Shown: one piece after another, positions 1-64,000 of the stretch
How positions within the stretch are numbered: position 1 is the first letter of the stretch
Layout: each line of letters begins with the position of its first letter
Origin: Polychytrium aggregatum
Lineage: Eukaryota > Chytridiomycota > Chytridiomycetes > Polychytriales
Length of the DNA: 64,000 bases
NCBI RefSeq assembly: GCF_025602895.1
Contig: NW_026516220.1
Coordinates: 682,001 to 746,000 of the forward strand
Direction of reading: 5' to 3'
Program-made: the position numbers and the translations under genes
Notes under the pieces: model-generated
Seen by the model: only the letters and a program-made list of their open reading frames with translations
What the model was told of the DNA's origin: nothing
The model's database searches: none

Positions 1-3000
1 ATGGTGCGGGCCGAAGTCAGTTCCTTTGACCTGTCGAAGCCTTGCGCGTCATCGATGTGAATCTGCAGCTTGACTGGTGGCCCTGGGAGCTGGTAGTAGC
101 CGTTCCTGAACAGCTCCTTCATCGGGTAGTCCGGCTGGCACTGCTCTTTCAGCACGATCAGCTGCCGCCAGTACTCGTCGAGGTAGAACTGGGAGCCGAG
201 GGATGCATCCATCAGGCTGGGCTGGATGCGGGAATATCTCAACACCATCGAGACCATCTTGTCGTTGTGGTCCAGACGGTCTTCCCAGACGGCTCGGTTC
301 TGGAGGGCCAGCTGCTTGAGGCGGTTGGGCAGGGTGATGAGTCCGCATCCGAGGTGCATCGCTCCGTAGGATGTGTTCCGCACCACTCTGAAGAGTCGGG
401 TCGGACAGTGCATCTGTGCTCGTCTGAGTATCACGGCTTGCTGCTTCGTGAGCACTTCGAGGGTCAGTCCATACTCGAGCATGGGCCGAACGAAGGTCTT
501 GAACACCCTCGTCACTGTCTTGGCCGAGTATCGACCCAGACTCATTCCGTGCTTCACCAGCTTGTCGGCGGCGCCTTGGGCCTTGTGGGTGAGGTTCTGG
601 ATCTGGCGATCCATCCTGAAGCCGTTGGTGTCGACGATGGCTCCGAGGTACCGGAACTCCTTGGCGACTGGCAGCTCCTTGCCGTACAGGTACACCTTGG
701 CATCCTTCTCTGGGTGCTGTTCGGTGAACATCACCTCGCACTTTGGGGGCGAGAACTGGTATCGATTCTCGATGCTGTGGGCCTCGCAGATGTCGAGGAG
801 GCGCTGGGTCTGGTTGGGGCGGCAGATGAGCACCCCATCGTCGGCAAACCACAGTGAGTTGACCTGGACGGCTCGTCCTCGGGTGGTGGTTAGGGTCGTT
901 CCACCGTCTGCCCGGAGTTTCCCAGGGAGGTCGTCGATGAACACGCTGAACATCAGCGGGCTCAGCACCGATCCTTGGATCAGTCCCTTCTGCAGCCAGA
1001 CCGGATTGGACCGACGGCTCTTGCTAACGACTTGAATCTTCACATCGTCGAACATGGCCTTCAAGAGCCTGAGGGTGATCGTACATGGGGTGCGCTCTTC
1101 AATCTTGTCCCAGAGCTTCTCCCTCCAGACAGTGTCGTAGGCCGCCTTGATGTCGAGGAACACCAGGGAGTACTCCTCGCCCGCCAGCTGGCGGTCCTTG
1201 ATGAGCGTGTCCAGGCCAAAGATCTGGTCGAGGGTGCCTCGCTCGGCCCGGAATCCACCTTGGGCAATGTCCATCAGTCCGAGCTTTCGGTTGAGCAACG
1301 GCAGCAGTGCTCGCTCGACAACCTTTCGGCAGACCTGGGTCAGTCCAATCGGCCTGTACATTGCGGGGTCGAGGGGCGATCCCTTGTTCTTGTAGACGGG
1401 ATGGATTAGCACTGTACTCCACTCAGTTGGGACCACGGACGCCTTGATGGCTGCTCCCATGAGGAAGTAGAGCCATATCGAGACTCTATATGCGTTGGGC
1501 TGGAGCAGTTCGATCTTGATCCTGTCCGACCCTGGGGCCTTCCTTCGTGGTGTTGTAATGATCGCCTCCTTGATTGCCCGTGGGCTGATTATGGGGAGCT
1601 CGTAGCTGGGGGGGAGTCGTCTACGCTCTTGGCTCGGTGTAGGGGGCTCGAGTGTTCGATCGAACCCGTTCGCCGTGGCCGTTGAGTCCGCCGAGACTCT
1701 GCCGAAGTGGCAGACGAGTCTCTCCAGCGCTTCGTCAGAGTTGTCGAATCGGTGGGCACCTTCCCGGGCCTTTCGCTTCTGCATGGCCCCGAGCGTCTTG
1801 GAGAGCTCAGTGCTGTTCATGCGGTTGATTTTCTCGGCCAGTTTCTCGTTGCTCGCTTTTCGGCACTTTCGGATGGCCCGGTTGAGGTTTCGTCTGACCA
1901 CCCTGATTTTGTCTCGAAGGTTCTCCTTCATGACAGGGTCCGTGTGGTGCCTCTTGAGCTGCTTCTGGAGCTTCTTCCTCTCCTTGGTCAGATGACGGAT
2001 CTCGACGGTGAGCTCCGGGGTCTTCCAGATCAATTTGACCTGTGTTTTGCCCAGGACGCTATCTGCCACCGTGTTGATTGCATTCTTGATGACTTCCCAT
2101 GCTTGGTCCATGGTCAGCTGTGCGTCTGCCTGGCTGATGGGTATCTCGGTGCCGTCGTGGATGGGCTGGAGGAGCCTCTCTATCTCGTTTAAGACTAGGC
2201 CGCTGACTCGCTCAATGGCGCACTTGTACGTTTCCCAGACCTCCGGGTTCTCGAGGAGTCTGAGGTTCCACTGCCAGTTGTCGGCTTTTGGGTACACACT
2301 CCTCGTGAGTTTCACAGTGGTCCAGATCAGGCGGTGGTCGGATATGAGGTATTGTCCCTCCATGTCCACCTTGAGGAGCGGGTCGTTGTTGGCTTCCGCT
2401 TCCGACACAAAGATATAGTCGATGGTCGATCTTCGGTTACCCCGGATCCGAGTTGGGGTCGGGATCGCTGCCGGTGGGATGATTTTCATCCTGGCTCTCC
2501 GCAGGGTGGTCGTGAGGGCGGTCTCCTTGGCTCTGTTTATCACCCTTCCGCCGTTGAGGTCGCTCAGCGACAGGTTGAAGTCTCCCATCACGATGACTTG
2601 GGCATTGGGCATCCGCGCATACTTTTCAATCGACTGTACCGCTTGCGCAAACTCTTCGGTCTTCACCGGGTGGGGGATATAAAAGTTTCCGATGTATGTT
2701 CTGGTGCCGTACCTGGTCCACGTGTACAGCTTTCCCTCGTCGGTCTCTTCGATGTTCAGGTCGTCGGGATCGATTGTCTCGGGGTTGAACACCAGCGCCA
2801 GTCCACCGCCCAGGCTGTCTGTTCGACGGGCCTCATGGGCTGTGACTCCAGACAGTGGATTTGTTGCCTCTGGTTTCAGTATAGTTTCCTGGAGGACGAT
2901 TATATCGATGCTTTCCTTCGCCAATACCTTTAGGATATTACGATAAGCTGGGTCAGCCTTATCGCCTCTCGCTGACGATATTTCATCGCCCAACCACATG

Positions 3001-3041
3001 TCTGCTTCAATATTCAGCCTTATCTCGACCATTCGCTTCAT
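1..3041 (-). mobile_element. Non-LTR retrotransposon (LINE, Tad1/L1-like), 5'-truncated copy running off the left edge
   Basis: The minus strand carries one uninterrupted frame from 3041 to the window edge, about 1013 codons. It encodes an apurinic-type endonuclease followed by a reverse transcriptase, the order found in APE-type LINEs. The first part of the endonuclease, including the strand that holds the conserved Asn, is missing. Homology to the second LINE of this window begins only near 2945, so the copy is probably 5'-truncated and the sequence from about 2950 to 3041 may be captured host DNA. No ORF1 (gag-like) lies upstream, because the next feature there is the GTPase gene ending at 3261. 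The 3' end and tail lie outside the window. Confidence 0.9.
1..3041 (-). CDS. LINE ORF2 (partial at 3' end): endonuclease and reverse transcriptase
   Basis: This is the replicative polyprotein of the LINE. Candidate starts are ATG at 3041 or 3032. Endonuclease motifs seen in order are a VLQET block (about 2905), a GDFN metal/active-site block (about 2600), a RRSTIDYIF block (about 2430) and SDH (about 2340). A basic linker follows (about 2000-1700). The reverse transcriptase starts near 1550 with RRKAPGSD, then shows GGFRAERGT, motif A FLDIKAAYDTV (about 1160), motif B LIQGSVLSPLMF and the catalytic FADDG at 834-851. The C-terminal part continues to the edge. I found no stop or frameshift, so this copy degraded little after insertion. 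The missing N-terminal endonuclease strand argues that it is not autonomous. Confidence 0.88.
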   Translation of the reverse strand, partial: MKRMVEIRLNIEADMWLGDEISSARGDKADPAYRNILKVLAKESIDIIVLQETILKPEATNPLSGVTAHEARRTDSLGGGLALVFNPETIDPDDLNIEETDEGKLYTWTRYGTRTYIGNFYIPHPVKTEEFAQAVQSIEKYARMPNAQVIVMGDFNLSLSDLNGGRVINRAKETALTTTLRRARMKIIPPAAIPTPTRIRGNRRSTIDYIFVSEAEANNDPLLKVDMEGQYLISDHRLIWTTVKLTRSVYPKADNWQWNLRLLENPEVWETYKCAIERVSGLVLNEIERLLQPIHDGTEIPISQADAQLTMDQAWEVIKNAINTVADSVLGKTQVKLIWKTPELTVEIRHLTKERKKLQKQLKRHHTDPVMKENLRDKIRVVRRNLNRAIRKCRKASNEKLAEKINRMNSTELSKTLGAMQKRKAREGAHRFDNSDEALERLVCHFGRVSADSTATANGFDRTLEPPTPSQERRRLPPSYELPIISPRAIKEAIITTPRRKAPGSDRIKIELLQPNAYRVSIWLYFLMGAAIKASVVPTEWSTVLIHPVYKNKGSPLDPAMYRPIGLTQVCRKVVERALLPLLNRKLGLMDIAQGGFRAERGTLDQIFGLDTLIKDRQLAGEEYSLVFLDIKAAYDTVWREKLWDKIEERTPCTITLRLLKAMFDDVKIQVVSKSRRSNPVWLQKGLIQGSVLSPLMFSVFIDDLPGKLRADGGTTLTTTRGRAVQVNSLWFADDGVLICRPNQTQRLLDICEAHSIENRYQFSPPKCEVMFTEQHPEKDAKVYLYGKELPVAKEFRYLGAIVDTNGFRMDRQIQNLTHKAQGAADKLVKHGMSLGRYSAKTVTRVFKTFVRPMLEYGLTLEVLTKQQAVILRRAQMHCPTRLFRVVRNTSYGAMHLGCGLITLPNRLKQLALQNRAVWEDRLDHNDKMVSMVLRYSRIQPSLMDASLGSQFYLDEYWRQLIVLKEQCQPDYPMKELFRNGYYQLPGPPVKLQIHIDDAQGFDRSKELTSART

Positions 3042-3260
3042 CTCTTAGGTTGCTCAATAAATTATTCCATTTCGCTATGGATCAACCCCAAATATTGATG
3101 GGAATTTGGCTGGGGTAATACGACCGATTTATTCTCCTCAAGCGAGCCAAGTAAAACAGCAGAAGGTAGTTTGCATTCTGGGACACTGCGTTGGGAGAAT
3201 GTGATTTGGAGGTAAAAGTAAGGGAAGTTCAAACAGATAATATAAGAGACAAATCTGACT

Positions 3261-6200
3261 TCAGCGCATCGTGGAGAAGGCTGCTCTGCTTCCATTGATG
3301 ACGCTTCGTTGAATCGGGCTTTCGTTTGTGAATTCAGAATCCATGTCACGACTATTATCCCAGGAAGAGCCAAAGTTGTGGGCTTGACGCTTTGACTCAA
3401 ACTCAGAGATGAGTGAGACAGCTTCATTGAGTGTCAAATGGCTGTATGCCCTGCCTTGGACCTTCATCAGATTCTTCTCGTATTCATACGAGCGCTTCAA
3501 GGCCTCGAGTTTTCTGAGTTTGGCTTCGTTCGGAATGCCGTCCGTGAATGCCTGTTGCTGAATGACCTGAAAATCGTTTTCGTCGAGGAATGTCTCGTTG
3601 CGATGAACGACGCTGTGCTTGCGAATTTGCTGGTTGCAAATGGCGACAAGGCGAAGGAGTTCCCTCTGTTGTATTTTGAGATTGCGTTCCTGCATCTCAA
3701 GTTCTGCAAGCCTATCTTGAGATAAGTCCAAGCTTCTTTTGTTATCATGGATTTGGGAAAGTATTTCAGGAGGCAACCTTTGTTCAAACTTGGGAATACA
3801 TTGAAAAATTGTTCTCTGGTGATACTTAGACTCATGATTATATCCAGACTTGCAGGGAGAATTCTTGTTGGATTGGAATGGAATATATGCACTACGGGCA
3901 GGTTTTGGTGGAAATTTATGATATCCGGTCCTGTTTAGGAAGTAATCGGCACATTCAGGATGTTGACAGACCTCGACTGGGCTTGATAAAATTTCGGGTG
4001 AAAGGGTGATGACTTCTTCTTTCATTTCTTCCAAATGATTAATCTGGGCAGTAAGGGTCGAAAGAACAGATCGAATCTTGTCCATTTTGACGCTTGTTTG
4101 CTCAAGCTCTGATTCCATATTCATCAATTCTTCCGAATGATTATCGAGGAAAGATCGCAGGACCTCGAGCTGTCCAGTTTTCTCGAAGCTTTTTGGACTC
4201 CCTCGACTTGCTAATTCGACAAGCTTTTGACAGGCCTGAGCTGACTTATTCCACGAGTCTTTGAACTGCTTGACTTCGCTTTCATCGAAATGGAACATCT
4301 CTTTTGGAGTCATCAAGTATCGGTACGCTTCATTGTCGATCAGGAAGGTGTTGCTTTCACTGAGAGGAATCTCAATTCCTGACTGATCTTTGATCTCACC
4401 AAAGAGTCTCTTGAGCACATGAATCGTATCGCCCATACGGAAAGAGGTAGCTTGGGCTTTGGTGAACAAGAATATGATGTTTTGAATGACTTCGCGATCA
4501 AGGTACTTGAACAACTCCATGATGCAGAAGCGGAACCAAACCGTCAACTTGCTCTGGTTGGTGGGAAGGGCGATTACGACGGCGTTGAGCGAGCCCATTT
4601 CGGTCACATATTTAATAATGTTGGACATGTTCTGTTTGTCTTGTTCAATGCCTCGGGAGTCACCCATTCCAGGGGTGTCGATTACGTTAACCATGATCGG
4701 GGTGTCTTCTCCTCGAGCAAACTCGAATGGATAGGACTGGGGGCGCTGTGTAGTCGATTGACCTGTGACGTACTTCTCGTTGTCATTGATTTGTTCCATT
4801 TTTCGAGCTGTGTTCACAATAGGAGAGATGAATTATTTAGTGTTGGTGTAGTAGACCCTGGATCGATTAGTCAACTCTGTATTCGACCTAAATACAAACT
4901 CACCATTGGTAGGGTTAACGTTCCAAATTTCTTTAGTCTTGATCAATACTTCCTCGTACGTGTCGGGATCACAGAGAATGAACTGAGAAGGGATCAAAGT
5001 CTTGGGGTTGTTTGTCTGTGCGTCGTCAAGGCTCGAATAACTCAAGTAGTTGGCAAGAGCATTAATTAGCGTTGACTTGCCGACACCAGTCTCGCCCAGA
5101 ATGAGCAAGTTCACAGCGCCGCTCCTGGGCTCTGTTGCGTCTGCTGATGCGGAGGGAGGGATTCCGTTATGTTGGAGCGATTTTGCACTGTCGAGGTCCT
5201 CGAACATGGCATCGCGATTATTAACATCGACGTTCATCGTGATGTCGCCGTTCGGCTTGCGTCCAGTTCGGGGTGACTGGCCATTTGCAACAGGTAGTTT
5301 CGATGAATCTTTGGTCTTCGTTGCAATTTTTGTGACTCCATCGTCCATTCTGGTAATTGGAATAGTAACTGCTTCAGTGGCGGTTGTTCCCGAAATTGAT
5401 GCTTTGGACGACTTCCTTTGATTGAACTGTGGTCTAGTTGGTGAATGCGGGACCATAGTAGAATCCGGCATTTCAAATTCACTGTGACCAAGTATATGAC
5501 TTGGGATCGAGATGACTTTGATTTCAGACGTGTCCAAGGCAAGGGTATCAATACTTTGCCCTTCAACCGCATAATGGAAAAGTAGCTGACCGATCTCAGT
5601 GCTTTGGCCTGACTACGAATACGAGGTCAGAAACCCACCAGTATCAATGCGGCCAGCATATCCTCCAACAATCTGGCTGGAATTATTTAGACGCCGTAAG
5701 TGATCCAGGCACTCTAGATAAGTTGTTTGATTCCTTTCCAAATCAGGGCGATTTGTGGCGGAAAGAAGGAAGCCCGCTTGGAGGGTCCTTTCGACTTCCA
5801 GAAGAGCGTTCAATTGATCAAGTTTATCTTGATAGTCATTTTTATTAGCTTGCCCCGAGGCTCGGAGTTGGAGAATGCGTTGCTCAAGGAACTTGAAATA
5901 ATCTGGACTGAAATCTAGAATTGATTGATCAGAAATATGATTCAAAACCTTGAAGAGACTTGCTTTTATTCCCTTCTCAAGAAAGGTGTGGAAGGATCCT
6001 GCGCCGAAATCGGATAACCGGTTGACGCTGTTCCAATAATAGAGTTTCACTTCTTCGGTGTCCGTAGCGAGTTCCTTGAAGTCGCTAGCAATCTTGTAGG
6101 GGTTTTCTTGAACATTCCTCGAACTTGATTGGGGTGGTTTGGATTTTTTTCCATATATTCCATTCTCAGTCGTCCCTGAGGTCGGGCTCAATCTCACCCA

Positions 6201-6810
6201 GTAGGACCAACTCGATGGGAGCATACGCGATGCGCCTTTCACTGGAATGACGTTGAATGCTTGGTTTGTTGAGCTAGGGAACAGAGTTTTGAGATCTCTG
6301 ATAATTGCTTGTTCGTATTGAGATGAATACTGCGCTCTCATGACGCAGATAAACACGCTATGGGCCAACGTTCGGGGAACGGCGGTCAGTAGGAGACCCA
6401 TCCACGCTTTTGTGTGTGTATCCAAGGAATCATCAATGATGAAAAGCATAGCCTTGATATCCATGAAAGTTTCAACGTGCTTCTGAAAGCAATGCCAAAG
6501 CCGTTCATATTCGGTGATATCGATATCTGCAGGATAAAAGATGTCTCCATCTAAAGCCACACAGGTATAACAATAATTCCAAATACAACCCATTAGGTGG
6601 TAATCATGTGAGGAGGATGAGCGAAGATCGAGTTCATCGCAAGAGTTTCACATCGGGATGTCGAGTCCTCGATCAAGCTATGAGAGCTGGAAGCACCAAA
6701 CCTGAAAGTGGAGAGGATCTTGGGAGCCCAAGGTAATTGAGGAAGTCTGGAATTGCCGTCTTCGTCAGGGCGACTCTGAGTTTGCTCACGATGATGACAG
6801 GGTTGACCAT
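3261..6810 (-). CDS. Large GTPase A with long N-terminal extension (probable fusion)
   Basis: My best model has four exons: 6810-6702, 6526-5670, 5612-4904 and 4807-3261, giving 1073 aa. Residues 1 to about 365 are unlike the other three GTPases. They contain beta-strand-like hydrophobic runs (AMLFIIDD, HSVFICVM) and helices but no P-loop. The G1 motif GETGVGKST is at about 495-503, G3 is DTPGMGD just after the last intron, and the G4 region reads FTKAQATS. A C-terminal coiled-coil region follows. The Cys/His cluster of the paralogs is largely degraded here. The intron 4903-4808 (GTGAGT..CAG, phase 1) sits exactly where B, C and D have theirs. The join at 5669-5613 is less sure: TAG at 5615-5613 is either a splice acceptor (57-nt intron with GTTGGA donor and CTGAC branch) or a true stop. 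If it is a stop, there are two genes: a 340-aa protein (6810-5613) and a 704-aa GTPase starting at 5471. No TATA box is visible before 5471, which favours one gene. Confidence 0.7.
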
Positions 6811-7616
6811 GATGGCAGTCTCTCGACTCACAGAGTCGGTAGATATCTGAGCCCGAGTTGATTGAGAGCTTCAGTGCGGCCAGATCGCCTGCTATTTAAG
6901 TGGTTGACCAACGACACGATTCGCAAATTCAAATCCAGCGCACACGTTCTTTGGAAACCACGCCCCAGCCGCTGTCAGTGCGATCACCCTCGCTGTCAGG
7001 TCGCCACGAAGAAAGCCGGGTCTCGATCTTTGTTTCCGGATATGGGAACATACTGGAACGCCAACAGAGGTTGTTTTGGGCCCTCCTAACATTGAAATGA
7101 ATGTCAGTACCTGTGCGACAAATATCATGAAACAAAGGCGAATTTTCCAGTCAGCCAGCGCCTTCATCCCGGGTTTGGGGCGTGTCTTTGGTGAGACAAT
7201 GACTGGATATGGTAAGCTGGTCAGGTAGTAAGGTTGAGTCATATATCACATGACTGTGTGTGTGTGCGCCGTGTATCCACTTTTGGACATTTGAAACTCC
7301 CGGTTCCAAATCGGGAACGAGTTATCTGCTCAGCCGCGTTCTTCGAGCGAATCAGGTGGTCTCCCCGTCCCGTCGCCTTCAGGACAAATCGAGTCATGGG
7401 GTGTGGCCAGATTGGAAATGACGCGCAAATTTGACTGTCAGAAGGTCGGCCCCGATCCTGGCTGATACCGTGACCACGTCAAGGAAGGCTCGTGCATCTC
7501 TGGGCTCGGATTTTAACGGTTCGCAAACTCGAAAGGACCGAATCGGTTCTATAAACAGACGAGATCTTCTCCGCATGAAACACTCTCGTCCCATCTGCTC
7601 GTGACGCTCTACCAAT
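6811..7616. promoter_or_regulatory. Divergent promoter region between GTPases A and B
   Basis: This 0.8-kb spacer separates the divergent starts of A (ATG 6810) and B (ATG 7617). For A, a TTAAATA box lies at 6899-6893 (minus strand), about 85 nt before the ATG. For B, TATAAA lies at 7550-7555, 62 nt before the ATG. The sequence CGCAAATTTG at 7424-7433 recurs upstream of C (10763-10772), and a related CCAAATTTGG occurs upstream of D (14083-14092). I see no convincing gene in the spacer. Confidence 0.5.
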
Positions 7617-9647
7617 ATGCCTGGAAAGGGAAACTTCAGTAGCTCACCTGATTGGGCTTCACCTCCACCATACTCCCCTGTGGGAAGGGGGATCTCACAG
7701 ACTTACACCGTCCTCATCCTTGGCGAAACCGGCGTCGGAAAGTCGACCCTCATCAATGCGCTTGCTAACTACCTCTCTTTCGACGATCTTGATCAAATCG
7801 ATTCAAACGGTGTGCTGTCCTTGATTCCAACCAAGTTTTTCCTTTATGATTCGGAGTCACTTGAAGAAATTATCATCCGATCGGAGCGACTCACTCTCGA
7901 TGACAATCATAATGGTCTGTATTACTCAAGAGGAGCTGGGCGGTAACTTGAGGTGGCTATTGAACAGAGAGTCAAGCTAGGTGTCGATGTGTTTGCTAAC
8001 TTTGCATGTTCAGCTGCTCGTCGTAATGAGGAGAACACGACCGGAAACTCTTCCACACAGCATCCCAGAACATACGAGTTCTTCCCTCATCTTGGAAATG
8101 GTGACCAAGTCAGATGCCGAATCATCGACACTCCTGGAATGGGCGACACTCGTGGTATCGATCAAGACAAGAAGAATATGGATCTCATCATCAAGTACAT
8201 CGCAGACTATCCCGAGATCAACGGCATCCTCATGCTGTTGAAGCCAAACAACAGTCGGCTCACTACCTGGTTCCGCTTCTGCATCAAAGAGCTTCTCAAG
8301 AGTTTGCACAAGGACTGTGTCAAGAACATCATTTTCATGTTCACCAATGCCAGAAGCACCCTCTATCGACCCGGCGACACCATGCCTGCTTTGAAGAAGC
8401 TACTTGGAGAGGTGAAGCGTGACTCGGGCGTCGATATCCCTGTCAACAAGAGTAATCTTTTCATGGTCGACAACGAGGCCTATCGATACCTCCTTGCGAG
8501 AGGCAAGGTTCACTTCACTGAGGATGAGGAGAGCGACTTTCACAACTCATGGAAGAAGTCATCCGAAACTTGTCGTCAGATGCTGGACACCATCGCTGGT
8601 ATTGAAAGCTTCGAAACCGAAAAGACCGTTGTCCTGTACGAAGTTCGGAGCCAGGTTCTCGAGCTCTGCAAGCCACTTGCTGACGTCGCCGCATCGATCA
8701 TGGCGAGCAAGAAGTCTTTGGATGATCAAATCAAGGCTCTGAGCTCAACTGAAGCATCTGTTGTCGATCTTCAGAAGGCCCTAAACGTCAAAGTTGACAT
8801 CCCAATTCCAGAGGAGCTTCCCCACCCTGTCACCGTATGCTCACACCAAGATTGTGTAAAGCACTTGAAGAACGAAAGTGGTGTTGCGATTACCGACTAT
8901 GTGACCAAATGTCACGAGCACTGTTACCTAAGCAACGTCCCTAGTGAAGTTATTGGCGATACTGCGCTTCTGAGTTGCTGGGCCATGGTAAAGGAAATCT
9001 GTAGAGTCTGCTCACACTCCTACAGATTCCATCTCCATATATGGTGGAAAATGACCTACGAAAAGCGCGATGCCCTTAACGACCAAGCCCGCAAGCAGAT
9101 TGAAAGCGAGCATGACAATGGAAGACGAATCCAAATGACCATCGACAAGCTCGAGAAGAAAATCAGGGATCTTGAGAAGGAAGAGCGGACGATCATGGCC
9201 ATCAGTGCCAAATTTGCGGTCTTTGTCAAGTCAAACGGGATTGTTCTATACAACGATGCCCTGCTGGATTACTTGGATCATCTCATCAAGGAGGCTCGCG
9301 ACTCCTCCTCTCATGTTTCGAGCGTTGGATCTCAGCAAAAGTCAAAGATTGATGGCCTCAACAAGCTCAAGCAAATCTATGAGAGCGAGCGAAAGCTTCT
9401 TACCGAGGGAATTGCTAACTATCGCCAAGCACCTCCATCAGCTAGTGAGGTGAAGAGGCTTTTGAGGGATCTTACACAGCTGGAGTACTCAGGAAAGTTT
9501 TTCAAGAACTTCCGCTCCGCACCACTCGAACACAATCGATCCCGACAAAGCGGCCCGTCGTCATCGGCCTCTGGTAGAAACGCAGGCACTCCATCCGCCA
9601 ACGGCTTGTTCTCGTCATTTTCATCTTGGTCGCCATTTACGAATTGA
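7617..9647 (+). CDS. Large GTPase B (AIG1/GIMAP-related, Cys/His-rich C-terminus)
   Basis: Two exons, 7617-7914 and 8014-9647, give 643 aa. The intron has an unusual GTCTGT donor, a GCTAAC branch site and a CAG acceptor, in phase 1. G1 GETGVGKST is at 36-44 and G3 DTPGMGD at 138-144, followed by a conserved TRGIDQDKKN block and a G4-region motif FTNARSTLYRPGDT. After the G domain comes a helical linker, then a putative zinc-binding module: CSHQDC near 8840, KCHEHCYL near 8910 and CRVCSHSYRFHLH near 9010. Coiled coils rich in Glu/Lys follow. As read, the protein ends in a Ser/Phe-rich tail with no membrane segment, but a strongly hydrophobic helix lies one frame away at 9605-9667. The family occurs widely in eukaryotes and is biochemically uncharacterised as far as I know; GTP binding is a confident inference, the biological role is not. 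Confidence 0.88.
8114..8569 (+). repeat. 456-bp block identical to 11886-12341 (gene-conversion tract in GTPase B)
   Basis: I compared the two segments base by base and saw no difference over 456 nt. The first mismatches are at 8113 versus 11885 and at 8570 versus 12342. A further 26-nt identity at the same offset of 3772 occurs at 8048-8075 versus 11820-11847. Flanking coding sequence is clearly diverged. The block covers the G domain from G3 through the region after G4. Confidence 0.95.
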
Positions 9648-11134
9648 TCACCTTGTTCGTCCGACTTAAGCCTCCCTTGACCAAGCGACTGAGAAACATG
9701 AGTCACGACCAAAGATGGCTCCCCAAACCAAATGTTTGGCCTTTCCAGATTAAATTCATATCTTCCCTTTGGAAAAAAGCTTATAAGCAAAAGTTGCTGT
9801 GAAGGTATATTTGACTTTATCACGGGTAACGACTGAAATAAATCTTGACTTTGAACCCACTCTCGCAATCGTCTGCCCCACATTTCCACAATGTCCCGAA
9901 AGCCTTCGTGTCTCAAGAAGATCATTGCACTTGATCTCATCATCCTTCGGAGCTGTGTGGTCACGGACAGCCTTGAATCCCCAGGCTTCTGAACAGTGAA
10001 ATCTGGCAATACCTTCCAGCGATTCTCGGCCATCCGACTGGCGTCACCACCTACAAAATGTCAGATTCATCGAGTCGATGAAATAATGGGACATTTCTTC
10101 TCATTCGGACAAACACAGCAAAGTCAAATCATATCACAGGCGTGTTCAAGTGGGTCAAATCATTTCTCTGAGTGAGGTAGATGCATGGAGTGGGTGGACA
10201 CAATAGTGGCAGCGAGCCGCTACAGTTGCAGGCACTACAGATCAGAGCCAGATATACCTGGTATGAGGGCGGAAGACGCAGGGCAAAGAGGAATCTCAAA
10301 TGAACTGATCAGTATCGGTTTTCACCGCAGTTCGAGCATATATCTTGGCCTCTCCTCCGGATCGAGAAGACATTTTCCATCGACAATCCACCATCCCTCC
10401 CGTTGGAGTGACCAGTTCCAAAAATGGGACACGCTCATTCAGCTCGACCCCGATTCGACAGAAAGATTCCGATCCCGCCACGTGGATGCCAGCGGGTGGA
10501 CAACGATGCTGATCTGACCGAGGCCGTGTTTTGGGGCAGTTTTCCCACGTGGGACTGCCACGGCTTTCTTTGGCTCCCAGGCAAATCCGATGACCTTCTC
10601 TTGTCCGCCTTGCGTCCTTGTGTTTCACTGTAGTCGCTTACTTTGTTTCATTTCCAACCACTCAGTGAAGCCCTCCCGTGTTTGGGTGTTACAACGATGG
10701 AGTTGCGGGAGTCATATGGCTACACACACCGCTCCGTTCGAATTGGCAAGGAGCTGGACACACGCAAATTTGCTCCTTTGTTTCTGAAACAGTGTTGCCA
10801 TCTGCCAAATAGGGAAGTGTGTCTGAAACAGAGGTGGGACAATCTCTTTCCGACGCGCGTGGCCTCTGGCCATCCTTGTCACGAGTCGTTTTGTTCCTCC
10901 GATTCCTCATCAGCATACCTCGTTTAGGAGAAAGAGACATGCGCTGCAAGGAAATCTGCGACCCGAACAGGTCGTTTCACACCTTATAATCAGCAATTGA
11001 TTTCCAGGCCGAATCATCCACTTCCAACATCCAAGTTTTTCTATCTCGTCCCCATCTCTTTCCCATCTACTCGCCCTCTGCTGCGGCCTTCTGTTCACTC
11101 AAATTCGAGTAGATTCTTGAGGTCTTCGCCAATT
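9648..11134. other. Intergenic region B-C with a dispersed repeat copy and C promoter
   Basis: This 1.5-kb spacer holds, from left to right: the out-of-frame tail of B (to 9802), a copy of a dispersed repeat in minus orientation (about 10079-10290), a CACGTG E-box with flanking CACGTGGGACTGCCA at 10546-10560 that recurs before D, CGCAAATTTG at 10763-10772, and TATAAT at 10985-10990, 145 nt before the ATG of C. A 204-codon minus-strand frame covers 10033-9419 but overlaps gene B and has no recognisable motif, so I do not call it. Confidence 0.5.
10079..10290 (-). repeat. Dispersed ~210-bp repeat, copy 1
   Basis: Read on the minus strand, this segment aligns along its whole length with 61927-62140 on the plus strand. 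Shared blocks include TTTGCCCTGCGTCTT, GCGGCTCGCTG, CCACTCCATGCA, TTGACCCACTTG, GTGATATGAT and TGTTTGTCCGAATGAGA, with scattered mismatches between them. I saw no coding potential, target-site duplication or terminal repeat. It could be a MITE, a solo LTR or a SINE-like element. Confidence 0.75.
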
Positions 11135-13392
11135 ATGAACACGTTTCTGAGCCACCCAAGTCTGGACAAATCACTCCCCCGCGTCCCAGCCGATGCAGAT
11201 GCTTATCATATTGAGCTCGTCAGTACCGAAAACTTACATTCGGTTGGCAGTGGAAGTTGGAATAAAGGAATTCCAGCTCCTGGAAATGCACCGCATTTGC
11301 CTTCGGACTCCCAGGAAATTTCCATTGACATCGACAGCGTGACCCATGACCAAGACTTTTATGAGGAAGTTGCCGATAAGATATTGCCAGCGGAGCCACC
11401 TCTACAGCATACAATCCTCGTCCTTGGGGAAACTGGCGTTGGCAAATCGACCCTGATCAACGCGCTTGCCAATTACCTCACTTTCGACAAGATCACCGAA
11501 ATCGTACAAAGTGAGGTGTTAACCTTGATTCCGACGTGCTTCTTCCTCTATGACGTCGATACTGATCAAGAAATTGAGATTACCTCAAATAGGCTTGCTG
11601 TGACTGGTTTCGATCCAGGTGAGTTAAAGCTGCGAAGGAAAGTTGGCAAATTGAGCATTCCACGAGATTGAACACGTGAGAGTATGAGGTGACTTTGATC
11701 CGACGCTCGAATTTGGCGAACTTACAAAGAGTTCGATCATTGATTTCATTTAATCTGGCTCCAGTCGAAGATGATCGCCACATGAATGCGGCGAACAACG
11801 AGAAACATACTATCGGTACCTCTTCCACACAGCATCCCAGAACATATGGGTTCAGTTCATCCCTCTCGTCGGGCCGCCGAGTGATATGCCGAATCATCGA
11901 CACTCCTGGAATGGGCGACACTCGTGGTATCGATCAAGACAAGAAGAATATGGATCTCATCATCAAGTACATCGCAGACTATCCCGAGATCAACGGCATC
12001 CTCATGCTGTTGAAGCCAAACAACAGTCGGCTCACTACCTGGTTCCGCTTCTGCATCAAAGAGCTTCTCAAGAGTTTGCACAAGGACTGTGTCAAGAACA
12101 TCATTTTCATGTTCACCAATGCCAGAAGCACCCTCTATCGACCCGGCGACACCATGCCTGCTTTGAAGAAGCTACTTGGAGAGGTGAAGCGTGACTCGGG
12201 CGTCGATATCCCTGTCAACAAGAGTAATCTTTTCATGGTCGACAACGAGGCCTATCGATACCTCCTTGCGAGAGGCAAGGTTCACTTCACTGAGGATGAG
12301 GAGAGCGACTTTCACAACTCATGGAAGAAGTCATCCGAAACATGCCAAAGGCTTTTAGACACCATTGCCGATATCGAGAGCCACAATCCTGAGAAAACCA
12401 TCGTCCTGTACAAGGCACGGGAAAAAGTCTTGGAACTTTGCAAACCCATCGTCGATGTTGGTTCGTCCATCACCAAAAATACCAGAGCCCTGTCGAGCCA
12501 AGTTGAGGCACTAGGTTCAAGCGAAAGCACAGCAGAAAATCTCCGCAGTACTCTCAAAGTCAACTATACTTACGCCGACAAGGAGTACCTTTCCCACAAT
12601 GTTTTAGTTTGCTCGCATCAAGACTGCAGCAAGCACACCAAAGATGAGAATGGACGAAATGTGACCGACCATGTAACCAAGTGTTCCGAGCCTCATTACT
12701 TAGCAAACTCTCGCATCGGGATGGTTGGCGATCCGTTGCTTCAGAATTCATCAATGTTCTATGAGCGAAACTGCAGGTATTGCGGCCACAGCTTCACCTA
12801 CCACCTTCAAATCAACTGGAGGATAGTGTATAGAACGAAGCAAATCATGAACAGACACGCAACAAGCCAAATCAACAACGAGACCGAAGTCGGTCGCAAG
12901 CTACAAATCTCCATACAGGCTCTCAAGTACAACATCTCCCGCCTCAATCGTGAAGAAGAGCGCTTGATAGGAAGTGCCTCCATATATGCCTCCTTTGTCA
13001 AAGAAAATGGCATCATACTCTTCAATGATGCGATTGTTGAATACCTCAACCATCTTATTGACGAGGCGAAGAGCTCAAGCGCAGAGGTCTCTCATGCATC
13101 ATACGGAGGGACGAGTCCCCTTCAAAGACTGAGCGATCTCAAGCAGATATATGAAAGCGAGAAAAAGGTCATCCTTGGTGCACTTGCCAAGCACACCGGC
13201 CCCATTCCAACACAAGAGGAGATGAAGAAGGCCTTAGGCTTGATTCCACCCGAACCCCCGCGAATCGACATATCCCCACCAACTACTTTCACGTCAAGCA
13301 ACAAATTTGAAGTCACTACTCCTTGTCTAAGGGTATTCTTTATCTTTTTTGCGGGTATGATTTTTTTGATCGTCTTCTCCGCGAGTCGCTAG
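11135..13392 (+). CDS. Large GTPase C, tail-anchored
   Basis: Two exons, 11135-11618 and 11765-13392, give 703 aa. The intron (GTGAGT..CCAG, phase 1) is at the same place as in the paralogs. The N-terminus has about 90 residues before the P-loop GETGVGKST (98-106), followed by IDTPGMGD, the TLYRPGDT region, a Cys/His module and coiled coils. The Cys/His module is eroded: the KCHEHCYL of B reads KCSEPHYL here, and a later Cys position is replaced. The last 22 residues (about 682-703) form a hydrophobic helix, VFFIFFAGMIFLIVF, followed by SASR and the stop, which is a classical C-terminal tail anchor. The protein should therefore sit on an internal membrane with its G domain in the cytosol. The middle of the G domain is a gene-conversion copy shared with B. 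Confidence 0.88.
11886..12341 (+). repeat. 456-bp block identical to 8114-8569 (gene-conversion tract in GTPase C)
   Basis: This is the partner of the identical block in GTPase B, in direct orientation 3772 bp downstream. Both edges fall inside coding sequence where the two genes otherwise differ at many positions. Confidence 0.95.
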
Positions 13393-14489
13393 ACAAATCC
13401 CCGATTCAGCTGGCATCAACTTCTTCCATTCAGTTTGCCATTTCTTGGTTGTCCAGTTCAAGTTTCTTCCCTGGTCGATATTGCAACCAACCTGGCTCAA
13501 CTTCAAGCATTTGATACATCGTCACCATATGGTTCTTGAGATCGAAGGGTACATTTCGGATAATCCTTCCTTCATATCCCAGTTTCCAATCGCTCATGCA
13601 TTATTTCCACAATTCATCAAAGCATGGCCAAACTTGAATCAGCAATATGATACTCTACCAAGTCATCCCCCTCGATGCCGAGCAAGGTTGCAAGCGCCCT
13701 CATATTGTTTACGATCAAATTTCACTGAAAGACATTCTCATTCTCTTGCCGCTACGGTTTGGGCTTGGCAAACTGGTGGCAGTGTTGAGTAAACGCTTCC
13801 AAAAACAAAATCAATAAAATAGAGTCGGGAACCTGGCCGAGCGGGTCGTTGCTTTCCTGTTGGGTGAGAGGTATTGACAAATGATGGATTGGCACGGGCA
13901 GCTGGTGGATGTATGGTATTAGATTGCTCTCTCCACCTCACCTTGAATAATCGATATGTAGGCCAGCGAATTGTGCACCTAAGGAGGATACTGGACCGTC
14001 AAGTTTGTTGTGCGGTCAGAGGATGGCACCCAATAAGGCGTGGGCCACGTGCACCTTGGTTTCAGTGCGGTCGCCCATGGCGCCAAATTTGGAACTGCGT
14101 GCCGCAGTCGGTGATACACATCACAAGGTCAATGAGTCAGTTTTTCCTGTTGTCAGACCCTTTCGAGTTGCACGGGTGACCAAGCCCGATTGGTTCGGAT
14201 GCACGTGGGGACTGCCAGGCCAACGTGTCTTGCCCACCCTTCCCCCCCCCAGGTCCGAGGCTGCGGTCGAGCTCTGGCCCTTCCAACGATCCGAACTAGT
14301 CAAACTCGATCCACCCCATATACCGCCAGCGGATCCATCCAATTAATCAATCCATTGCTCAAGTCAGAGTGCACCAGAGTTTCATAAACATCTCGGAAGC
14401 CCCAGTGGCACCATCGATATATATTCCTCTCGTTCTTCTTGTGTACCGAACTGGATCTCTTCATTATTCCTCCATTGACTATCTCCGTG
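13393..14489. other. Intergenic region C-D with D promoter and a possible decayed minus-strand coding fragment
   Basis: The right part looks like a promoter for D: CACGTG at 14046-14051, CCAAATTTGG at 14083-14092, CACGTGGGGACTGCCA at 14202-14217 and TATATA near 14417, about 70 nt before the ATG. On the minus strand, 13710-13430 reads as protein-like pieces in two frames (a NNMRALATLLGIEGDDL piece, then DWKLGYEGRII through ELDNQEMAN and a stop), separated by stops. This may be a pseudogene remnant of unknown family. Confidence 0.4.
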
Positions 14490-16422
14490 ATGAAAAAAGC
14501 GGATGGGCATAAGCCTTCATCTGTTGATATTATTGAAAATTACGTAGCTGCTGGTCGGGGAGACGTCCCAAACCATGATGGCAACGTGAAGCAGCTCACC
14601 ATCCTGCTTCTGGGCGAAACGGGAGTTGGCAAATCAGCTCTGATCAACTCCTTGGCTAACTATTTGACATACGAAGATCTTGAAGCAGCCGAACGAAGCG
14701 GCGCCCTGACACTCATTCCTACCAAGTTTACCCAATTCGACAACGAGATGGGAGAGGAGGTCAAGATTCAATCGAAGCAGCTTGCACTTTACAACGGAGG
14801 CACTGGTATGTATTGAACAGCTAAAGACGGTCGCGCCGGTGGAATCCCGCCACCGAGGCGGCTAACTTTTTATGTTACTTGAATCCCAAGGCAAGGTTCA
14901 TGATAATGAGAAAATAGTGCCTGGCCAATCTTCGACCCAGAGTTCGCGGACTTATGTTTTCCAGGCGAAATTACTTGGCGAACAGCCTATCCAGGTCAAG
15001 ATTATCGACACTCCGGGCTTTGCGGATATCCGTGGAATGCAAAAGGACAAATCAAACATGGATTTCATTACCTCATATCTGTCAAACTACCCTGTGATAG
15101 ACGGCGTTGTGTTCCTGATGAAATCAAACACCAATCGTCTCAATGTCTGGTTTCGTCCTTGCATCAAAGTTCTCTTTTCGAAGTTCCCAACATTGAGCAC
15201 CAAGTGTATCATGTTCATGTTCACACATGCTCGAAGTACACTTTTTCGACCTGGCGAATCCTTACAGACATTAAAATTGCTAATTGACCGGATTCGGGAA
15301 GATAATATTGCAGATATGGCAATTACGAATGAGAACTTGTTCATGGTGGACAATGAGGCACATCGCTATCTCCTCGCCCGAGAGCAGGTTCGGTTTTTTG
15401 AAGATGAAGAGAATCACTTTGCAAATTCATGGGACCGTTCTGCTGAAAATTGCCAGAGACTTATCCGCAAGCTTGCCGGTGTGCCTTGGGACAGCCGACA
15501 CCAGTCTCCACCGAGGTACAAGATTCGACGTGTCCTCGAAGAACTCCACAGGGCTATGGTTGATGTTGCAATATCAACAGTGACCGATGCTCGCTTAATT
15601 CAGCACCATATGTCAGCTTTGGCGTCCAAACAAGTGGATGTTGGTGAGCTGAAAAATTCTCTCCATATAACAAGCTTGAAGACAGTTCGAAGAAAGCTCC
15701 CATACCCGATCTTGGTCTGCACCCATGAAAATTGCATCGAAAGCATACAATGTGAAGACGGACGATCAATTACTGATTACGTGACTCGATGTCAAGTTCC
15801 GTGCTACATCAAAGAACAGCCGAGTCATCTGTCGACAACTCCTTCCCTTCGAAACTGTCCCTCGATGCGGCTGGGAACCTGCCGAAAGTGCTCTCATGAC
15901 CACACTCATCATTTGCCTATTGATTGGGAAATTGGATACCAACACTGCGAGATGGTAGACAATCGGGTTCAGCAGCAGATAGTAGCGGCTGAAGAAACAA
16001 ATGCCACCATTCAAATGCAGATCCAATCACAACGCGACACACTCGAACAACTTGAATTCGAGCAGCTTGATATCGTGAAGATATTTGCATCCTTCGCCGC
16101 CTTTTTGCAAGTCTGCAGTCCTCAGCCTTCAACAGATGTATTCCGAAACCTCCTCGATAGTCGCCTCAAAACGGAGAGAGAATCCACGGCGATAGAATAT
16201 CGTCAGCTGAAAACTGATGAGTCCAGAGTCGCGATACTTGACAAATGGATAGAAAATTATGATGATCAGAAGAATATCATTCTTGAAGGTATGTCCAGCC
16301 AGCCTGCTTGGAAAACGAAGTCGGAGAATGTCGTGATCCAGATGGGCAAGCTTTACAAACTCAAACACAGCGGATCTCAGTTCAAGGCGCTTGCGTATAA
16401 TCCAATGTTCGATGTTGTGTGA
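14490..16422 (+). CDS. Large GTPase D
   Basis: Two exons, 14490-14805 and 14891-16422, give 615 aa. The intron has a GTATGT donor, a GCTAAC branch site and an AAG acceptor, phase 1, at the conserved paralog position. G1 is GETGVGKSA (42-50), with Ala replacing the final Thr. G3 reads IDTPGFADIRG, so the second Gly-Asp of DTPGMGD is changed. The G4 region is FTHARSTLFRPGES. The Cys/His module is well kept (CTHENC, CQVPC, CRKCSHDHTHH between about 15715 and 15915), followed by coiled coils. There is no tail anchor. It is the most diverged of the three plus-strand copies and shows no long identical block with them. I chose the ATG at 14490 because it follows a TATA box at the expected distance. 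Confidence 0.86.
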
Positions 16423-16501
16423 ACTGGGAATACGACGTAAATGAATCCGGTTGGGGTTTGGATTTTCAGGAAAGTAGGTCTAGAACGACCCTGTATCTGG
16501 C
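16423..16501. other. Short spacer between GTPase D and the LINE remnant
   Basis: No gene is seen. A T-run at about 16502-16514 (an A-run on the minus strand) marks a possible 3' tail of the LINE remnant to its right. Confidence 0.35.
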
Positions 16502-16644
16502 CTTTTTTTTTTTGTCAATAACGAAGAGTTTGAGTGTTCTCGCCACCAGCATCACTGATGCTCAAATAACAAAGGTTACAGAGAGTACATCCAGGCCTCG
16601 TATAGACATATCAACAGAGGGCAAGGCTATCCACATAGCAAGGG

Positions 16645-17099
16645 CAGTGCATTATGACGCTGATTTGGGCATGTGGCTTCCGTGCGTACCTCTCGATTGA
16701 CTTTACTGCGGTGGTGAACTCCTGCACCGTCGTAGAATGCGGTATGTAGAAGTTACCAATGTAGACGTTCGCCTTGTACCTCGTCCAGGTGTAGAGCCCG
16801 TTTTCATCCGTCTCGACAGCGTCGAGGTGATCCTCGTCGATCGTTGCACTGTTGAACACGAGTGCGATGCCGCCTCCGTGTCGGTCGGTTCGTCTCGACT
16901 CGTGGCATGTGATTCGCTCCAGTGGGTTTTGGCTGACAGGTTGCAGCTTGGTTTCCTGGATAGCGATGTAGTCGATGTTTAGGTCTTGCATGACTTCTTC
17001 GATGAGGTACTGTTTCTTGATTAGGCCATCGATGTTGAAGGATGCTACTGTGAGCGTGGCCAGTTCGCTCACTCCTTCTGCTGCGTCGGAACCATTCAT
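16645..17099 (-). pseudogene. LINE ORF2 fragment (apurinic endonuclease N-terminus only)
   Basis: It starts at ATG 17099-17097 and encodes VASFNIDGL with the conserved Asn, then AIQETKLQP, HGGGIALVF and YTWTRYKANVYIGNF, the first half of an exonuclease-endonuclease-phosphatase fold. Homology ends at AQISVIM, just before the GDFN block. The frame then runs through unrelated residues to a stop at 16611. The start codon overlaps the ORF1 stop in the string AATGA. The protein cannot be catalytic because His and Asp residues of the second half are absent. Confidence 0.85.
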
Positions 17100-19224
17100 T
17101 GGGAACCGACGATGGCTCCTCTGAGGACGGGGTCCCCTGCCACTCCTTCATGGTTTGGTTGGGAGTCCGGCACAAACTTCTCCAGTTCACTGGGGTTTGC
17201 CTGACGGCTGGCCCCCGGTGCTCGCTCCACTGCGGCGTCCAGGTCAATGGGCTGTTCCTGGATGGGGGGTGTGGGTTGGGGCTCCTGGGGTTCAACGTTA
17301 ACCAGTTCCCAGGAGATCGGCTTTCCCCTGAGGACTTCTCCAACGAGCCTGTCGAACTCCAGCCGGTGTACCCTCGGTACCCTCATCTGGACCATTCGGG
17401 CGGCCGCCGAGTCTCTGGCTCGTGCCGCTTGGATAGCCGATCGCTTGAGGAATCTTTGGAGGTGGGCCTTCTTCTCCTCCGCGGTCTTCCTGCTGGGGCC
17501 AGGCTGTGCCGGCTCGTACTGGTGAAGCTGGACGCACTTGAGCGGACGTCCAGCCATCTTCTTGGCGATCTCCGCCTCGTCCTTCTTGTCCCAGAGAAGG
17601 ATCTCCATGATGCGGTTTTCGCCGAAGTGAATATCGGCCATTTTGCGATCGTCGATGCCGCCCTTCCTGAGTGCCTTGCGTATGGTTGTCAGGGAGTTGG
17701 GCTCGATTCCCTTGAAGTACACAAACTTGGCGTTTGTCAGCTTCTTCTTGAGGTGGGGGTTGGTGAGGTCTTCGTTCTCGACCAGGCCGCTCACCATCTT
17801 GACCTTCTTGGGGTCCGGCTTGGCCGCGATCGAGGCAAGCCACAGTCTGGGTTGTTCTTGCTCAGGTTGGCGATCGATGAAGGCGCACTTCGCTCTGGCT
17901 TCCTTCTGGGTCTCTTTCTGGGCCTGTTTCTGGCTCCGTGCGGCCATTGCGTAGGACATCTTGCCCTCTGGTGCACCTCTGGCTGTCTGGGCTGGGGTTG
18001 CTTTGTTGCTGGAGGCTGCCGCCTTTTCGGTCCTCTCGCGAGCCATCAGGGTTTTGACTCCGTCGGTGAGGCTCTTCGTCTCTCGGGCGACGAGGTTGAG
18101 GACCGAGGTCGCCTTCTCATTCATACCCTCCCTCGCTTTGTCGTCCGTGATGAGGTCGATGATCTTCTCGCGGAGGACGTTCAGCTGGCCGAGGATCTGT
18201 CTGAGGGAGAGGGGGCTCTCCTCGGGCAGGGTGGGTGTCTTGCCGACAGCCGTTCGTTCCGACGGTGTGTTGGGCTGTTGCTGGGGCTGTCCCTGGGGCT
18301 GTTCCTGCGGTTTGGCGGCGGATTCTATCTCCTGGGTGGGCTGCTTCTGTTCCTCGGTGGGTTTGGCCTGTACTGAGTTGATCAGCCCAGCCGCTCGTGC
18401 AAAATCTCGTCGCTCCTTGGCGGTGTGGGCCTTCACGAAGTCTTCTGCCAACTTTTCGTTTCTGGTCATTTTGGCCCAGAAGCTCATAGCTGCTATTGCT
18501 TCGCCGCAATGCGGCTGTGCACATACGAGGTGGAAGCCTTGGCGGTCCAGCTTCCACTCTTCCTTGGGCGGGGTCTTGCATTTGGGGCAGGATACCGTCT
18601 TCTGGCAGGTTTCAAAGACAGCCTTCCAGATGGCCGGGGTGACGTCCTTGGTCTGGACATACTGGGCGGCCTGTTTACGCTTCTGAAGGTCGTCGCCTGC
18701 GGTTCTCCATCGGTCTTCAAAGGAGGGATGGGTTGAGGCTTTTCCCCTCTTGCCGGAAGCCCGGGCCGTTCTTGCTTGGCGGCCTGGGTTGCCGCTGGTC
18801 GCTGCGGGTGCTTCTGCGTCTTGGGTGTCCTGCGCAGGAGGGAGGCTGTGGAGACCCAGTCCAGCTGCTTGCTCGGTGGTCGTTTCTTCGCTGGGGCCTT
18901 GGAGAGGGAGGTGAGGGGGCTGCTCCTCACCTCTGGGTCTGTTGGGGGTTGGGGTGGGAGATCTTGGGTCCTCGGCCTCCTCGTCCGAGCCGTCTGCGTC
19001 AGACGTGGGGTCTTGACCAGCCTGGATGTGTTGCCACCACTGCCTGAGGCGATCGATGAGGACGGCTCTGGTTCCTGTTTGCTCGAGGCCTCGCTCAAGG
19101 CATGCGCTTCCTGGAGTGGTTCTAGCTTCAGACCCTTGAGGCCTTTGGGGAGGGTGGTTGGACGCTCCGTGGGCGGTGCGTCGTTCCTGGAGGAGGATGC
19201 CACTGGTGGATCTACAGCTGGCAT
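17096..19224 (-). pseudogene. LINE ORF1 (gag-like, SAP and zinc-knuckle regions) with apparent frameshift
   Basis: ORF1 proteins of fungal LINEs bind the element RNA. Starting at ATG 19224, the frame gives MPAVDPPVAS and then LKGLKLEPLQEA. The natural continuation CLERGLEQTGTRAVLIDRL, which completes a SAP-type helix-turn-helix, lies in another frame. The switch is at about 19110-19101, so an indel has broken the gene, or the ORF needs frameshifting. Downstream the second frame is open to TGA at 17098-17096. It contains a four-Cys zinc-ribbon-like motif (CPKCKTPP, then CAQPHC), Pro/Gln-rich linkers and a possible RRM-like fold (FVYFKGIEPN through EILLWDKKDEAEI). The open frame extends upstream of 19224 to 19492, but that part looks like low-complexity noise. 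Confidence 0.75.
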
Positions 19225-19626
19225 GGCTCCGTCGGGTTGAGGGGACAGTTGGTCTATGACCAGTCCCTTCTAGCGGGGAGGGGTCGTTGGAAGGTGTGTG
19301 GTTTACTGTCCGCTTCTGGCTCTCTCGAGATTCCCGAAAAACGAGATCAGGCGAAAGCTCTTCATGGCTGATGGGTATGGTGTTGAATGGATGGGCTGTT
19401 GGATGGATGGGCTGTTGGATGGATGAATGGATGAGGGGATGGAGCGCAAGGGCGATTGTCGATGGCTTGGCGGATCTGCTCATCCATTTCATTCATCCAA
19501 TCCACTCGCACATCGATCCACTCGCCCGTCGATCCACTCGCATCGATCCATCCAGCACCACTCTCCCCTCGTCTGCTGCCCATCCGCTCCGTCCCTGCTC
19601 GCAGCCGCTGCGACCGCTCGGCCACA
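19225..19626. repeat. GGATGGGCTGTT / GGATGGAT minisatellite and Mit_KHE1 upstream region
   Basis: A 12-bp unit close to GGATGGGCTGTT is repeated between about 19388 and 19422, then breaks up into GGATGGATGAAT-type units. A CATCGATCCACTCGC-type repeat follows at about 19513-19555. No gene is seen. The region must hold the promoter of the gene starting at 19627. Confidence 0.6.
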
Positions 19627-20763
19627 ATGCGCATCATCGTTGTGCCCATCACCAAGACCGCCCGGGTCTACTCGGCCCACTTCCACCCCGCCTCCAATCT
19701 CAAGGAGGCCACCCGGCTGCCCGTCTCTCGGCTGCCGCCTCGGGTCGTCGACCTCTCCCACCGGGCCGTCGACTTCACCATCCGGCAGTGGGACGAGCTG
19801 GGCTCGGCTCGGGAGGGAACCTGGGCCCGGCGCTTCTACGACTTTGGCAACTCGGTCCTGGACCGGATCCATGCCGAGGAGTGGTTCCTGAAGGAGCTGC
19901 CGATTCTGCCGACCCCTCCGACTCCTTCGTCACCGTCGTCGTTGCCGTCGTCGTCGCCATCATCGGCTGCAGCAGCGGCCCCGCAGGACACTCGCCCTGC
20001 ATCCCATTCTCATGCAGACCCAGCCCAGCAGCGCCTCTGGGAAGCATTCCATGTAGGTCCATCTGCATATTCGTCTCGCCAAGGCAAACATGCGATATTG
20101 ACGAATGAAAGACATCTGCTCGGAGGGACGGAATACAGTCGGGGCGAATGGAGACTGCAGACCCATGTTTCTGGACGAATGCCTCTCCATGGCTCCTCAC
20201 ACTGTCTGTGACCTTCCTGGATGACAATGTCGGTGGCCATCCAGGAGCCTTTGACGGTCTTCCATCCAGCCCGACTGTCGACGAGCCAGATCCAACACGA
20301 GCTCGAGACCCTGGCAAACCGACGCACACCTTACCACCAGCGGCTCTTTATCCTCTCGACGCTGCTCGTTCCGGTCTCATGCCTCGCCACGATCTTGCCT
20401 GGCCCGAACGTCTTTCTGGCCTACAATCTCTTCCGGGTCTACTCACACTGGCGGGCCTACCAGGGCGCCCGGACCCTCCAACACTGGACTCGGAACGGGC
20501 TGATCCGCCCCAAAGTCGACCCACGCCTGGACGAGGCCATGGCCAGCTGGAACTGGGATCGGGTCGAGGTCGTCGAGCCGCAGGTGATCGATCGGATCGT
20601 TCGTGCGGAGCTCGGCGGCCTGACCCTGGACCGAGAGCTCGAGCGAGGCCGGCACCAGGTCCTGCGAGCAATCGAAGCAGGGCCTCGAGGGCCGCAGTCC
20701 GAGCCGGGCGGTTCAGGCAAATCGCCGCAACAGCATGACCACGGCGGTACCAAGCCGGAATAA
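19627..20763 (+). CDS. Mit_KHE1-family mitochondrial protein (yeast Mrx19/YDL183C-like)
   Basis: Two exons, 19627-20052 and 20245-20763, give 314 aa. The intron has a GTAGGT donor and CAG acceptor in phase 0. The N-terminus MRIIVVPITKTARVYSAHF, the LDRIHAEEWFLKELP block before the intron and the block TPYHQRLFILSTLLVP through FLAYNLFRVYSHWRA after it match the fungal family described as mitochondrial K+/H+ exchange-related. Two hydrophobic segments in exon 2 (around LFILSTLLVPVSCLATILP and VFLAYNLF) suggest inner-membrane anchoring. A Pro/Ser/Ala-rich linker is encoded by repeats before the intron. The family is reported to influence mitochondrial potassium-proton exchange and to associate with mitoribosomes; this copy's function is inferred from that. 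Confidence 0.75.
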
Positions 20764-20943
20764 AGCGATGATGAACTGCGATGCGTTGCGGTGCGGCATC
20801 GCTTTCTCTGCCAGAACAAGATCCGAGAAAGCCATCACCCACCGTATTGTCAAGCGATATAGATGCGTGTATTCTTTCCAAGCTCGAAGGGCTGCTGGAT
20901 CTGAACATGGTCTTGGTCTTGGTCTTGGTCTTGGTATTGCCGA

Positions 20944-21561
20944 TCACTCAGTCGAGCGATAGCTGGGCGGGCGAGCCGACGCAGGACGACCCTGGCTGGA
21001 TTCACTTCGGCCACCGCTGTGGGCTGTGTCTGCATTGGAAGGAGCACCGAGAAGGCTCGGGTCGCTGTGGGAGTTGCTGGCTGGGTGTGTTGGCGACTGA
21101 TAGTCTGGGATATCGGCACCGGCACCGGCAGCAGCAACAGCAACAGCAACAGCAACACCGCCCTCGGCTTCGTCCAAGTGAGCTTTGTACTCTGGCAGGG
21201 TCGAGACCCGGGACACCATGCTCTCGCTGTCGATATCGTACATGGACAGGCTCTCTTGCTGGGCCTGGAGCTGCTTGATTCGTTTCCAGTGAAAGTAGCT
21301 GGTCAGGCCCATGATGATGGCCCACAGCAGCAGACAGACCAGGGCAGCAATCATTATGGCCTTCTGGGGATCGATGACCGGGCTTGCAGCAGGAGCCTGG
21401 GGCTGCAGGCCCAGTCCAGCCACTGGTGTGCAGAAGCCGTTGCCGCTCGGGGCAGTCATGCACTGATACCCGGGCAAGCAATCTGCGGGCCAGCGATTCG
21501 GCCGCAAGGACAAAGCAGTCGTCAGCAGAGCACAGACAAGGGTATTCCTGTTCGACGACAT
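20944..21561 (-). CDS. Single-pass membrane protein with PPxY/LPxY motifs (Rcr1/2-like architecture)
   Basis: A single exon of 205 aa, starting at ATG 21561. It begins with a signal-like hydrophobic stretch (NTLVCALLTTALSL), then a short Cys-containing lumenal part (DCLPGYQC, GFCTP), one transmembrane helix at about 68-90 (AIMIAALVCLLLWAIIMGL), a basic stop-transfer HWKR, and a cytosolic tail. The tail carries LPEY (122-125) and PPSY (198-201, near the C-terminus), both of which bind WW domains of Rsp5/Nedd4 ubiquitin ligases. Fungal Rcr1/Rcr2 proteins share this layout and act in plasma-membrane protein sorting and chitin deposition. Sequence similarity beyond the layout is weak, so the family call is tentative. 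A CAG/CAA repeat near 21130-21160 encodes an Ala/Val run. Confidence 0.55.
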   Translation of the reverse strand: MSSNRNTLVCALLTTALSLRPNRWPADCLPGYQCMTAPSGNGFCTPVAGLGLQPQAPAASPVIDPQKAIMIAALVCLLLWAIIMGLTSYFHWKRIKQLQAQQESLSMYDIDSESMVSRVSTLPEYKAHLDEAEGGVAVAVAVAAAGAGADIPDYQSPTHPASNSHSDPSLLGAPSNADTAHSGGRSESSQGRPASARPPSYRSTE

Positions 21562-22231
21562 TGTTCTCTGTCTGTGGGAACAGATGTGCCGGGGTCGCTG
21601 TGAGACGAGGGCCACCCACCGCTATTCTTGGTGCATCTGCTCATTTGTCAAGGCAATAAACTGCGTTCAGGAGGGCGGTTGAGATGGAATGGGATGGATA
21701 TCACTTTGTTGCAATATCGATTCGGCGTTGTGGTGTGGGTTCGGGTCCGAGAACTGGATCGTTGGCTCGTCGACTTGCTGGCTTCGTATTCGTATGCACT
21801 GGCCGTGCTCGGATCGGTTGCTGTCGTCCTTGTCCTGACGATTCAAAAGTCTACCCAGTGCTCTCGACGCCCGATGTGGATCGGTCGAGCATCCAGGCCT
21901 CCAGCGATGCCGTCGTTCCCGTGAACATTCCACTGCAGCACCCGGGCTATCCACAGATCGTCCTCGCAAGCAAATAGTCCACCAATCGCCCTCCCCCGTC
22001 AACAAACCCTCTGCGCGGCCCAGCATGTCATCGTGGCGGTGTTAGTGTTGGTGTCGGTGTTAGTGTCGGTGTTGGTATTGGTGAGAAAGCGACGGCAATC
22101 GAGCAGGGGCGCAGACCCGCTCCTGCTCTTTGATGCTGGTTCACCAACCGGCTGCCTCGCTGCAGGCTTCTGCTTCATCAGCTTGCCCTGCACCACTCCG
22201 AATCCTCCACTCTGGTCGCAGCTGCACATCC
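21562..22231. other. Intergenic region with GTTGGTGTCGGT minisatellite
   Basis: This 0.67-kb spacer lies between divergent genes. An imperfect 6/12-bp repeat (GTTAGT, GTTGGT, GTCGGT units) covers about 22037-22084. I see no gene. Confidence 0.5.
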
Positions 22232-22848
22232 ATGAGCTCATCCTCGACTCGCCCCGGCCGAGGCTCTCTCATCCAGCCCACGCTCCAGTCGTTTGCCCCT
22301 TCCTGGGGCTCCCGATCGTCCCAGACCGCCAGCACCCGACCCTCCACGAACCAGGCGCCGACGGCCCCAACCTTCCGCCCAGACTCGGACGACAGCGGCA
22401 TCGCCCGGTCGATGAGAGAAGACTGGGAGACGAGAGACGTTAAGGAGTCGGCCGTGCGCATCCTCGAGTCCGAGAGCCTGTTGTTTCTCCGGACAATCGA
22501 TCATTTGAATGTAGGTTTACGATGGGCGGTTGACACCCAAACCCACTTCCAGGACTTGCTATCGCCAGCGTCGTCGAGCCAGTGCCATCGAGCCGGACGA
22601 TTCTTAGCTCCCACCCGGGGAATACCGCTCCTGCTGATATAATTGCCGGCCGCAATAGCTCGCTGGATCGGTATCCTTTGCTCGCGCGGCCTGTCCCTGG
22701 CTGCGACTAATGCATTTCGCTTGGCTCTCTCCATGCTTCTCCTGTGCGGGGCGATCTGATCTGCTTTCCCAACCAGACATCGGTGGTCGCCACCCGTCTT
22801 GCTCTCACCAAAAGGCTGTGCGGTCTCCCTCAAGCCCGGACCGACTGA
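22232..22848 (+). CDS. Small protein of unknown function (116 aa)
   Basis: A two-exon model, 22232-22510 and 22777-22848, joined by a GTAGGT..CCAG intron in phase 0. The N-terminal two-thirds is Ser/Thr/Pro-rich and probably disordered. The C-terminal third forms an amphipathic helical region: RDVKESAVRILESES, then LLFLRTIDHLN, then TSVVATRLALTKRLCG after the intron. The stop lies 66 bp from the stop of the convergent HAUS4-like gene. I do not recognise the family. The second exon is short and supported only by frame and helix continuity. Confidence 0.45.
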
Positions 22849-22914
22849 TTGTTTCCAGTTGCAATGTATTCGCCTGTTCCTCCGCGCATCGCTGGTCGGC
22901 TTGCTCGGCAGACT

Positions 22915-24389
22915 CTAATACACACTCGCAGGTGCCCCAATCTTTTCCAGATCCGACTCGACGATCGCAATGTCCTTGACAACCTGAGCATACTGCAGAA
23001 CAATGTTCTGGTACTCTGGGCCTGTATCAAAGTCCCTAAGTTGCTGCAGCACTTCCCGGAGCCGCTCTTGGATGATGCTCTTGACCCGCTGCAGGTTCGA
23101 TCTGCAGGCGGCATTTGCATATCAGCACATGGTCTGGATACCCGAGGCGCTCGGCCGTCAGCTCCTGCGCTGTCGGCTGCTTGGATGCTATCCGGAAGCT
23201 ACCTACCGAATGCTCTTGAGCGAGTCGCTGTGCTTGCCCTTGGCGAAATTGAGCAGCATCTCCGTCTTGAGACACCTGTATGCAGGGAGAGATGCATCCC
23301 GATATGAGCCGAGAGTCGGGCAACGCAGACTGCCTTGGGAGGTTCCATCAGCACCAACCTCAGCTTCAGGAAGATGGTATCATTGAGCCGGCCAAAGTAT
23401 CCATTGAAGATGCTGCTCTTCTCGCTGCCGAGCGTCTGGATGTGTCGCTCGATCAAGGTGCCCATCGCCTGAAGAGTCCCGAGGCATTCCTAGAGCGGTG
23501 TTGGTGTTGGTGAAGCGGTAAAAGGGTTGAGGATCGGCGAGTGGAAATGAATGCTCTGTCCGGCTCGTCCTGGGTGACGGCGGCTGTTCCAACCTGCTGA
23601 TATTGCAGCGCCTGCTGGACGATCGCTGCTCGGAGCTCATCTGCCTTTCGCTCCATGCCTTGGACCGCTTGGATCTTATCGACGATCGTGGCCACAGACT
23701 CCTCCAGCTGATCCTCGAGCGATGCTGAGGCGACGGCCGAGCCCCCGACTTCGGGTTGTCCATGCAGTGCCCGAAGCACCAGAGCAGCCTTTTCCGATAG
23801 GCGGGCTTCGATCTCTTGCGAAAGCAGCACCAGCAGCTCAGGAGGGACCTATGGCAGAGCCGGGAACAGAATCATGGGCCGCGCCGAGACTCTGTCAGCT
23901 CTCGCAACTTTGTTCAGGCAACGCTGGGTGGACCCGCAGCAATCCAGCGGATGCGGATGCATACCTCGGCGTCGATCGGATCGGACACGAACGAAGTCCA
24001 GGAGGCCAGGTCGATGCCATATTGACATCGAGCGGGATCCGAGCTTTGCCCCAGCTTCAGCTGGGTCTTGTGCTCGAGCGACAGGAACTTTTGGAGCGCC
24101 GGTTCCCATTTCTATCCATGATGGAGGGGGTGGAGGATATGTCGGGGGTGACGACGCTATCAGCCGTCGGTGTGAATGCGAGCCCAGAGACCTTGCTCGT
24201 CAGGGCGACCCACGGCGAATCAGGTCGATTCGATAGCATCGCATCGCCCGCTGGTGGTGGGGGGAGGAGGAGACTCACGCTTGTCTCGGACAGGAGCAGA
24301 ATGTCTACAATCTCGCCGTAGAGCAGCGAGAGCACGAGATACTGTAGGCGGGCAGGCGAGGATGTCGATTCGGGTGACTGGGAGAGCAT
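22915..24389 (-). CDS. HAUS4: HAUS augmin-like complex subunit 4 homologue
   Basis: Six exons on the minus strand: 24389-24279, 24111-23965, 23848-23594, 23489-23359, 23275-23207 and 23101-22915, giving 299 aa with every junction in phase. The product is almost entirely helical, with an N-terminal LQYLVLSLLYGEIVDILLL helix, a central coiled coil and a C-terminal part. In the C-terminal part the sequences around TIFLKLRCLKTEMLL, IIQERLREVLQQL and PEYQNIVLQYAQVVKDI line up with the C-terminal half of animal and plant HAUS4. Augmin recruits gamma-tubulin to existing microtubules in the spindle. The human protein is about 360 aa, so the length fits. Donors GTTGGA and GTTGGT at two introns are non-consensus but keep frame and coil. 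The call rests on pattern matching, not on a search. Confidence 0.55.
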
Positions 24390-25171
24390 GTTGGCGATGG
24401 GCGGATGGGCTGACGGCGACGAAGCAGCTTCTCGCTGGGACCGCGCGCTTTGTTGGATCAGAGCAAGTTGGAGTGAACAGCAAATAATGCGACCCGCCGC
24501 AATGTCGCCGAGGTTGACTCGGGCGAGCTGGATGAGCCGCTCAAGCCCTCCCGATGCTACCGAAATCGTCGTGGGTCGCCTCTCTCCCATCTGCGAGTCT
24601 GTGACCAATCGCTCCCATGCCGGGCAGACGATCAGCTTATCACCTGGATGATACCCCCAACTCCCTCGTCGCATTGCTTGCGCTTGCCTTTCGTCATTGC
24701 CATCCCACGACGAGCGTCGCCGCTCTCGCGCATCACGCTGGCCGCCCGCAGCCAGCATGACCGATGCCCCTGGTCTTTCTCGATGCACACAAATGCTTCG
24801 CTGCCCGTCTGTTCCAGGCCATCTGCGTCGCCGCTCCCGCAAATCTCGGTATATCAGCTTGTCCCCTGTGATCAGCCCGCTTGCTCTGCCACTGTCGCGC
24901 ATGTGATCTGTCCTCTGGTCATTCCCCTGCTCGCCTGCGATTGGCCACAAACGGCCATCGACGACGCGTCTGTGCCAACGATCTGTGTCGGCCGGCACTC
25001 CTCATGTTCGGTTTCCGTCCGTCACCACACGGCACCGCCGCCGGACGCCGGCTATATATTCCCCCCCCCGCTCGTCCCTGGTCGTATCCATCTCCATCTT
25101 CATCTCCATCCGGGGCATCCGGCGCATCCGGCGCATCCGGTCCGCCTCCGCCCTGCCAACTCGTCCACGCC
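24390..25171. promoter_or_regulatory. Divergent promoter region between HAUS4-like and alpha-box-like genes
   Basis: This 0.78-kb spacer contains a TATATATT box at about 25052-25059, some 115 nt before the plus-strand ATG. A GGCGCATCC-type 9-bp repeat (about 25110-25140) lies in the presumed 5'UTR. Several frames are open because the DNA is GC-rich, but none shows a motif. Confidence 0.4.
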
Positions 25172-26267
25172 ATGTCACACTCATCGCAACTCACAGTGCC
25201 CGCTACGAGAAAAAGCAAGTGCAATCTGAAACTCAAAGAGGTAAGTGTGCTGATTGGCGGTCCCATGAGACATGTCCCTGCAGTGAAGGGACCATGTGCG
25301 GGCTGGACCGGGGCTGCATCTGAGGTGCTTTGTACCCGCTCTGCCACAGCACTGTCTGCATCGAGACAGCTCCTGACTCTGGCCACTCTCTGCTCCCGTC
25401 CTGCAGTATCATCGACTTCTCTTCAAGAAGCCGTACAACTCCTTCATGATTTGCCTGCTGAGCGAGTACGATGACTGCCTGAAGAACTGTCCTACTCTTC
25501 CCCAGGAGGCATATGGCTTCTCCTGGACCATATGCCACAAGGGCAGGGCCAAGTCTGCCAACTGGACCATCTGGGTCTCGCGCCCGATCCTGGACAAGTT
25601 TCTCTATTTCAAGAAGATCTCGCTCGCCACCAGCCATGCCGAGTTTGTCGATATGCTCCTGTATGTGCATATAAAGCGCCCAGTCGAAATCACATCCACG
25701 CTTCCCTATCCTTGCCCCAACGGCCAGAACTCTGAACAGAACAGTGTGATACCCTTGGAGGAGAACGAACGTACCCCTGATCTGGGCGACATCAGGGAAA
25801 TGGAACAATACCTCAACCCTGAAGGAGTTCTTGCTGATACTCATACTATGAGCGATCTAGCCGAAGCCCATGTGCCGCCGTACCCCTGTCACTTTGGACT
25901 GCCTGCACCCGTCACCCCAACCGATTCCTCCACAAGCTTTGTCACAACGAATGCAAATGGTTTCAACCTCACCAAGGAGCAGTATGAATACCCTCTGCAA
26001 TATTTCAATGATCAACTATTGGAACCATTCAATCTTGACTGCACCGTGTCATCGAAACAAACCATCCAGACCCTCCCGACCCCGAGCGACTTGCCCGTTG
26101 ACGCTGTTCAGTACATCGAGCCTATGTGCACCTACGACCACCTGGCCACGCTCGAAAGTATGTTCTTTTCTCTGAACCAGTACGGCCTCCAGAGCGAGTC
26201 CGATTCCGCCGACCTGCAGCCCCAAGTCCAGGAATGCGCGGCCACGCTGTGGTCTATCGACTCGTGA
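25172..26267 (+). CDS. Possible transcription factor with divergent HMG/alpha-box
   Basis: Two exons, 25172-25240 and 25407-26267, give 309 aa (GTAAGT..GCAG, phase 0). Residues about 28-88 resemble the HMG fold, in particular the alpha-box of MAT-alpha1 proteins: KKPYNSFM (30-37) at the position of the family's K-x-x-x-NAF-hydrophobic start, then PTLPQE (52-57), a conserved-type Trp (63), and KSANW followed by an I-x-D-like ILDKF (72-88). The rest is acidic and rich in Pro, Asn, Gln and aromatic residues, like an activation domain, with no other motif. If the match is real it would be a mating- or development-type regulator. The similarity is short and could be chance. Confidence 0.5.
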
Positions 26268-26749
26268 ACAATGATGCCTTCCAGTGTCGCCTCTCCCCAT
26301 TTGTTTGCTTCCAATTGCATTTCCTCATTCTGCATCGAATACCTTGGCCCCTGGGCCAAGTCTTTACATTTGTATATATGTGTATCTACCTCAATCAACA
26401 CGCTGTGATATAACACTCAACTCTTACAGCTTACCCATTTGAAACGGGACACTTTGTTTGAGTCGAGGTTGTCATTGATTTCCAGGTCCTGAATCACACT
26501 CGCCCAGATCTGCCACCCGATAACCCTGGACTACACTTCAAATCCAGTTTTGTATATTCAAATTTCAAAAGCAAGCACAGACACGCGGGAAGTATTCAAG
26601 ACAGAACTTTTTGTTGGAGATTGTGAGGTTTCTGGATGCGCCACCATCGATGCGCCCAGAGGCCTTTCATGAGCGACAGTCCACCGATGGGCCGGCATCA
26701 AGGATACTGACATCACGGACACTTGTTGGCGATCGTGGTTCCGAGACCA
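26268..26749. other. Convergent 3' spacer
   Basis: Non-coding spacer between two convergent genes. It is more AT-rich than its surroundings, as expected for 3'UTRs. I see no gene. Confidence 0.4.
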
Positions 26750-28347
26750 TTACCAAGAGCAGGGGTAGTTGACGCCAGAGACACAGCGGGTGCCAGCAGG
26801 GCAGTCGTAGGCGTAGCCGTTGCCGCCAACGCACCACAAGTAGCTAGTGGAGCTCTGGCAGACATAGCTGTAGGGAGTAGCACCCGAGCAGCTGCCTCCG
26901 GGAGAGGGAGGGTTGACGGTGGGCGAAGGACCGGTGGTGGTCTTGACGGCGGTGGTGGTCTTGACAGGAGCAGTGGTGGTGGTGGGGGCAGTGCCGCTGA
27001 CCTTGAAGCCAAAGGTCTCACTGGTCGAGCCGATACCAGCCTGGCCATAGCCGATCCAGAAGAAACCGTTGGTACCCCAGGAGGCCGTCCACGAGTTCTT
27101 GCAGAGCCAGGCCTGCTTCGCATCGTCCCAGCCGACAATGGAAACCGCATGGCCGCCGAGCTGCTGGCTTGAGGTCTGGCGGTAGACAGCATTGTTCTTG
27201 CAGCAGTTGTTGAAGTCGCTGTAGACGGTGAAGCCAGTGAAGACGGCGCCGTAGGTCATGATGTGCTGCTTGATCTGGTCGACGCTGCCAAAGGAGGCCT
27301 GCGAGATGCCACCGGTGCGGGCGCATCCGGACTTGCAGGTCTGGTCCATGCCGTTGCCAGCACCATAGGGAAAGCACGACTCCATAGCAACACCACGGCT
27401 CGAGATGGTGCTGGCGGCGGAACTGGGGTACCAGCCATAGTTACAGCGGGCCTGGCCGGAGCCGAGACAGAAGAAAATGTCGGCCTCGGAGACGTCGAGG
27501 TTCAGACGCTGCTGGCTCAGGAAGGTGCTCTCGACGGTTGTGGCCGAAGAGAAGGCAACGCAGCTGCCGCACTGGCCCTGGTCTTTGATGGACGAGACCC
27601 AGCCCTGGGTGCGAGAGTCCCACGACGAGGGCAGCAGGGCCGCAAGAACAGCCTCTCCTTGTGTCTTGGCGTCGCCGGCCGAGATGCTCGAGCCCTGTGT
27701 GTGTGGAAGGGTGGTGGTAAGTTGGTTGCATGGCGGATGGTGAGTGAGTGAATCGAGCAAGTGGGTCGTGGGAATATGGACAGAACAGCATGCCATATGA
27801 AGATCGACAAGCACCACGATGATCGAGTCTGCCAGTTCAACGAGATCGATTGCCAAACTTCACACGGCGAAGGCAGGGGGTTACTTACAAAGACTTGCTG
27901 GCGAATAGCCTCGATCTCATCGTCAGAAACAGAGGGCGCCGCGGCTTCAACAAGACCGTCGCTGTCTTGGACATGGTCGTGGACCTGCTTGACAAGAGCC
28001 TGGAAATCCGAGTCGTTCTGACGGGCAACCAGCTGGGCGTGGAGCTTGGTGGACTCGGCAGCCATGACCACAGTGGTCTCCTTGGAGCCGATGGCCTTGT
28101 CGAGCGAGGTGATGTACTTGTCCCACTTGCCTGAGAACGACAGAAAGCCCATGGCGTTAGCTCGCAAAGAACGTGGGAGACGGCTGGATTCCGAGTAGTC
28201 CCCGGGTGGTTTGATTCAGCCGCCGGATGCCAAGAGTACCAAAGGTACCATGGAGAGCGGATACGGACCCTTCTTGACAGAGGCAGCCTGGGCAGAGGCA
28301 GAGACACCGAGGATCACAGTCAGGGCGACGGCGGTGTTGACGAGCAT
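26750..28347 (-). CDS. Secreted papain-like (C1A) cysteine protease with C-terminal CBM19-like chitin-binding module
   Basis: Three exons, 28347-28269, 28130-27889 and 27694-26750, give 421 aa. The first intron uses a GTCCGT donor, and all junctions are in phase. A signal peptide (VALTVILGVSASAQA, cleavage near 21-22) is followed by a helical propeptide-like region. The catalytic domain has QGQCGSC (nucleophile Cys about 152, followed by Val instead of the usual Trp), GGHAVSIVGW with the active His, and CKNSWTASWG with the active Asn. A Thr/Pro-rich linker then leads to a six-Cys module (CSGATPYSYVC through YPCSW) of CBM19 type. The enzyme should be exported and tethered to chitin, its own wall or a chitinous host or substrate. 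The minus-strand TATA (ATAAATA) lies at 28454-28448, about 100 nt before the ATG. Confidence 0.85.
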
Positions 28348-29978
28348 TATTGGCAACTGGTTTGTGTTGGGAGAGACTGTTGAGGAATTCTGCTTGAGCT
28401 CTGGGCCGGGTCGGTGTCGAGTGCAGGTGATGACGGCGACCAGCGGGTATTTATGCTCGTCCCTCTCGATAGTGGGCTGGTGCTGGGCTCGATCCTCCTC
28501 CGAGCCGTTGAGCCAGCAGTACGAGCCACCCGCTCCATCTCGCCTTGACAACCGCCGGTGCCGTGCCGTCCCAAACTCTATCCTGGCCGCATGATCTTTC
28601 CACTTTTCGCTTTCTCTCTCTCTCTCTCTCCGGCTTCTGCACACGCAGATGCTGCGATTCAGATCCGAGTGGCAGCCGAGGTCTCTGGCCCCGATGTCGT
28701 CAAGATGGCCGCATCTGCCTCCTCTTTCCCCACGATTGCCATCGGTGACTGTCCAACGCACAACGTCCCGGCGGCGCTGCGGCCTGCTGAGCAAACGGCA
28801 GCATACAGCGCTGTACTGGCGCCTCTTTTCATCTCGTTCGGCTTGCGCACCGAGCATCGCAGCCGATTCCCAGCCGCCTTCACGCGAACAGGCACATGGT
28901 CCGTTTCCACCAGCACCCCCACCAAAACCTTGGGCTGGGTCAGGTCACCTGCCGGTACGAGCCACCCTGGTCTCTGCACACAGCGAACCATCCCAAGTAT
29001 ACCAGCCGACCGGCGCTAAGGTTTCTGGTGGCTGGCCTTGCGTTTTTCCTCCTCCCCCAGAAGGTCATGCGCCCGTGCCCAGCAAGCCCCATCCCGACAC
29101 AGGTATACAGGGTGCACGGGCTTCGCCGATCCACCATCGAGGACGCGGATGGCTCCGGGAAAGGGCTCGGTCGTCTGCAAGGGCCAGAACGGGCGCCGCA
29201 TGGTCATGCCTGGACAACCTTACGAGGGTCAGCGGATACGGACCCCACAGCGGGTGGTGGTGGTGGTTGGTGAGCACCATGGAGCGAGCAAGCCACTGAA
29301 AGGTGGTCCGTCGAGGGATATGGGAGTGAGGTGCTGGGAGCAAGTGCGATGGCTGTTCATGCTGCAGCGAGATGATGCGTGGTTGCTGTCGGCAGATCGA
29401 CATGGGGCGTCCAAAGGTTTGCTCGCCAGCAGGACACATGGGCATAGAGTTGGGTCCGCTCGCCGACAAGTTCCCAAGACACATTACTGCCTTCCGGCGG
29501 CCGGAACTTCTCTGCCCACTTTCGTCTCGAGGTCGTACCTCCCACCGACCAGGGTCTATCCAACATCATATGACCATAGTCGGAGCAAGTGTTATTTGAA
29601 CAAATCAAATCAAATCAGATCAAATCAAATCAAATCAAATCGGATCAAAGGCACAATCAAAATGAAAATCAAAAGCAAAATCAAAAGCAAAAGCAAATAA
29701 AGATCGAAAGCGAGAGCGATCAAACGAATGGACACTTATCGCCGCAGAGCGGCGGTAACAAAGAGCGAGCGTTATGGATACAGATCAGCGGATAGACGAG
29801 AGAGGATCATCTAAACGTCCGCCGCTTGGGCTCAGTGAGGATCAGAAGCGAGGGTGATGGGGGGAGCAGACGAACAGGCAAGCAAACAGACAGACAGGCA
29901 AGCAAACAGGCAGACAGGAGATGAGATGGAGAGTGGAGAGTGATAGAGAGAACAAGTGCGTATATGCATGGGTGGAAT
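28348..29978. other. 1.6-kb intergenic region with (AAATC)n repeat
   Basis: The left end is the protease promoter (TATA at 28454-28448). A CT-dinucleotide run lies at about 28612-28630. An imperfect CAAAT/AAATC pentamer array covers about 29600-29645, followed by AAAAGC/AAAATC hexamer-like repeats to about 29700. A GACAGGCAAGCAAACA repeat occurs at about 29876-29922, at the 3' end of the Erf2-like gene. Several long frames exist on both strands, but none has recognisable features or intron logic, so I call no gene. Confidence 0.45.
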
Positions 29979-32392
29979 CTACTCTGCCTTGGTATCCGCA
30001 GATCCCGGCAGGAGCGAGAACGGCGATTCGTACACTCCGATCTGGCTGTTGGGCCGGATGTGGAGCTCGATAGCCGCTGTTGAGCCAGAGCGAACAACTT
30101 CGGTGTGCTCGTCGTCCTTGACTTGCACACGCTCAGGCTGGGTGATTTGGGGCTCGAAAATGTTCGAGGGCGATTCGAGCAGGCGAGGGGCAGCTGACTG
30201 GCTGTTATCAAGGGCTTGATGAGGCTCTGCCGTGCGGGCAGCTTCCTGGTCATAGCTACATTCTTGGCTATAGCTGCGAGGAGCCAGAGCGTGGCCGACG
30301 TCAGGAGTGGGGGAGACGATGAGCGAAGCGTTAGAGCAAGTGCGGGAAACAGGAGAAAGCTCACATCATGTTGTAAGGCAGTGTGGGAAAAGAGCCATTC
30401 AGAAGACGCTCTGACCAAGCCAGATGATCTGCTGCTGCAAAATTTGCAATCGTGAGGTGCATTCGATGGTCGTGCACACGACAACAAGACTCACGCAGGC
30501 GGCTGGGGACGGAACAGCGCAAATGTCACGTTTTTCCATATGCTGCCGTGGTGGAACGGATGAGGCAGCTGACTGTTGTTGAAGGGCCGGTCCTCTTGGG
30601 ATGCCCACTGTCGAGCTTTGAGCTAGAAGGCAAGTGCGGAATGGTGTGGTCAGTCGGGCGGCTCCTTCAGACGTGGGCTGGATAGAACGGAGTAATCGCA
30701 GCACTCGATATGGTTGAAAGTGCCCGTGGATGGCACAACCCATCCTGTTGGTGTACTCGGAGGTTCTGTTTCGACATGGCAGGCTGCATGTAGCCATGGT
30801 CCGTGGATCCTGCATGCCCAGTGAAGCCTACCTGCTCGTGGGTGGTTTGGTTCTCAGCAACAAGCTTGGTATGATACAGAAACATGCCCGTGAGCGACAG
30901 GGCAACAAAGAAGGTCAGGACTGCTTCGACAAACGTATTGGGTGAGTTAAGGATGAGTGATGTGATTTGGTTGAACGGCGCCAAGTCAGTCATGACAGCG
31001 CTAGAGCAGCGATAGACACAAACGTCTCTCTCACAACCTGCATTCTCCCTAGCAATTCGGCAGCACACCGAACGACAGCCACCGCAGACTCCCTGATGCG
31101 CCACAAAAAGATATATGATGATGCTGGTTGATGACTCGTGGTCTATGGGTCGATCGTAGGCGATGCTTGCGACCGTGAATCCAAATACGTAGAGCGCCAG
31201 GGCCATGGTCGCGAACAGAAAGACGTAAAAGTATCTGTAGTTGCGTTTGCCAATGCAGTTGCCGGTCCAGGGACAGTGATGGTCGTGCACTTGCACACAC
31301 CGGTTGCAGGAGCTACAGTGCGAGCACCGCGGGGGCCGCCAGATGTTGCAACTTGGACAGAACTTGATCTTGACAGGCATCCCGTTGACGGTGATCTGCC
31401 TCGACTCGATGTAGGGGACCTGGGTCGCCGGACCAGGAACGCTGATAAACGGATAGCCTTGGGGAAGAGTCGAGGGGTCGGCCAGGCCAGCCGCGATGCC
31501 GGGATCGGCCGTGGTTTCCGGCATGACGTAGTAGGCCATCTCCGGATGTGGGTGGATGTTCTTGGGCAGATACTGTCGTTTGGTTGAAGGTTCGATTCAA
31601 GCGAGGCAGCGGTCCGGGCACAACATTGATTTGGGACGGCGGCCGAGGAGGTGGGGGTTGTCCAAATGAGCGATGGATCGTCAGCACAGGGTGGACGAGC
31701 CAGACCAAACGGTGGGTCCGGGCCAAGACAGCGAAGGCTGGAGGCTCTGATGGAGAATGTCGGCTGGACACCAGCCAGGACAACAACCGCCTGGATCGAT
31801 CCCAGAAAGCAACCCATGGCCTGCTTGACCGATGGATTGTGGATTTGGACGACAGCGCTTACCCCCGGATCCGTCAGGAATGTCTTGATATAGCTGGCCA
31901 GTGCAAATACCCACAGGATGGCGAATGCGGTGGGCATGGTCCAGATTCCGGTCTGGACATAGTAGGGACAGCTGTTGAGAGAGACGGTGCGGGAAGACGG
32001 GGCTCAGCGACCTGCTCGATACAACGACGACCGGCTGGGCAGGTGGATGGTATCGGGGCCGAGAAGCGCCATTCCCAGACGGAGACAGCAGATGACAGCA
32101 CCTTCAGCATCACCGATACCCTCAGCATCACCGATACCATCAGCATCACCGATACCCTCAGCATCACCGATACCCTCAGCACCATCAGCACCCTCAGCAG
32201 CGCCAGCAAAAGCATCCAGCAAAAGCATCCAGCAAAAGCATCCAGCAAAAGCACCACCAACGAAACGACAGCCGACATGTAGAAAGTAAACAGAGCACAC
32301 AGCAGCTGCTCGAGGATGATCCCGGCCAGAAAGATCTTAAAGTCCTTCCTTTTTGTGCCCTCCGGCAGGTAGTCGCGCCAAGAAGTCGTCAT
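29979..32392 (-). CDS. ERF2: DHHC palmitoyltransferase, Erf2/ZDHHC9 type
   Basis: A six-exon model: 32392-32277, 31971-31863, 31572-30832, 30622-30495, 30434-30365 and 30245-29979, giving 476 aa. Two N-terminal membrane helices ([15 protein letters not shown] and [13 protein letters not shown]) precede TDPG. A zinc-binding Cys-rich DHHC domain then reads [30 protein letters not shown] and [14 protein letters not shown]. Two more helices and the TTxE motif (TTHE) follow, with the Erf2-type block [16 protein letters not shown] and a disordered tail. Erf2 with Erf4/Shr5 palmitoylates Ras. No Erf4 partner is visible in this window. The first donor (near 32277) lies beside a minisatellite-filled intron and is uncertain. 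The third exon has about 40 extra residues between the third and fourth helices, possibly an unremoved in-frame intron. Confidence 0.8.
32103..32260 (+). repeat. Two adjacent minisatellites (18-bp and 13-bp units) in the first intron of the Erf2-like gene
   Basis: About four copies of ATCACCGATACCCTCAGC (one with CATCAGC) cover 32110-32181. They are followed by about four copies of the 13-bp unit AGCAAAAGCATCC at 32203-32256. The 13-bp unit changes frame at each copy, which supports an intronic position. Confidence 0.8.
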
Positions 32393-32986
32393 CGGGGGCA
32401 GGGGAGGGGGAGGAGCGACAGACGGGCGATGTGGGCAGAGATCGCAGCGGCTTTGACCATCGGGAAGCGGCAGACGAGGCGCGGCGAGCGCGGACTGCAC
32501 AACGCCGATCCGCCGTCGGTATCCGAGCGCTGTGGAATTCGGCCAGACGGAACAGCACAGGAGTGCTCACGCCGGCGAGGACAGGCCCGTTTGATGTCTC
32601 TTTGGTAGATTCAACGGCATATCTTGCAGGTCCACAGCACATCTTGCAAGTTCACAGCACATCTTGCAGGTTTACAACACTTCCGCGCAGAACTGACAGT
32701 GCTCCGAGCAGAATTGACAGCAACTGCGCCAGATTCCAACTGGCCACTGAGGGCTGCGGGCGGATATGAACTTGCCACCCGAAATGGCAGATTCCAACTA
32801 TCAAACCGATATGCTCTGTGGATGTCAACTCAAAATGTACATTCCGGCCTGGCACACAACACTGCCTGCGGCCTGTCCCCGTGGCCCGCGGTTTTTGCTT
32901 TGCGGTCCGCTTCTCCCCCCCCCCGGACCAAGGTGCCATTGCTCCTCCAGAGCTTCTTTCCCACCACGTCCGGTGGTGCCGTTGTC
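32393..32986. promoter_or_regulatory. Divergent promoter region, Erf2-like / CBS-PB1 gene
   Basis: A 20-bp repeat close to CACATCTTGCAGGTTCACAG occurs about three times at 32620-32682. No clear TATA box is seen. The open frame that runs through this region into the CBS-PB1 gene looks non-coding (biased, repeat-derived), so I start that gene at 32987. Confidence 0.4.
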
Positions 32987-35900
32987 ATGAATCCCGATCC
33001 CCGTACACCCCTGAATTCCGTCCCAGGCCCTTCGCCATCGGCCAGCGAGACGCCCCCGGCCTCGCGGTCCCCGCAGTCCTCCTCGGCGCCCCGTCCACCG
33101 TCCAGCGTCTCGGCGCTGTTTGCATCTTCGAGCAAGCGGGCCAGCGATGCATCGTCCAAGAGCAGCTCCGAGAGAAAGCCCGGGGAGGACTCGAAAAAGA
33201 GAGTCTCTGTCTCGGCCGCGGCCTCCAGCAAGCAGTCGACCTTGCGGGCCAACCACTACCACCACCATCGCAAGATGAAGAACCGCGGCCGGGTCTCGGT
33301 CATGAAGCCTGCTGTCGCTCTGATTCTCCTGGACACGGCAAAGGTCAGCGATGCCGCTGCCAGCATGGCTGCCAAGCGCCAGGACGCCGTCCTCATCGTC
33401 AACTCGACCGGCCAGCTCGTTGGCATCCTCACCGACAAGGATCTGGCCTATCGTCTGGTGGCGGAGGGCCTGGATCCGCGCGAAACACCCATATCCCGGA
33501 TTATGACGGCCAACCCCATCTCGGTCTCGTCCCAGAGCAGCGCAACCGATGCCCTCAACAAGATGGTCGCCGGCCACTTTCGCCATCTCCCCGTCGTCGA
33601 GGACGACGACGAGCTCAACGACACCGAAAGCGTCGGCTCGCTCCGGCGGTCCTCCATCTCGTCCTATCCGGAATCCGTGGGCGGCTCGTCCTATGCAGGC
33701 TCTTCCAACGGCGACGCGGACGATTCCGCCCCAAGCAACATTGTCGGTGTCCTCGACATCACAAAGTGTCTCTACGACGGCCTCGAGCGATTCGAAAAGA
33801 TCTACGAGCTGTCGCAGAAGCTTGGCGAAGACGCTGCTCCGTCGCTGCCATCGGACCAGACATCGGCCCTTTCTGGCGACCGAGCATCCCGCGGCGCCGT
33901 CGAGGCCGGAATAGCATCTCCCAGCCCGCTGTCGGATCTACGGTATGCCAGGGCCATCAGAAGCCAGCTCTCCTTCCCGACGCTGTCGTCGGTCCTCAAG
34001 AACGTGGATATCCCGCCCCCGGTCCTGAGCTTGCGCTCGACCGTTGCCGAGGCAGCCAAGAAGATGCGCTCCACGCGAGAGACGGCCGTGCTGGTCTTTG
34101 ACTCGGATCCAAAGAACATGTCACCGACTCTGGCTGCGAGCGGGGCTGGCGGCAGCCTTGCAGGCATCTTCACCAGCAAGGATATTGTGCTGCGAGTTCT
34201 GGCCGCCGGGCTCGACCCAGCCACCACGACTCTGATCCGGTAGGTGGTCGGCAGCGTCTGGTGCCTTGCCTGGATATGCCGTTGCGATTGCGATGGTCCC
34301 TGCCTCTGTACATCTCGCTCCTGTTGCTCTTCAACCATCACCTTTGCAACTATCATCTCTGCATCGATTTCCTTTACAACCATCATCTTTGCATTTATCA
34401 CCCGCATATCTTCCCGCTCGCCGTATCATCTTGCTGCGATATCTGCTGAGCGGGCTGTGCAGGGCTGTGTCTCCGAGCCCAGCGGCATTGCTGATCCCGC
34501 AAGACTCACCGGCTGTTGTCCTTGCCCGATCTGGGCACTGTTCTGACTCCCACAGCGTCATGACGCCGCATCCGGACTGTGTCACGCCCAACACCACGAT
34601 CCTGGGTGCCCTGCAGAAGATGCATGGTGAGCCGCGACCGCGGGACGGCAGCAGCCTCGAGGGGCCCTTGATGTCGATGTGCTCGATGTCCTCGATGTGC
34701 TCGATAATCTCGATGTCAATGTCCTCGATGGCCTCGATGTCCTTCCAGCCACCGACTGTTTGTTGTGTTTGTGGACTAATGCCGATCTGCTCACTCCCGT
34801 CCCTCCGACCCGGATGTGCGGTGTACTTTGTCTTCGCTTCTCCCCTCACCATTTGCAGCTGGACGATATCTCCACCTGCCCGTCGTGGATGACGACGGCT
34901 TTGTCGAGGGCCTCGTCGACGTGCTCAAGCTGACTTACACGATCTTGTCGCAGGTATGGTGTCCATGTGCAACTTTATGATTTGCATTTGCACCTTCCCT
35001 GTCCGCCAATCCATCGATATGCCATCATCCATCCATGTTTCGCGATCCATCTGGACTCGATCATTCATACGCCACAGTCGGACTCACTGGTGTGCTCTTC
35101 TCTCACTCTTGGCCGGCCCACAACTGCTTGTACATCGGTCCTCGCCATCCCTCGACTTCAACGCTCCTCCCGAACCCATTGGCAATCCGGCACCGTCCAG
35201 CTCACCACGTCCCCTCCCGACAGCCGCGACGGCCCCATGTGGAACAGCTTCTGGGATGCGATTCTGGTGCAGGCCGAGACAGCCCGGAGCACCTCTATCC
35301 CAACAGTCCCGTCTCGGCTCTCGGCTCCCGAGCGACCGCCCCTCGACGGTGCAGCCCAGAATGGTTACCAGCGACCCCGCTCGGCATCGACGTCATCCAA
35401 CACCCGTCCCAACGGCGTGCCTTCGAACTTGAGCTCGAGCCCGGCCCCGGTTGGCTCAGCCTCGTGGGCGGCTCCACCAAGCACCACCCGTGTCAACGCC
35501 ACGGACACCTCGAGCCTCCTCGACGGAGACTCGGAGCTTGGTCTGGCCCCGAGCGACTCGGCCTCGATAACTGGGAGCCAGGTCCTGTCGAGCCTGGGCC
35601 GCCTGGGACCCGATCGCTTTGTGTACAAGTTCAAGGATCCCGCCACCGGCAGAGTGCACCGCCTCACGTCCAGCAGCAGCAATCTGCAAGCCGTCAAGGA
35701 CGAGGTCATCGTGCGTCTGGCCAACAAGCGTGTCGACAAAGCGCCCGTCTCGGACTCTGTGTCGGTGATCTCGACCATGAGCTACTCTGCCGAGGTCACC
35801 GACCAGGAGCGGGCACAGCATGCTTTTACCATGAGCTACGTCGACGACGAAGGCGACCGCGTGTCTCTGTTTGTCAATCGGGATCTCGAGGACGCCATTC

Positions 35901-36241
35901 AGACGGCCCGGCGGCTGGGCTGGTCGCGCTTGCTCGTTACCATCACACGAGCTGCCTCTGCAGGCCAGCCCGACAGTGCCCTCCTTGCCGACTCTCAAGA
36001 GGCTCTCAAGTCCAATGAGCCTTCTCTTGCCAAGCAATCCGTGTCTGTGCCTGCGGCATCGTCATCGTCATCACCGCCGGCGTCATCATCGTCCCGCCAA
36101 ACCAGCCGGGACTCGCGAGACAAGTCCAAATCCAAGCACAGCGACAGTGGACACATCAGCGCCACCACATCGGGTCTTGTCGTGGTTTCTGGAATTGTCC
36201 TGCTCGGTGCAGTCTTGTTCGGCCGCAATCTACTGCGATGA
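32987..36241 (+). CDS. Four-CBS and PB1 domain protein with C-terminal tail anchor (Mug70-like)
   Basis: Four exons, 32987-34239, 34556-34626, 34859-34953 and 35201-36241, give 819 aa; all junctions are in phase. After a Ser-rich N-terminus come CBS1 and CBS2 (VSVMKPAVALILLDTAKVSD through SNIVGVLDITKCLYDGL) and CBS3 and CBS4 (PPPVLSLRSTVAEAAKKM through HLPVVDDDGFVEGLVDVLK). A GPMWNSFWD block typical of the fungal family follows, then a PB1 domain (RFVYKFKDPATGRVHRL, YVDDEGDRVSLFVNRDLEDAI, acidic OPCA-like part). A final helix, GLVVVSGIVLLGAVLF plus GRNLLR, forms a tail anchor. CBS pairs bind adenine nucleotides and PB1 domains pair with other PB1 domains, so a nucleotide-sensing membrane adaptor is a reasonable inference. 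S. pombe mug70 shares the domain order. The introns are rich in short repeats such as CTCGATGTC units at 34675-34745. Confidence 0.82.
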
Positions 36242-37116
36242 ATCAGCCAGTGACGACGGTGTGCGAATGAACATGCGCCCGTGCGGCTTGGACTGAGCAG
36301 AGGAGCCGCACAACTTCCGGTGGCTTCGATGATCGCAATCTTGCCTCATAATCATGACCACCTCCCCCCCCTCAACTCGGGAGAAAAGAAAAGGATGAAA
36401 AAACACAAACAGAATGGCCTCTTTTGCTCGTGCCTGAATATGGCTATGCGTGCCTGAATATGGCTATGTTGCCCACCTCCAGGACCAGGCTTTTGGACTT
36501 GCTCTTCGAGTTCAAGGTCCAAAGCCCAAAGTCTTCTGAACCGTCCTCCTTCGACTTCTGACTTTTTCAGATGAACGCTGTATATTGGTCTTTTTGTTTT
36601 TCCTTCTTCTTCTTCTTCTTCTTGTAGCTGATTGCCCGCTCTTTTGAATGGAATATACACTTCCATTGTTCACAAAGACTATCGGCGATGTGGGAGCATG
36701 GCAGGAGATATGTCTCGAGCCCCTCGTCTGAAGCACTCTCGCTATTTCGAGCGATTCCGCCACCGCCAGACGAAATTGACAGCCGCGACTGGAGGTGACA
36801 ACGGCGGCCTGGTAATACAACCGGGCGACATCTCAAAGTGACCCGCGTCGATGAGTACTGCTCGACGCTCTTCCTCCGAGTGATCTGAGCTCGTCCCACG
36901 AGTCTTGTGATATCATGGGAGCTGGAGAGTGTATTCAAGTGTTGTGCAGGTTGGCAGATGCCCGAGGCATCGCCGGCGGTGCGTGGGCCATGACAGCGAT
37001 GGGGACCAGTGCGTCCAATCATAGTCCAGAAACCATCGGGGAGGGGCCGAGCCGAGGGAGACGTTTCAGGTCGATTCACTGCGATTGAAGCGGCGTCGGA
37101 TAGCCGTGTCGCTGCC
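36242..37116. other. Convergent 3' spacer of about 0.9 kb
   Basis: The only notable sequences are a TTCTTC triplet run (about 36602-36625) and a duplicated 20-nt phrase (GTGCCTGAATATGGCTATG) at 36430-36470. Minus-strand frames here are Arg-rich readings of the triplet run. I see no gene. Confidence 0.4.
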
Positions 37117-38270
37117 TTACGGGAGATGCGCCGCAACTTGGGCCAGGGGTCCTTTGAGCTCGGTTCCAGCCTGGATCAAAAGACCTGCTCCGAGAAGCAC
37201 AGATCACCACGAGATGTGAGCAACGCAATGCGAAAACATAGGTGCGGTCGGCATGGACACACGTATGTTCATGGCCGATCAACCTTGTCCCGAGCATCAT
37301 GAATCGCCCAGGTTCGGGAGGCTGCTTGTTCACGGCGAGCTCATGTCGCCCAGCCCGACCGTTGAAAGCCAGAGTGGCAAGATGGCCGAACAAAGCCCAA
37401 GCAATACTTGCCCACTTTGCACTCAGTATTCGAGATCAGCGTCAGTATCAGCTTGGGGTTTTTGAACTGGACGATTTGGCGGTTGTCTGTGATGGTGGTG
37501 ATCATGCTGTTCTCGCCAAGACCAAGTTTATCGGCCTGAATGGTGTTGATGGTGTTCGCGGAGGGGGAGTCCCAGTGGTTGTTGTGCACGGATGATGAGC
37601 CGCGCCAATAGAGATCGGGTATCAGATCGGGATGGAAAGGCACATATGATTGACGCCTCCGGGGGTAGCCACTTGGAGAGATAGCCACTGGGGAGTGATG
37701 GCCCTCCTTTCACTCAGCTATAAAACACCAGGGATGTGCGTCGATCGTCGAACCTGTCCCGAGCACGAGCTGAACGTGACAGCGTAGATTCCGTCGGCAA
37801 CAGTTTCAACAAAGTCTGCGCTGGTTGCTGGAAAGTCGAATGGGCAGTCGGCGAGGATGAGAATCGAGCGCCACGGATGGCTTGGAGGAGCTGGATCGTT
37901 TCTGAGGAGCGGACGCTCTGCGCGAGCGAGATCACACGGTCGTCTGCACAGACAATGGCCGGCATGGGACGTACCTTTGGCTACCGGAACGCCCTGGTAG
38001 TCCGAGATGATGACGGCTTGCAGCCCAGGTGTTCTGGTCGGGCGAGGGATGGATAAGGATCAGTCCGGGGAAGAAGGGTTGATGGGAAGGCACCAGCGCC
38101 TCGAACGAGACAACACGAGCAAGGAGGCCGATGAGGCTCTATGGCGTGTCGGGTACATCTGATGCCATGGGCGAGCTGTTGCTTCTGTCGACGGATCGGT
38201 TGCCTGGCAACAGGCCAGCTGAATCTGCGGATTTGTACCTTTCGAGGTGCCTGTTCAGCAGGGCTTGGAG
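37117..38270 (-). CDS. LAMTOR3: LAMTOR3/MP1 homologue (Ragulator scaffold), first exon not resolved
   Basis: Five exons are clear on the minus strand: 38270-38239, 38033-37975, 37827-37754, 37535-37416 and 37170-37117. Together they encode about 112 aa of a roadblock-fold protein: LLNRHLER, then PGLQAVIISDYQGVPVAK, then ADFVETVADGIYAVTF, then KLGLGENSMIT, IVQFKNPKLILTLISN, and ELKGPLAQVAAHLP with the stop. These match LAMTOR3 in order (VEGLHAIVVSD-type strand, QGSKLGLSKNKSI, QVVQFNRLPLVVSFI). LAMTOR3 pairs with LAMTOR2 on lysosomes or vacuoles, anchoring Rag GTPases for TORC1 and scaffolding MAPK signalling. The start codon must lie in a short upstream exon; MPMPPLIMTC ending near 38314 is one candidate. 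Donors GTTCGA and GTGGGC are unusual. Confidence 0.8.
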
Positions 38271-39813
38271 CTATCGCATGACGAGCGGTTGGACGGAGGC
38301 CAGATAGAGACACACATGTCATGATGAGGGGCGGCATGGGCATTCAACGCAGATACAGGCCGCAGCGGCAAAGAATGGAGGGATTCGTGCCAGAGATGGT
38401 CGGGAGTGGAGGATCGAGGAGGCGATGGGATGACCTGCCGAGAGGATTGGCCAGCAGCGGCGACAAAGGAAGACATCACATGAAGAAGAGACATGGACAG
38501 GAGTGCCAGGACCTGGCACTGCCATAGGGAAAGACATGGACCGCCGAGTGGCCATGGTGGCCGTGGCAGCCAGGGGGTGGACATACCTGGTTCATGGCGA
38601 TGGATCACAGAGGCGACGGACAGCGGGCTGGGACGAGGAGGATTTGGGGCAGAAAAGGCAGCGCAACCGGGAGGGCTGGCAGGATGGATCGAGGGCGGGT
38701 CGAGGGCGGGTCGAGGGTGGGTCGAGGGCGGATCGAGGGCGGATCGAGGGCGGGTCGAGTGAGTGGGTCGTGACGGCAACGTGGCCAATCCTGAGCCAGT
38801 CGCGGTCGCGGTCAGCCGAATTCGCTGCGGACAAGGCGCGGGGCGAATCGCTGCGCCGTCCAGGACATGGGCGATGCAGCAGGCCGGCAAGGAGGCCAGG
38901 ACGCACGGCGGTGCAATCGACAGCGCATCCCAGAGCCGCAACGAGGATGGAGGCACGGGGGGGGGGTGGATGCGGAGATGTCGTTGCTCGAACGGCCGGG
39001 GAGAAATGGCAGCACTGGCAGAATCAGCAGCACTGGCAGAATCAGCAGAACCGGCAGAATCAGCAGAACTGGCAGAATCAGCACCGAAAGAGACCCAATG
39101 CACATCACACTTCCAAGAAGCGCTGCATTTCCGCATCGGCCATGATAGAGCCCTGCATCGAGCCATATCCACTTCGATGCCCCTCATGCTGTCGCCGAAT
39201 GCCGACAGCCGATGTCGCCCTCTGCCGAGCGCAGGGCCGTGGGCCGCTCTTGTCGTTGATCCGACGCACACACACACACGTCTTGGCGTCCGTTATGAAT
39301 CGGCGCCGTCGCCGTTCTGCGCTTGCGCTCCTCTGCGCATCTCATTGCCGTTTCCGCCCATCTCATCCCGTCGCCAGCTCACCGCCAGCTCATATCCAGC
39401 TCACTGCCAGCTCATCGCCAGCTCACACTTGCTTGCTCGCTCCATTGCTTTTAACCCCCCCCCTCGCTTCGATCAAAGTCCAGATCTGTCCTCTGCCTCG
39501 TCCCAAGTCTCGAGATCAACACGCTCGACTTCCGTCAACCCCCCCGGATCCCTCCATCCAGTGCCGGCTTGTCCATCGACAAAGCCAATCTGCCACCGCC
39601 ATCGTCGTCGCCATCGCCACCGCTGCCCTGTGTTATCCCAACTCCAGCGACCTCGTCGTGACCATCCGCTTCACCGCCAAGCTCTCTCGTTTGTCCTGCA
39701 AAGCCTCAGCCCTGTCTCAGCCAGTCGACTCTGCGTCGTCCTCAATCCAGCCACTTCCTCCTACCACTTAGCCAGTCCCGGCCAAACCTGTCCAGCGCTC
39801 TCCCGAATCGTCC
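38271..39813. other. 1.5-kb divergent intergenic region with three minisatellites
   Basis: The spacer separates LAMTOR3 and the bZIP gene. It contains about six 11-bp TCGAGGGCGGG units at 38695-38760, about four 18-bp GGCAGAATCAGCAGAACT units at 39008-39085 and about five 11-bp CGCCAGCTCAC units at 39370-39428. Long frames on both strands run through these repeats and look non-coding. The bZIP promoter lies at the right, in pyrimidine-rich DNA without an obvious TATA box. Confidence 0.55.
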
Positions 39814-41365
39814 ATGTTCAACGACTCTTCCTTCTCGTTCTCCTTCATCCCGTCCTTCTCGTCAGTGCCCTCTGCGGCCGATGAGGAGATCCAGAAGCTG
39901 GCCGAGTTCCTGCTAGCTTCGAATCCCTCGCTGTTGTCGTCGGTGCCGCTCCAGACCATCGATTCTACGCCGCCCGTCAACCCAGACTACAGCCTGGAAG
40001 CGCTACTCTCGCCCCCGATCAGTGTCTATCCCATGATCAGCAACCTTCCCGTCACCTCTGTCGGTGGCACTGGCCCCGGCCTCGATCCCAGCTTCGATAT
40101 CTTTGGCACTCTGCCTCCCTCGCCACCGTCCTCGTTGTCGACGGCGTCCCCGCCATCGCAGAGCGCCGCATCGCTGCCGTCGTCCTCGCCCGATCTGCCG
40201 ATGGGCGACATCGGTGCTGACCAGGGTCAGTCGGGATCTCCACGAGCGGCCGAGTCAAGCACCTCCGGATCCCCTCCCCCCTCCTCGGCGGGCCCAAGCG
40301 CCGGCGCAACCAGTCGTAAGCGCAAGCTCACGGTCGAGGAGAAAGAGGAGAAATCCAAGCAACGGTAGGCGCCTTTGGGTCTCGAGAACACTCTCCTCGG
40401 CAGTCGGCCAGTGGCTTGCAAATGCCGATGTCATCCACTCACATGCATCCTCCATTGCCCCCCCCTTCTCTGCTTCCAGAGCCCTGAAGAACCGACTCGC
40501 AGCCCAGGAATCTCGCGATAAAAAGAAACAATACATCCAGGATCTCGAAGACGACAATGCCTCGCTCAAGCAGCAGAAGGATCAGCTCCTCGAGAGAGTC
40601 CAGACCCTCGAGGAGCTGAACCAGTCGCTCACCCACAAGATGGACACCCTGATCCAGCACTTCTCGGTCTTCCAAAAGGCCATGATTCTGCCTGCGCCGA
40701 CGCCCGATCCTTCGCCTGCTCCTTCGTTTTTCCCCGACTTTGACTTTTCTGCCATCCTCAAGTCCACGCCATCGTCCTATCCTGCGTCGACCACCACCAG
40801 TCTCTCCAAGGGCCTCCTCAGTCGTGCATCGTCAACCACCGCCTCTGCTATTCTCGAGCCCATCTCTCGTGGACCTCATCCTCTGGTATCGCTTCTGGCC
40901 GTCTCGTGGGTCAACTCTTTTGTCTATCACAAGTTTGCACCAAACAAGCCTGCGACCATCCTCCAAGCGGCAGCACGACAGCTGCCCAGCCCACGGAGCT
41001 TTTACACCCTGCCTGCTTCGCGCGGCTCTGTGGGTCTGGCTGGCCTCTTCCCGAATCTGAAATGTGAGTAGTAACCACCAGCCCATTCGGCTGTCGGTCT
41101 AGGGTGTGCGTATGGAGAGGAGGAGACCATCGACAAATTTGTTGGCATACTATTCGATCCACACCTGCTCGCATTCCACATCCACTCGCATTCCACGCCT
41201 GCTCTGGATATGCATCCGTTGGCCGATTCCCGCACATGTATCGTGGCACTGCGGCCCTACATGTCCCAACTCACCACGACCCTCTACCACATCCATCCAG
41301 CGTTCTTCGACCTGTCGCTGAATCAAAAGAAGTCGAGCTACCCGATCCAACGGCTGTTTTCATGA
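39814..41365 (+). CDS. bZIP transcription factor, XBP1/HAC1-like basic region
   Basis: Three exons, 39814-40364, 40480-41063 and 41103-41365, give 465 aa. The basic region spans the first splice junction: KEEKSKQR, then ALKNRLAAQESRDKKK (N188, A191, A192, S195, R196), followed by a heptad zipper through ELNQSL. The NRLAAQ-x-x-RD-K spacing is closest to XBP1/HAC1-type factors, which control the unfolded protein response. The N-terminus is Ser/Pro-rich with acidic and hydrophobic patches. A conserved-looking C-terminal region (HPLVSLLAVSWVNSF, then YMSQLTTTLYHIHPAFFDL) extends into exon 3. The last intron is only 39 nt (GTGAGT, TAAC, CTAG). Without it the protein would stop at 41071 with LKCE. 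I see no clear Ire1-type stem-loops, so the HAC1 assignment is tentative, while bZIP is secure. Confidence 0.82.
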
Positions 41366-42260
41366 GCGAGTCCTTGGTTGTTGGATCTGCATCGCTCATC
41401 CCCTCTGTCCCATCCTGTACACGCTTCTTTGTTTCTGCTTTGATATTTTAGATTTTTTCGTTCGTCCATCCCGTCCGCCCGCTGTTTTTCGATATGCCGG
41501 CGGCGGCGGCGGTCATCTCGCACGTCCCCTTCTCGCTATATGTGTTCAAAAGCTCGAGCCCTATATCTGCATGAACCTTTCAGCCACTGTATCACCCCTC
41601 TGCTCCTCCTTCAGGCCAGCTCCTGGTACTGGGGTTCGAGAGTGTTCTTGCTCCACCGGTGATATCTATTTGAATGGAATGAGCAAACCTCTTTCAGGAA
41701 ACCTCATAAACTCCTCTCTCTCATCATTAACCATCGAAGGGACGAGGTCGATGGCTGGTGGTTGAAGTGGCGAGACAAACCAGTTGATGGCGGCCATGCT
41801 TTGGGAAATGTAGTCTTGGATACACTCGGTCGATCCCCTGTGTCGATGTGGGAGTGTGTGCATTCACTCGAGGTGGTGGATGCATTCAGCCCTCTGGACC
41901 AAGTGTGGTGTATCGATATCAAGATGCTCGACCTTCTCAAGTCGCATGGCTTCCCGGCACTGTGAGCACACTCTTTTGGCCATGATTGCAATGAGTGGGT
42001 GCGTACCCAGGTTCCAGAACAAACCAACTGCCCTGGCTCAAAACGGGGTGCCCCATTTCGTTTCGGGAACACTGTAAACATATGTATATTCACGATCCAG
42101 AATGAAAGCCGTCGTTGGCTGTTGAAGCAATCCGCTCTGCTTCGCTTCGTCCACCTTGATAATTCCAAGCCCCTGGCTCAGAAATGCCGGCACATGCCCA
42201 TGCTTCCACCACCCCTTCCATCCTTGCTTGCTTGCTTGCTTGCATCCTTCCTTCTTGCCT
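41366..42260. other. Convergent spacer with fragment of a repeat also found near 61828
   Basis: The segment 41812-41842 (TAGTCTTGGATACACTCGGTCGATCCCCTGT) matches 61822-61852 with one mismatch, and TCGATGTGGGA follows in both after different gaps. A CGGCGG triplet run lies at about 41500-41513, and a CTTG repeat (CTTGCTTGCTTGCTTGC) at about 42224-42243. I see no gene. Confidence 0.5.
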
Positions 42261-43806
42261 CTACTCGTAAAAAAACGCAGGCTGTGACAGAACGTCAGCC
42301 ACAAACCGGCCCATCACATTTGGGTTCTTGACCAGGCTGTCCAGCAGAGAGCCCTCGCAGCTGAGGCCCGTGAACAGGCCGTGGCATGCGGGCTCGCGCG
42401 CAATGTTGCGGAGAACCAGAAGGGCAGTTAGCGGGATACCGACGAGCTCCACGGCGTAACCGCTTCCATCGCTAGCCTGTCGGCCGACAGCTCCACCTCC
42501 GGCATTGACGTTGCCATTGGCGCTGGCGTTCGGGCCGTGCTGTGGCACATGGGCATAGAGAGGCGCCCCATGTGTCTGTGGCGAGTGGTGATAGGAAGAC
42601 TGTGCCATCGTTCCGTGAGCAGCGCTGAGCGGCTTTCTGGAGGGCTGCGCCTGGGTCGTTGCGATGCTAGGTTGTCCCCGCGACGGCTCAGACTTGTCCG
42701 TGCCCGAATCGTCCTTGCCTTGAGACTCTTTTGCTTCCGCCGACTTGGATGCAACCAGATGCGTTGTCAGGTGTGCCTTGAGCGCCTGTAGCGTGCGCTT
42801 GGACACGGTGCAGTGCTTCCACCGGCAAGCATGCTCTGCTGAGCTTCCATCCACATCCATATCGCTGCCAATGTGCTCGTCGCGGATGTGTTTGATAAGC
42901 TCCTCGAGACTGGCGTAGTTTGCTGGACATTGGGGTTGTGGTGCACCCGAAGCGCCCCACCAGCACACATGCTCGGCGGTTGTCGAGGATGGCACCGACA
43001 AGGGCTGGGCATCATCCATCTGTTCGTCCGAGTCTTTCTGTTCGTCCGAGTCCTCCTGTTCGTTGACTGCTCCCTGGGCTGGATCTGAGGACACTGCTGT
43101 TGCTTTCGATCCAGAATCAGTGACAATGGATGTTGAATGGGTTGTCGGCGCAGCAATCGCCGCTGTAGGATCAGAGGCGTTGTCGGTATCGATAGCAGGA
43201 CCGGCCGATGCTGGGGTCGGCGATTCGGTCGTGGCAGCAGAGGTAGCGCTTTGATGCATCTGAGCCGACAGGTGCTGCGTGTAGTTGAGCATCGCTGCTG
43301 ATCCCAGAGTCGACATCGATGTCGATGCCAACACCGCCGCCGCCGCCGCTGCTGCCGCAGCTGATAGCGGTGCTGGCACTGGCACTGGTGCACCTCCGGC
43401 GCTAGGAATAAGCGATGCCAGGTTGGACAGCGAAGCGCCGACAGTCGAGGTCACCGGACCAACTATGGCGGACCGAAGATCTCTGCTTGGGGTCTTGGTC
43501 AGCGCCGGCTTCATGTGGTGAGGACGTGCCCGCTTGGCCATCGATTCATCCTGGCCATCGATGTAGTCATCATCGTCGTCGTCATCTTCGTCGTCCTCAT
43601 CGTCTTCATAACCATCCTCACCATCGCCTTCGTCGTCGTCGTCTTCAAAGTTCTCGTTTTCGTGATGAGGGTCGGTCCCCGATCGCCCCGCATGGGGTTG
43701 GAGGGACATTTCGGGGGCAAACGGTTCCTTTCTTGGTCGACCGCGGGAGCGCTTTATGGACATCGGCGTTGTCGTAGCAGAAGCAGTAGAAGAGGCAGCG
43801 GCGGCA

Positions 43807-43837
<31 letters not shown>

Positions 43838-46654
43838 CGGCAGCTGATGTGTCCATCGGCAACGACTTGATCTGGATCCCGCGAATCTGCATATCGTTGA
43901 GACCCACTCCGAGGGTGGAAGTAAACTCGGACTGGGGAAAGACGACCTTGATATGCTTGAGAAGCTCGTCGATGGGATGCTGGGGCAGCTGGTAGTGGTG
44001 GCAATCGAGGGCATAGGCGTGGTGGAGGGCTGCCACCGACACGAGTCGGCCAGGCTTGGGCTCGCAGCGCAGTTGGAGCCTGGTAAAATATGGTTGTCGA
44101 TGGAGTAAACATGGCACGATGCCAGATGGAGAAGCCATATTGTCAGCTGGTTGTCCATCGCAGTGGTGCAAACTGATGAAAGGCATTGCTTGAAGCAAAC
44201 TGTCGACTCAGCTGTGTTGCAAGCACAACCAGTCATTACGGACGGATTCAGATGCAGATAGAAGCTTACCAGGCCGCAACGGGATCGACCGCCGCCCGAA
44301 TCAGCAGCGGCAGTGCATGCTGTCCCGCAGGATTCAAGCGGCCAGGCTGAGCACCGGGCGGCACAGCATGGCCAATGTCGCCGACCGGATAGCCATTCGA
44401 GGCTGACGCAACAGCGTTCATCGCAGCGGCGCCCGCTGAGTGGTAGTGGGGATACGCTGCATTCGCACCGACTGCTGCCAAGGCAGTCGCGGCCAGAGTC
44501 GGCAGCGTGGATCCAGTCGATGCAGCAGCAAACTTGGGAGCCTTCCACTCAATCAGCCGGATGAGGCTCTTGACCAGACCCGTGCCGCCACAGTTGGCGA
44601 TGCGAATGCACGATTGCGCGCTGCGGTTCGTCAGCTGGTACATGTACTCCAGGATCGACTCGATCAGCTCGTCCTCGTCTCGGAGCAGCAGGAGCGTAAT
44701 CATGCGCGTTGTCACAGTCTCGTCGATCTGGTTGATGACGGCGACGTTGGCCTCCTGCATCGAGAGGCTCGTCAGCGACCGAATCGCACCCAAGACAAAG
44801 CATCGGTCGTTGTCAAAGATCATCTTGCGGAGGCATGCCAGATAGAAATCGTGCTTGCCCCGGAGCATATAGTGCGGTGCGATGCACTCGAATATCTCGA
44901 GTCCGTACGCCTTGATCTGCACAAAGACACTGACGGACGACAGCGCGAGGATCTTGGCAATCATGGTCAGGACCGTGTGATGGGTTGAGAAGAAGCGGCC
45001 GTTTTGATCGAGGCAGCCAAAGTTGCGGATGATGTGGAGGACCTGCAGAAAACGCTCGGTGTTGAGACTGATCTCCTCGGTTTCAAACAGGGTGATGTCG
45101 GTCAGCATCGGAAACTTGCCCAGTAGCGAGACGGATCGGCCGCCTTCGCCGTAGACAGGAAACAGATCCTTCTGAGTCGTCTCAAAGTTATCGGCCACTG
45201 TGTTGAGCACCAAAGTCTCCAGGAACGGCAGCGAAAAGCCAAGGACAGCATCGAGAATATGATGGATCGACGCAACATGGAAAGCTGGATTGCAGTGGCT
45301 TGAGGCTCGTATCAGGATGTTGAAGGCCCAGTCGACTTCGTTGGGCAGCCCCGACTCGAGCGCCAGCAACACTCTGTTCTGGGGGCTGCCGTTGAGATAC
45401 TTTTCTGGTGCCCGAGAATCCAACACAACAGAACAGAGCACCGTCGCGCATGCAGCGATGGATATGAGTGATGCGAGACATACGGTCGACGCAAGGCGAG
45501 CTTCCCAGGCGCAAGGCGACAGTCGCCAGATGCTCACCGTCGCTGGTCTCGAGGATCGAGGGCTTGTATCGGCTCATGCTAGCGCCCATGTTGAGGGCAA
45601 TCTTGCTAGGTGGCACGGCAACGGGCACCATGACCACCCGAGTTGGCGGGGTCCGTTGCAGAGCATCGATGGCTCGATTCCGCTTGAGCATCTCGTTCCG
45701 GAGCACTTCGCCTGGTGACAGACCCGCGACGGGACACAGCAGCTATGAGCATTGTGTGATCCAACCAGAGCGACAGATGCAAGGGCTGCCAAGCAGAAGA
45801 CTGGACAAGGATGGAGTGAAGACACTCCCGACCAGCGGGCGGAGCCCAAGCGCACCTCGTTGCTTCTTTGTGAGAACGACGGGTTCGGGGCTGGCGGTCG
45901 GGTCCGCAGCGGCATGGCTGTCGTCGACAGACGGCTCCGGTCGCTTCTGTTCGTATTCCCGGAGGTATTTTTGGTATATCTGCTTTACAGCATGAGTCCA
46001 ATTGATGCTGCTCTGCGAGAGATCGAGAGAGTCGACGATCTTGGACCACGACCGGTCTGCCACGACCTGCAAAGCGAGCAATGGGAGTTGTTTCCGCAGT
46101 GGCCGAAGGGGGGGGAATCAGCCATATCAGCAAAGTCTTGGATCGCCACAGGATAAGGCTCAAAACGTCGGAGCCAGCAAAAGGATATCCAAATGCAGGT
46201 GTGGAACAAACACAGATGCGTTGGGATCGCATACCTTCTCATAACCGCCGAGAGCAACGACCGAGTTGAAGAGATGCTCCAGATCGAGAGGCTTGCCGCC
46301 CAATGTCGGTGTTGCTGAGAGTGGGGCGCTGGTTTCGGACCAGACATTGAGGGGAGAGAACACGGAGCAAAGAGAACCCCAAATGTCCAGAGGAGACGGC
46401 AATGAGACCGACATAGACGATCAGATCAGGGTTGGTCGACGTAGATACGGCTGCAAACTCCAGTCCGAGCCACACAACCCGGCCGGGAACGACCGCACCA
46501 AGATCCATTGGCGAGTGAGATCGGGAACGGTCGCGATCCACGGACGAGCCCGCCCCGGTATCGAGGAGCGAGAGACAGTGACACAATGGAGCGACATGTA
46601 CCCGTTGCGCTTGTGGAATGCCTCGAGATCTCGAAGGAAGGTTGTCTTGGCCAT
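42261..46654 (-). CDS. RSC9: ARID2/RSC9-like chromatin-remodelling subunit (ARID, ARM-like, RFX, zinc fingers)
   Basis: Six exons, 46654-46602, 46328-46235, 46066-45826, 45711-45484, 45404-44270 and 44079-42261, give 1189 aa with all phases consistent. The ARID domain is assembled from three exons: FLRDLEAFHKRNG, then GGKPLDLEHLFNSVVALGGYEK, then VVADRSWSKIVDSL through QIYQKYLREYE. An all-helical armadillo-like region (about 190-520) follows, then an RFX-type winged helix across the last junction (WLQLRCEPKPGRLVSVAALHHAY through IKVVFPQSEF), a poly-Ala run, an AT-hook (KRSRGRPRKE), a long Asp/Glu run, and two C2H2-like fingers (CWWGA..CPANY..HIRDEH and CRWKHC..HLTTH). Animal ARID2 (PBAF) and yeast Rsc9 (RSC) share this order, so the product should be a DNA-binding subunit of a SWI/SNF-type remodeller. 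Introns use donors GTACAT, GTATGC, GTGTCT, GTATGT and GTAAGC. Confidence 0.85.
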
Positions 46655-47718
46655 GCTGAATTGTCTCTGGGCAAGCGGGCTGGGTGACTATCAGGACGGC
46701 AGGGTCGGCCTGGTTGGAATGACGAGACAGGGCGCGGAAACAGATCCACTCGATCGATGCGGCTGGGCGAATAAACAAGCGGGACTGCAGGGCCGAGAGA
46801 CGCTTGGCCGATCGCCACGGTATGCCGCGAGGATGCTATTCGTCTGTGATCAGGAAGATCGGCGGGATGACGGGTCGCTCTGGCCCAACCCAGATCGACA
46901 GAACGGAACTGGGCTGTCGCTTGGCCAGGGCGAGAAGGCGCTCTCGGTCATGTGAGTGTCACACGCCTGCGCCACAGCGAGTCCAACGCCCCTGTCTTGG
47001 TCCGGCTGGGATGCGCCGAAAGCAGCGCAGGAGTGAGATGCTGGGCGTCTGCAACAGGGCGAGCAGATTTCGCAGCTGCAGAACTCGCCGATGAGACACT
47101 GCTTTTGCATTCCGCCATTGCCGTGCGCTTCATGCACTCTGGACAGTGCCGGGGGTGTCCGATGCGCACGCATGGCCGCGTCTCCCTGAATCAGACCAGC
47201 CCCCCCCCCTCGATCAGCTTAGCGGAAATGCGGATGTGATTGACCTGCCATGGCTCGATCGGCTGCCCATCGAGCTCTGCACTCGCACCCTCATCCAGGC
47301 TCACGCCGTTGGCTGTCTTGCTTTGTCTGGGTTGGCGCTGCTCACCAGTTGCTTCGCGGCAACTTTTGAATCATACGGTAACCACCGCGACGAGCCCCCT
47401 TCTAACGACGCTCGATCGAGAGAAATCAGCAGGTTGGAGGCTGAGAGCCCGCCCGGACTGCCTTACACCACCACAAGTCGAAGCGATCGGTTAGAAACAC
47501 CGCCAGCACACCAACGCCAGAAAACACCGGGCTCACCGCGACGGATCGTCTCAGCGCCGCAGATATCCTTCGGCGGCCGCGACCTCCCCTCTCCACTGTG
47601 GCCTTCCGACGGCTCGGGATCGGTATTCTGGCCAGCGCCATCCTCCCGCCACCTCGACCTCACTCGGCTTTAGCACTGCGAGTTCCCACGCCCGCCGTGC
47701 TTCGTGGCTCAAGCCAGG
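46655..47718. other. 1.1-kb divergent region, RSC9-like / phosphodiesterase
   Basis: An open frame on the plus strand (47146-47673) contains DLPWLDRLPIELCTRTLIQ, faintly F-box-like, but there is no further support and the rest is low-complexity. I treat the region as promoter DNA for both neighbours. A C-run lies at about 47201-47210. Confidence 0.35.
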
Positions 47719-50700
47719 ATGCCGAAACGAATCTCGTTCTCAAAGGAAGCCGGAACCCCGACCGTTCCCACAGTCAACTCCAAAGTGCGCCACATCACCG
47801 ACGCCGAAATCGCGCAGCTGTACCGACGAAGATGGTGGAGACCGCTGCTGTTTGAGTTTTGCAGCTCGGATCTCGAGATCGAGTACCAGACCTGGATCTT
47901 CCAGCAGAGCAGCCCCCAGATCGTGCGCTCGGTGGTGCTTTGGTTCATCATGGCGACGTTCTTTTACGTCCAGTTTTTCGCGCTCAGCTCCTCCCGCGTC
48001 GCCAATTTCTCGCCTTCCATCGCCAACGCAGGTACGGTGCTCGGTGACAGACACGGCTTGGGGGCGCTGCATCGCACCATCGATCAAGCAGCCCTCTGAC
48101 AACACGCAAGCTGTGCAGCGTAGGCGCTCTGTCGTAGCTTGGCGACGAGATAGGAGTCCGCCAGTTCGTTCGTTTCGGTAACGGTCAGCTAACCCTTCTC
48201 CCGGCTGCTTTCATTCAATCTCCTTGCCGCGGACACCAACCTTGGCCGATGCCCACTCGGCGGGCCTGCGCAGTGCTCCTGTGCTCCTGCAACGACTCTT
48301 GTCTGATCGCATACGCATGGACAACCGACCTGTTCTTATTGATCTTTGCCAACTATGTTCCGATGCTGCTGCTTGGCTACCCGATATACAAGTACCCTGA
48401 GTTTTCGTCCAGGTTCCGGATCCGTCCGATCTTTGACCTGGTCATGTACCTGGTGATGGTCGATCTGAATTCAGGTGAGCACCAAGTCCGTTGGTATGGA
48501 TGAGCTATCCGTTGGGTACAGAGAGGACGCCGATGCGGATAACTGGTTGCAGAATGGAAGGTTGTCATAGCTCGGCGGCCAGTGGACGATCATGGGTCGA
48601 GAAGCTGTGTGTCAGAGGCATGACTCATGGATCGATTTCAGCGGGACAAGCTGCTTTGCAACAGCCCACATAACCTGCCACATCCCACCGTCGCTCAATC
48701 TTACGCCGCGAGCCAGGGTTGCGAATGTATATTCAGGACCCCTACGGCAACATGTGGTTCCGCAACATGATGGTCTTCATCTATCTCATCGTCATCCCGA
48801 TGCTGATCACCGTGTCATCCGAGAACACACTGATATTGGGAGCCATCTCAATCGCCATCCACGCCGGACTTTTCTATGTCCAGGGAACCGAGGGCTTGCT
48901 CCGTCCGATCCTGGGAACGCTCTTGGTGTATATGAGCGTGTGCATGCTTGTGGGAACGGGGATTCGCTGGGCATCAGAGCAAGTCAAGCGCCGCGAGTTC
49001 CTCGTCAATATTGGCCTGATCCGCTCCAACAACAAGCTGCGCAACAAGCTGACGGACCTGCAGCAGACCTTTGCACATCGGGTCGCCGATTTCGACTCGC
49101 CGCTCGAGAAGGTGATGCTGACGCTCAAGTCGCTCATGGCCAACCCAAACATGGACGGCGATGTGCACCAGCAGATCGAAGTGATCATGAAGTGGCTCTC
49201 GGCATCCGAATCCATTTTTATGCCCGATTTCGAGGGCGCACTCGCACCCAGCATCAAGCTTGAGGATGAGCAAGAGGTTCGCACATACCAATGCACCAGA
49301 GCCGCGGGTCTGTGGTTGGAGCGGATCCGGAGGCTATGTTTTCGGGGTGATTCTCGCGGGCGGCGGCGCCCTCGCACACACCAAGGCAGCGCTTGGACTC
49401 TATAGTGTATACTGTACGAGTAGACGAAGCTCTGGGTGAATGGAAGGATCTCTGTGTGGGCGAAATATGGCTTTGAGGAGGTCTTGGGCCAAGCCAACCG
49501 CTCATCGGCATGACCGGCGTTGAATGAAACTGATCACGAGCCGCTGGATTTGGACTCGACAGGCGTGGCTGCAGGAAGTCCTTCCGGTGCAGCGACGGTC
49601 CGAGATGCTCCTAAAGAAGCGACAGTCGGAAGACATCCTCCGGGTAACATCAATAAGGCGGCAATATGAAGAGCACGGACAAACCGAGCACCCCGAAAGC
49701 TCGATTTCTAACGAGCCTGATGCCGAGAGCCCGTCGCTGACGACACCCAAGCGCTCCAACAACCCCAACGACGAGTTTCTGGCCAGCTCGATGGACACGC
49801 TCGACTACGAGGGCGTCATTGCCGATCGAGACAAGGTGGTCGAGCTCCTGGGCCAGATTTCGACCTGGAACTGGCCCATCTTTGAGTTTGAGGCCCTGAC
49901 CCACAGCCGCCCTCTCTATGCGCTGTCGATGCACCTGCTGTTCGTCTCTGGCCTGACAGACCGCCTCATGATCCCAAAGAGCGCGATCTCCAAATTCTTG
50001 TTCACGATCGAGTGCAAGTACCGGAATGTGACGTGTGAGTACTGATTGGATATGAATGAGCTGGGTTGCTCCAAGCATGTCTTCTGCGGCGATGCCACTG
50101 TGATTTCTGGCCATTGCACTTCCAAGAGCTCGCAGTGCCACGGGAGTAGGACGGACTCGGGACACTGGCTGGTCGTCTAACAACAATGCACTCCGGCGCA
50201 CCCCGACTTGCCCAGACCACAACTCGACGCACGCTGCGGACGTGCTGCACGCGGTCAATTTCTTCCTCAACCTGCCGTACGTGAAGAACAAGTTGACGGA
50301 TATTGAGCTGCTTGGAAGCTTCCTGGCGGCAATCATTCACGGTATGGGGCCAGTGGGTCAGCTGGAGAGCTGGGGTCGAGCAGAGATGCAGCTCTGGCGA
50401 TGCCACACTCGCTGCGTTGGTGTAGAAAGGTGACCAATGTGTCAACGACGGAACCTGGGATTGGGAACTGGGGCGATCGAGACCCAGCCTTGTGACGCCG
50501 CCAAATGCTGAGAAAGAATCGATACAGGGCGAGTCGGATGCGGGGCTCGCTTGCCAGCCATGCATAGGGAGTGCGGTACTCAGACTCAAGTTACCGCATC
50601 TTACACAACCGGATGATAGACGTCGACCATCCTGGCGTCAACAGCAACTTTTTGATAGCCACCAACAGCCATCTGGCAATGCTGTACAATGACCGGTCAG

Positions 50701-51582
50701 TCCTGGAGAACCACCATGTGTCCATGGGTCTCTCGGTCCTGAAACTGCCGGGCTGCGACATTTTCGAGGGCTTCAGCGATATCGAGTACCGGCTGATACG
50801 CGAGCAGATCATCGACATGGTGCTGGCCACGGATCTGGCGGGGCACTTTGCGATGGTCTCGGCATTCAAAAACAAGGTAGGAGCAGGGCAGAGCGGCGGG
50901 TCCTCTGATCTGCGATGTCGATACATCCGTGCTCCACGGCACCGATCCCACGGCACTGATATGGCTCTGTCCACACAGGTCTGTGCGGCCGAAAACTTCT
51001 CGCTGGACAACAAGGACGACAAGAGCCTGTTTCTGCGGATGACGATCAAGTGCAGCGATGTCTGCAATCTCACAAAGACGTGGGGACTCTATGCCACATG
51101 GACGTCGCGGCTGATGGTCGAGTTTTACAAGCAGGGCGACGAGGAGCGCCGACTGAACCTGCCGGTGAGCCCGTTCATGGACCGCGAAGGCGGCAATATG
51201 TGGGTCGGGCAGCTCAGCTTCCTGGACTTTTTGTGCATGCCAAGTAAGTCGCTGGGGGAGTGGAGATGCGCGGTGTAAGGTCGATGTCGCTGTCGATGTC
51301 GGTCGCCCAGACCGAACCACGGCAATCACAGAGATGCAGCCTTGCCAAGCCGAGCCAGGCCAGGCCAGGCCAATCCAAGGCGGAAGCGTGGCAAAACAGC
51401 ACCGTTGACTCTGGATTTGTAATGCCTGCTACTGGGAAACAGTGTACGAGACCTTTGGGTCGCTTCTGCAGATCCCTGAGGTTATTCAGCACGCCAAGGA
51501 CAACCGTGCGCGAATGCTGCAGAACAAGGATCGAGAGCAGGGCCCACGCCAACGGAAAGCGTCGGTGGCCTTCATGCGCTGA
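47719..51582 (+). CDS. Class I cyclic-nucleotide phosphodiesterase with six N-terminal membrane helices
   Basis: Eight exons, 47719-48031, 48274-48474, 48717-49276, 49575-50034, 50216-50341, 50620-50876, 50979-51243 and 51443-51582, give 773 aa. The N-terminal ~300 residues hold about six hydrophobic helices, for example VVLWFIMATFFYVQFFAL, LFLLIFANYVPMLLLGY, MMVFIYLIVIPMLITV and LLVYMSVCMLVGTGI. A helical linker (about 310-420) leads to a complete PDEase I domain: YHNSTHAADVLH (512-523), HDVDHPG with the metal-binding His and Asp (553-559), a LENHHV block, CSDVCNLTKTW with the third metal-site Asp (about 666) and QLSFLDF carrying the nucleotide-binding Gln. It should hydrolyse cAMP and/or cGMP at a membrane. 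The helices do not resemble microbial rhodopsin as far as I can see. One donor is GTTCGC. Confidence 0.85.
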
Positions 51583-52854
51583 GAACGAAATAGCCGGCGT
51601 TTGTGGGGTCGCAGACGAGGAGCACGCACTCCAGCCGGGCGGCCGCAACCGGATCGCTTGGCAGACGCCGGGAGAATGCCTCCGCATTCTGGTCGACGCA
51701 GGAGCCGGCCAGGGCGAGAGGGGATGCAGTCGAACGCAGCGATCGTGCAAAGCGATGGTGCGAGCGATGGTGCGAGCGATAGACACAGCAAAGACTGCAA
51801 TAGACTTCAAGGCGGATGGACATGCTTCCTGGCACTCATGATACACGGCCGTGGTTTTGGGACGCTTCGACCATCCAGCAGCCGCAAGGGAGGGGGCAGA
51901 GCCGAATTGTTCTGTTCTTGCAACGTGGACGGCCTTGGCTTGGCACCCATGGCTGGGACGGGAGGGACAGCCGGTCCAAGCGAGAGCCTCCAGCCATGAA
52001 GGCGATCGAGGCAGCCAAGCGATTCGAAGCAATCAAGGCTGAACATTTGGCTGGGCATTTGGCTGAACAATCGACACCAACAGAACAGCATCGGCAGCAA
52101 AGCCGGAGAAAGCCCACGACCGGATTCTCCGCGGACAAAGCGAGCCCGTGGGGTCGACGGCGCCTTGGAGGCCAGTGGGGAGGGATCGCCCGCTCTGCTC
52201 CCCAGCCCGCTCTGCCCGCCATGCTCATGCAGATTCATTACAGTTCATCTGCAGCCCATCTGCTGCTCATCTGCTGCTCATCTGCCCGCTCTGCTCGCAG
52301 CCGGCACATGGCCATCTCGCTGCAGCCGCCACGGCCTGGCTGCTCCGTTCGGATGTGTCGGCGATCGTGGCTCGTCGCTCCCCACAGACTTCTCGGCAAC
52401 ACAAACATTGTTTCCGTGGAAGCCATTACAAATGCTGCGTTCCTTGCCGCGCGGCCGATCGTTCTTGGCCCCACGATTTGAAAGCCTGGGTCGCCGTCGG
52501 CCTGCCGTGGCTCCGAGGACCGCATTTATATCCCCTCTGCACCTCGCTCCGTTTCGCCCGCTGTGGGATTCCGCCTCCAGTCCGAATCGTGCGCTCGGTC
52601 GGTCGTTCGCTCGCTCGCTCATTCGCTTGAGCACCATTTCCCAAGTCTCTGCCATTCGGGATCTGCACAAAGGCAATCCCTCAGTTTCGCTGTCGGCGTT
52701 GCCCGCTCGACTGAATTGCTCAACGAGCATCGCAGCTCCCTTTCTCTCATCATCCATCGCTTGCATTCTTGCAGCCTCTCTCCTCGCCAGCCATCACGGC
52801 AAGCAGCTCAGAAACCAACCAAACAAAGCAACTTGAAATTCAACCCGAGCAGCA
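51583..52854. promoter_or_regulatory. Phosphodiesterase 3' region and ABC transporter promoter
   Basis: This 1.27-kb spacer holds a repeat of CATCTGCTGCTCATCTG units at about 52250-52285 and TTTATAT at about 52525-52531. CTCGCTCG repeats lie near 52603-52622. The unspliced frames here look non-coding. Confidence 0.4.
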
Positions 52855-55800
52855 ATGTCCTCTGCACCCAAGGCCGACGACAAGCCGAACGAGGTTCTTG
52901 GCCCTCGCGGCAACAAGCAAAAGTTTGTCACCAAGACCCCTCTGGGCCGCCCCATCCCCTCGAGCGAGCGCGAGATGGCCGAGGAAAAGGCAAACATCTG
53001 GTCCAGAGTCACCTACGCCTGGATGGACCCGGTCTTTTTCCTTGGCTGGAATCGCATCATCGTCGAGTCGGATCTGTGGCAGATCGGCACCCGCTTCAAG
53101 GCCGACTCGCTCTACGACGCCTTCATGAAGCACTGGAACGCCGAGGTCCATCATGCTGACCCCAATCACAAGCCCTCGCTGGTCAATGCCCTCTACAACT
53201 ACCTGTTCTGGCGAACCGCCCCCGCCGGCCTCCTCAAGGTCTGGTCGGACATGGCAACCATCGTTTCGCCCTACGTCCTCAAGCTTCTGGTGACCTACAT
53301 GTTCGAATACCAGAATGCCGCTGCAGGGGGTGTCCCGCCGCCACCGCTCTCCCAAGGGTATGTTGTCAATCTGGTCCAGCCAGCCAGTGCCAGAGCCGCA
53401 CTCGGGTGCATCGCTTCGGCGGGGATCTTGGCCTGCTCGGTTGCCACGAGGCGGACGAGCAAGGGTCGCATCTCGAGTGCTCTTGCCGTTCCTGCGATCT
53501 CTATTGCTGCGCTAACGCCTGTATCTGCTGTTCTGTGTCCGCCCTGTCTCTGCCTGCAGTCTTGTGTATGCCTTCATCATCCTGGTCCTTCAGGTATACC
53601 TCTCATTCCGGCTGTTTATCGCTACTCAGTCCCGCTCTGTATTGCTCTATAGCCAGGCGGCTCGCTGTCAGATCCCTCATGCGCGATACTGATTTGTCTT
53701 TCTGCTCCCGCTCTCTCCAGATCACCTCATCCTTCTTCCTCGGCTACTACTTCCAACTCACTACCACCAGCGGCATGAGCCTGCGTGCCACCGTTACGAC
53801 TGCCGTATACCGCAAGGCCATGCAGCTCTCTGCTGCCGCTCGCCAGGACTTTAACACCGGCAAGGTCGTCAACGTTATCTCCACCGATGCCAACCGCATG
53901 GAGATCTTCATTACCTATATGCACGTCCTGTGGACCTCGCCTCTTCAAATCGTCGCCATCTCGATCTTCCTGATTGTCTTCCTGGGCCCTGCTGCCATTG
54001 CCGGTATCGCCCTGCTCTTCTTGCTGCTCCCGATCCAGTACCTCCTCACCAAGCGCCTGGGCGCCATCCGCAACTCGGTCGTTCCCCTGACCGACCAGCG
54101 TGTGCGTCTCACCCAAGAGGTCCTTTCCGGCATCCGCGTCATCAAGCTCTTCACCTGGGAGACGCCCTTCCTCAAGAAGATCGCCGACATCCGAAACAAG
54201 GAAGTCCACCAGAACCTGCGCCGCAGCATCATGCAGTCCATCTCGACCACCCTGGCCTTTTCGATTCCCGTCCTCTCTGCCCTGATCTCCATCTCGGCAT
54301 ACGCCGCTCTCAACACACTGACTCCCCAGAGCGCCGGCATCCTGTTCTCGTCCCTGACCTGGTTTTCGATCCTGCGTTTCCCGCTGATGTTCATCCCGGC
54401 CGTCCTGGCCGGTGTCGCCGATTTCCGTGTTGCCATCACTCGTGTCCAGGCGCTCTTGCTTGCTCCCGAGCTCGATCCGCCTTATCCCATCGAAAAGGAG
54501 GCCCCTTACTCGATCAGCATCGAGAACGGTACCTTTATCTGGGAATCGGCCCCCCCTGCCCCCAAGGACGAAGGCAAGAAGGACAAGAAGGACAAGAAGG
54601 ACAAGAAGGACAAGAAAGACTCCAAGAAGAACGGCGGCAAGACCCAGCCCGAAGCCGAGTCTCAAAAGACCATTGCCGAGTCGGACACCAGCAAGGCTAC
54701 CCCCGGCTCCACCGTTGATCTCGCTGGTGTCACTGCCGCCAAGTCCCAGTTCTCGATCAACAACATCACCATCAACATCCCCCGCGGCCAGCTCGTGGCT
54801 GTTGTTGGAAGCGTCGGCGCCGGCAAATCGTCTCTGCTGAACGCCTTGGTCGGTGAGATGCGCAAGGTGGAGGGCACGGTCACCTTCTCGGGCAACGTCG
54901 GCTATTGCCCGCAGCAAGCTTGGATCCAGAACGCAACCGTGGAGAAGAACATTACCTTTGGCCTGGAATACAACCGCGAGCGCTACCTCCAAGTCATCAA
55001 GGCGTGTGCCCTCGAGAAGGATCTCGAAATCCTGCCCGACGGCGATCAGACCGAGATCGGCGAGCGCGGCATCAACCTCTCCGGCGGCCAGAAGCAGCGC
55101 ATCAACATTGCCCGCTGCCTGTACTTTGACAGCGAGATCTGTCTGATGGATGATCCCCTGAGTGCCGTCGACGCCCACGTCGGCAAGTACCTGTTTGAAA
55201 AGTGCATCATGGACGCCATGAAGGGCAAGACCCGCATCCTGGTCACCCACCAGCTGCACTTCCTTCCCCAAGTCGACTACATCATCGTCCTCAAGAACGG
55301 AAACATTGCCGAGCGTGGCACCTACTCCGAGCTGATGCGCGCCGGAAGCGAGTTTTCTCTTTTGATGCAGACCTACGGAGGCGCCGATGAGAACAGCGAA
55401 GAAGGCTCCTCTACCGACGGCGCCGAGGCCGACGACAGCATCCAGGTCGACGCCAAGAGCACCACCGAAACCAAGAAGAAGGACGAGATCGCCCAGGATG
55501 CCCCCAAGAAGGCCCGCGATCTGATGAGCGCTGAGGAGCGTGCCACCGGCGGTGTCAACCGCGGCGTCTGGTCTGCCTATGCTCGCGCCGGAGGTGGCTC
55601 CTTTTTCTTTGCCGGCCTGGTGCTCTCGCTGCTGCTCCTGCAGGCGGCCAGTGTCGGCACCAACTACTGGCTCGTCGTCTGGTCCAACAACGAGATCCCC
55701 AGCTTCGGCATGGGCGGATACCTTGGCATCTACTGGGGCCTGGGCATCGTTCAAACCATCTCGGTCTTTGCGTTCTCGGTCTTTTTCGCATTCACCGGCA

Positions 55801-57504
55801 ATCGTGCGGCCCGTGTCCTGCACGAAGCCGCCTTGGCCCGCATCCTGCGTGCACCCACGTCCTTCTTTGACACCACGCCCCTTGGCCGCATCATCAACCG
55901 CTTCTCCAAGGACCAGGACGGCCTCGATATCACCATTGCCGACTCGTTTCGCATGTTTGCCAACACCCTGGGCAGCTCCATCGCCATCTTCACCATGATT
56001 ATCATCGCCACGCCCTTCTTTGCCATCCCGATGCTGCCGCTCCTCGGAGTGTACTACCTGATGCAGGTCATTTACCGCTCAACCTCGCGCGAGCTCAAGC
56101 GCATGGAGTCCATCACCCGCTCGCCCCTCTATGCCCAGTTCGGAGAGACCCTGACGGGCCTGCCCACGATCCGTGCCTACCGCGAGCAGCAGCGCTTTGT
56201 GGAGCGCAACTCAGCCACCATCGACAAGAACAACGCGCCGTACTTTATGCTCCTGGGCTCGCAGCGCTGGATCGGCCTCCGTCTCGAGTCCATCGGCGGC
56301 TTCCTGGTCTTCCTCGCCGCGCTCTTTGGCATCCTCGCCCGCGACTCGAGCTACTTGACTCCGTCGCTCTTTGGTCTGTCGCTCTCCTATGCCCTCCAAA
56401 TCACCGGAACCCTCAACTGGTGTGTCCGCCAGTTCACCGAGACCGAGATTGCCATGAACGCTGTGGAGCGCGTCGAGCACTATGCCTATCGAACCGAGGT
56501 CGAGGCCGAGGCCATCGTCGAGCACAACCGCCCGCCCAAGAACTGGCCCGCACGCGGCGACATCAAGATCGAGAACCTGCGCCTGCGCTACCAGCCCGAG
56601 CTCCCCGAGGTGCTGCACGGCGTCTCGTTCGCGATCCAGGACCGCCAAAAGATCGGCATTGTCGGCCGCACGGGCAGCGGCAAGTCGTCGCTGATGGTGG
56701 CTCTCTTCCGTATGGCCGAGCCTTCTGCGGGCTCCAAGATCGAGATCGACGGCGTCGACGTCCTCAACATTGGCTTGACCGATCTCCGCAGCAAGCTCGC
56801 TATCATCCCGCAGGACCCCACGCTGTTCTCGGGCACCATCCGCACCAACCTCGATCCCTTCAACGAGCACACTGACGACGAGATCTGGGACGCCATCGCC
56901 CGCAGCAACCTCAAGAACAAGGTCGTGGAGATGGAGGGCAAGCTCGACGGCGCGGTGAGCGAAGGCGGCGAGAACCTGTCGGTCGGCCAGCGCCAGCTCC
57001 TGTGTCTGGCCCGTGCCATGCTCAAGAAGCCCAAGGTCCTGATCATGGACGAAGGTGAGTCTCGGGCGCACTGTGGGGCTGCAACTCGCTCTCATTCTAT
57101 CGAGGACCACATCATATGCCGGTCGGACAGACCTTGCGCGATAGCTGGGCTCGACTGCGTCTAACCCCGGTTTTCTGCTTCTCTGTTTCTCTGCTTCTGT
57201 CTCAGCCACCGCGAACGTCGACTACGAGACCGACGCCATCATCCAGCAGTGTCTGCGCGATGACTTTTCCGAGGCTACGATCCTCACGATCGCCCATCGC
57301 CTGAACACCATCATCGACTACGACCGCGTCCTGGTCATGGACCACGGCAACATTGCCGAGTACGGCCACCCCTCGGAGCTGCTGTCGAACGAGAATGGTG
57401 TTCTGTACAGCATGGTGCAGGAGACCGGCCCGTCGAACGCCGAGCTGCTGATTGGCCAAGCCAAGGCGGCGTATGATGCCACCCACGGCACCAACTCGAA
57501 CTAG
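52855..57504 (+). CDS. ABCC-family (MRP/Yor1-type) ABC transporter
   Basis: Four exons, 52855-53357, 53560-53593 (a 34-nt micro-exon), 53721-57054 and 57206-57504, give 1389 aa. It lacks the extra N-terminal TMD0, so it is the short form, like Yor1 or ABCC4. Order: N-terminal elbow, TMD1, NBD1 (Walker A GSVGAGKSS about 543, ABC signature NLSGGQKQR, Walker B CLMDDP with Asp in place of the catalytic Glu as usual for ABCC NBD1), a linker, TMD2, NBD2 (Walker A GRTGSGKSS about 1162, ENLSVGQRQ, Walker B VLIMDEATAN split by the last intron, H-loop IAHR). An insertion before NBD1 is made of repeated KKD units encoded by a 9-bp repeat (about 54575-54620). It likely exports drugs, conjugates or lipids at the plasma membrane or vacuole; the substrate cannot be read. 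Confidence 0.9.
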
Positions 57505-58531
57505 ACCAGACCCCCATACTCGAACCATCTGAACGTGTGCAAATCAATGAAAGCCGCCGGATCATATTAACTCCAGGGAGGGGGGAGTGCTCCACAACAC
57601 ATCATCATCCTGGCACCCATCCGCCTGTTTTCCGATCCTGGCTGTGAGAAATGGAAGAGGCCTCAACCCACAAACCTGTATCGAGCAATACCTAGCAACA
57701 ATATCAAATCACTCCCTGCTCCTCAACTGAGGTTGTCTGGGCCCGTGCAGGAGTGAGGGGCGGGAGATTGGAGCGTGTGGCTGCTGGCCAGAACACAGCC
57801 AGAGACAGCCAGTATGCAGGCCCGCAAAGCGGAAAGGCTGCACCGGGAGGCGAGCGAAAAGCGCAAGAAGCGCCTGTGCACAAGGAGCGAAAAAAGGCAA
57901 GGAACAGGACCGGGTCTGGGGACATGGCGGACGGCGTGTGTCCGAAGACATGCCCCATGTGATGGCGCTGGGTCCTGCGCTCTGCAAACCGTGCGCTGCA
58001 GTGCGATTCAACTGGGACGGAATGCCATCTGCTGCAATGCAATCGAATGCAAGCAACAGGTTGACCCCCTCGTGGGCCGTGGCCCGTGGGCAGAGCGGGA
58101 ATGCAGCTTGCTGGCGGGGAGGGGATCGGCGTCTCCGTCCCAGGTCGATTATCCAGGATCAAACATCAAGAGCCAGATACCCACCGAGAACGACATCCAC
58201 CAAGAGCGATATCCATCCAACCACAACTACTCAAGAACGACATCCACCGAGGGACGCATCGGTTATCACGGGTTCATTGAACTTCCACTGCGCCCCCACC
58301 CTCGTCCAGCCCGCAAACCTCGAGTCCAAAGCAGCCTCTTTCCCACCCGGCTTGGTCTTTCCATCTCTCGGCGGTCTTCCTCGATCAATCCCTTGGTCTG
58401 CTTGTCTGGGCTCACGGCCGAAGCGCATCAACCTCTGCCGAGCTGAGCCGAGCCGAGCCGAACCAAGCTTTGCCTGACCCCGATCGGCAAGACCACCGTC
58501 CAACCTCTTTCGACCACCCCAGCAAACCTTC
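57505..58531. other. 1.0-kb spacer, ABC 3' end and DUF726 gene promoter
   Basis: Nothing coding is recognisable. A GAGCCGAGCC/GAACC repeat lies at 58440-58465 in the presumed 5'UTR of the next gene, and short ATCCA/ACCGAG direct repeats occur at 58180-58250. Confidence 0.4.
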
Positions 58532-61500
58532 ATGGACGAAGCCCAGCCACCACCACCGCTTCCTCCGAGGGCAAGGATACGCCAGGGCCGCCCCGACAGC
58601 TCCAGTCTCCCTCGGCGATCCCTGGGCCGGGACGAAGAGACGCCCTGGAACCGCAAGTCGCCTCAACCCCGGACGATGGATATCTTTGGCCACATCAACA
58701 GCCCGCGGGATCTGCCCGAGAACTCGCTCTCGTCCATGTTTGGGCAGAAGCCTCGGGCGGTTCGGCCACCCGGCCTGCAGCAGCCGGCACATGGATCAGT
58801 GATTTCGCAGTCTGGGCCAAGCTCGCCGGCGTCACCTTCATCTCCTGGACAGCCTGTCCGGCGGTCGTCTGGCACATCGAATGCGACCCGGCCTGGCGGC
58901 AGCAGCAGCTTGCAGGACGAAAAGAGCAATCAGATCATGATCTTCTCGACCATGATATGGCTGCTGCTCGAGCAAAACGTCCGTGAGCTCGAGGACACCA
59001 CGCAAAGCCCCCGTGGCTCGACTGCGTCTTCCCGCCCGTCGTCTCGGCCGTCGTCTCGACCGGCATCGCTGCATGCACTCTCGGGCGAGGGCCAGGATGA
59101 CGTCGTGGAGCCGGTTGGCTGCCAGCTCGATGGGCGCATCGACGTGGGGTTTTGCGTCCTGAACTTGCATCTGCTCAAGGACACCTTGCACCCAGCCATG
59201 TTCCATTACGTTTCATGGCTGCGGGGTCTGTGCCATGGGTTCTTTGAATCGAATGGACTGACGCCGGACGGTAAGGGCAGCATTCCTTTCTTTGGTCAGC
59301 ACTCTCGGTCCCTGATCTTTGTGACGTGGTCATATCCAAGGCTGACGACCCTCGGCGCGTTCTAATCCCGGCCCAGAGGTGAAGATGACCATGCGTCTGT
59401 CGCAGGGCCAGTCCGGGGTCGCACTGGAAAGCATCCTCGAGAGCTTCTTTGTTCACTACTGGCAATCCAACGCCGGAGCCAGCGTCAGCGGCGAGCTCGA
59501 GGGTGTCTCGTCGGGCCCGCCGCAGATCCGCCACGAAGATGCCCGGCTGCAAGAAATCGTCGGCGACCTCGTCCTGAACCTGATTTGCTCCGACCTCCAC
59601 TTCCATGCCCAGGAGCAGCACGAACTTCGATATGACGCCCGGCTCAGGGCTTTCATCCGCCAACTCATTGGCACAATGCTGAGGCCCAGGGTCTTTCGCG
59701 ACGACGGGCTGGTGGTGAGTCCTCCGAGTCCTCCGCTGCCGCCTCACAACAGCGTCATCGACGACGGCGACGACCCGTTCCACACAATGGTCCTGAGCCA
59801 GGTGGCCGTTCGAGACCGACAGGACGGCAGCAGCAATGACGAAGCAATCGACACGGGTAGCACAAGCAATGGCGTTGATTCTTCCGAGAACAACGAAGGC
59901 GCCTACCCCGCTGCTAAGAACGAAACCACTGGCATTGTTGATGCCAGCTGGACCGGCGATGCCAGCGGCACGTTCGATAAAGGAAGGTCATTCGAATCGA
60001 GCCCAGCACATCCTGAGAATCGGTCGCGGCAGCGGGATGACCAGATCTCGGAGCCCGACAACAGCGGCGGCCGGTCCCGCCAGTCCAGCGCCGCCAGCTC
60101 ATTCCAGGACTCGCATCGGCGACTGGGCAAGATCGAGGGGTTCCTGCTGTCCCAGGTCGAGCATCAAGCTGCCGACCAGGTGTGGTCGGAAGTGCAAGCA
60201 TCCCAACACAAGCGCGACGAGGACGGCGATGCCCTGTTTGCCGGGCAGGCCAGCGCCAAAGAAAGCTCCTCGCAGCGGGTGCGCAAGTGGCTTACGATTG
60301 GCCTGGCGACCGTTGGCGGAGGTGTTGCTGTCGGGCTGACAGGAGGCCTGGCGGCACCACTACTGGGGGCTGGACTTGGATCGCTGTTTGCGGGCATGGG
60401 CATCGGCGGTGCAGCCGCGATTGCTACGGGCCTGGGAACGACGGCCGGTGCAGCAATCGTCGGGACACTCTTTGGCGTCACTGGAGGCGGTGTTGCCGGT
60501 AAGTCGCTCCGTCATGCATGTGCATGTGCGCTGGTCTTTGTTCCAACACCATCCTCCTCCTGGGAGCGGCGCACTTATCCATGAAAGCTAGACTGTCGGG
60601 CGGGTGCAGCCCGCGCTCGAGGTCTGGAGATCGATGAACGAAATTGATCGTCATGGAGGACTGTGACACGCACCGATTCGCATGGCTGGACTCTGACTGA
60701 CCGAGCTCTCTGGCACTGTTGTGCGCCTGGCGACATACCCAATCCGAATCCACGATCTCGGGACGACCATTGGAACATGCGAAAACTGGGAAACTGGGAA
60801 ACTGGGAAACTGGGAAATGGAATCCATAGCCTACAAGTTTAATCGGCGGCTCAAGGGCATCGAAGAGTTCCGATTCGTGTCGATGGCGGCGCCGGAACGC
60901 AGCATGCACGTCATCATTGCAATCTCTGGATGGCTCAACACCATGGACGATGCTCACGAGCCGTGGGCGATGCTGCCGAGCTACTGTCCCCTATCCGAGA
61001 TCGACTGTCTGGTCTACGACTCGAAGCACATGCTTGCGCTCGGCGGGGCGTTCTCGAGCTTCCTGACGACAGGCGCCGTGACGGTCGCGGCAACCGAGAT
61101 CCTGAAGCAAACTGTCCTGGCAACGCTGGTGTCAGCCATCATCTGGCCCGTGGGCTTGCTGCAGTGGAGCTACGTGATTGACAACCCGTGGTCGGTTGGG
61201 CTGGACCGATCGATCAAGGCCGGCCGACTGCTGGCAACCGAGGTACTGCTGCAGAACATCCACGGCAAACGACCGGTGACGCTCGTAGGCTGGGGCCTGG
61301 GTGCTCGCGTCATCTACCAGTGCCTGCTGGAGCTGGCTGCAGAAGGAGCAGCTGGCCAACGCGACGTCTGGGGCATTGTCGACAGCGTCTATCTGTTTGG
61401 GACGCCCATATACGTGATCCCGGAGGAGCTGCAGCGATGCGTATCGGTGGTGGCCGGCCGGTTTGTGAACGGATACAGCAGCCGCGACTGGTTCCTGCGG

Positions 61501-61764
61501 TTTCTGTTCCGGTCGATTGCGCCGACGGCCCGATACCACTACGGCGTCCTTGGTCTGAATCCGATCGGGCTCGATGGCGTTGGGCCGGTCGACCTCATTG
61601 GCGAGGGCAACCGGTTCCGGATGGGGCGGATCGAGAACTACGAGCTCGGGGATCTCGTTGGCGGTGACCACATCCAGTACAAGGACCACATGAACGAAAT
61701 CCTGGACCGGGTGGGGTTCGAGCGCGGGACGAACGAAAAGGAAGGCGGAGTGATGGTGGTGTGA
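58532..61764 (+). CDS. DUF726 / TMCO4-like protein (yeast Mil1-like) lacking the nucleophile Ser
   Basis: Three exons, 58532-59270, 59377-60498 and 60830-61764, give 931 aa. The N-terminal 130 residues are Pro/Ser-rich. A helical region follows (about 130-370), then a disordered stretch, then a Gly-rich hydrophobic segment (LTIGLATVGGGVAVGL through AAIVGTLFGVTGGGVAG), a loop AYKFNRRLKGIEEF and an alpha/beta-hydrolase-like C-terminal domain (VIIAISGWLN, DCLVYDSKHMLALGG, VDSVYLFGTP, RFVNGYSSRDWFLRFLFR). This is the layout of TMCO4 and yeast Mil1. The nucleophile-elbow motif, normally G-x-S-L-G-A-R, reads GWGLGARV here, with Gly at position 776 (codon 61294-61296), so catalytic hydrolase activity is doubtful. 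The family is linked to clathrin-adaptor membrane traffic in yeast. The last intron carries an AAACTGGG tandem repeat. Confidence 0.8.
60782..60819 (+). repeat. AAACTGGG tandem repeat in the last intron of the DUF726 gene
   Basis: Four to five copies of an 8-bp unit lie immediately before the branch/acceptor region of the intron ending at 60829. Confidence 0.85.
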
Positions 61765-62867
61765 CGAGACAGGGGTAATGGCCAGGGGTGGTTTCAAAAT
61801 CTAGCACAACCGTCAATCCCCGTAGTCTTGAATACACTCGGTCGATCCCCTGTAGCGATTGGTGTTGATGACTCGATGTGGGAACACTGTATATCATCCG
61901 CTCGCCGAGGTCTTGCAGCGATGTTGCTCTTTGCCCTGCGTCTTTCTGCCTCATCCCAGGTATGTCTTGTTGCTCTGACCAGCAGTGGCTGCATCTGCAG
62001 CGGCTCGCTGGTTCGGTCGTGCCCACTCACTCCATGCAGCTCCCTCGCACAGGGAAATGACTTGACCCACTTGGCCGGGTGTGATATGATCCGAATACGC
62101 CGTGTTTGTCCGAATGAGACAACGTGTCCATTGTCTATTCACCATGATGCGATTCCACGCCCAATGACGAGACGGTGCTGTCGCTGCTGGGAGTAGCACC
62201 CCTTTGGCAGCCGACAGGCAAGCCCGCACTGGCAGGTCAAGCCAAGAAGCGCCCGGCCACCACGAACCTTCGGTCGTGCGGGAGTTTGCGCCATTTCTCC
62301 GGTGGGAACTCTGCCGGGTTTGGGGTCCGTCTGGCAGGAAGCCGAGACATGCGGGACGCAACACTTTGTCAACAGAAGGGCGGGGGCTTGGCGGTCAACA
62401 GGCAAGCCACCTCGAACACAACAACTCTCCCGGAACAATCAAGGTGGCGGGCAGTCGTTCCTCGACAGACCCGAACAACCGAAAGCGCAACCGCGAAACG
62501 GCCACGGAACGGCCACCGAACAGCCACCGCCAACTCTGGGCGATTGCGCCTTCGGGCTGGAGTGCGGATACACGTGATATGCTGCGCGTGTGTGCGACAT
62601 CCGCCTGCCGAATCCGGCAGCAGCCAATCGGCGCGCGCCGCGGGTGCGACAGAAAAAAAGCGCAGCGCGCGACGCCGGTTTGCGCGGCGCACTGTGACTG
62701 TGCGGGTGTGCCACGCCATTTTTGGCGTTTCCGACATTGGCCGACATCGGCCGACAGACCCCACCCCGGGGTATAAAACCCGGCCGCCGCGGCCAGCCCT
62801 CTCCGCCCCTCCTCCATCTCATCTCGCCGTCTGCATCTCTTTTTTCTTCTTCGCTCTCGACCTCGAA
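61765..62867. promoter_or_regulatory. Spacer with dispersed repeat copy and MLRQ-gene promoter
   Basis: The left half holds the second copy of the dispersed repeat (61927-62140) and, before it, the segment shared with 41812-41842. The right half is the promoter of the small mitochondrial gene: GTATAAAA at 62770-62777, about 95 nt before the ATG, preceded by three CCGACATTGG/CGGCCGACA-like direct repeats at 62728-62760. CG-rich blocks (GCGCGC) lie at about 62630-62690. Confidence 0.55.
61927..62140 (+). repeat. Dispersed ~210-bp repeat, copy 2
   Basis: This is the plus-orientation partner of 10079-10290. The alignment is continuous with scattered substitutions and only small gaps, so the copies derive from one element but are not recent duplicates. 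Confidence 0.75.
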
Positions 62868-63447
62868 ATGGCTGGCTACACCCTTACCCGTGTCCCCGCT
62901 GGTGTCTACCCCCTCTTCGCCATCATGGGCATTGCCACTGTTGGTGCTGGCTGGTGGCTCACGTAAGTATCCGCTGCGGGATCTGCTGCTGCCTGCCTCG
63001 TCGATCCGGCTGTGTCCAAAGTGCCTGCGGTCCGCCCGGTTCTCCGCCCTTACCCTCATGCATTCTTGGTTGCTGCAGCTACCTGGCCCGTCACCAGGAC
63101 ATCGTCTGGAACCGCAAGTAAGTAGCCTTCTCCATTCGTCCAGCCGTGCGAGTCCCGATTGACAAGAGGATGAATAGCAAAACACAATGGGAATCTCTCT
63201 GAAACAACACCTGTAGAGAGCGTTTTGGAAACCTGATCACTTCAGTCGTGCGATGCCGGTTGCGTGCCCGGAATCTGCCCGGCTTCTGTCCAGACACAAT
63301 CCGACCAGTCGAGCTGACCCACATTTGCTGTGCTGTTGATACAGGAGCAACCCCCAGCCCTGGCAGGCCGTCCAGCAGAACCAGACCACCAAGCTCTATG
63401 ACCCCAACGCCCGCTTCGATTCCAAGTGGCGCCGCACCGAGTTCTAA
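62868..63447 (+). CDS. NDUFA4/MLRQ-like (B12D family) small mitochondrial inner-membrane protein
   Basis: Three exons, 62868-62962, 63079-63117 and 63345-63447, give 78 aa; all junctions are in phase 2. The sequence has a short N-terminus, one membrane helix (YPLFAIMGIATVGAGWWLTYLA), then DIVWNRK, NPQPWQAV and TKLYDPNARF, the conserved pattern of the B12D/NDUFA4 family (YPL helix, VVWNRK, NPxPW, TKLY). Fungal members are annotated as NADH-ubiquinone reductase MLRQ subunits; animal NDUFA4 is now assigned to cytochrome c oxidase. A strong TATA box and compact 5'UTR suggest high expression, as expected for a respiratory-chain gene. Confidence 0.88.
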
Positions 63448-64000
63448 GCGCTCCATCAACGCAACTACCTCTCTCTGTCCGCATGTTCATTGATCCCATC
63501 GTTTACCCCCGGCTCGGGTTGTCTCCAGTCTAGAAGTTGTGTGCAGTGCGATCGTTTGCCCGAAACCGACCTGTAGATTCGGACGGCAGTATCTTTTTCT
63601 TCCCCCAAAGACTCCGTTGCTCTCGTGGTCTCTTCTCCCCTTTGCTCTCGTGCAGCTGCACAAGCTCCGTATAAATACAGCGTAGCCAGATTTTGGTCTG
63701 TTTTGGACACGATGCGCGATCTTCGCCGAGGTATTGCCTGGGTTGGTTCGGTGGGGTTTGCGTGCTGGCAAATCCACATTGCCTGCGGTGCTGGGGCGGG
63801 CGGGGTCCTGCCATCGATCCATTGCGGGATCTGTCTGTGGCGCATGACACGGAGGAGGGATGCAATCGTATCGACATTCGGGGCCTTCGGGATACAGCGC
63901 TTCCAAAATGAAATGAGACACCCTCGTTTTGCTCTATGACTGTGTTTTTTTCTGGAACCTGAATGCACCCACCCACTCATCGCATTCACGGCCAGGCACA
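63448..64000. other. Right-edge region, possibly the start of another gene
   Basis: A TATAAATA box at 63672-63679 is followed by an ATG at 63711. The frame from there (MRDLRRGIAWVGSVGFACWQ) is open to 63939 but has no recognisable motif. Minus-strand frames covering 63989-63465 are equally unsupported. I call no gene. Confidence 0.3.

Follow-up and report, generated by a model that had tools for sequence, protein, structure and literature searches.

Paired AIG1-related large GTPases at a locus of Polychytrium aggregatum as a probable copy of a repeated, mosaically diversified gene unit

The window analysed here, a 64,000-nucleotide stretch of P. aggregatum contig NW_026516220.1 (positions 682,001 to 746,000), contains four paralogous genes for large GTPases (A to D; Table 1), each with the P-loop GETGVGKS, as an earlier sequence-only reading had stated. 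Gene A lies on the minus strand and genes B, C and D on the plus strand, and all four can be joined across a common phase-1 intron at the same place between the G1 and G3 motifs. The proteins are 615-704 residues long, A being counted without its N-terminal domain. The cluster is flanked on both sides by minus-strand LINE sequence. The four paralogs with their P-loops, gene order, common intron and LINE flanks had been noticed before, and the description as a tandem cluster holds for B, C and D, but it had overlooked a more informative unit, in which A and B lie head to head around a presumed bidirectional promoter.

Table 1 Features of the GTPase locus in window coordinates
Feature	Position	Strand	Basis
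LINE ORF2, endonuclease and reverse transcriptase (left flank)	3..3044	-	
Gene A (A-type), last exon: G3, G4, G5, helical stalk, reduced Cys/His tip	3261..4807	-	
Gene A, common phase-1 intron, GTGAGT...CACAG	4808..4903	-	
Gene A, exon with linker and GETGVGKS; first Met of the open frame at 5471	4904..5612	-	
Gene A, in-frame TAG between N-terminal domain and G domain	5613..5615	-	
Gene A, open frame with extra N-terminal domain	5616..6647	-	homology to the uninterrupted frame of the C224 A-type gene
Gene A, putative first exon (MVNPVII...); 3' end not fixed	6676..6810	-	
A/B intergenic region, presumed bidirectional promoter; start to start 807 bp	6811..7616	no strand	
Gene B (B-type), exon 1, GETGVGKS	7617..7914	+	
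Gene B, common phase-1 intron	7915..8013	+	
Gene B, exon 2	8014..9647	+	
Gene B, conversion tract, 456 bp, identical to gene C	8114..8569	+	
Gene B, Cys/His module, C275 to H339 of the exon-2 protein	8838..9032	+	
Gene C (B-type), exon 1	11135..11618	+	
Gene C, common phase-1 intron	11619..11764	+	
Gene C, exon 2	11765..13392	+	
Gene C, conversion tract, identical to 8114-8569	11886..12341	+	
Gene C, hydrophobic C-terminal tail, residues 682-700	13324..13380	+	hydropathy
Gene D (divergent B-type), exon 1, GETGVGKSA	14490..14805	+	
Gene D, common phase-1 intron	14806..14890	+	
Gene D, exon 2, DTPGFAD	14891..16422	+	
Second LINE: ORF1 (17099-19492) and first part of ORF2 (16614-17147) (right flank)	16614..19492	-	

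The extra N-terminal domain ascribed to gene A exists, but an in-frame TAG separates it from the G1 exon. This codon may be a nonsense change or an assembly error, or may lie inside an unproven 57-nt intron. At locus C224, the corresponding domain of the A-type paralog is encoded without interruption of the open frame. The first exon of gene A probably starts further upstream, near 6810; first exons like the putative one were seen by eye at C224, C397 and C201. The N-terminal domain was supported by searches at two of the seven A-type loci (C90, which is the window locus, and C224) and recognized by eye, at 13-17% identity, at C397 and C201; none was noticed at the A-type loci C346, C38 and C417. 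By eye, its beta-alpha-beta pattern resembles a G domain that has lost its P-loop. The interpretation as a pseudo-GTPase is unsupported, since the profile comparison gave a probability of 0.5% and the AF2 model (5 rows) had a mean pLDDT of 44.

The altered G1 and G3 motifs ascribed to gene D were found as GETGVGKSA and DTPGFAD. The G4 motif reads T[NKH][AS][RQK] in all 21 family proteins checked, and the Asp of the classical [NT]KxD occurs in none of them, so the nucleotide preference is uncertain; this G4 presumably resembles that of Toc34. The proposed tail anchor of C is borne out by a hydropathy of 2.46 at residues 682-700, the highest among the 21 proteins (the next is 1.76). The C-terminal tails of some other family proteins appeared, by eye, to be basic and possibly amphipathic. 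The Cys/His module was said to differ sharply between the paralogs. Within the B-type this is not so, the pattern C-x4-C...C...C-x2-C-x6-H being invariant in 14/14 aligned exons, whereas the A-types do carry a reduced form, and in the A-type at C38 the greater part of the hairpin and tip is absent.

The suggested AIG1/GIMAP relationship is supported by Pfam scores and fold comparison. Four of the five spliced G domains tested passed the AIG1 (PF04548) cut-off of 27 bits (A 35.7, C 28.5, D 31.1 and C417 52.6), and B was just below it (25.0). All five narrowly exceeded the Septin (PF00735) cut-off of 26.2 (26.7-29.9 bits), Dynamin_N (cut-off 27 bits) was passed only by C417 (29.9; A 21.1, B 22.1, C 25.0, D 21.6), and the Pfam matches of these G domains included neither an IRG nor a GBP model. 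The gene B model (pLDDT 83), which contains 33 intron-derived residues of low pLDDT, consists of a G domain and, beyond it, a long hairpin of helices that surround the conserved Cys/His segment; the G domain, which is of Toc34/GIMAP (AIG1) type, is confidently predicted. Its nearest fold was Toc34, followed by GIMAP2/7, the GIMAP rows being tied with EF-Tu by the aligner's own rule. A bacterial dynamin pair had the best Foldseek E-value, but with TM-scores of 0.16-0.18 and an rmsd of 32 the likeness of the hairpin is architectural at best. Septin P-loops were among the best matches of the PDB sequence search, and in the PDB profile search with alignment A3 the top match was a capsid/adhesin fusion chain (E 0.0037), followed by a septin (0.06), a fragment of mitofusin-1 (0.14) and various helical or coiled-coil chains. 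Among viral folds, a Hokovirus GTPase (E 1e-6) and a Pithovirus AIG1 protein (2e-5) matched best, at TM-scores of 0.21-0.36.

Counting the copies in this genome, as had been proposed, revealed a family that the sequence-only reading had missed, with 47 exon matches genome-wide. The AIG1 search also matched AIG1-like genes with different motifs at C68, C279, C223, C101, C290 and the right end of C386. The family tree, built from 30 rows (the C13 copies, C78 minus, C38 plus, C1:1619911, C406, C130:42236, C130:49188, part of C99 and the degenerate C144/C364 were set aside), consists of two fully supported clades, A-type and B-type. Six of the seven distinct A-type loci stand head to head with a B-type gene, at a start-to-start distance of 593-844 bp at the four loci where both starts could be placed; at the seventh, C417, a B partner is absent within 3.7 kb upstream. 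Some extra B-type genes stand alone. In the label test, no distinct locus was counted more than a single time (7 A, 14 B), with C1:1619911 assigned to the B-type from a 64% match and with C201, C99, C144/C364 and the haplotype copies omitted. The partners straddle the deepest split of the family in 6/6 pairs, and the distances among A partners mirror those among B partners (r 0.89, 4/720 permutations). The window cluster is best explained as one copy of a repeated two-component unit, in which an A-type and a B-type large GTPase lie head to head, followed here by the extra B-types C and D.

Parts of these genes have also been exchanged. Genes B and C share 456 identical bases within surroundings of 33-77% identity. 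This tract, which begins shortly upstream of G3 and ends soon after the G domain, is a gene conversion of the catalytic core, and a similar event was found between C224 and C402. Another A/B pair has a recent duplicate in which B's stalk/tip half, lying between near-identical flanks, and a portion of A have been replaced in a mosaic manner. The family thus comprises two clades with conserved pairing, co-duplication of the partners and mosaic exchange of parts. Its expansion, together with conversion and the replacement of cassettes, is compatible with defence or allorecognition without proving either.

Septin-like or organelle-surface GTPases of constitutive function, expanded without any role in recognition and homogenized as paralogs by conversion, would be a possible though not a likely explanation. 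It is favoured by purifying selection, which peaks in the core of the G domain (80-codon windows, omega 0.03-0.09), and by the closeness of the G domain to that of Toc34, a translocon receptor; in our judgement, however, a single genome would not be expected to hold some 14 divergent B-types with replaced cassettes if the machine were constitutive.

Non-self recognition or defence, with A and B acting like the head-to-head sensor/helper pairs of NLR proteins and the exchangeable stalk/tip as the recognizing part, is in our view unlikely as well. Multi-copy expansion and stalk/tip replacement speak for it, and head-to-head pairing is described for plant NLRs (PMC12258605). When two isolates of Rhizophagus irregularis coexisted, one of the fungus's AIG1 genes showed up-regulation in all three hosts, but the authors took it for a putative mating gene (PMC7490403), and head-to-head NLR pairs are rare in Sordariales (13/225 two-gene clusters; PMC12258605). 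The proposed dN/dS comparison between paralogs did not find positive selection: in 14 pairwise NG86 comparisons there was no whole-gene omega above 1, and the 13 estimable values were 0.06-0.50, several of them from near-identical copies with few changes (dS was saturated for C90A/C224A). The highest window value, 0.96, was in the last 62 codons of B versus C. The compared haplotype-like copies (C397/C130, C78/C38 and C346/C10) are nearly identical.

It is improbable that the head-to-head arrangement arose simply as a side effect of inverted tandem duplication, with no functional pairing. Head-to-head pairs of plant IAN genes do arise repeatedly in this way, but they are described as newly formed duplicates (PMC12845241), whereas the partners here span the deepest split and their distances mirror each other; moreover, a weak inverted repeat (16 nt, 88%) was the only one detected in 6700-7700. 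Assembly chimeras or collapsed haplotypes are a highly improbable source of the cassettes and tracts, for despite duplicate contigs (C397/C130 and others) and a frame break in C99 relative to C402, open reading frames are kept through the cassettes, the C397 cassette version recurs in C130, and the B/C tract falls within a single contig, a similar event being seen between C224 and C402.

GIMAP/IAN proteins proper are short, with one G domain and a short coiled coil or tail. The window proteins are longer, with about 300 residues of helices and the Cys/His segment, and the family differs from the AIG1 family at large (GIMAP/IAN, Toc34/Toc159) in its modelled length (615 to about 1200 residues), its long helices and Cys/His segment, and its two types in head-to-head pairs. 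Septins belong to the same wider GTPase group. Tandem pairs of snail AIG genes occur in all orientations (16 parallel, 10 convergent and 12 divergent), in contrast to the head-to-head order here. Plant NLR sensor/helper pairs likewise consist of two diverged classes in inverted order, often with a common promoter (PMC12258605), but the proteins described here are unrelated to NLRs. In Campylobacter jejuni, DLP1 and DLP2 are two different large GTPases encoded as neighbours, with a helical trunk, a lipid-binding tip and an N-terminal assembly domain in one partner, as described in PMC6104087; the A/B pair likewise consists of two distinct types encoded as neighbours, and its helices, tip and N-terminal domain may correspond to those parts. 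Unlike the bacterial pairs, the A/B pair has AIG1/septin-like G domains (all four window genes missed the Dynamin_N cut-off), is eukaryotic, lies head to head rather than in an operon and has a Cys/His-rich tip.

The family had been regarded as undescribed, which stands in part. The unnamed Sordariales orthogroup OG0000027 (PMC12258605) has overlapping matches to five Pfam models, and the same five match all five G domains tested here, so that unnamed relatives may exist in other fungi; identity of the two groups is only a lead. We found no published description of paired AIG1-type GTPases in fungi in the literature searched. Scans with alignment A1 confirmed no relatives in viral contigs (34 pattern stretches) or genome contigs (229), each scan using two short peptide patterns that could miss distant relatives.

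Paraseptin GTPases hetero-oligomerize through their G domains, and heterotypic membrane-bridging GTPase pairs are known from bacteria and mitofusins. The chances are about even that A and B form a hetero-oligomeric, membrane-acting GTPase working like the bacterial dynamin pairs. The two proteins would associate through their G domains, as paraseptins do, and this GTP-driven contact would move the hairpin; the tip and the C-terminal tails (transmembrane in C) would touch a membrane, so that the complex might tether or reshape membranes. Where present, the N-terminal domain of A may aid partner binding in the manner of the C. jejuni DLP1 assembly domain. Conversion would keep the engines alike and leave stalk and tip to diversify, and targets could therefore change fast. 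In its fullest form, which we consider quite unlikely, this would be a eukaryotic head-to-head system with a uniform AIG1/Toc34-type engine and interchangeable stalk/tip cassettes, whose hetero-oligomers would recognize and reshape non-self or parasite membranes as a fungal counterpart of NLR pairs. A eukaryotic pair with an AIG1/Toc34 engine, multiplied as a unit with stalk/tip swaps, would join the fields of GIMAPs, septins and dynamins, and zoosporic fungi would gain a specific candidate system for distinguishing self from non-self or for defence inside the cell.

Four large GTPase genes with an AIG1-type G domain occupy about 3.3-16.4 kb of the window. The sequence-only reading had described them as paralogs bordered by LINEs, and this was borne out: GETGVGKS is found in each of A, B, C and D, all four share a phase 1 intron at the same site, and LINEs lie on both sides of the cluster, both on the minus strand and the right-hand copy broken off within ORF2. 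Translation through the intron meets in-frame stops in 7/7 family members translated, A and B included. The GC content is 0.45-0.50 in the cluster (window 2001-16000) and 0.55-0.62 across 18001-64000. The frame at 26750-27859 on the minus strand was identified, by eye only, as a papain-like protease whose C-terminus is cysteine-rich and chitin-binding-like.

Features of the window cluster (window positions) and head-to-head pairs on the contigs (C-numbers) of the same genome
Feature	Location	Strand	Remark
A N-terminal domain	5616-6647	minus	putative first exon begins near 6810
Gene A	3261-4807, 4904-5612 and upstream exons	minus	gene model
Gene B	7617-7914, 8014-9647		gene model
Gene C	11135-11618, 11765-13392		gene model
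Gene D	14490-14805, 14891-16422		gene model
Head-to-head pair	C90 (A/B)		presumed start-to-start distance 807 bp
Head-to-head pair	C224		presumed start-to-start distance 792 bp (arithmetic on locus ranges)
Head-to-head pair	C397 at 1066/1070 kb		presumed start-to-start distances of the C397 pairs 593 and 844 bp
Head-to-head pair	C397 at 1075/1079 kb		see preceding row
Head-to-head pair	C38/C78		A start of C38 not fixed, distance left out
Head-to-head pair	C346/C10/C13		A start of C346 not fixed, distance left out
Recent copy	C201		presumed start-to-start distance 845 bp

The extra N-terminal domain proposed for gene A is present and shares its reading frame with the G1 exon. A TAG at 5613-5615 parts the two, however; the best-scoring intron candidate across it is 57 nt long with a weak donor. 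The C224 paralog has an uninterrupted frame of 554 residues that matches the domain (31% identity, E 1.7e-33), and a whole-genome search with the domain matched C90 and C224 only. A similar two-exon arrangement was seen by eye in C397 (twice) and the C201 copy, with 13-17% identity when aligned and a weak blastp match for C201 (E 0.019). By eye, no N-terminal domain of this kind was noticed in C346, C38 and C417.

The genome searched (G000, with the window at C90:682001-746000) is a 64.7-Mb assembly of 418 contigs; it contains an IFT57 gene and 11 matches to Fungal_trans domains, compared with 0/14 control genomes (prokaryotes), so that its source is probably a zoosporic fungus, one with flagellated cells. 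The B-type query gave 47 matches in it, and the A-type query no additional A locus. Near-identical copies lie on several contigs (C397/C130, C246/C398, C1/C406, C78/C38, C10/C346/C13), and by our own count the distinct loci are 7 A-type and 14 B-type, plus the recent C201 copy and a degenerate locus. The latter, with B-type fragments in opposite orientations and an internal stop (C144:16392-17602, C364:735214-736424), has apparently decayed. The frame at C99:61054-62551, near-identical to C402, breaks off midway, so either the allele is disrupted or the assembly is in error there. On C1, C406, C130, C398 and C99, several family genes come within about 2 kb of a contig end, some within only a few bases; they may sit in subtelomeric or repeat-rich regions where the assembly breaks. 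The Pfam AIG1 model, but not the B-type query, also matched AIG1-like genes on C68, C279, C223, C101, C290 and C386 (L001, L002, L004-L008, L042-L048), whose motifs differ; they are a second AIG1 group.

In the family tree (30 rows, 27 different), a 100/100 branch separates 10 A-type from 20 B-type rows; since the root is the midpoint, the split can be dated only by inference. Head-to-head neighbours occur at six distinct loci, each consisting of one A and one B gene (6/6); at C417, alone among the A-types, the 3.7 kb read upstream contain no B partner. When labels were shuffled over all genes, 949 of 200000 trials reached six A+B pairs, duplicated pairs being non-independent. Identity between pairs falls to 41% (A cores) and 40% (B cores). 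The A and B distance matrices correlate (0.895, matched by 4/720 permutations), so the A/B pair has been duplicated as a unit. Head-to-head pairs of plant IAN genes, in contrast, are described in the text available as freshly formed inverted duplicates (PMC12845241). Snail AIG pairs take three orientations (16 parallel, 10 convergent and 12 divergent among those counted there; PMC7053062), whereas the A and B genes of the six loci here are paired head to head.

Parts of the genes are exchanged as well. B 8114-8569 and C 11886-12341 share 456 identical bases, from just before G3 to just beyond the G domain, while the rest of exon 2 is 33-77% identical (60-nt windows). In C224 and C402, on separate contigs, about 360 nt of much the same part are 97-100% identical and the remainder 38-80%; C224B and C386 show a patchwork of identity. 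A duplicated block (C201:300957-309208 and C397:1074508-1083477) has stretches of 98-100% identity, and its homology stops at A's C-terminal tail and just beyond the last gene. Its B gene is 54-73% identical (150-nt windows) from after G4 to near the tail, flanked by 99-100%, with two exon 1 windows at 86 and 95%. In its A gene the pre-P-loop linker (42-64%) and the C-terminal tail differ, the first part is 77-85% identical, and 98-100% identity lies between the diverged parts. The dS values are 0.027 (last gene), 0.07 (A) and 0.87 (B). The stalk/tip half of this B gene and parts of A have thus been replaced, the reverse of the B/C pattern; no donor was identified for the C201/C397 cassette. 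Taken with the B/C and C224/C402 tracts, this replacement means that the G domain is kept the same from copy to copy and that it is stalk and tip which are exchanged. Pairwise omega was 0.06-0.50 (13/14 comparisons estimable) and never >1; the lowest values came from windows in the G domain (0.03-0.09), and the tails gave higher ones.

The Cys/His module had been read as differing sharply, but in the B-types it is conserved (14/14 rows). It is reduced in the A-types, and the C38 A-type lacks most of stalk and tip. Gene C has a hydrophobic tail. At the SRLT position, which we take to be the arginine finger of this GTPase family, Arg is found in 13/14 B-type and 2/7 A-type proteins, otherwise Lys or His. 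This bias would fit activation of A by B. Arginine fingers are reported for TOC34/TOC159 and AIG1/GIMAP (PMC11238149). We infer that the A and B proteins may hetero-oligomerise and that the complex would contact a membrane and function there. In the Campylobacter jejuni DLP pair, as far as the source was available, the genes lie side by side, the proteins form a 2:2 complex, the trunk tip binds lipid and DLP1 binds DLP2 by an N-terminal assembly domain (PMC6104087); the likeness would be in mode of working, not in ancestry.

Our search of the literature, in the portions accessible, found no description of such head-to-head GTPase pairs in fungi. AIG1-Hint fusions are described as fungal AIG1 proteins of Glomeromycotina, absent from all other fungi analysed there (PMC8778642, available in part), and one AIG1 gene is reported to rise in expression during the coexistence of two Rhizophagus isolates (PMC7490403). 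Because a Sordariales orthogroup has, in the part of the source available, the same five overlapping Pfam matches as the GTPases here (PMC12258605), the comparison suggests that GTPases of this sort may occur widely without having been named.
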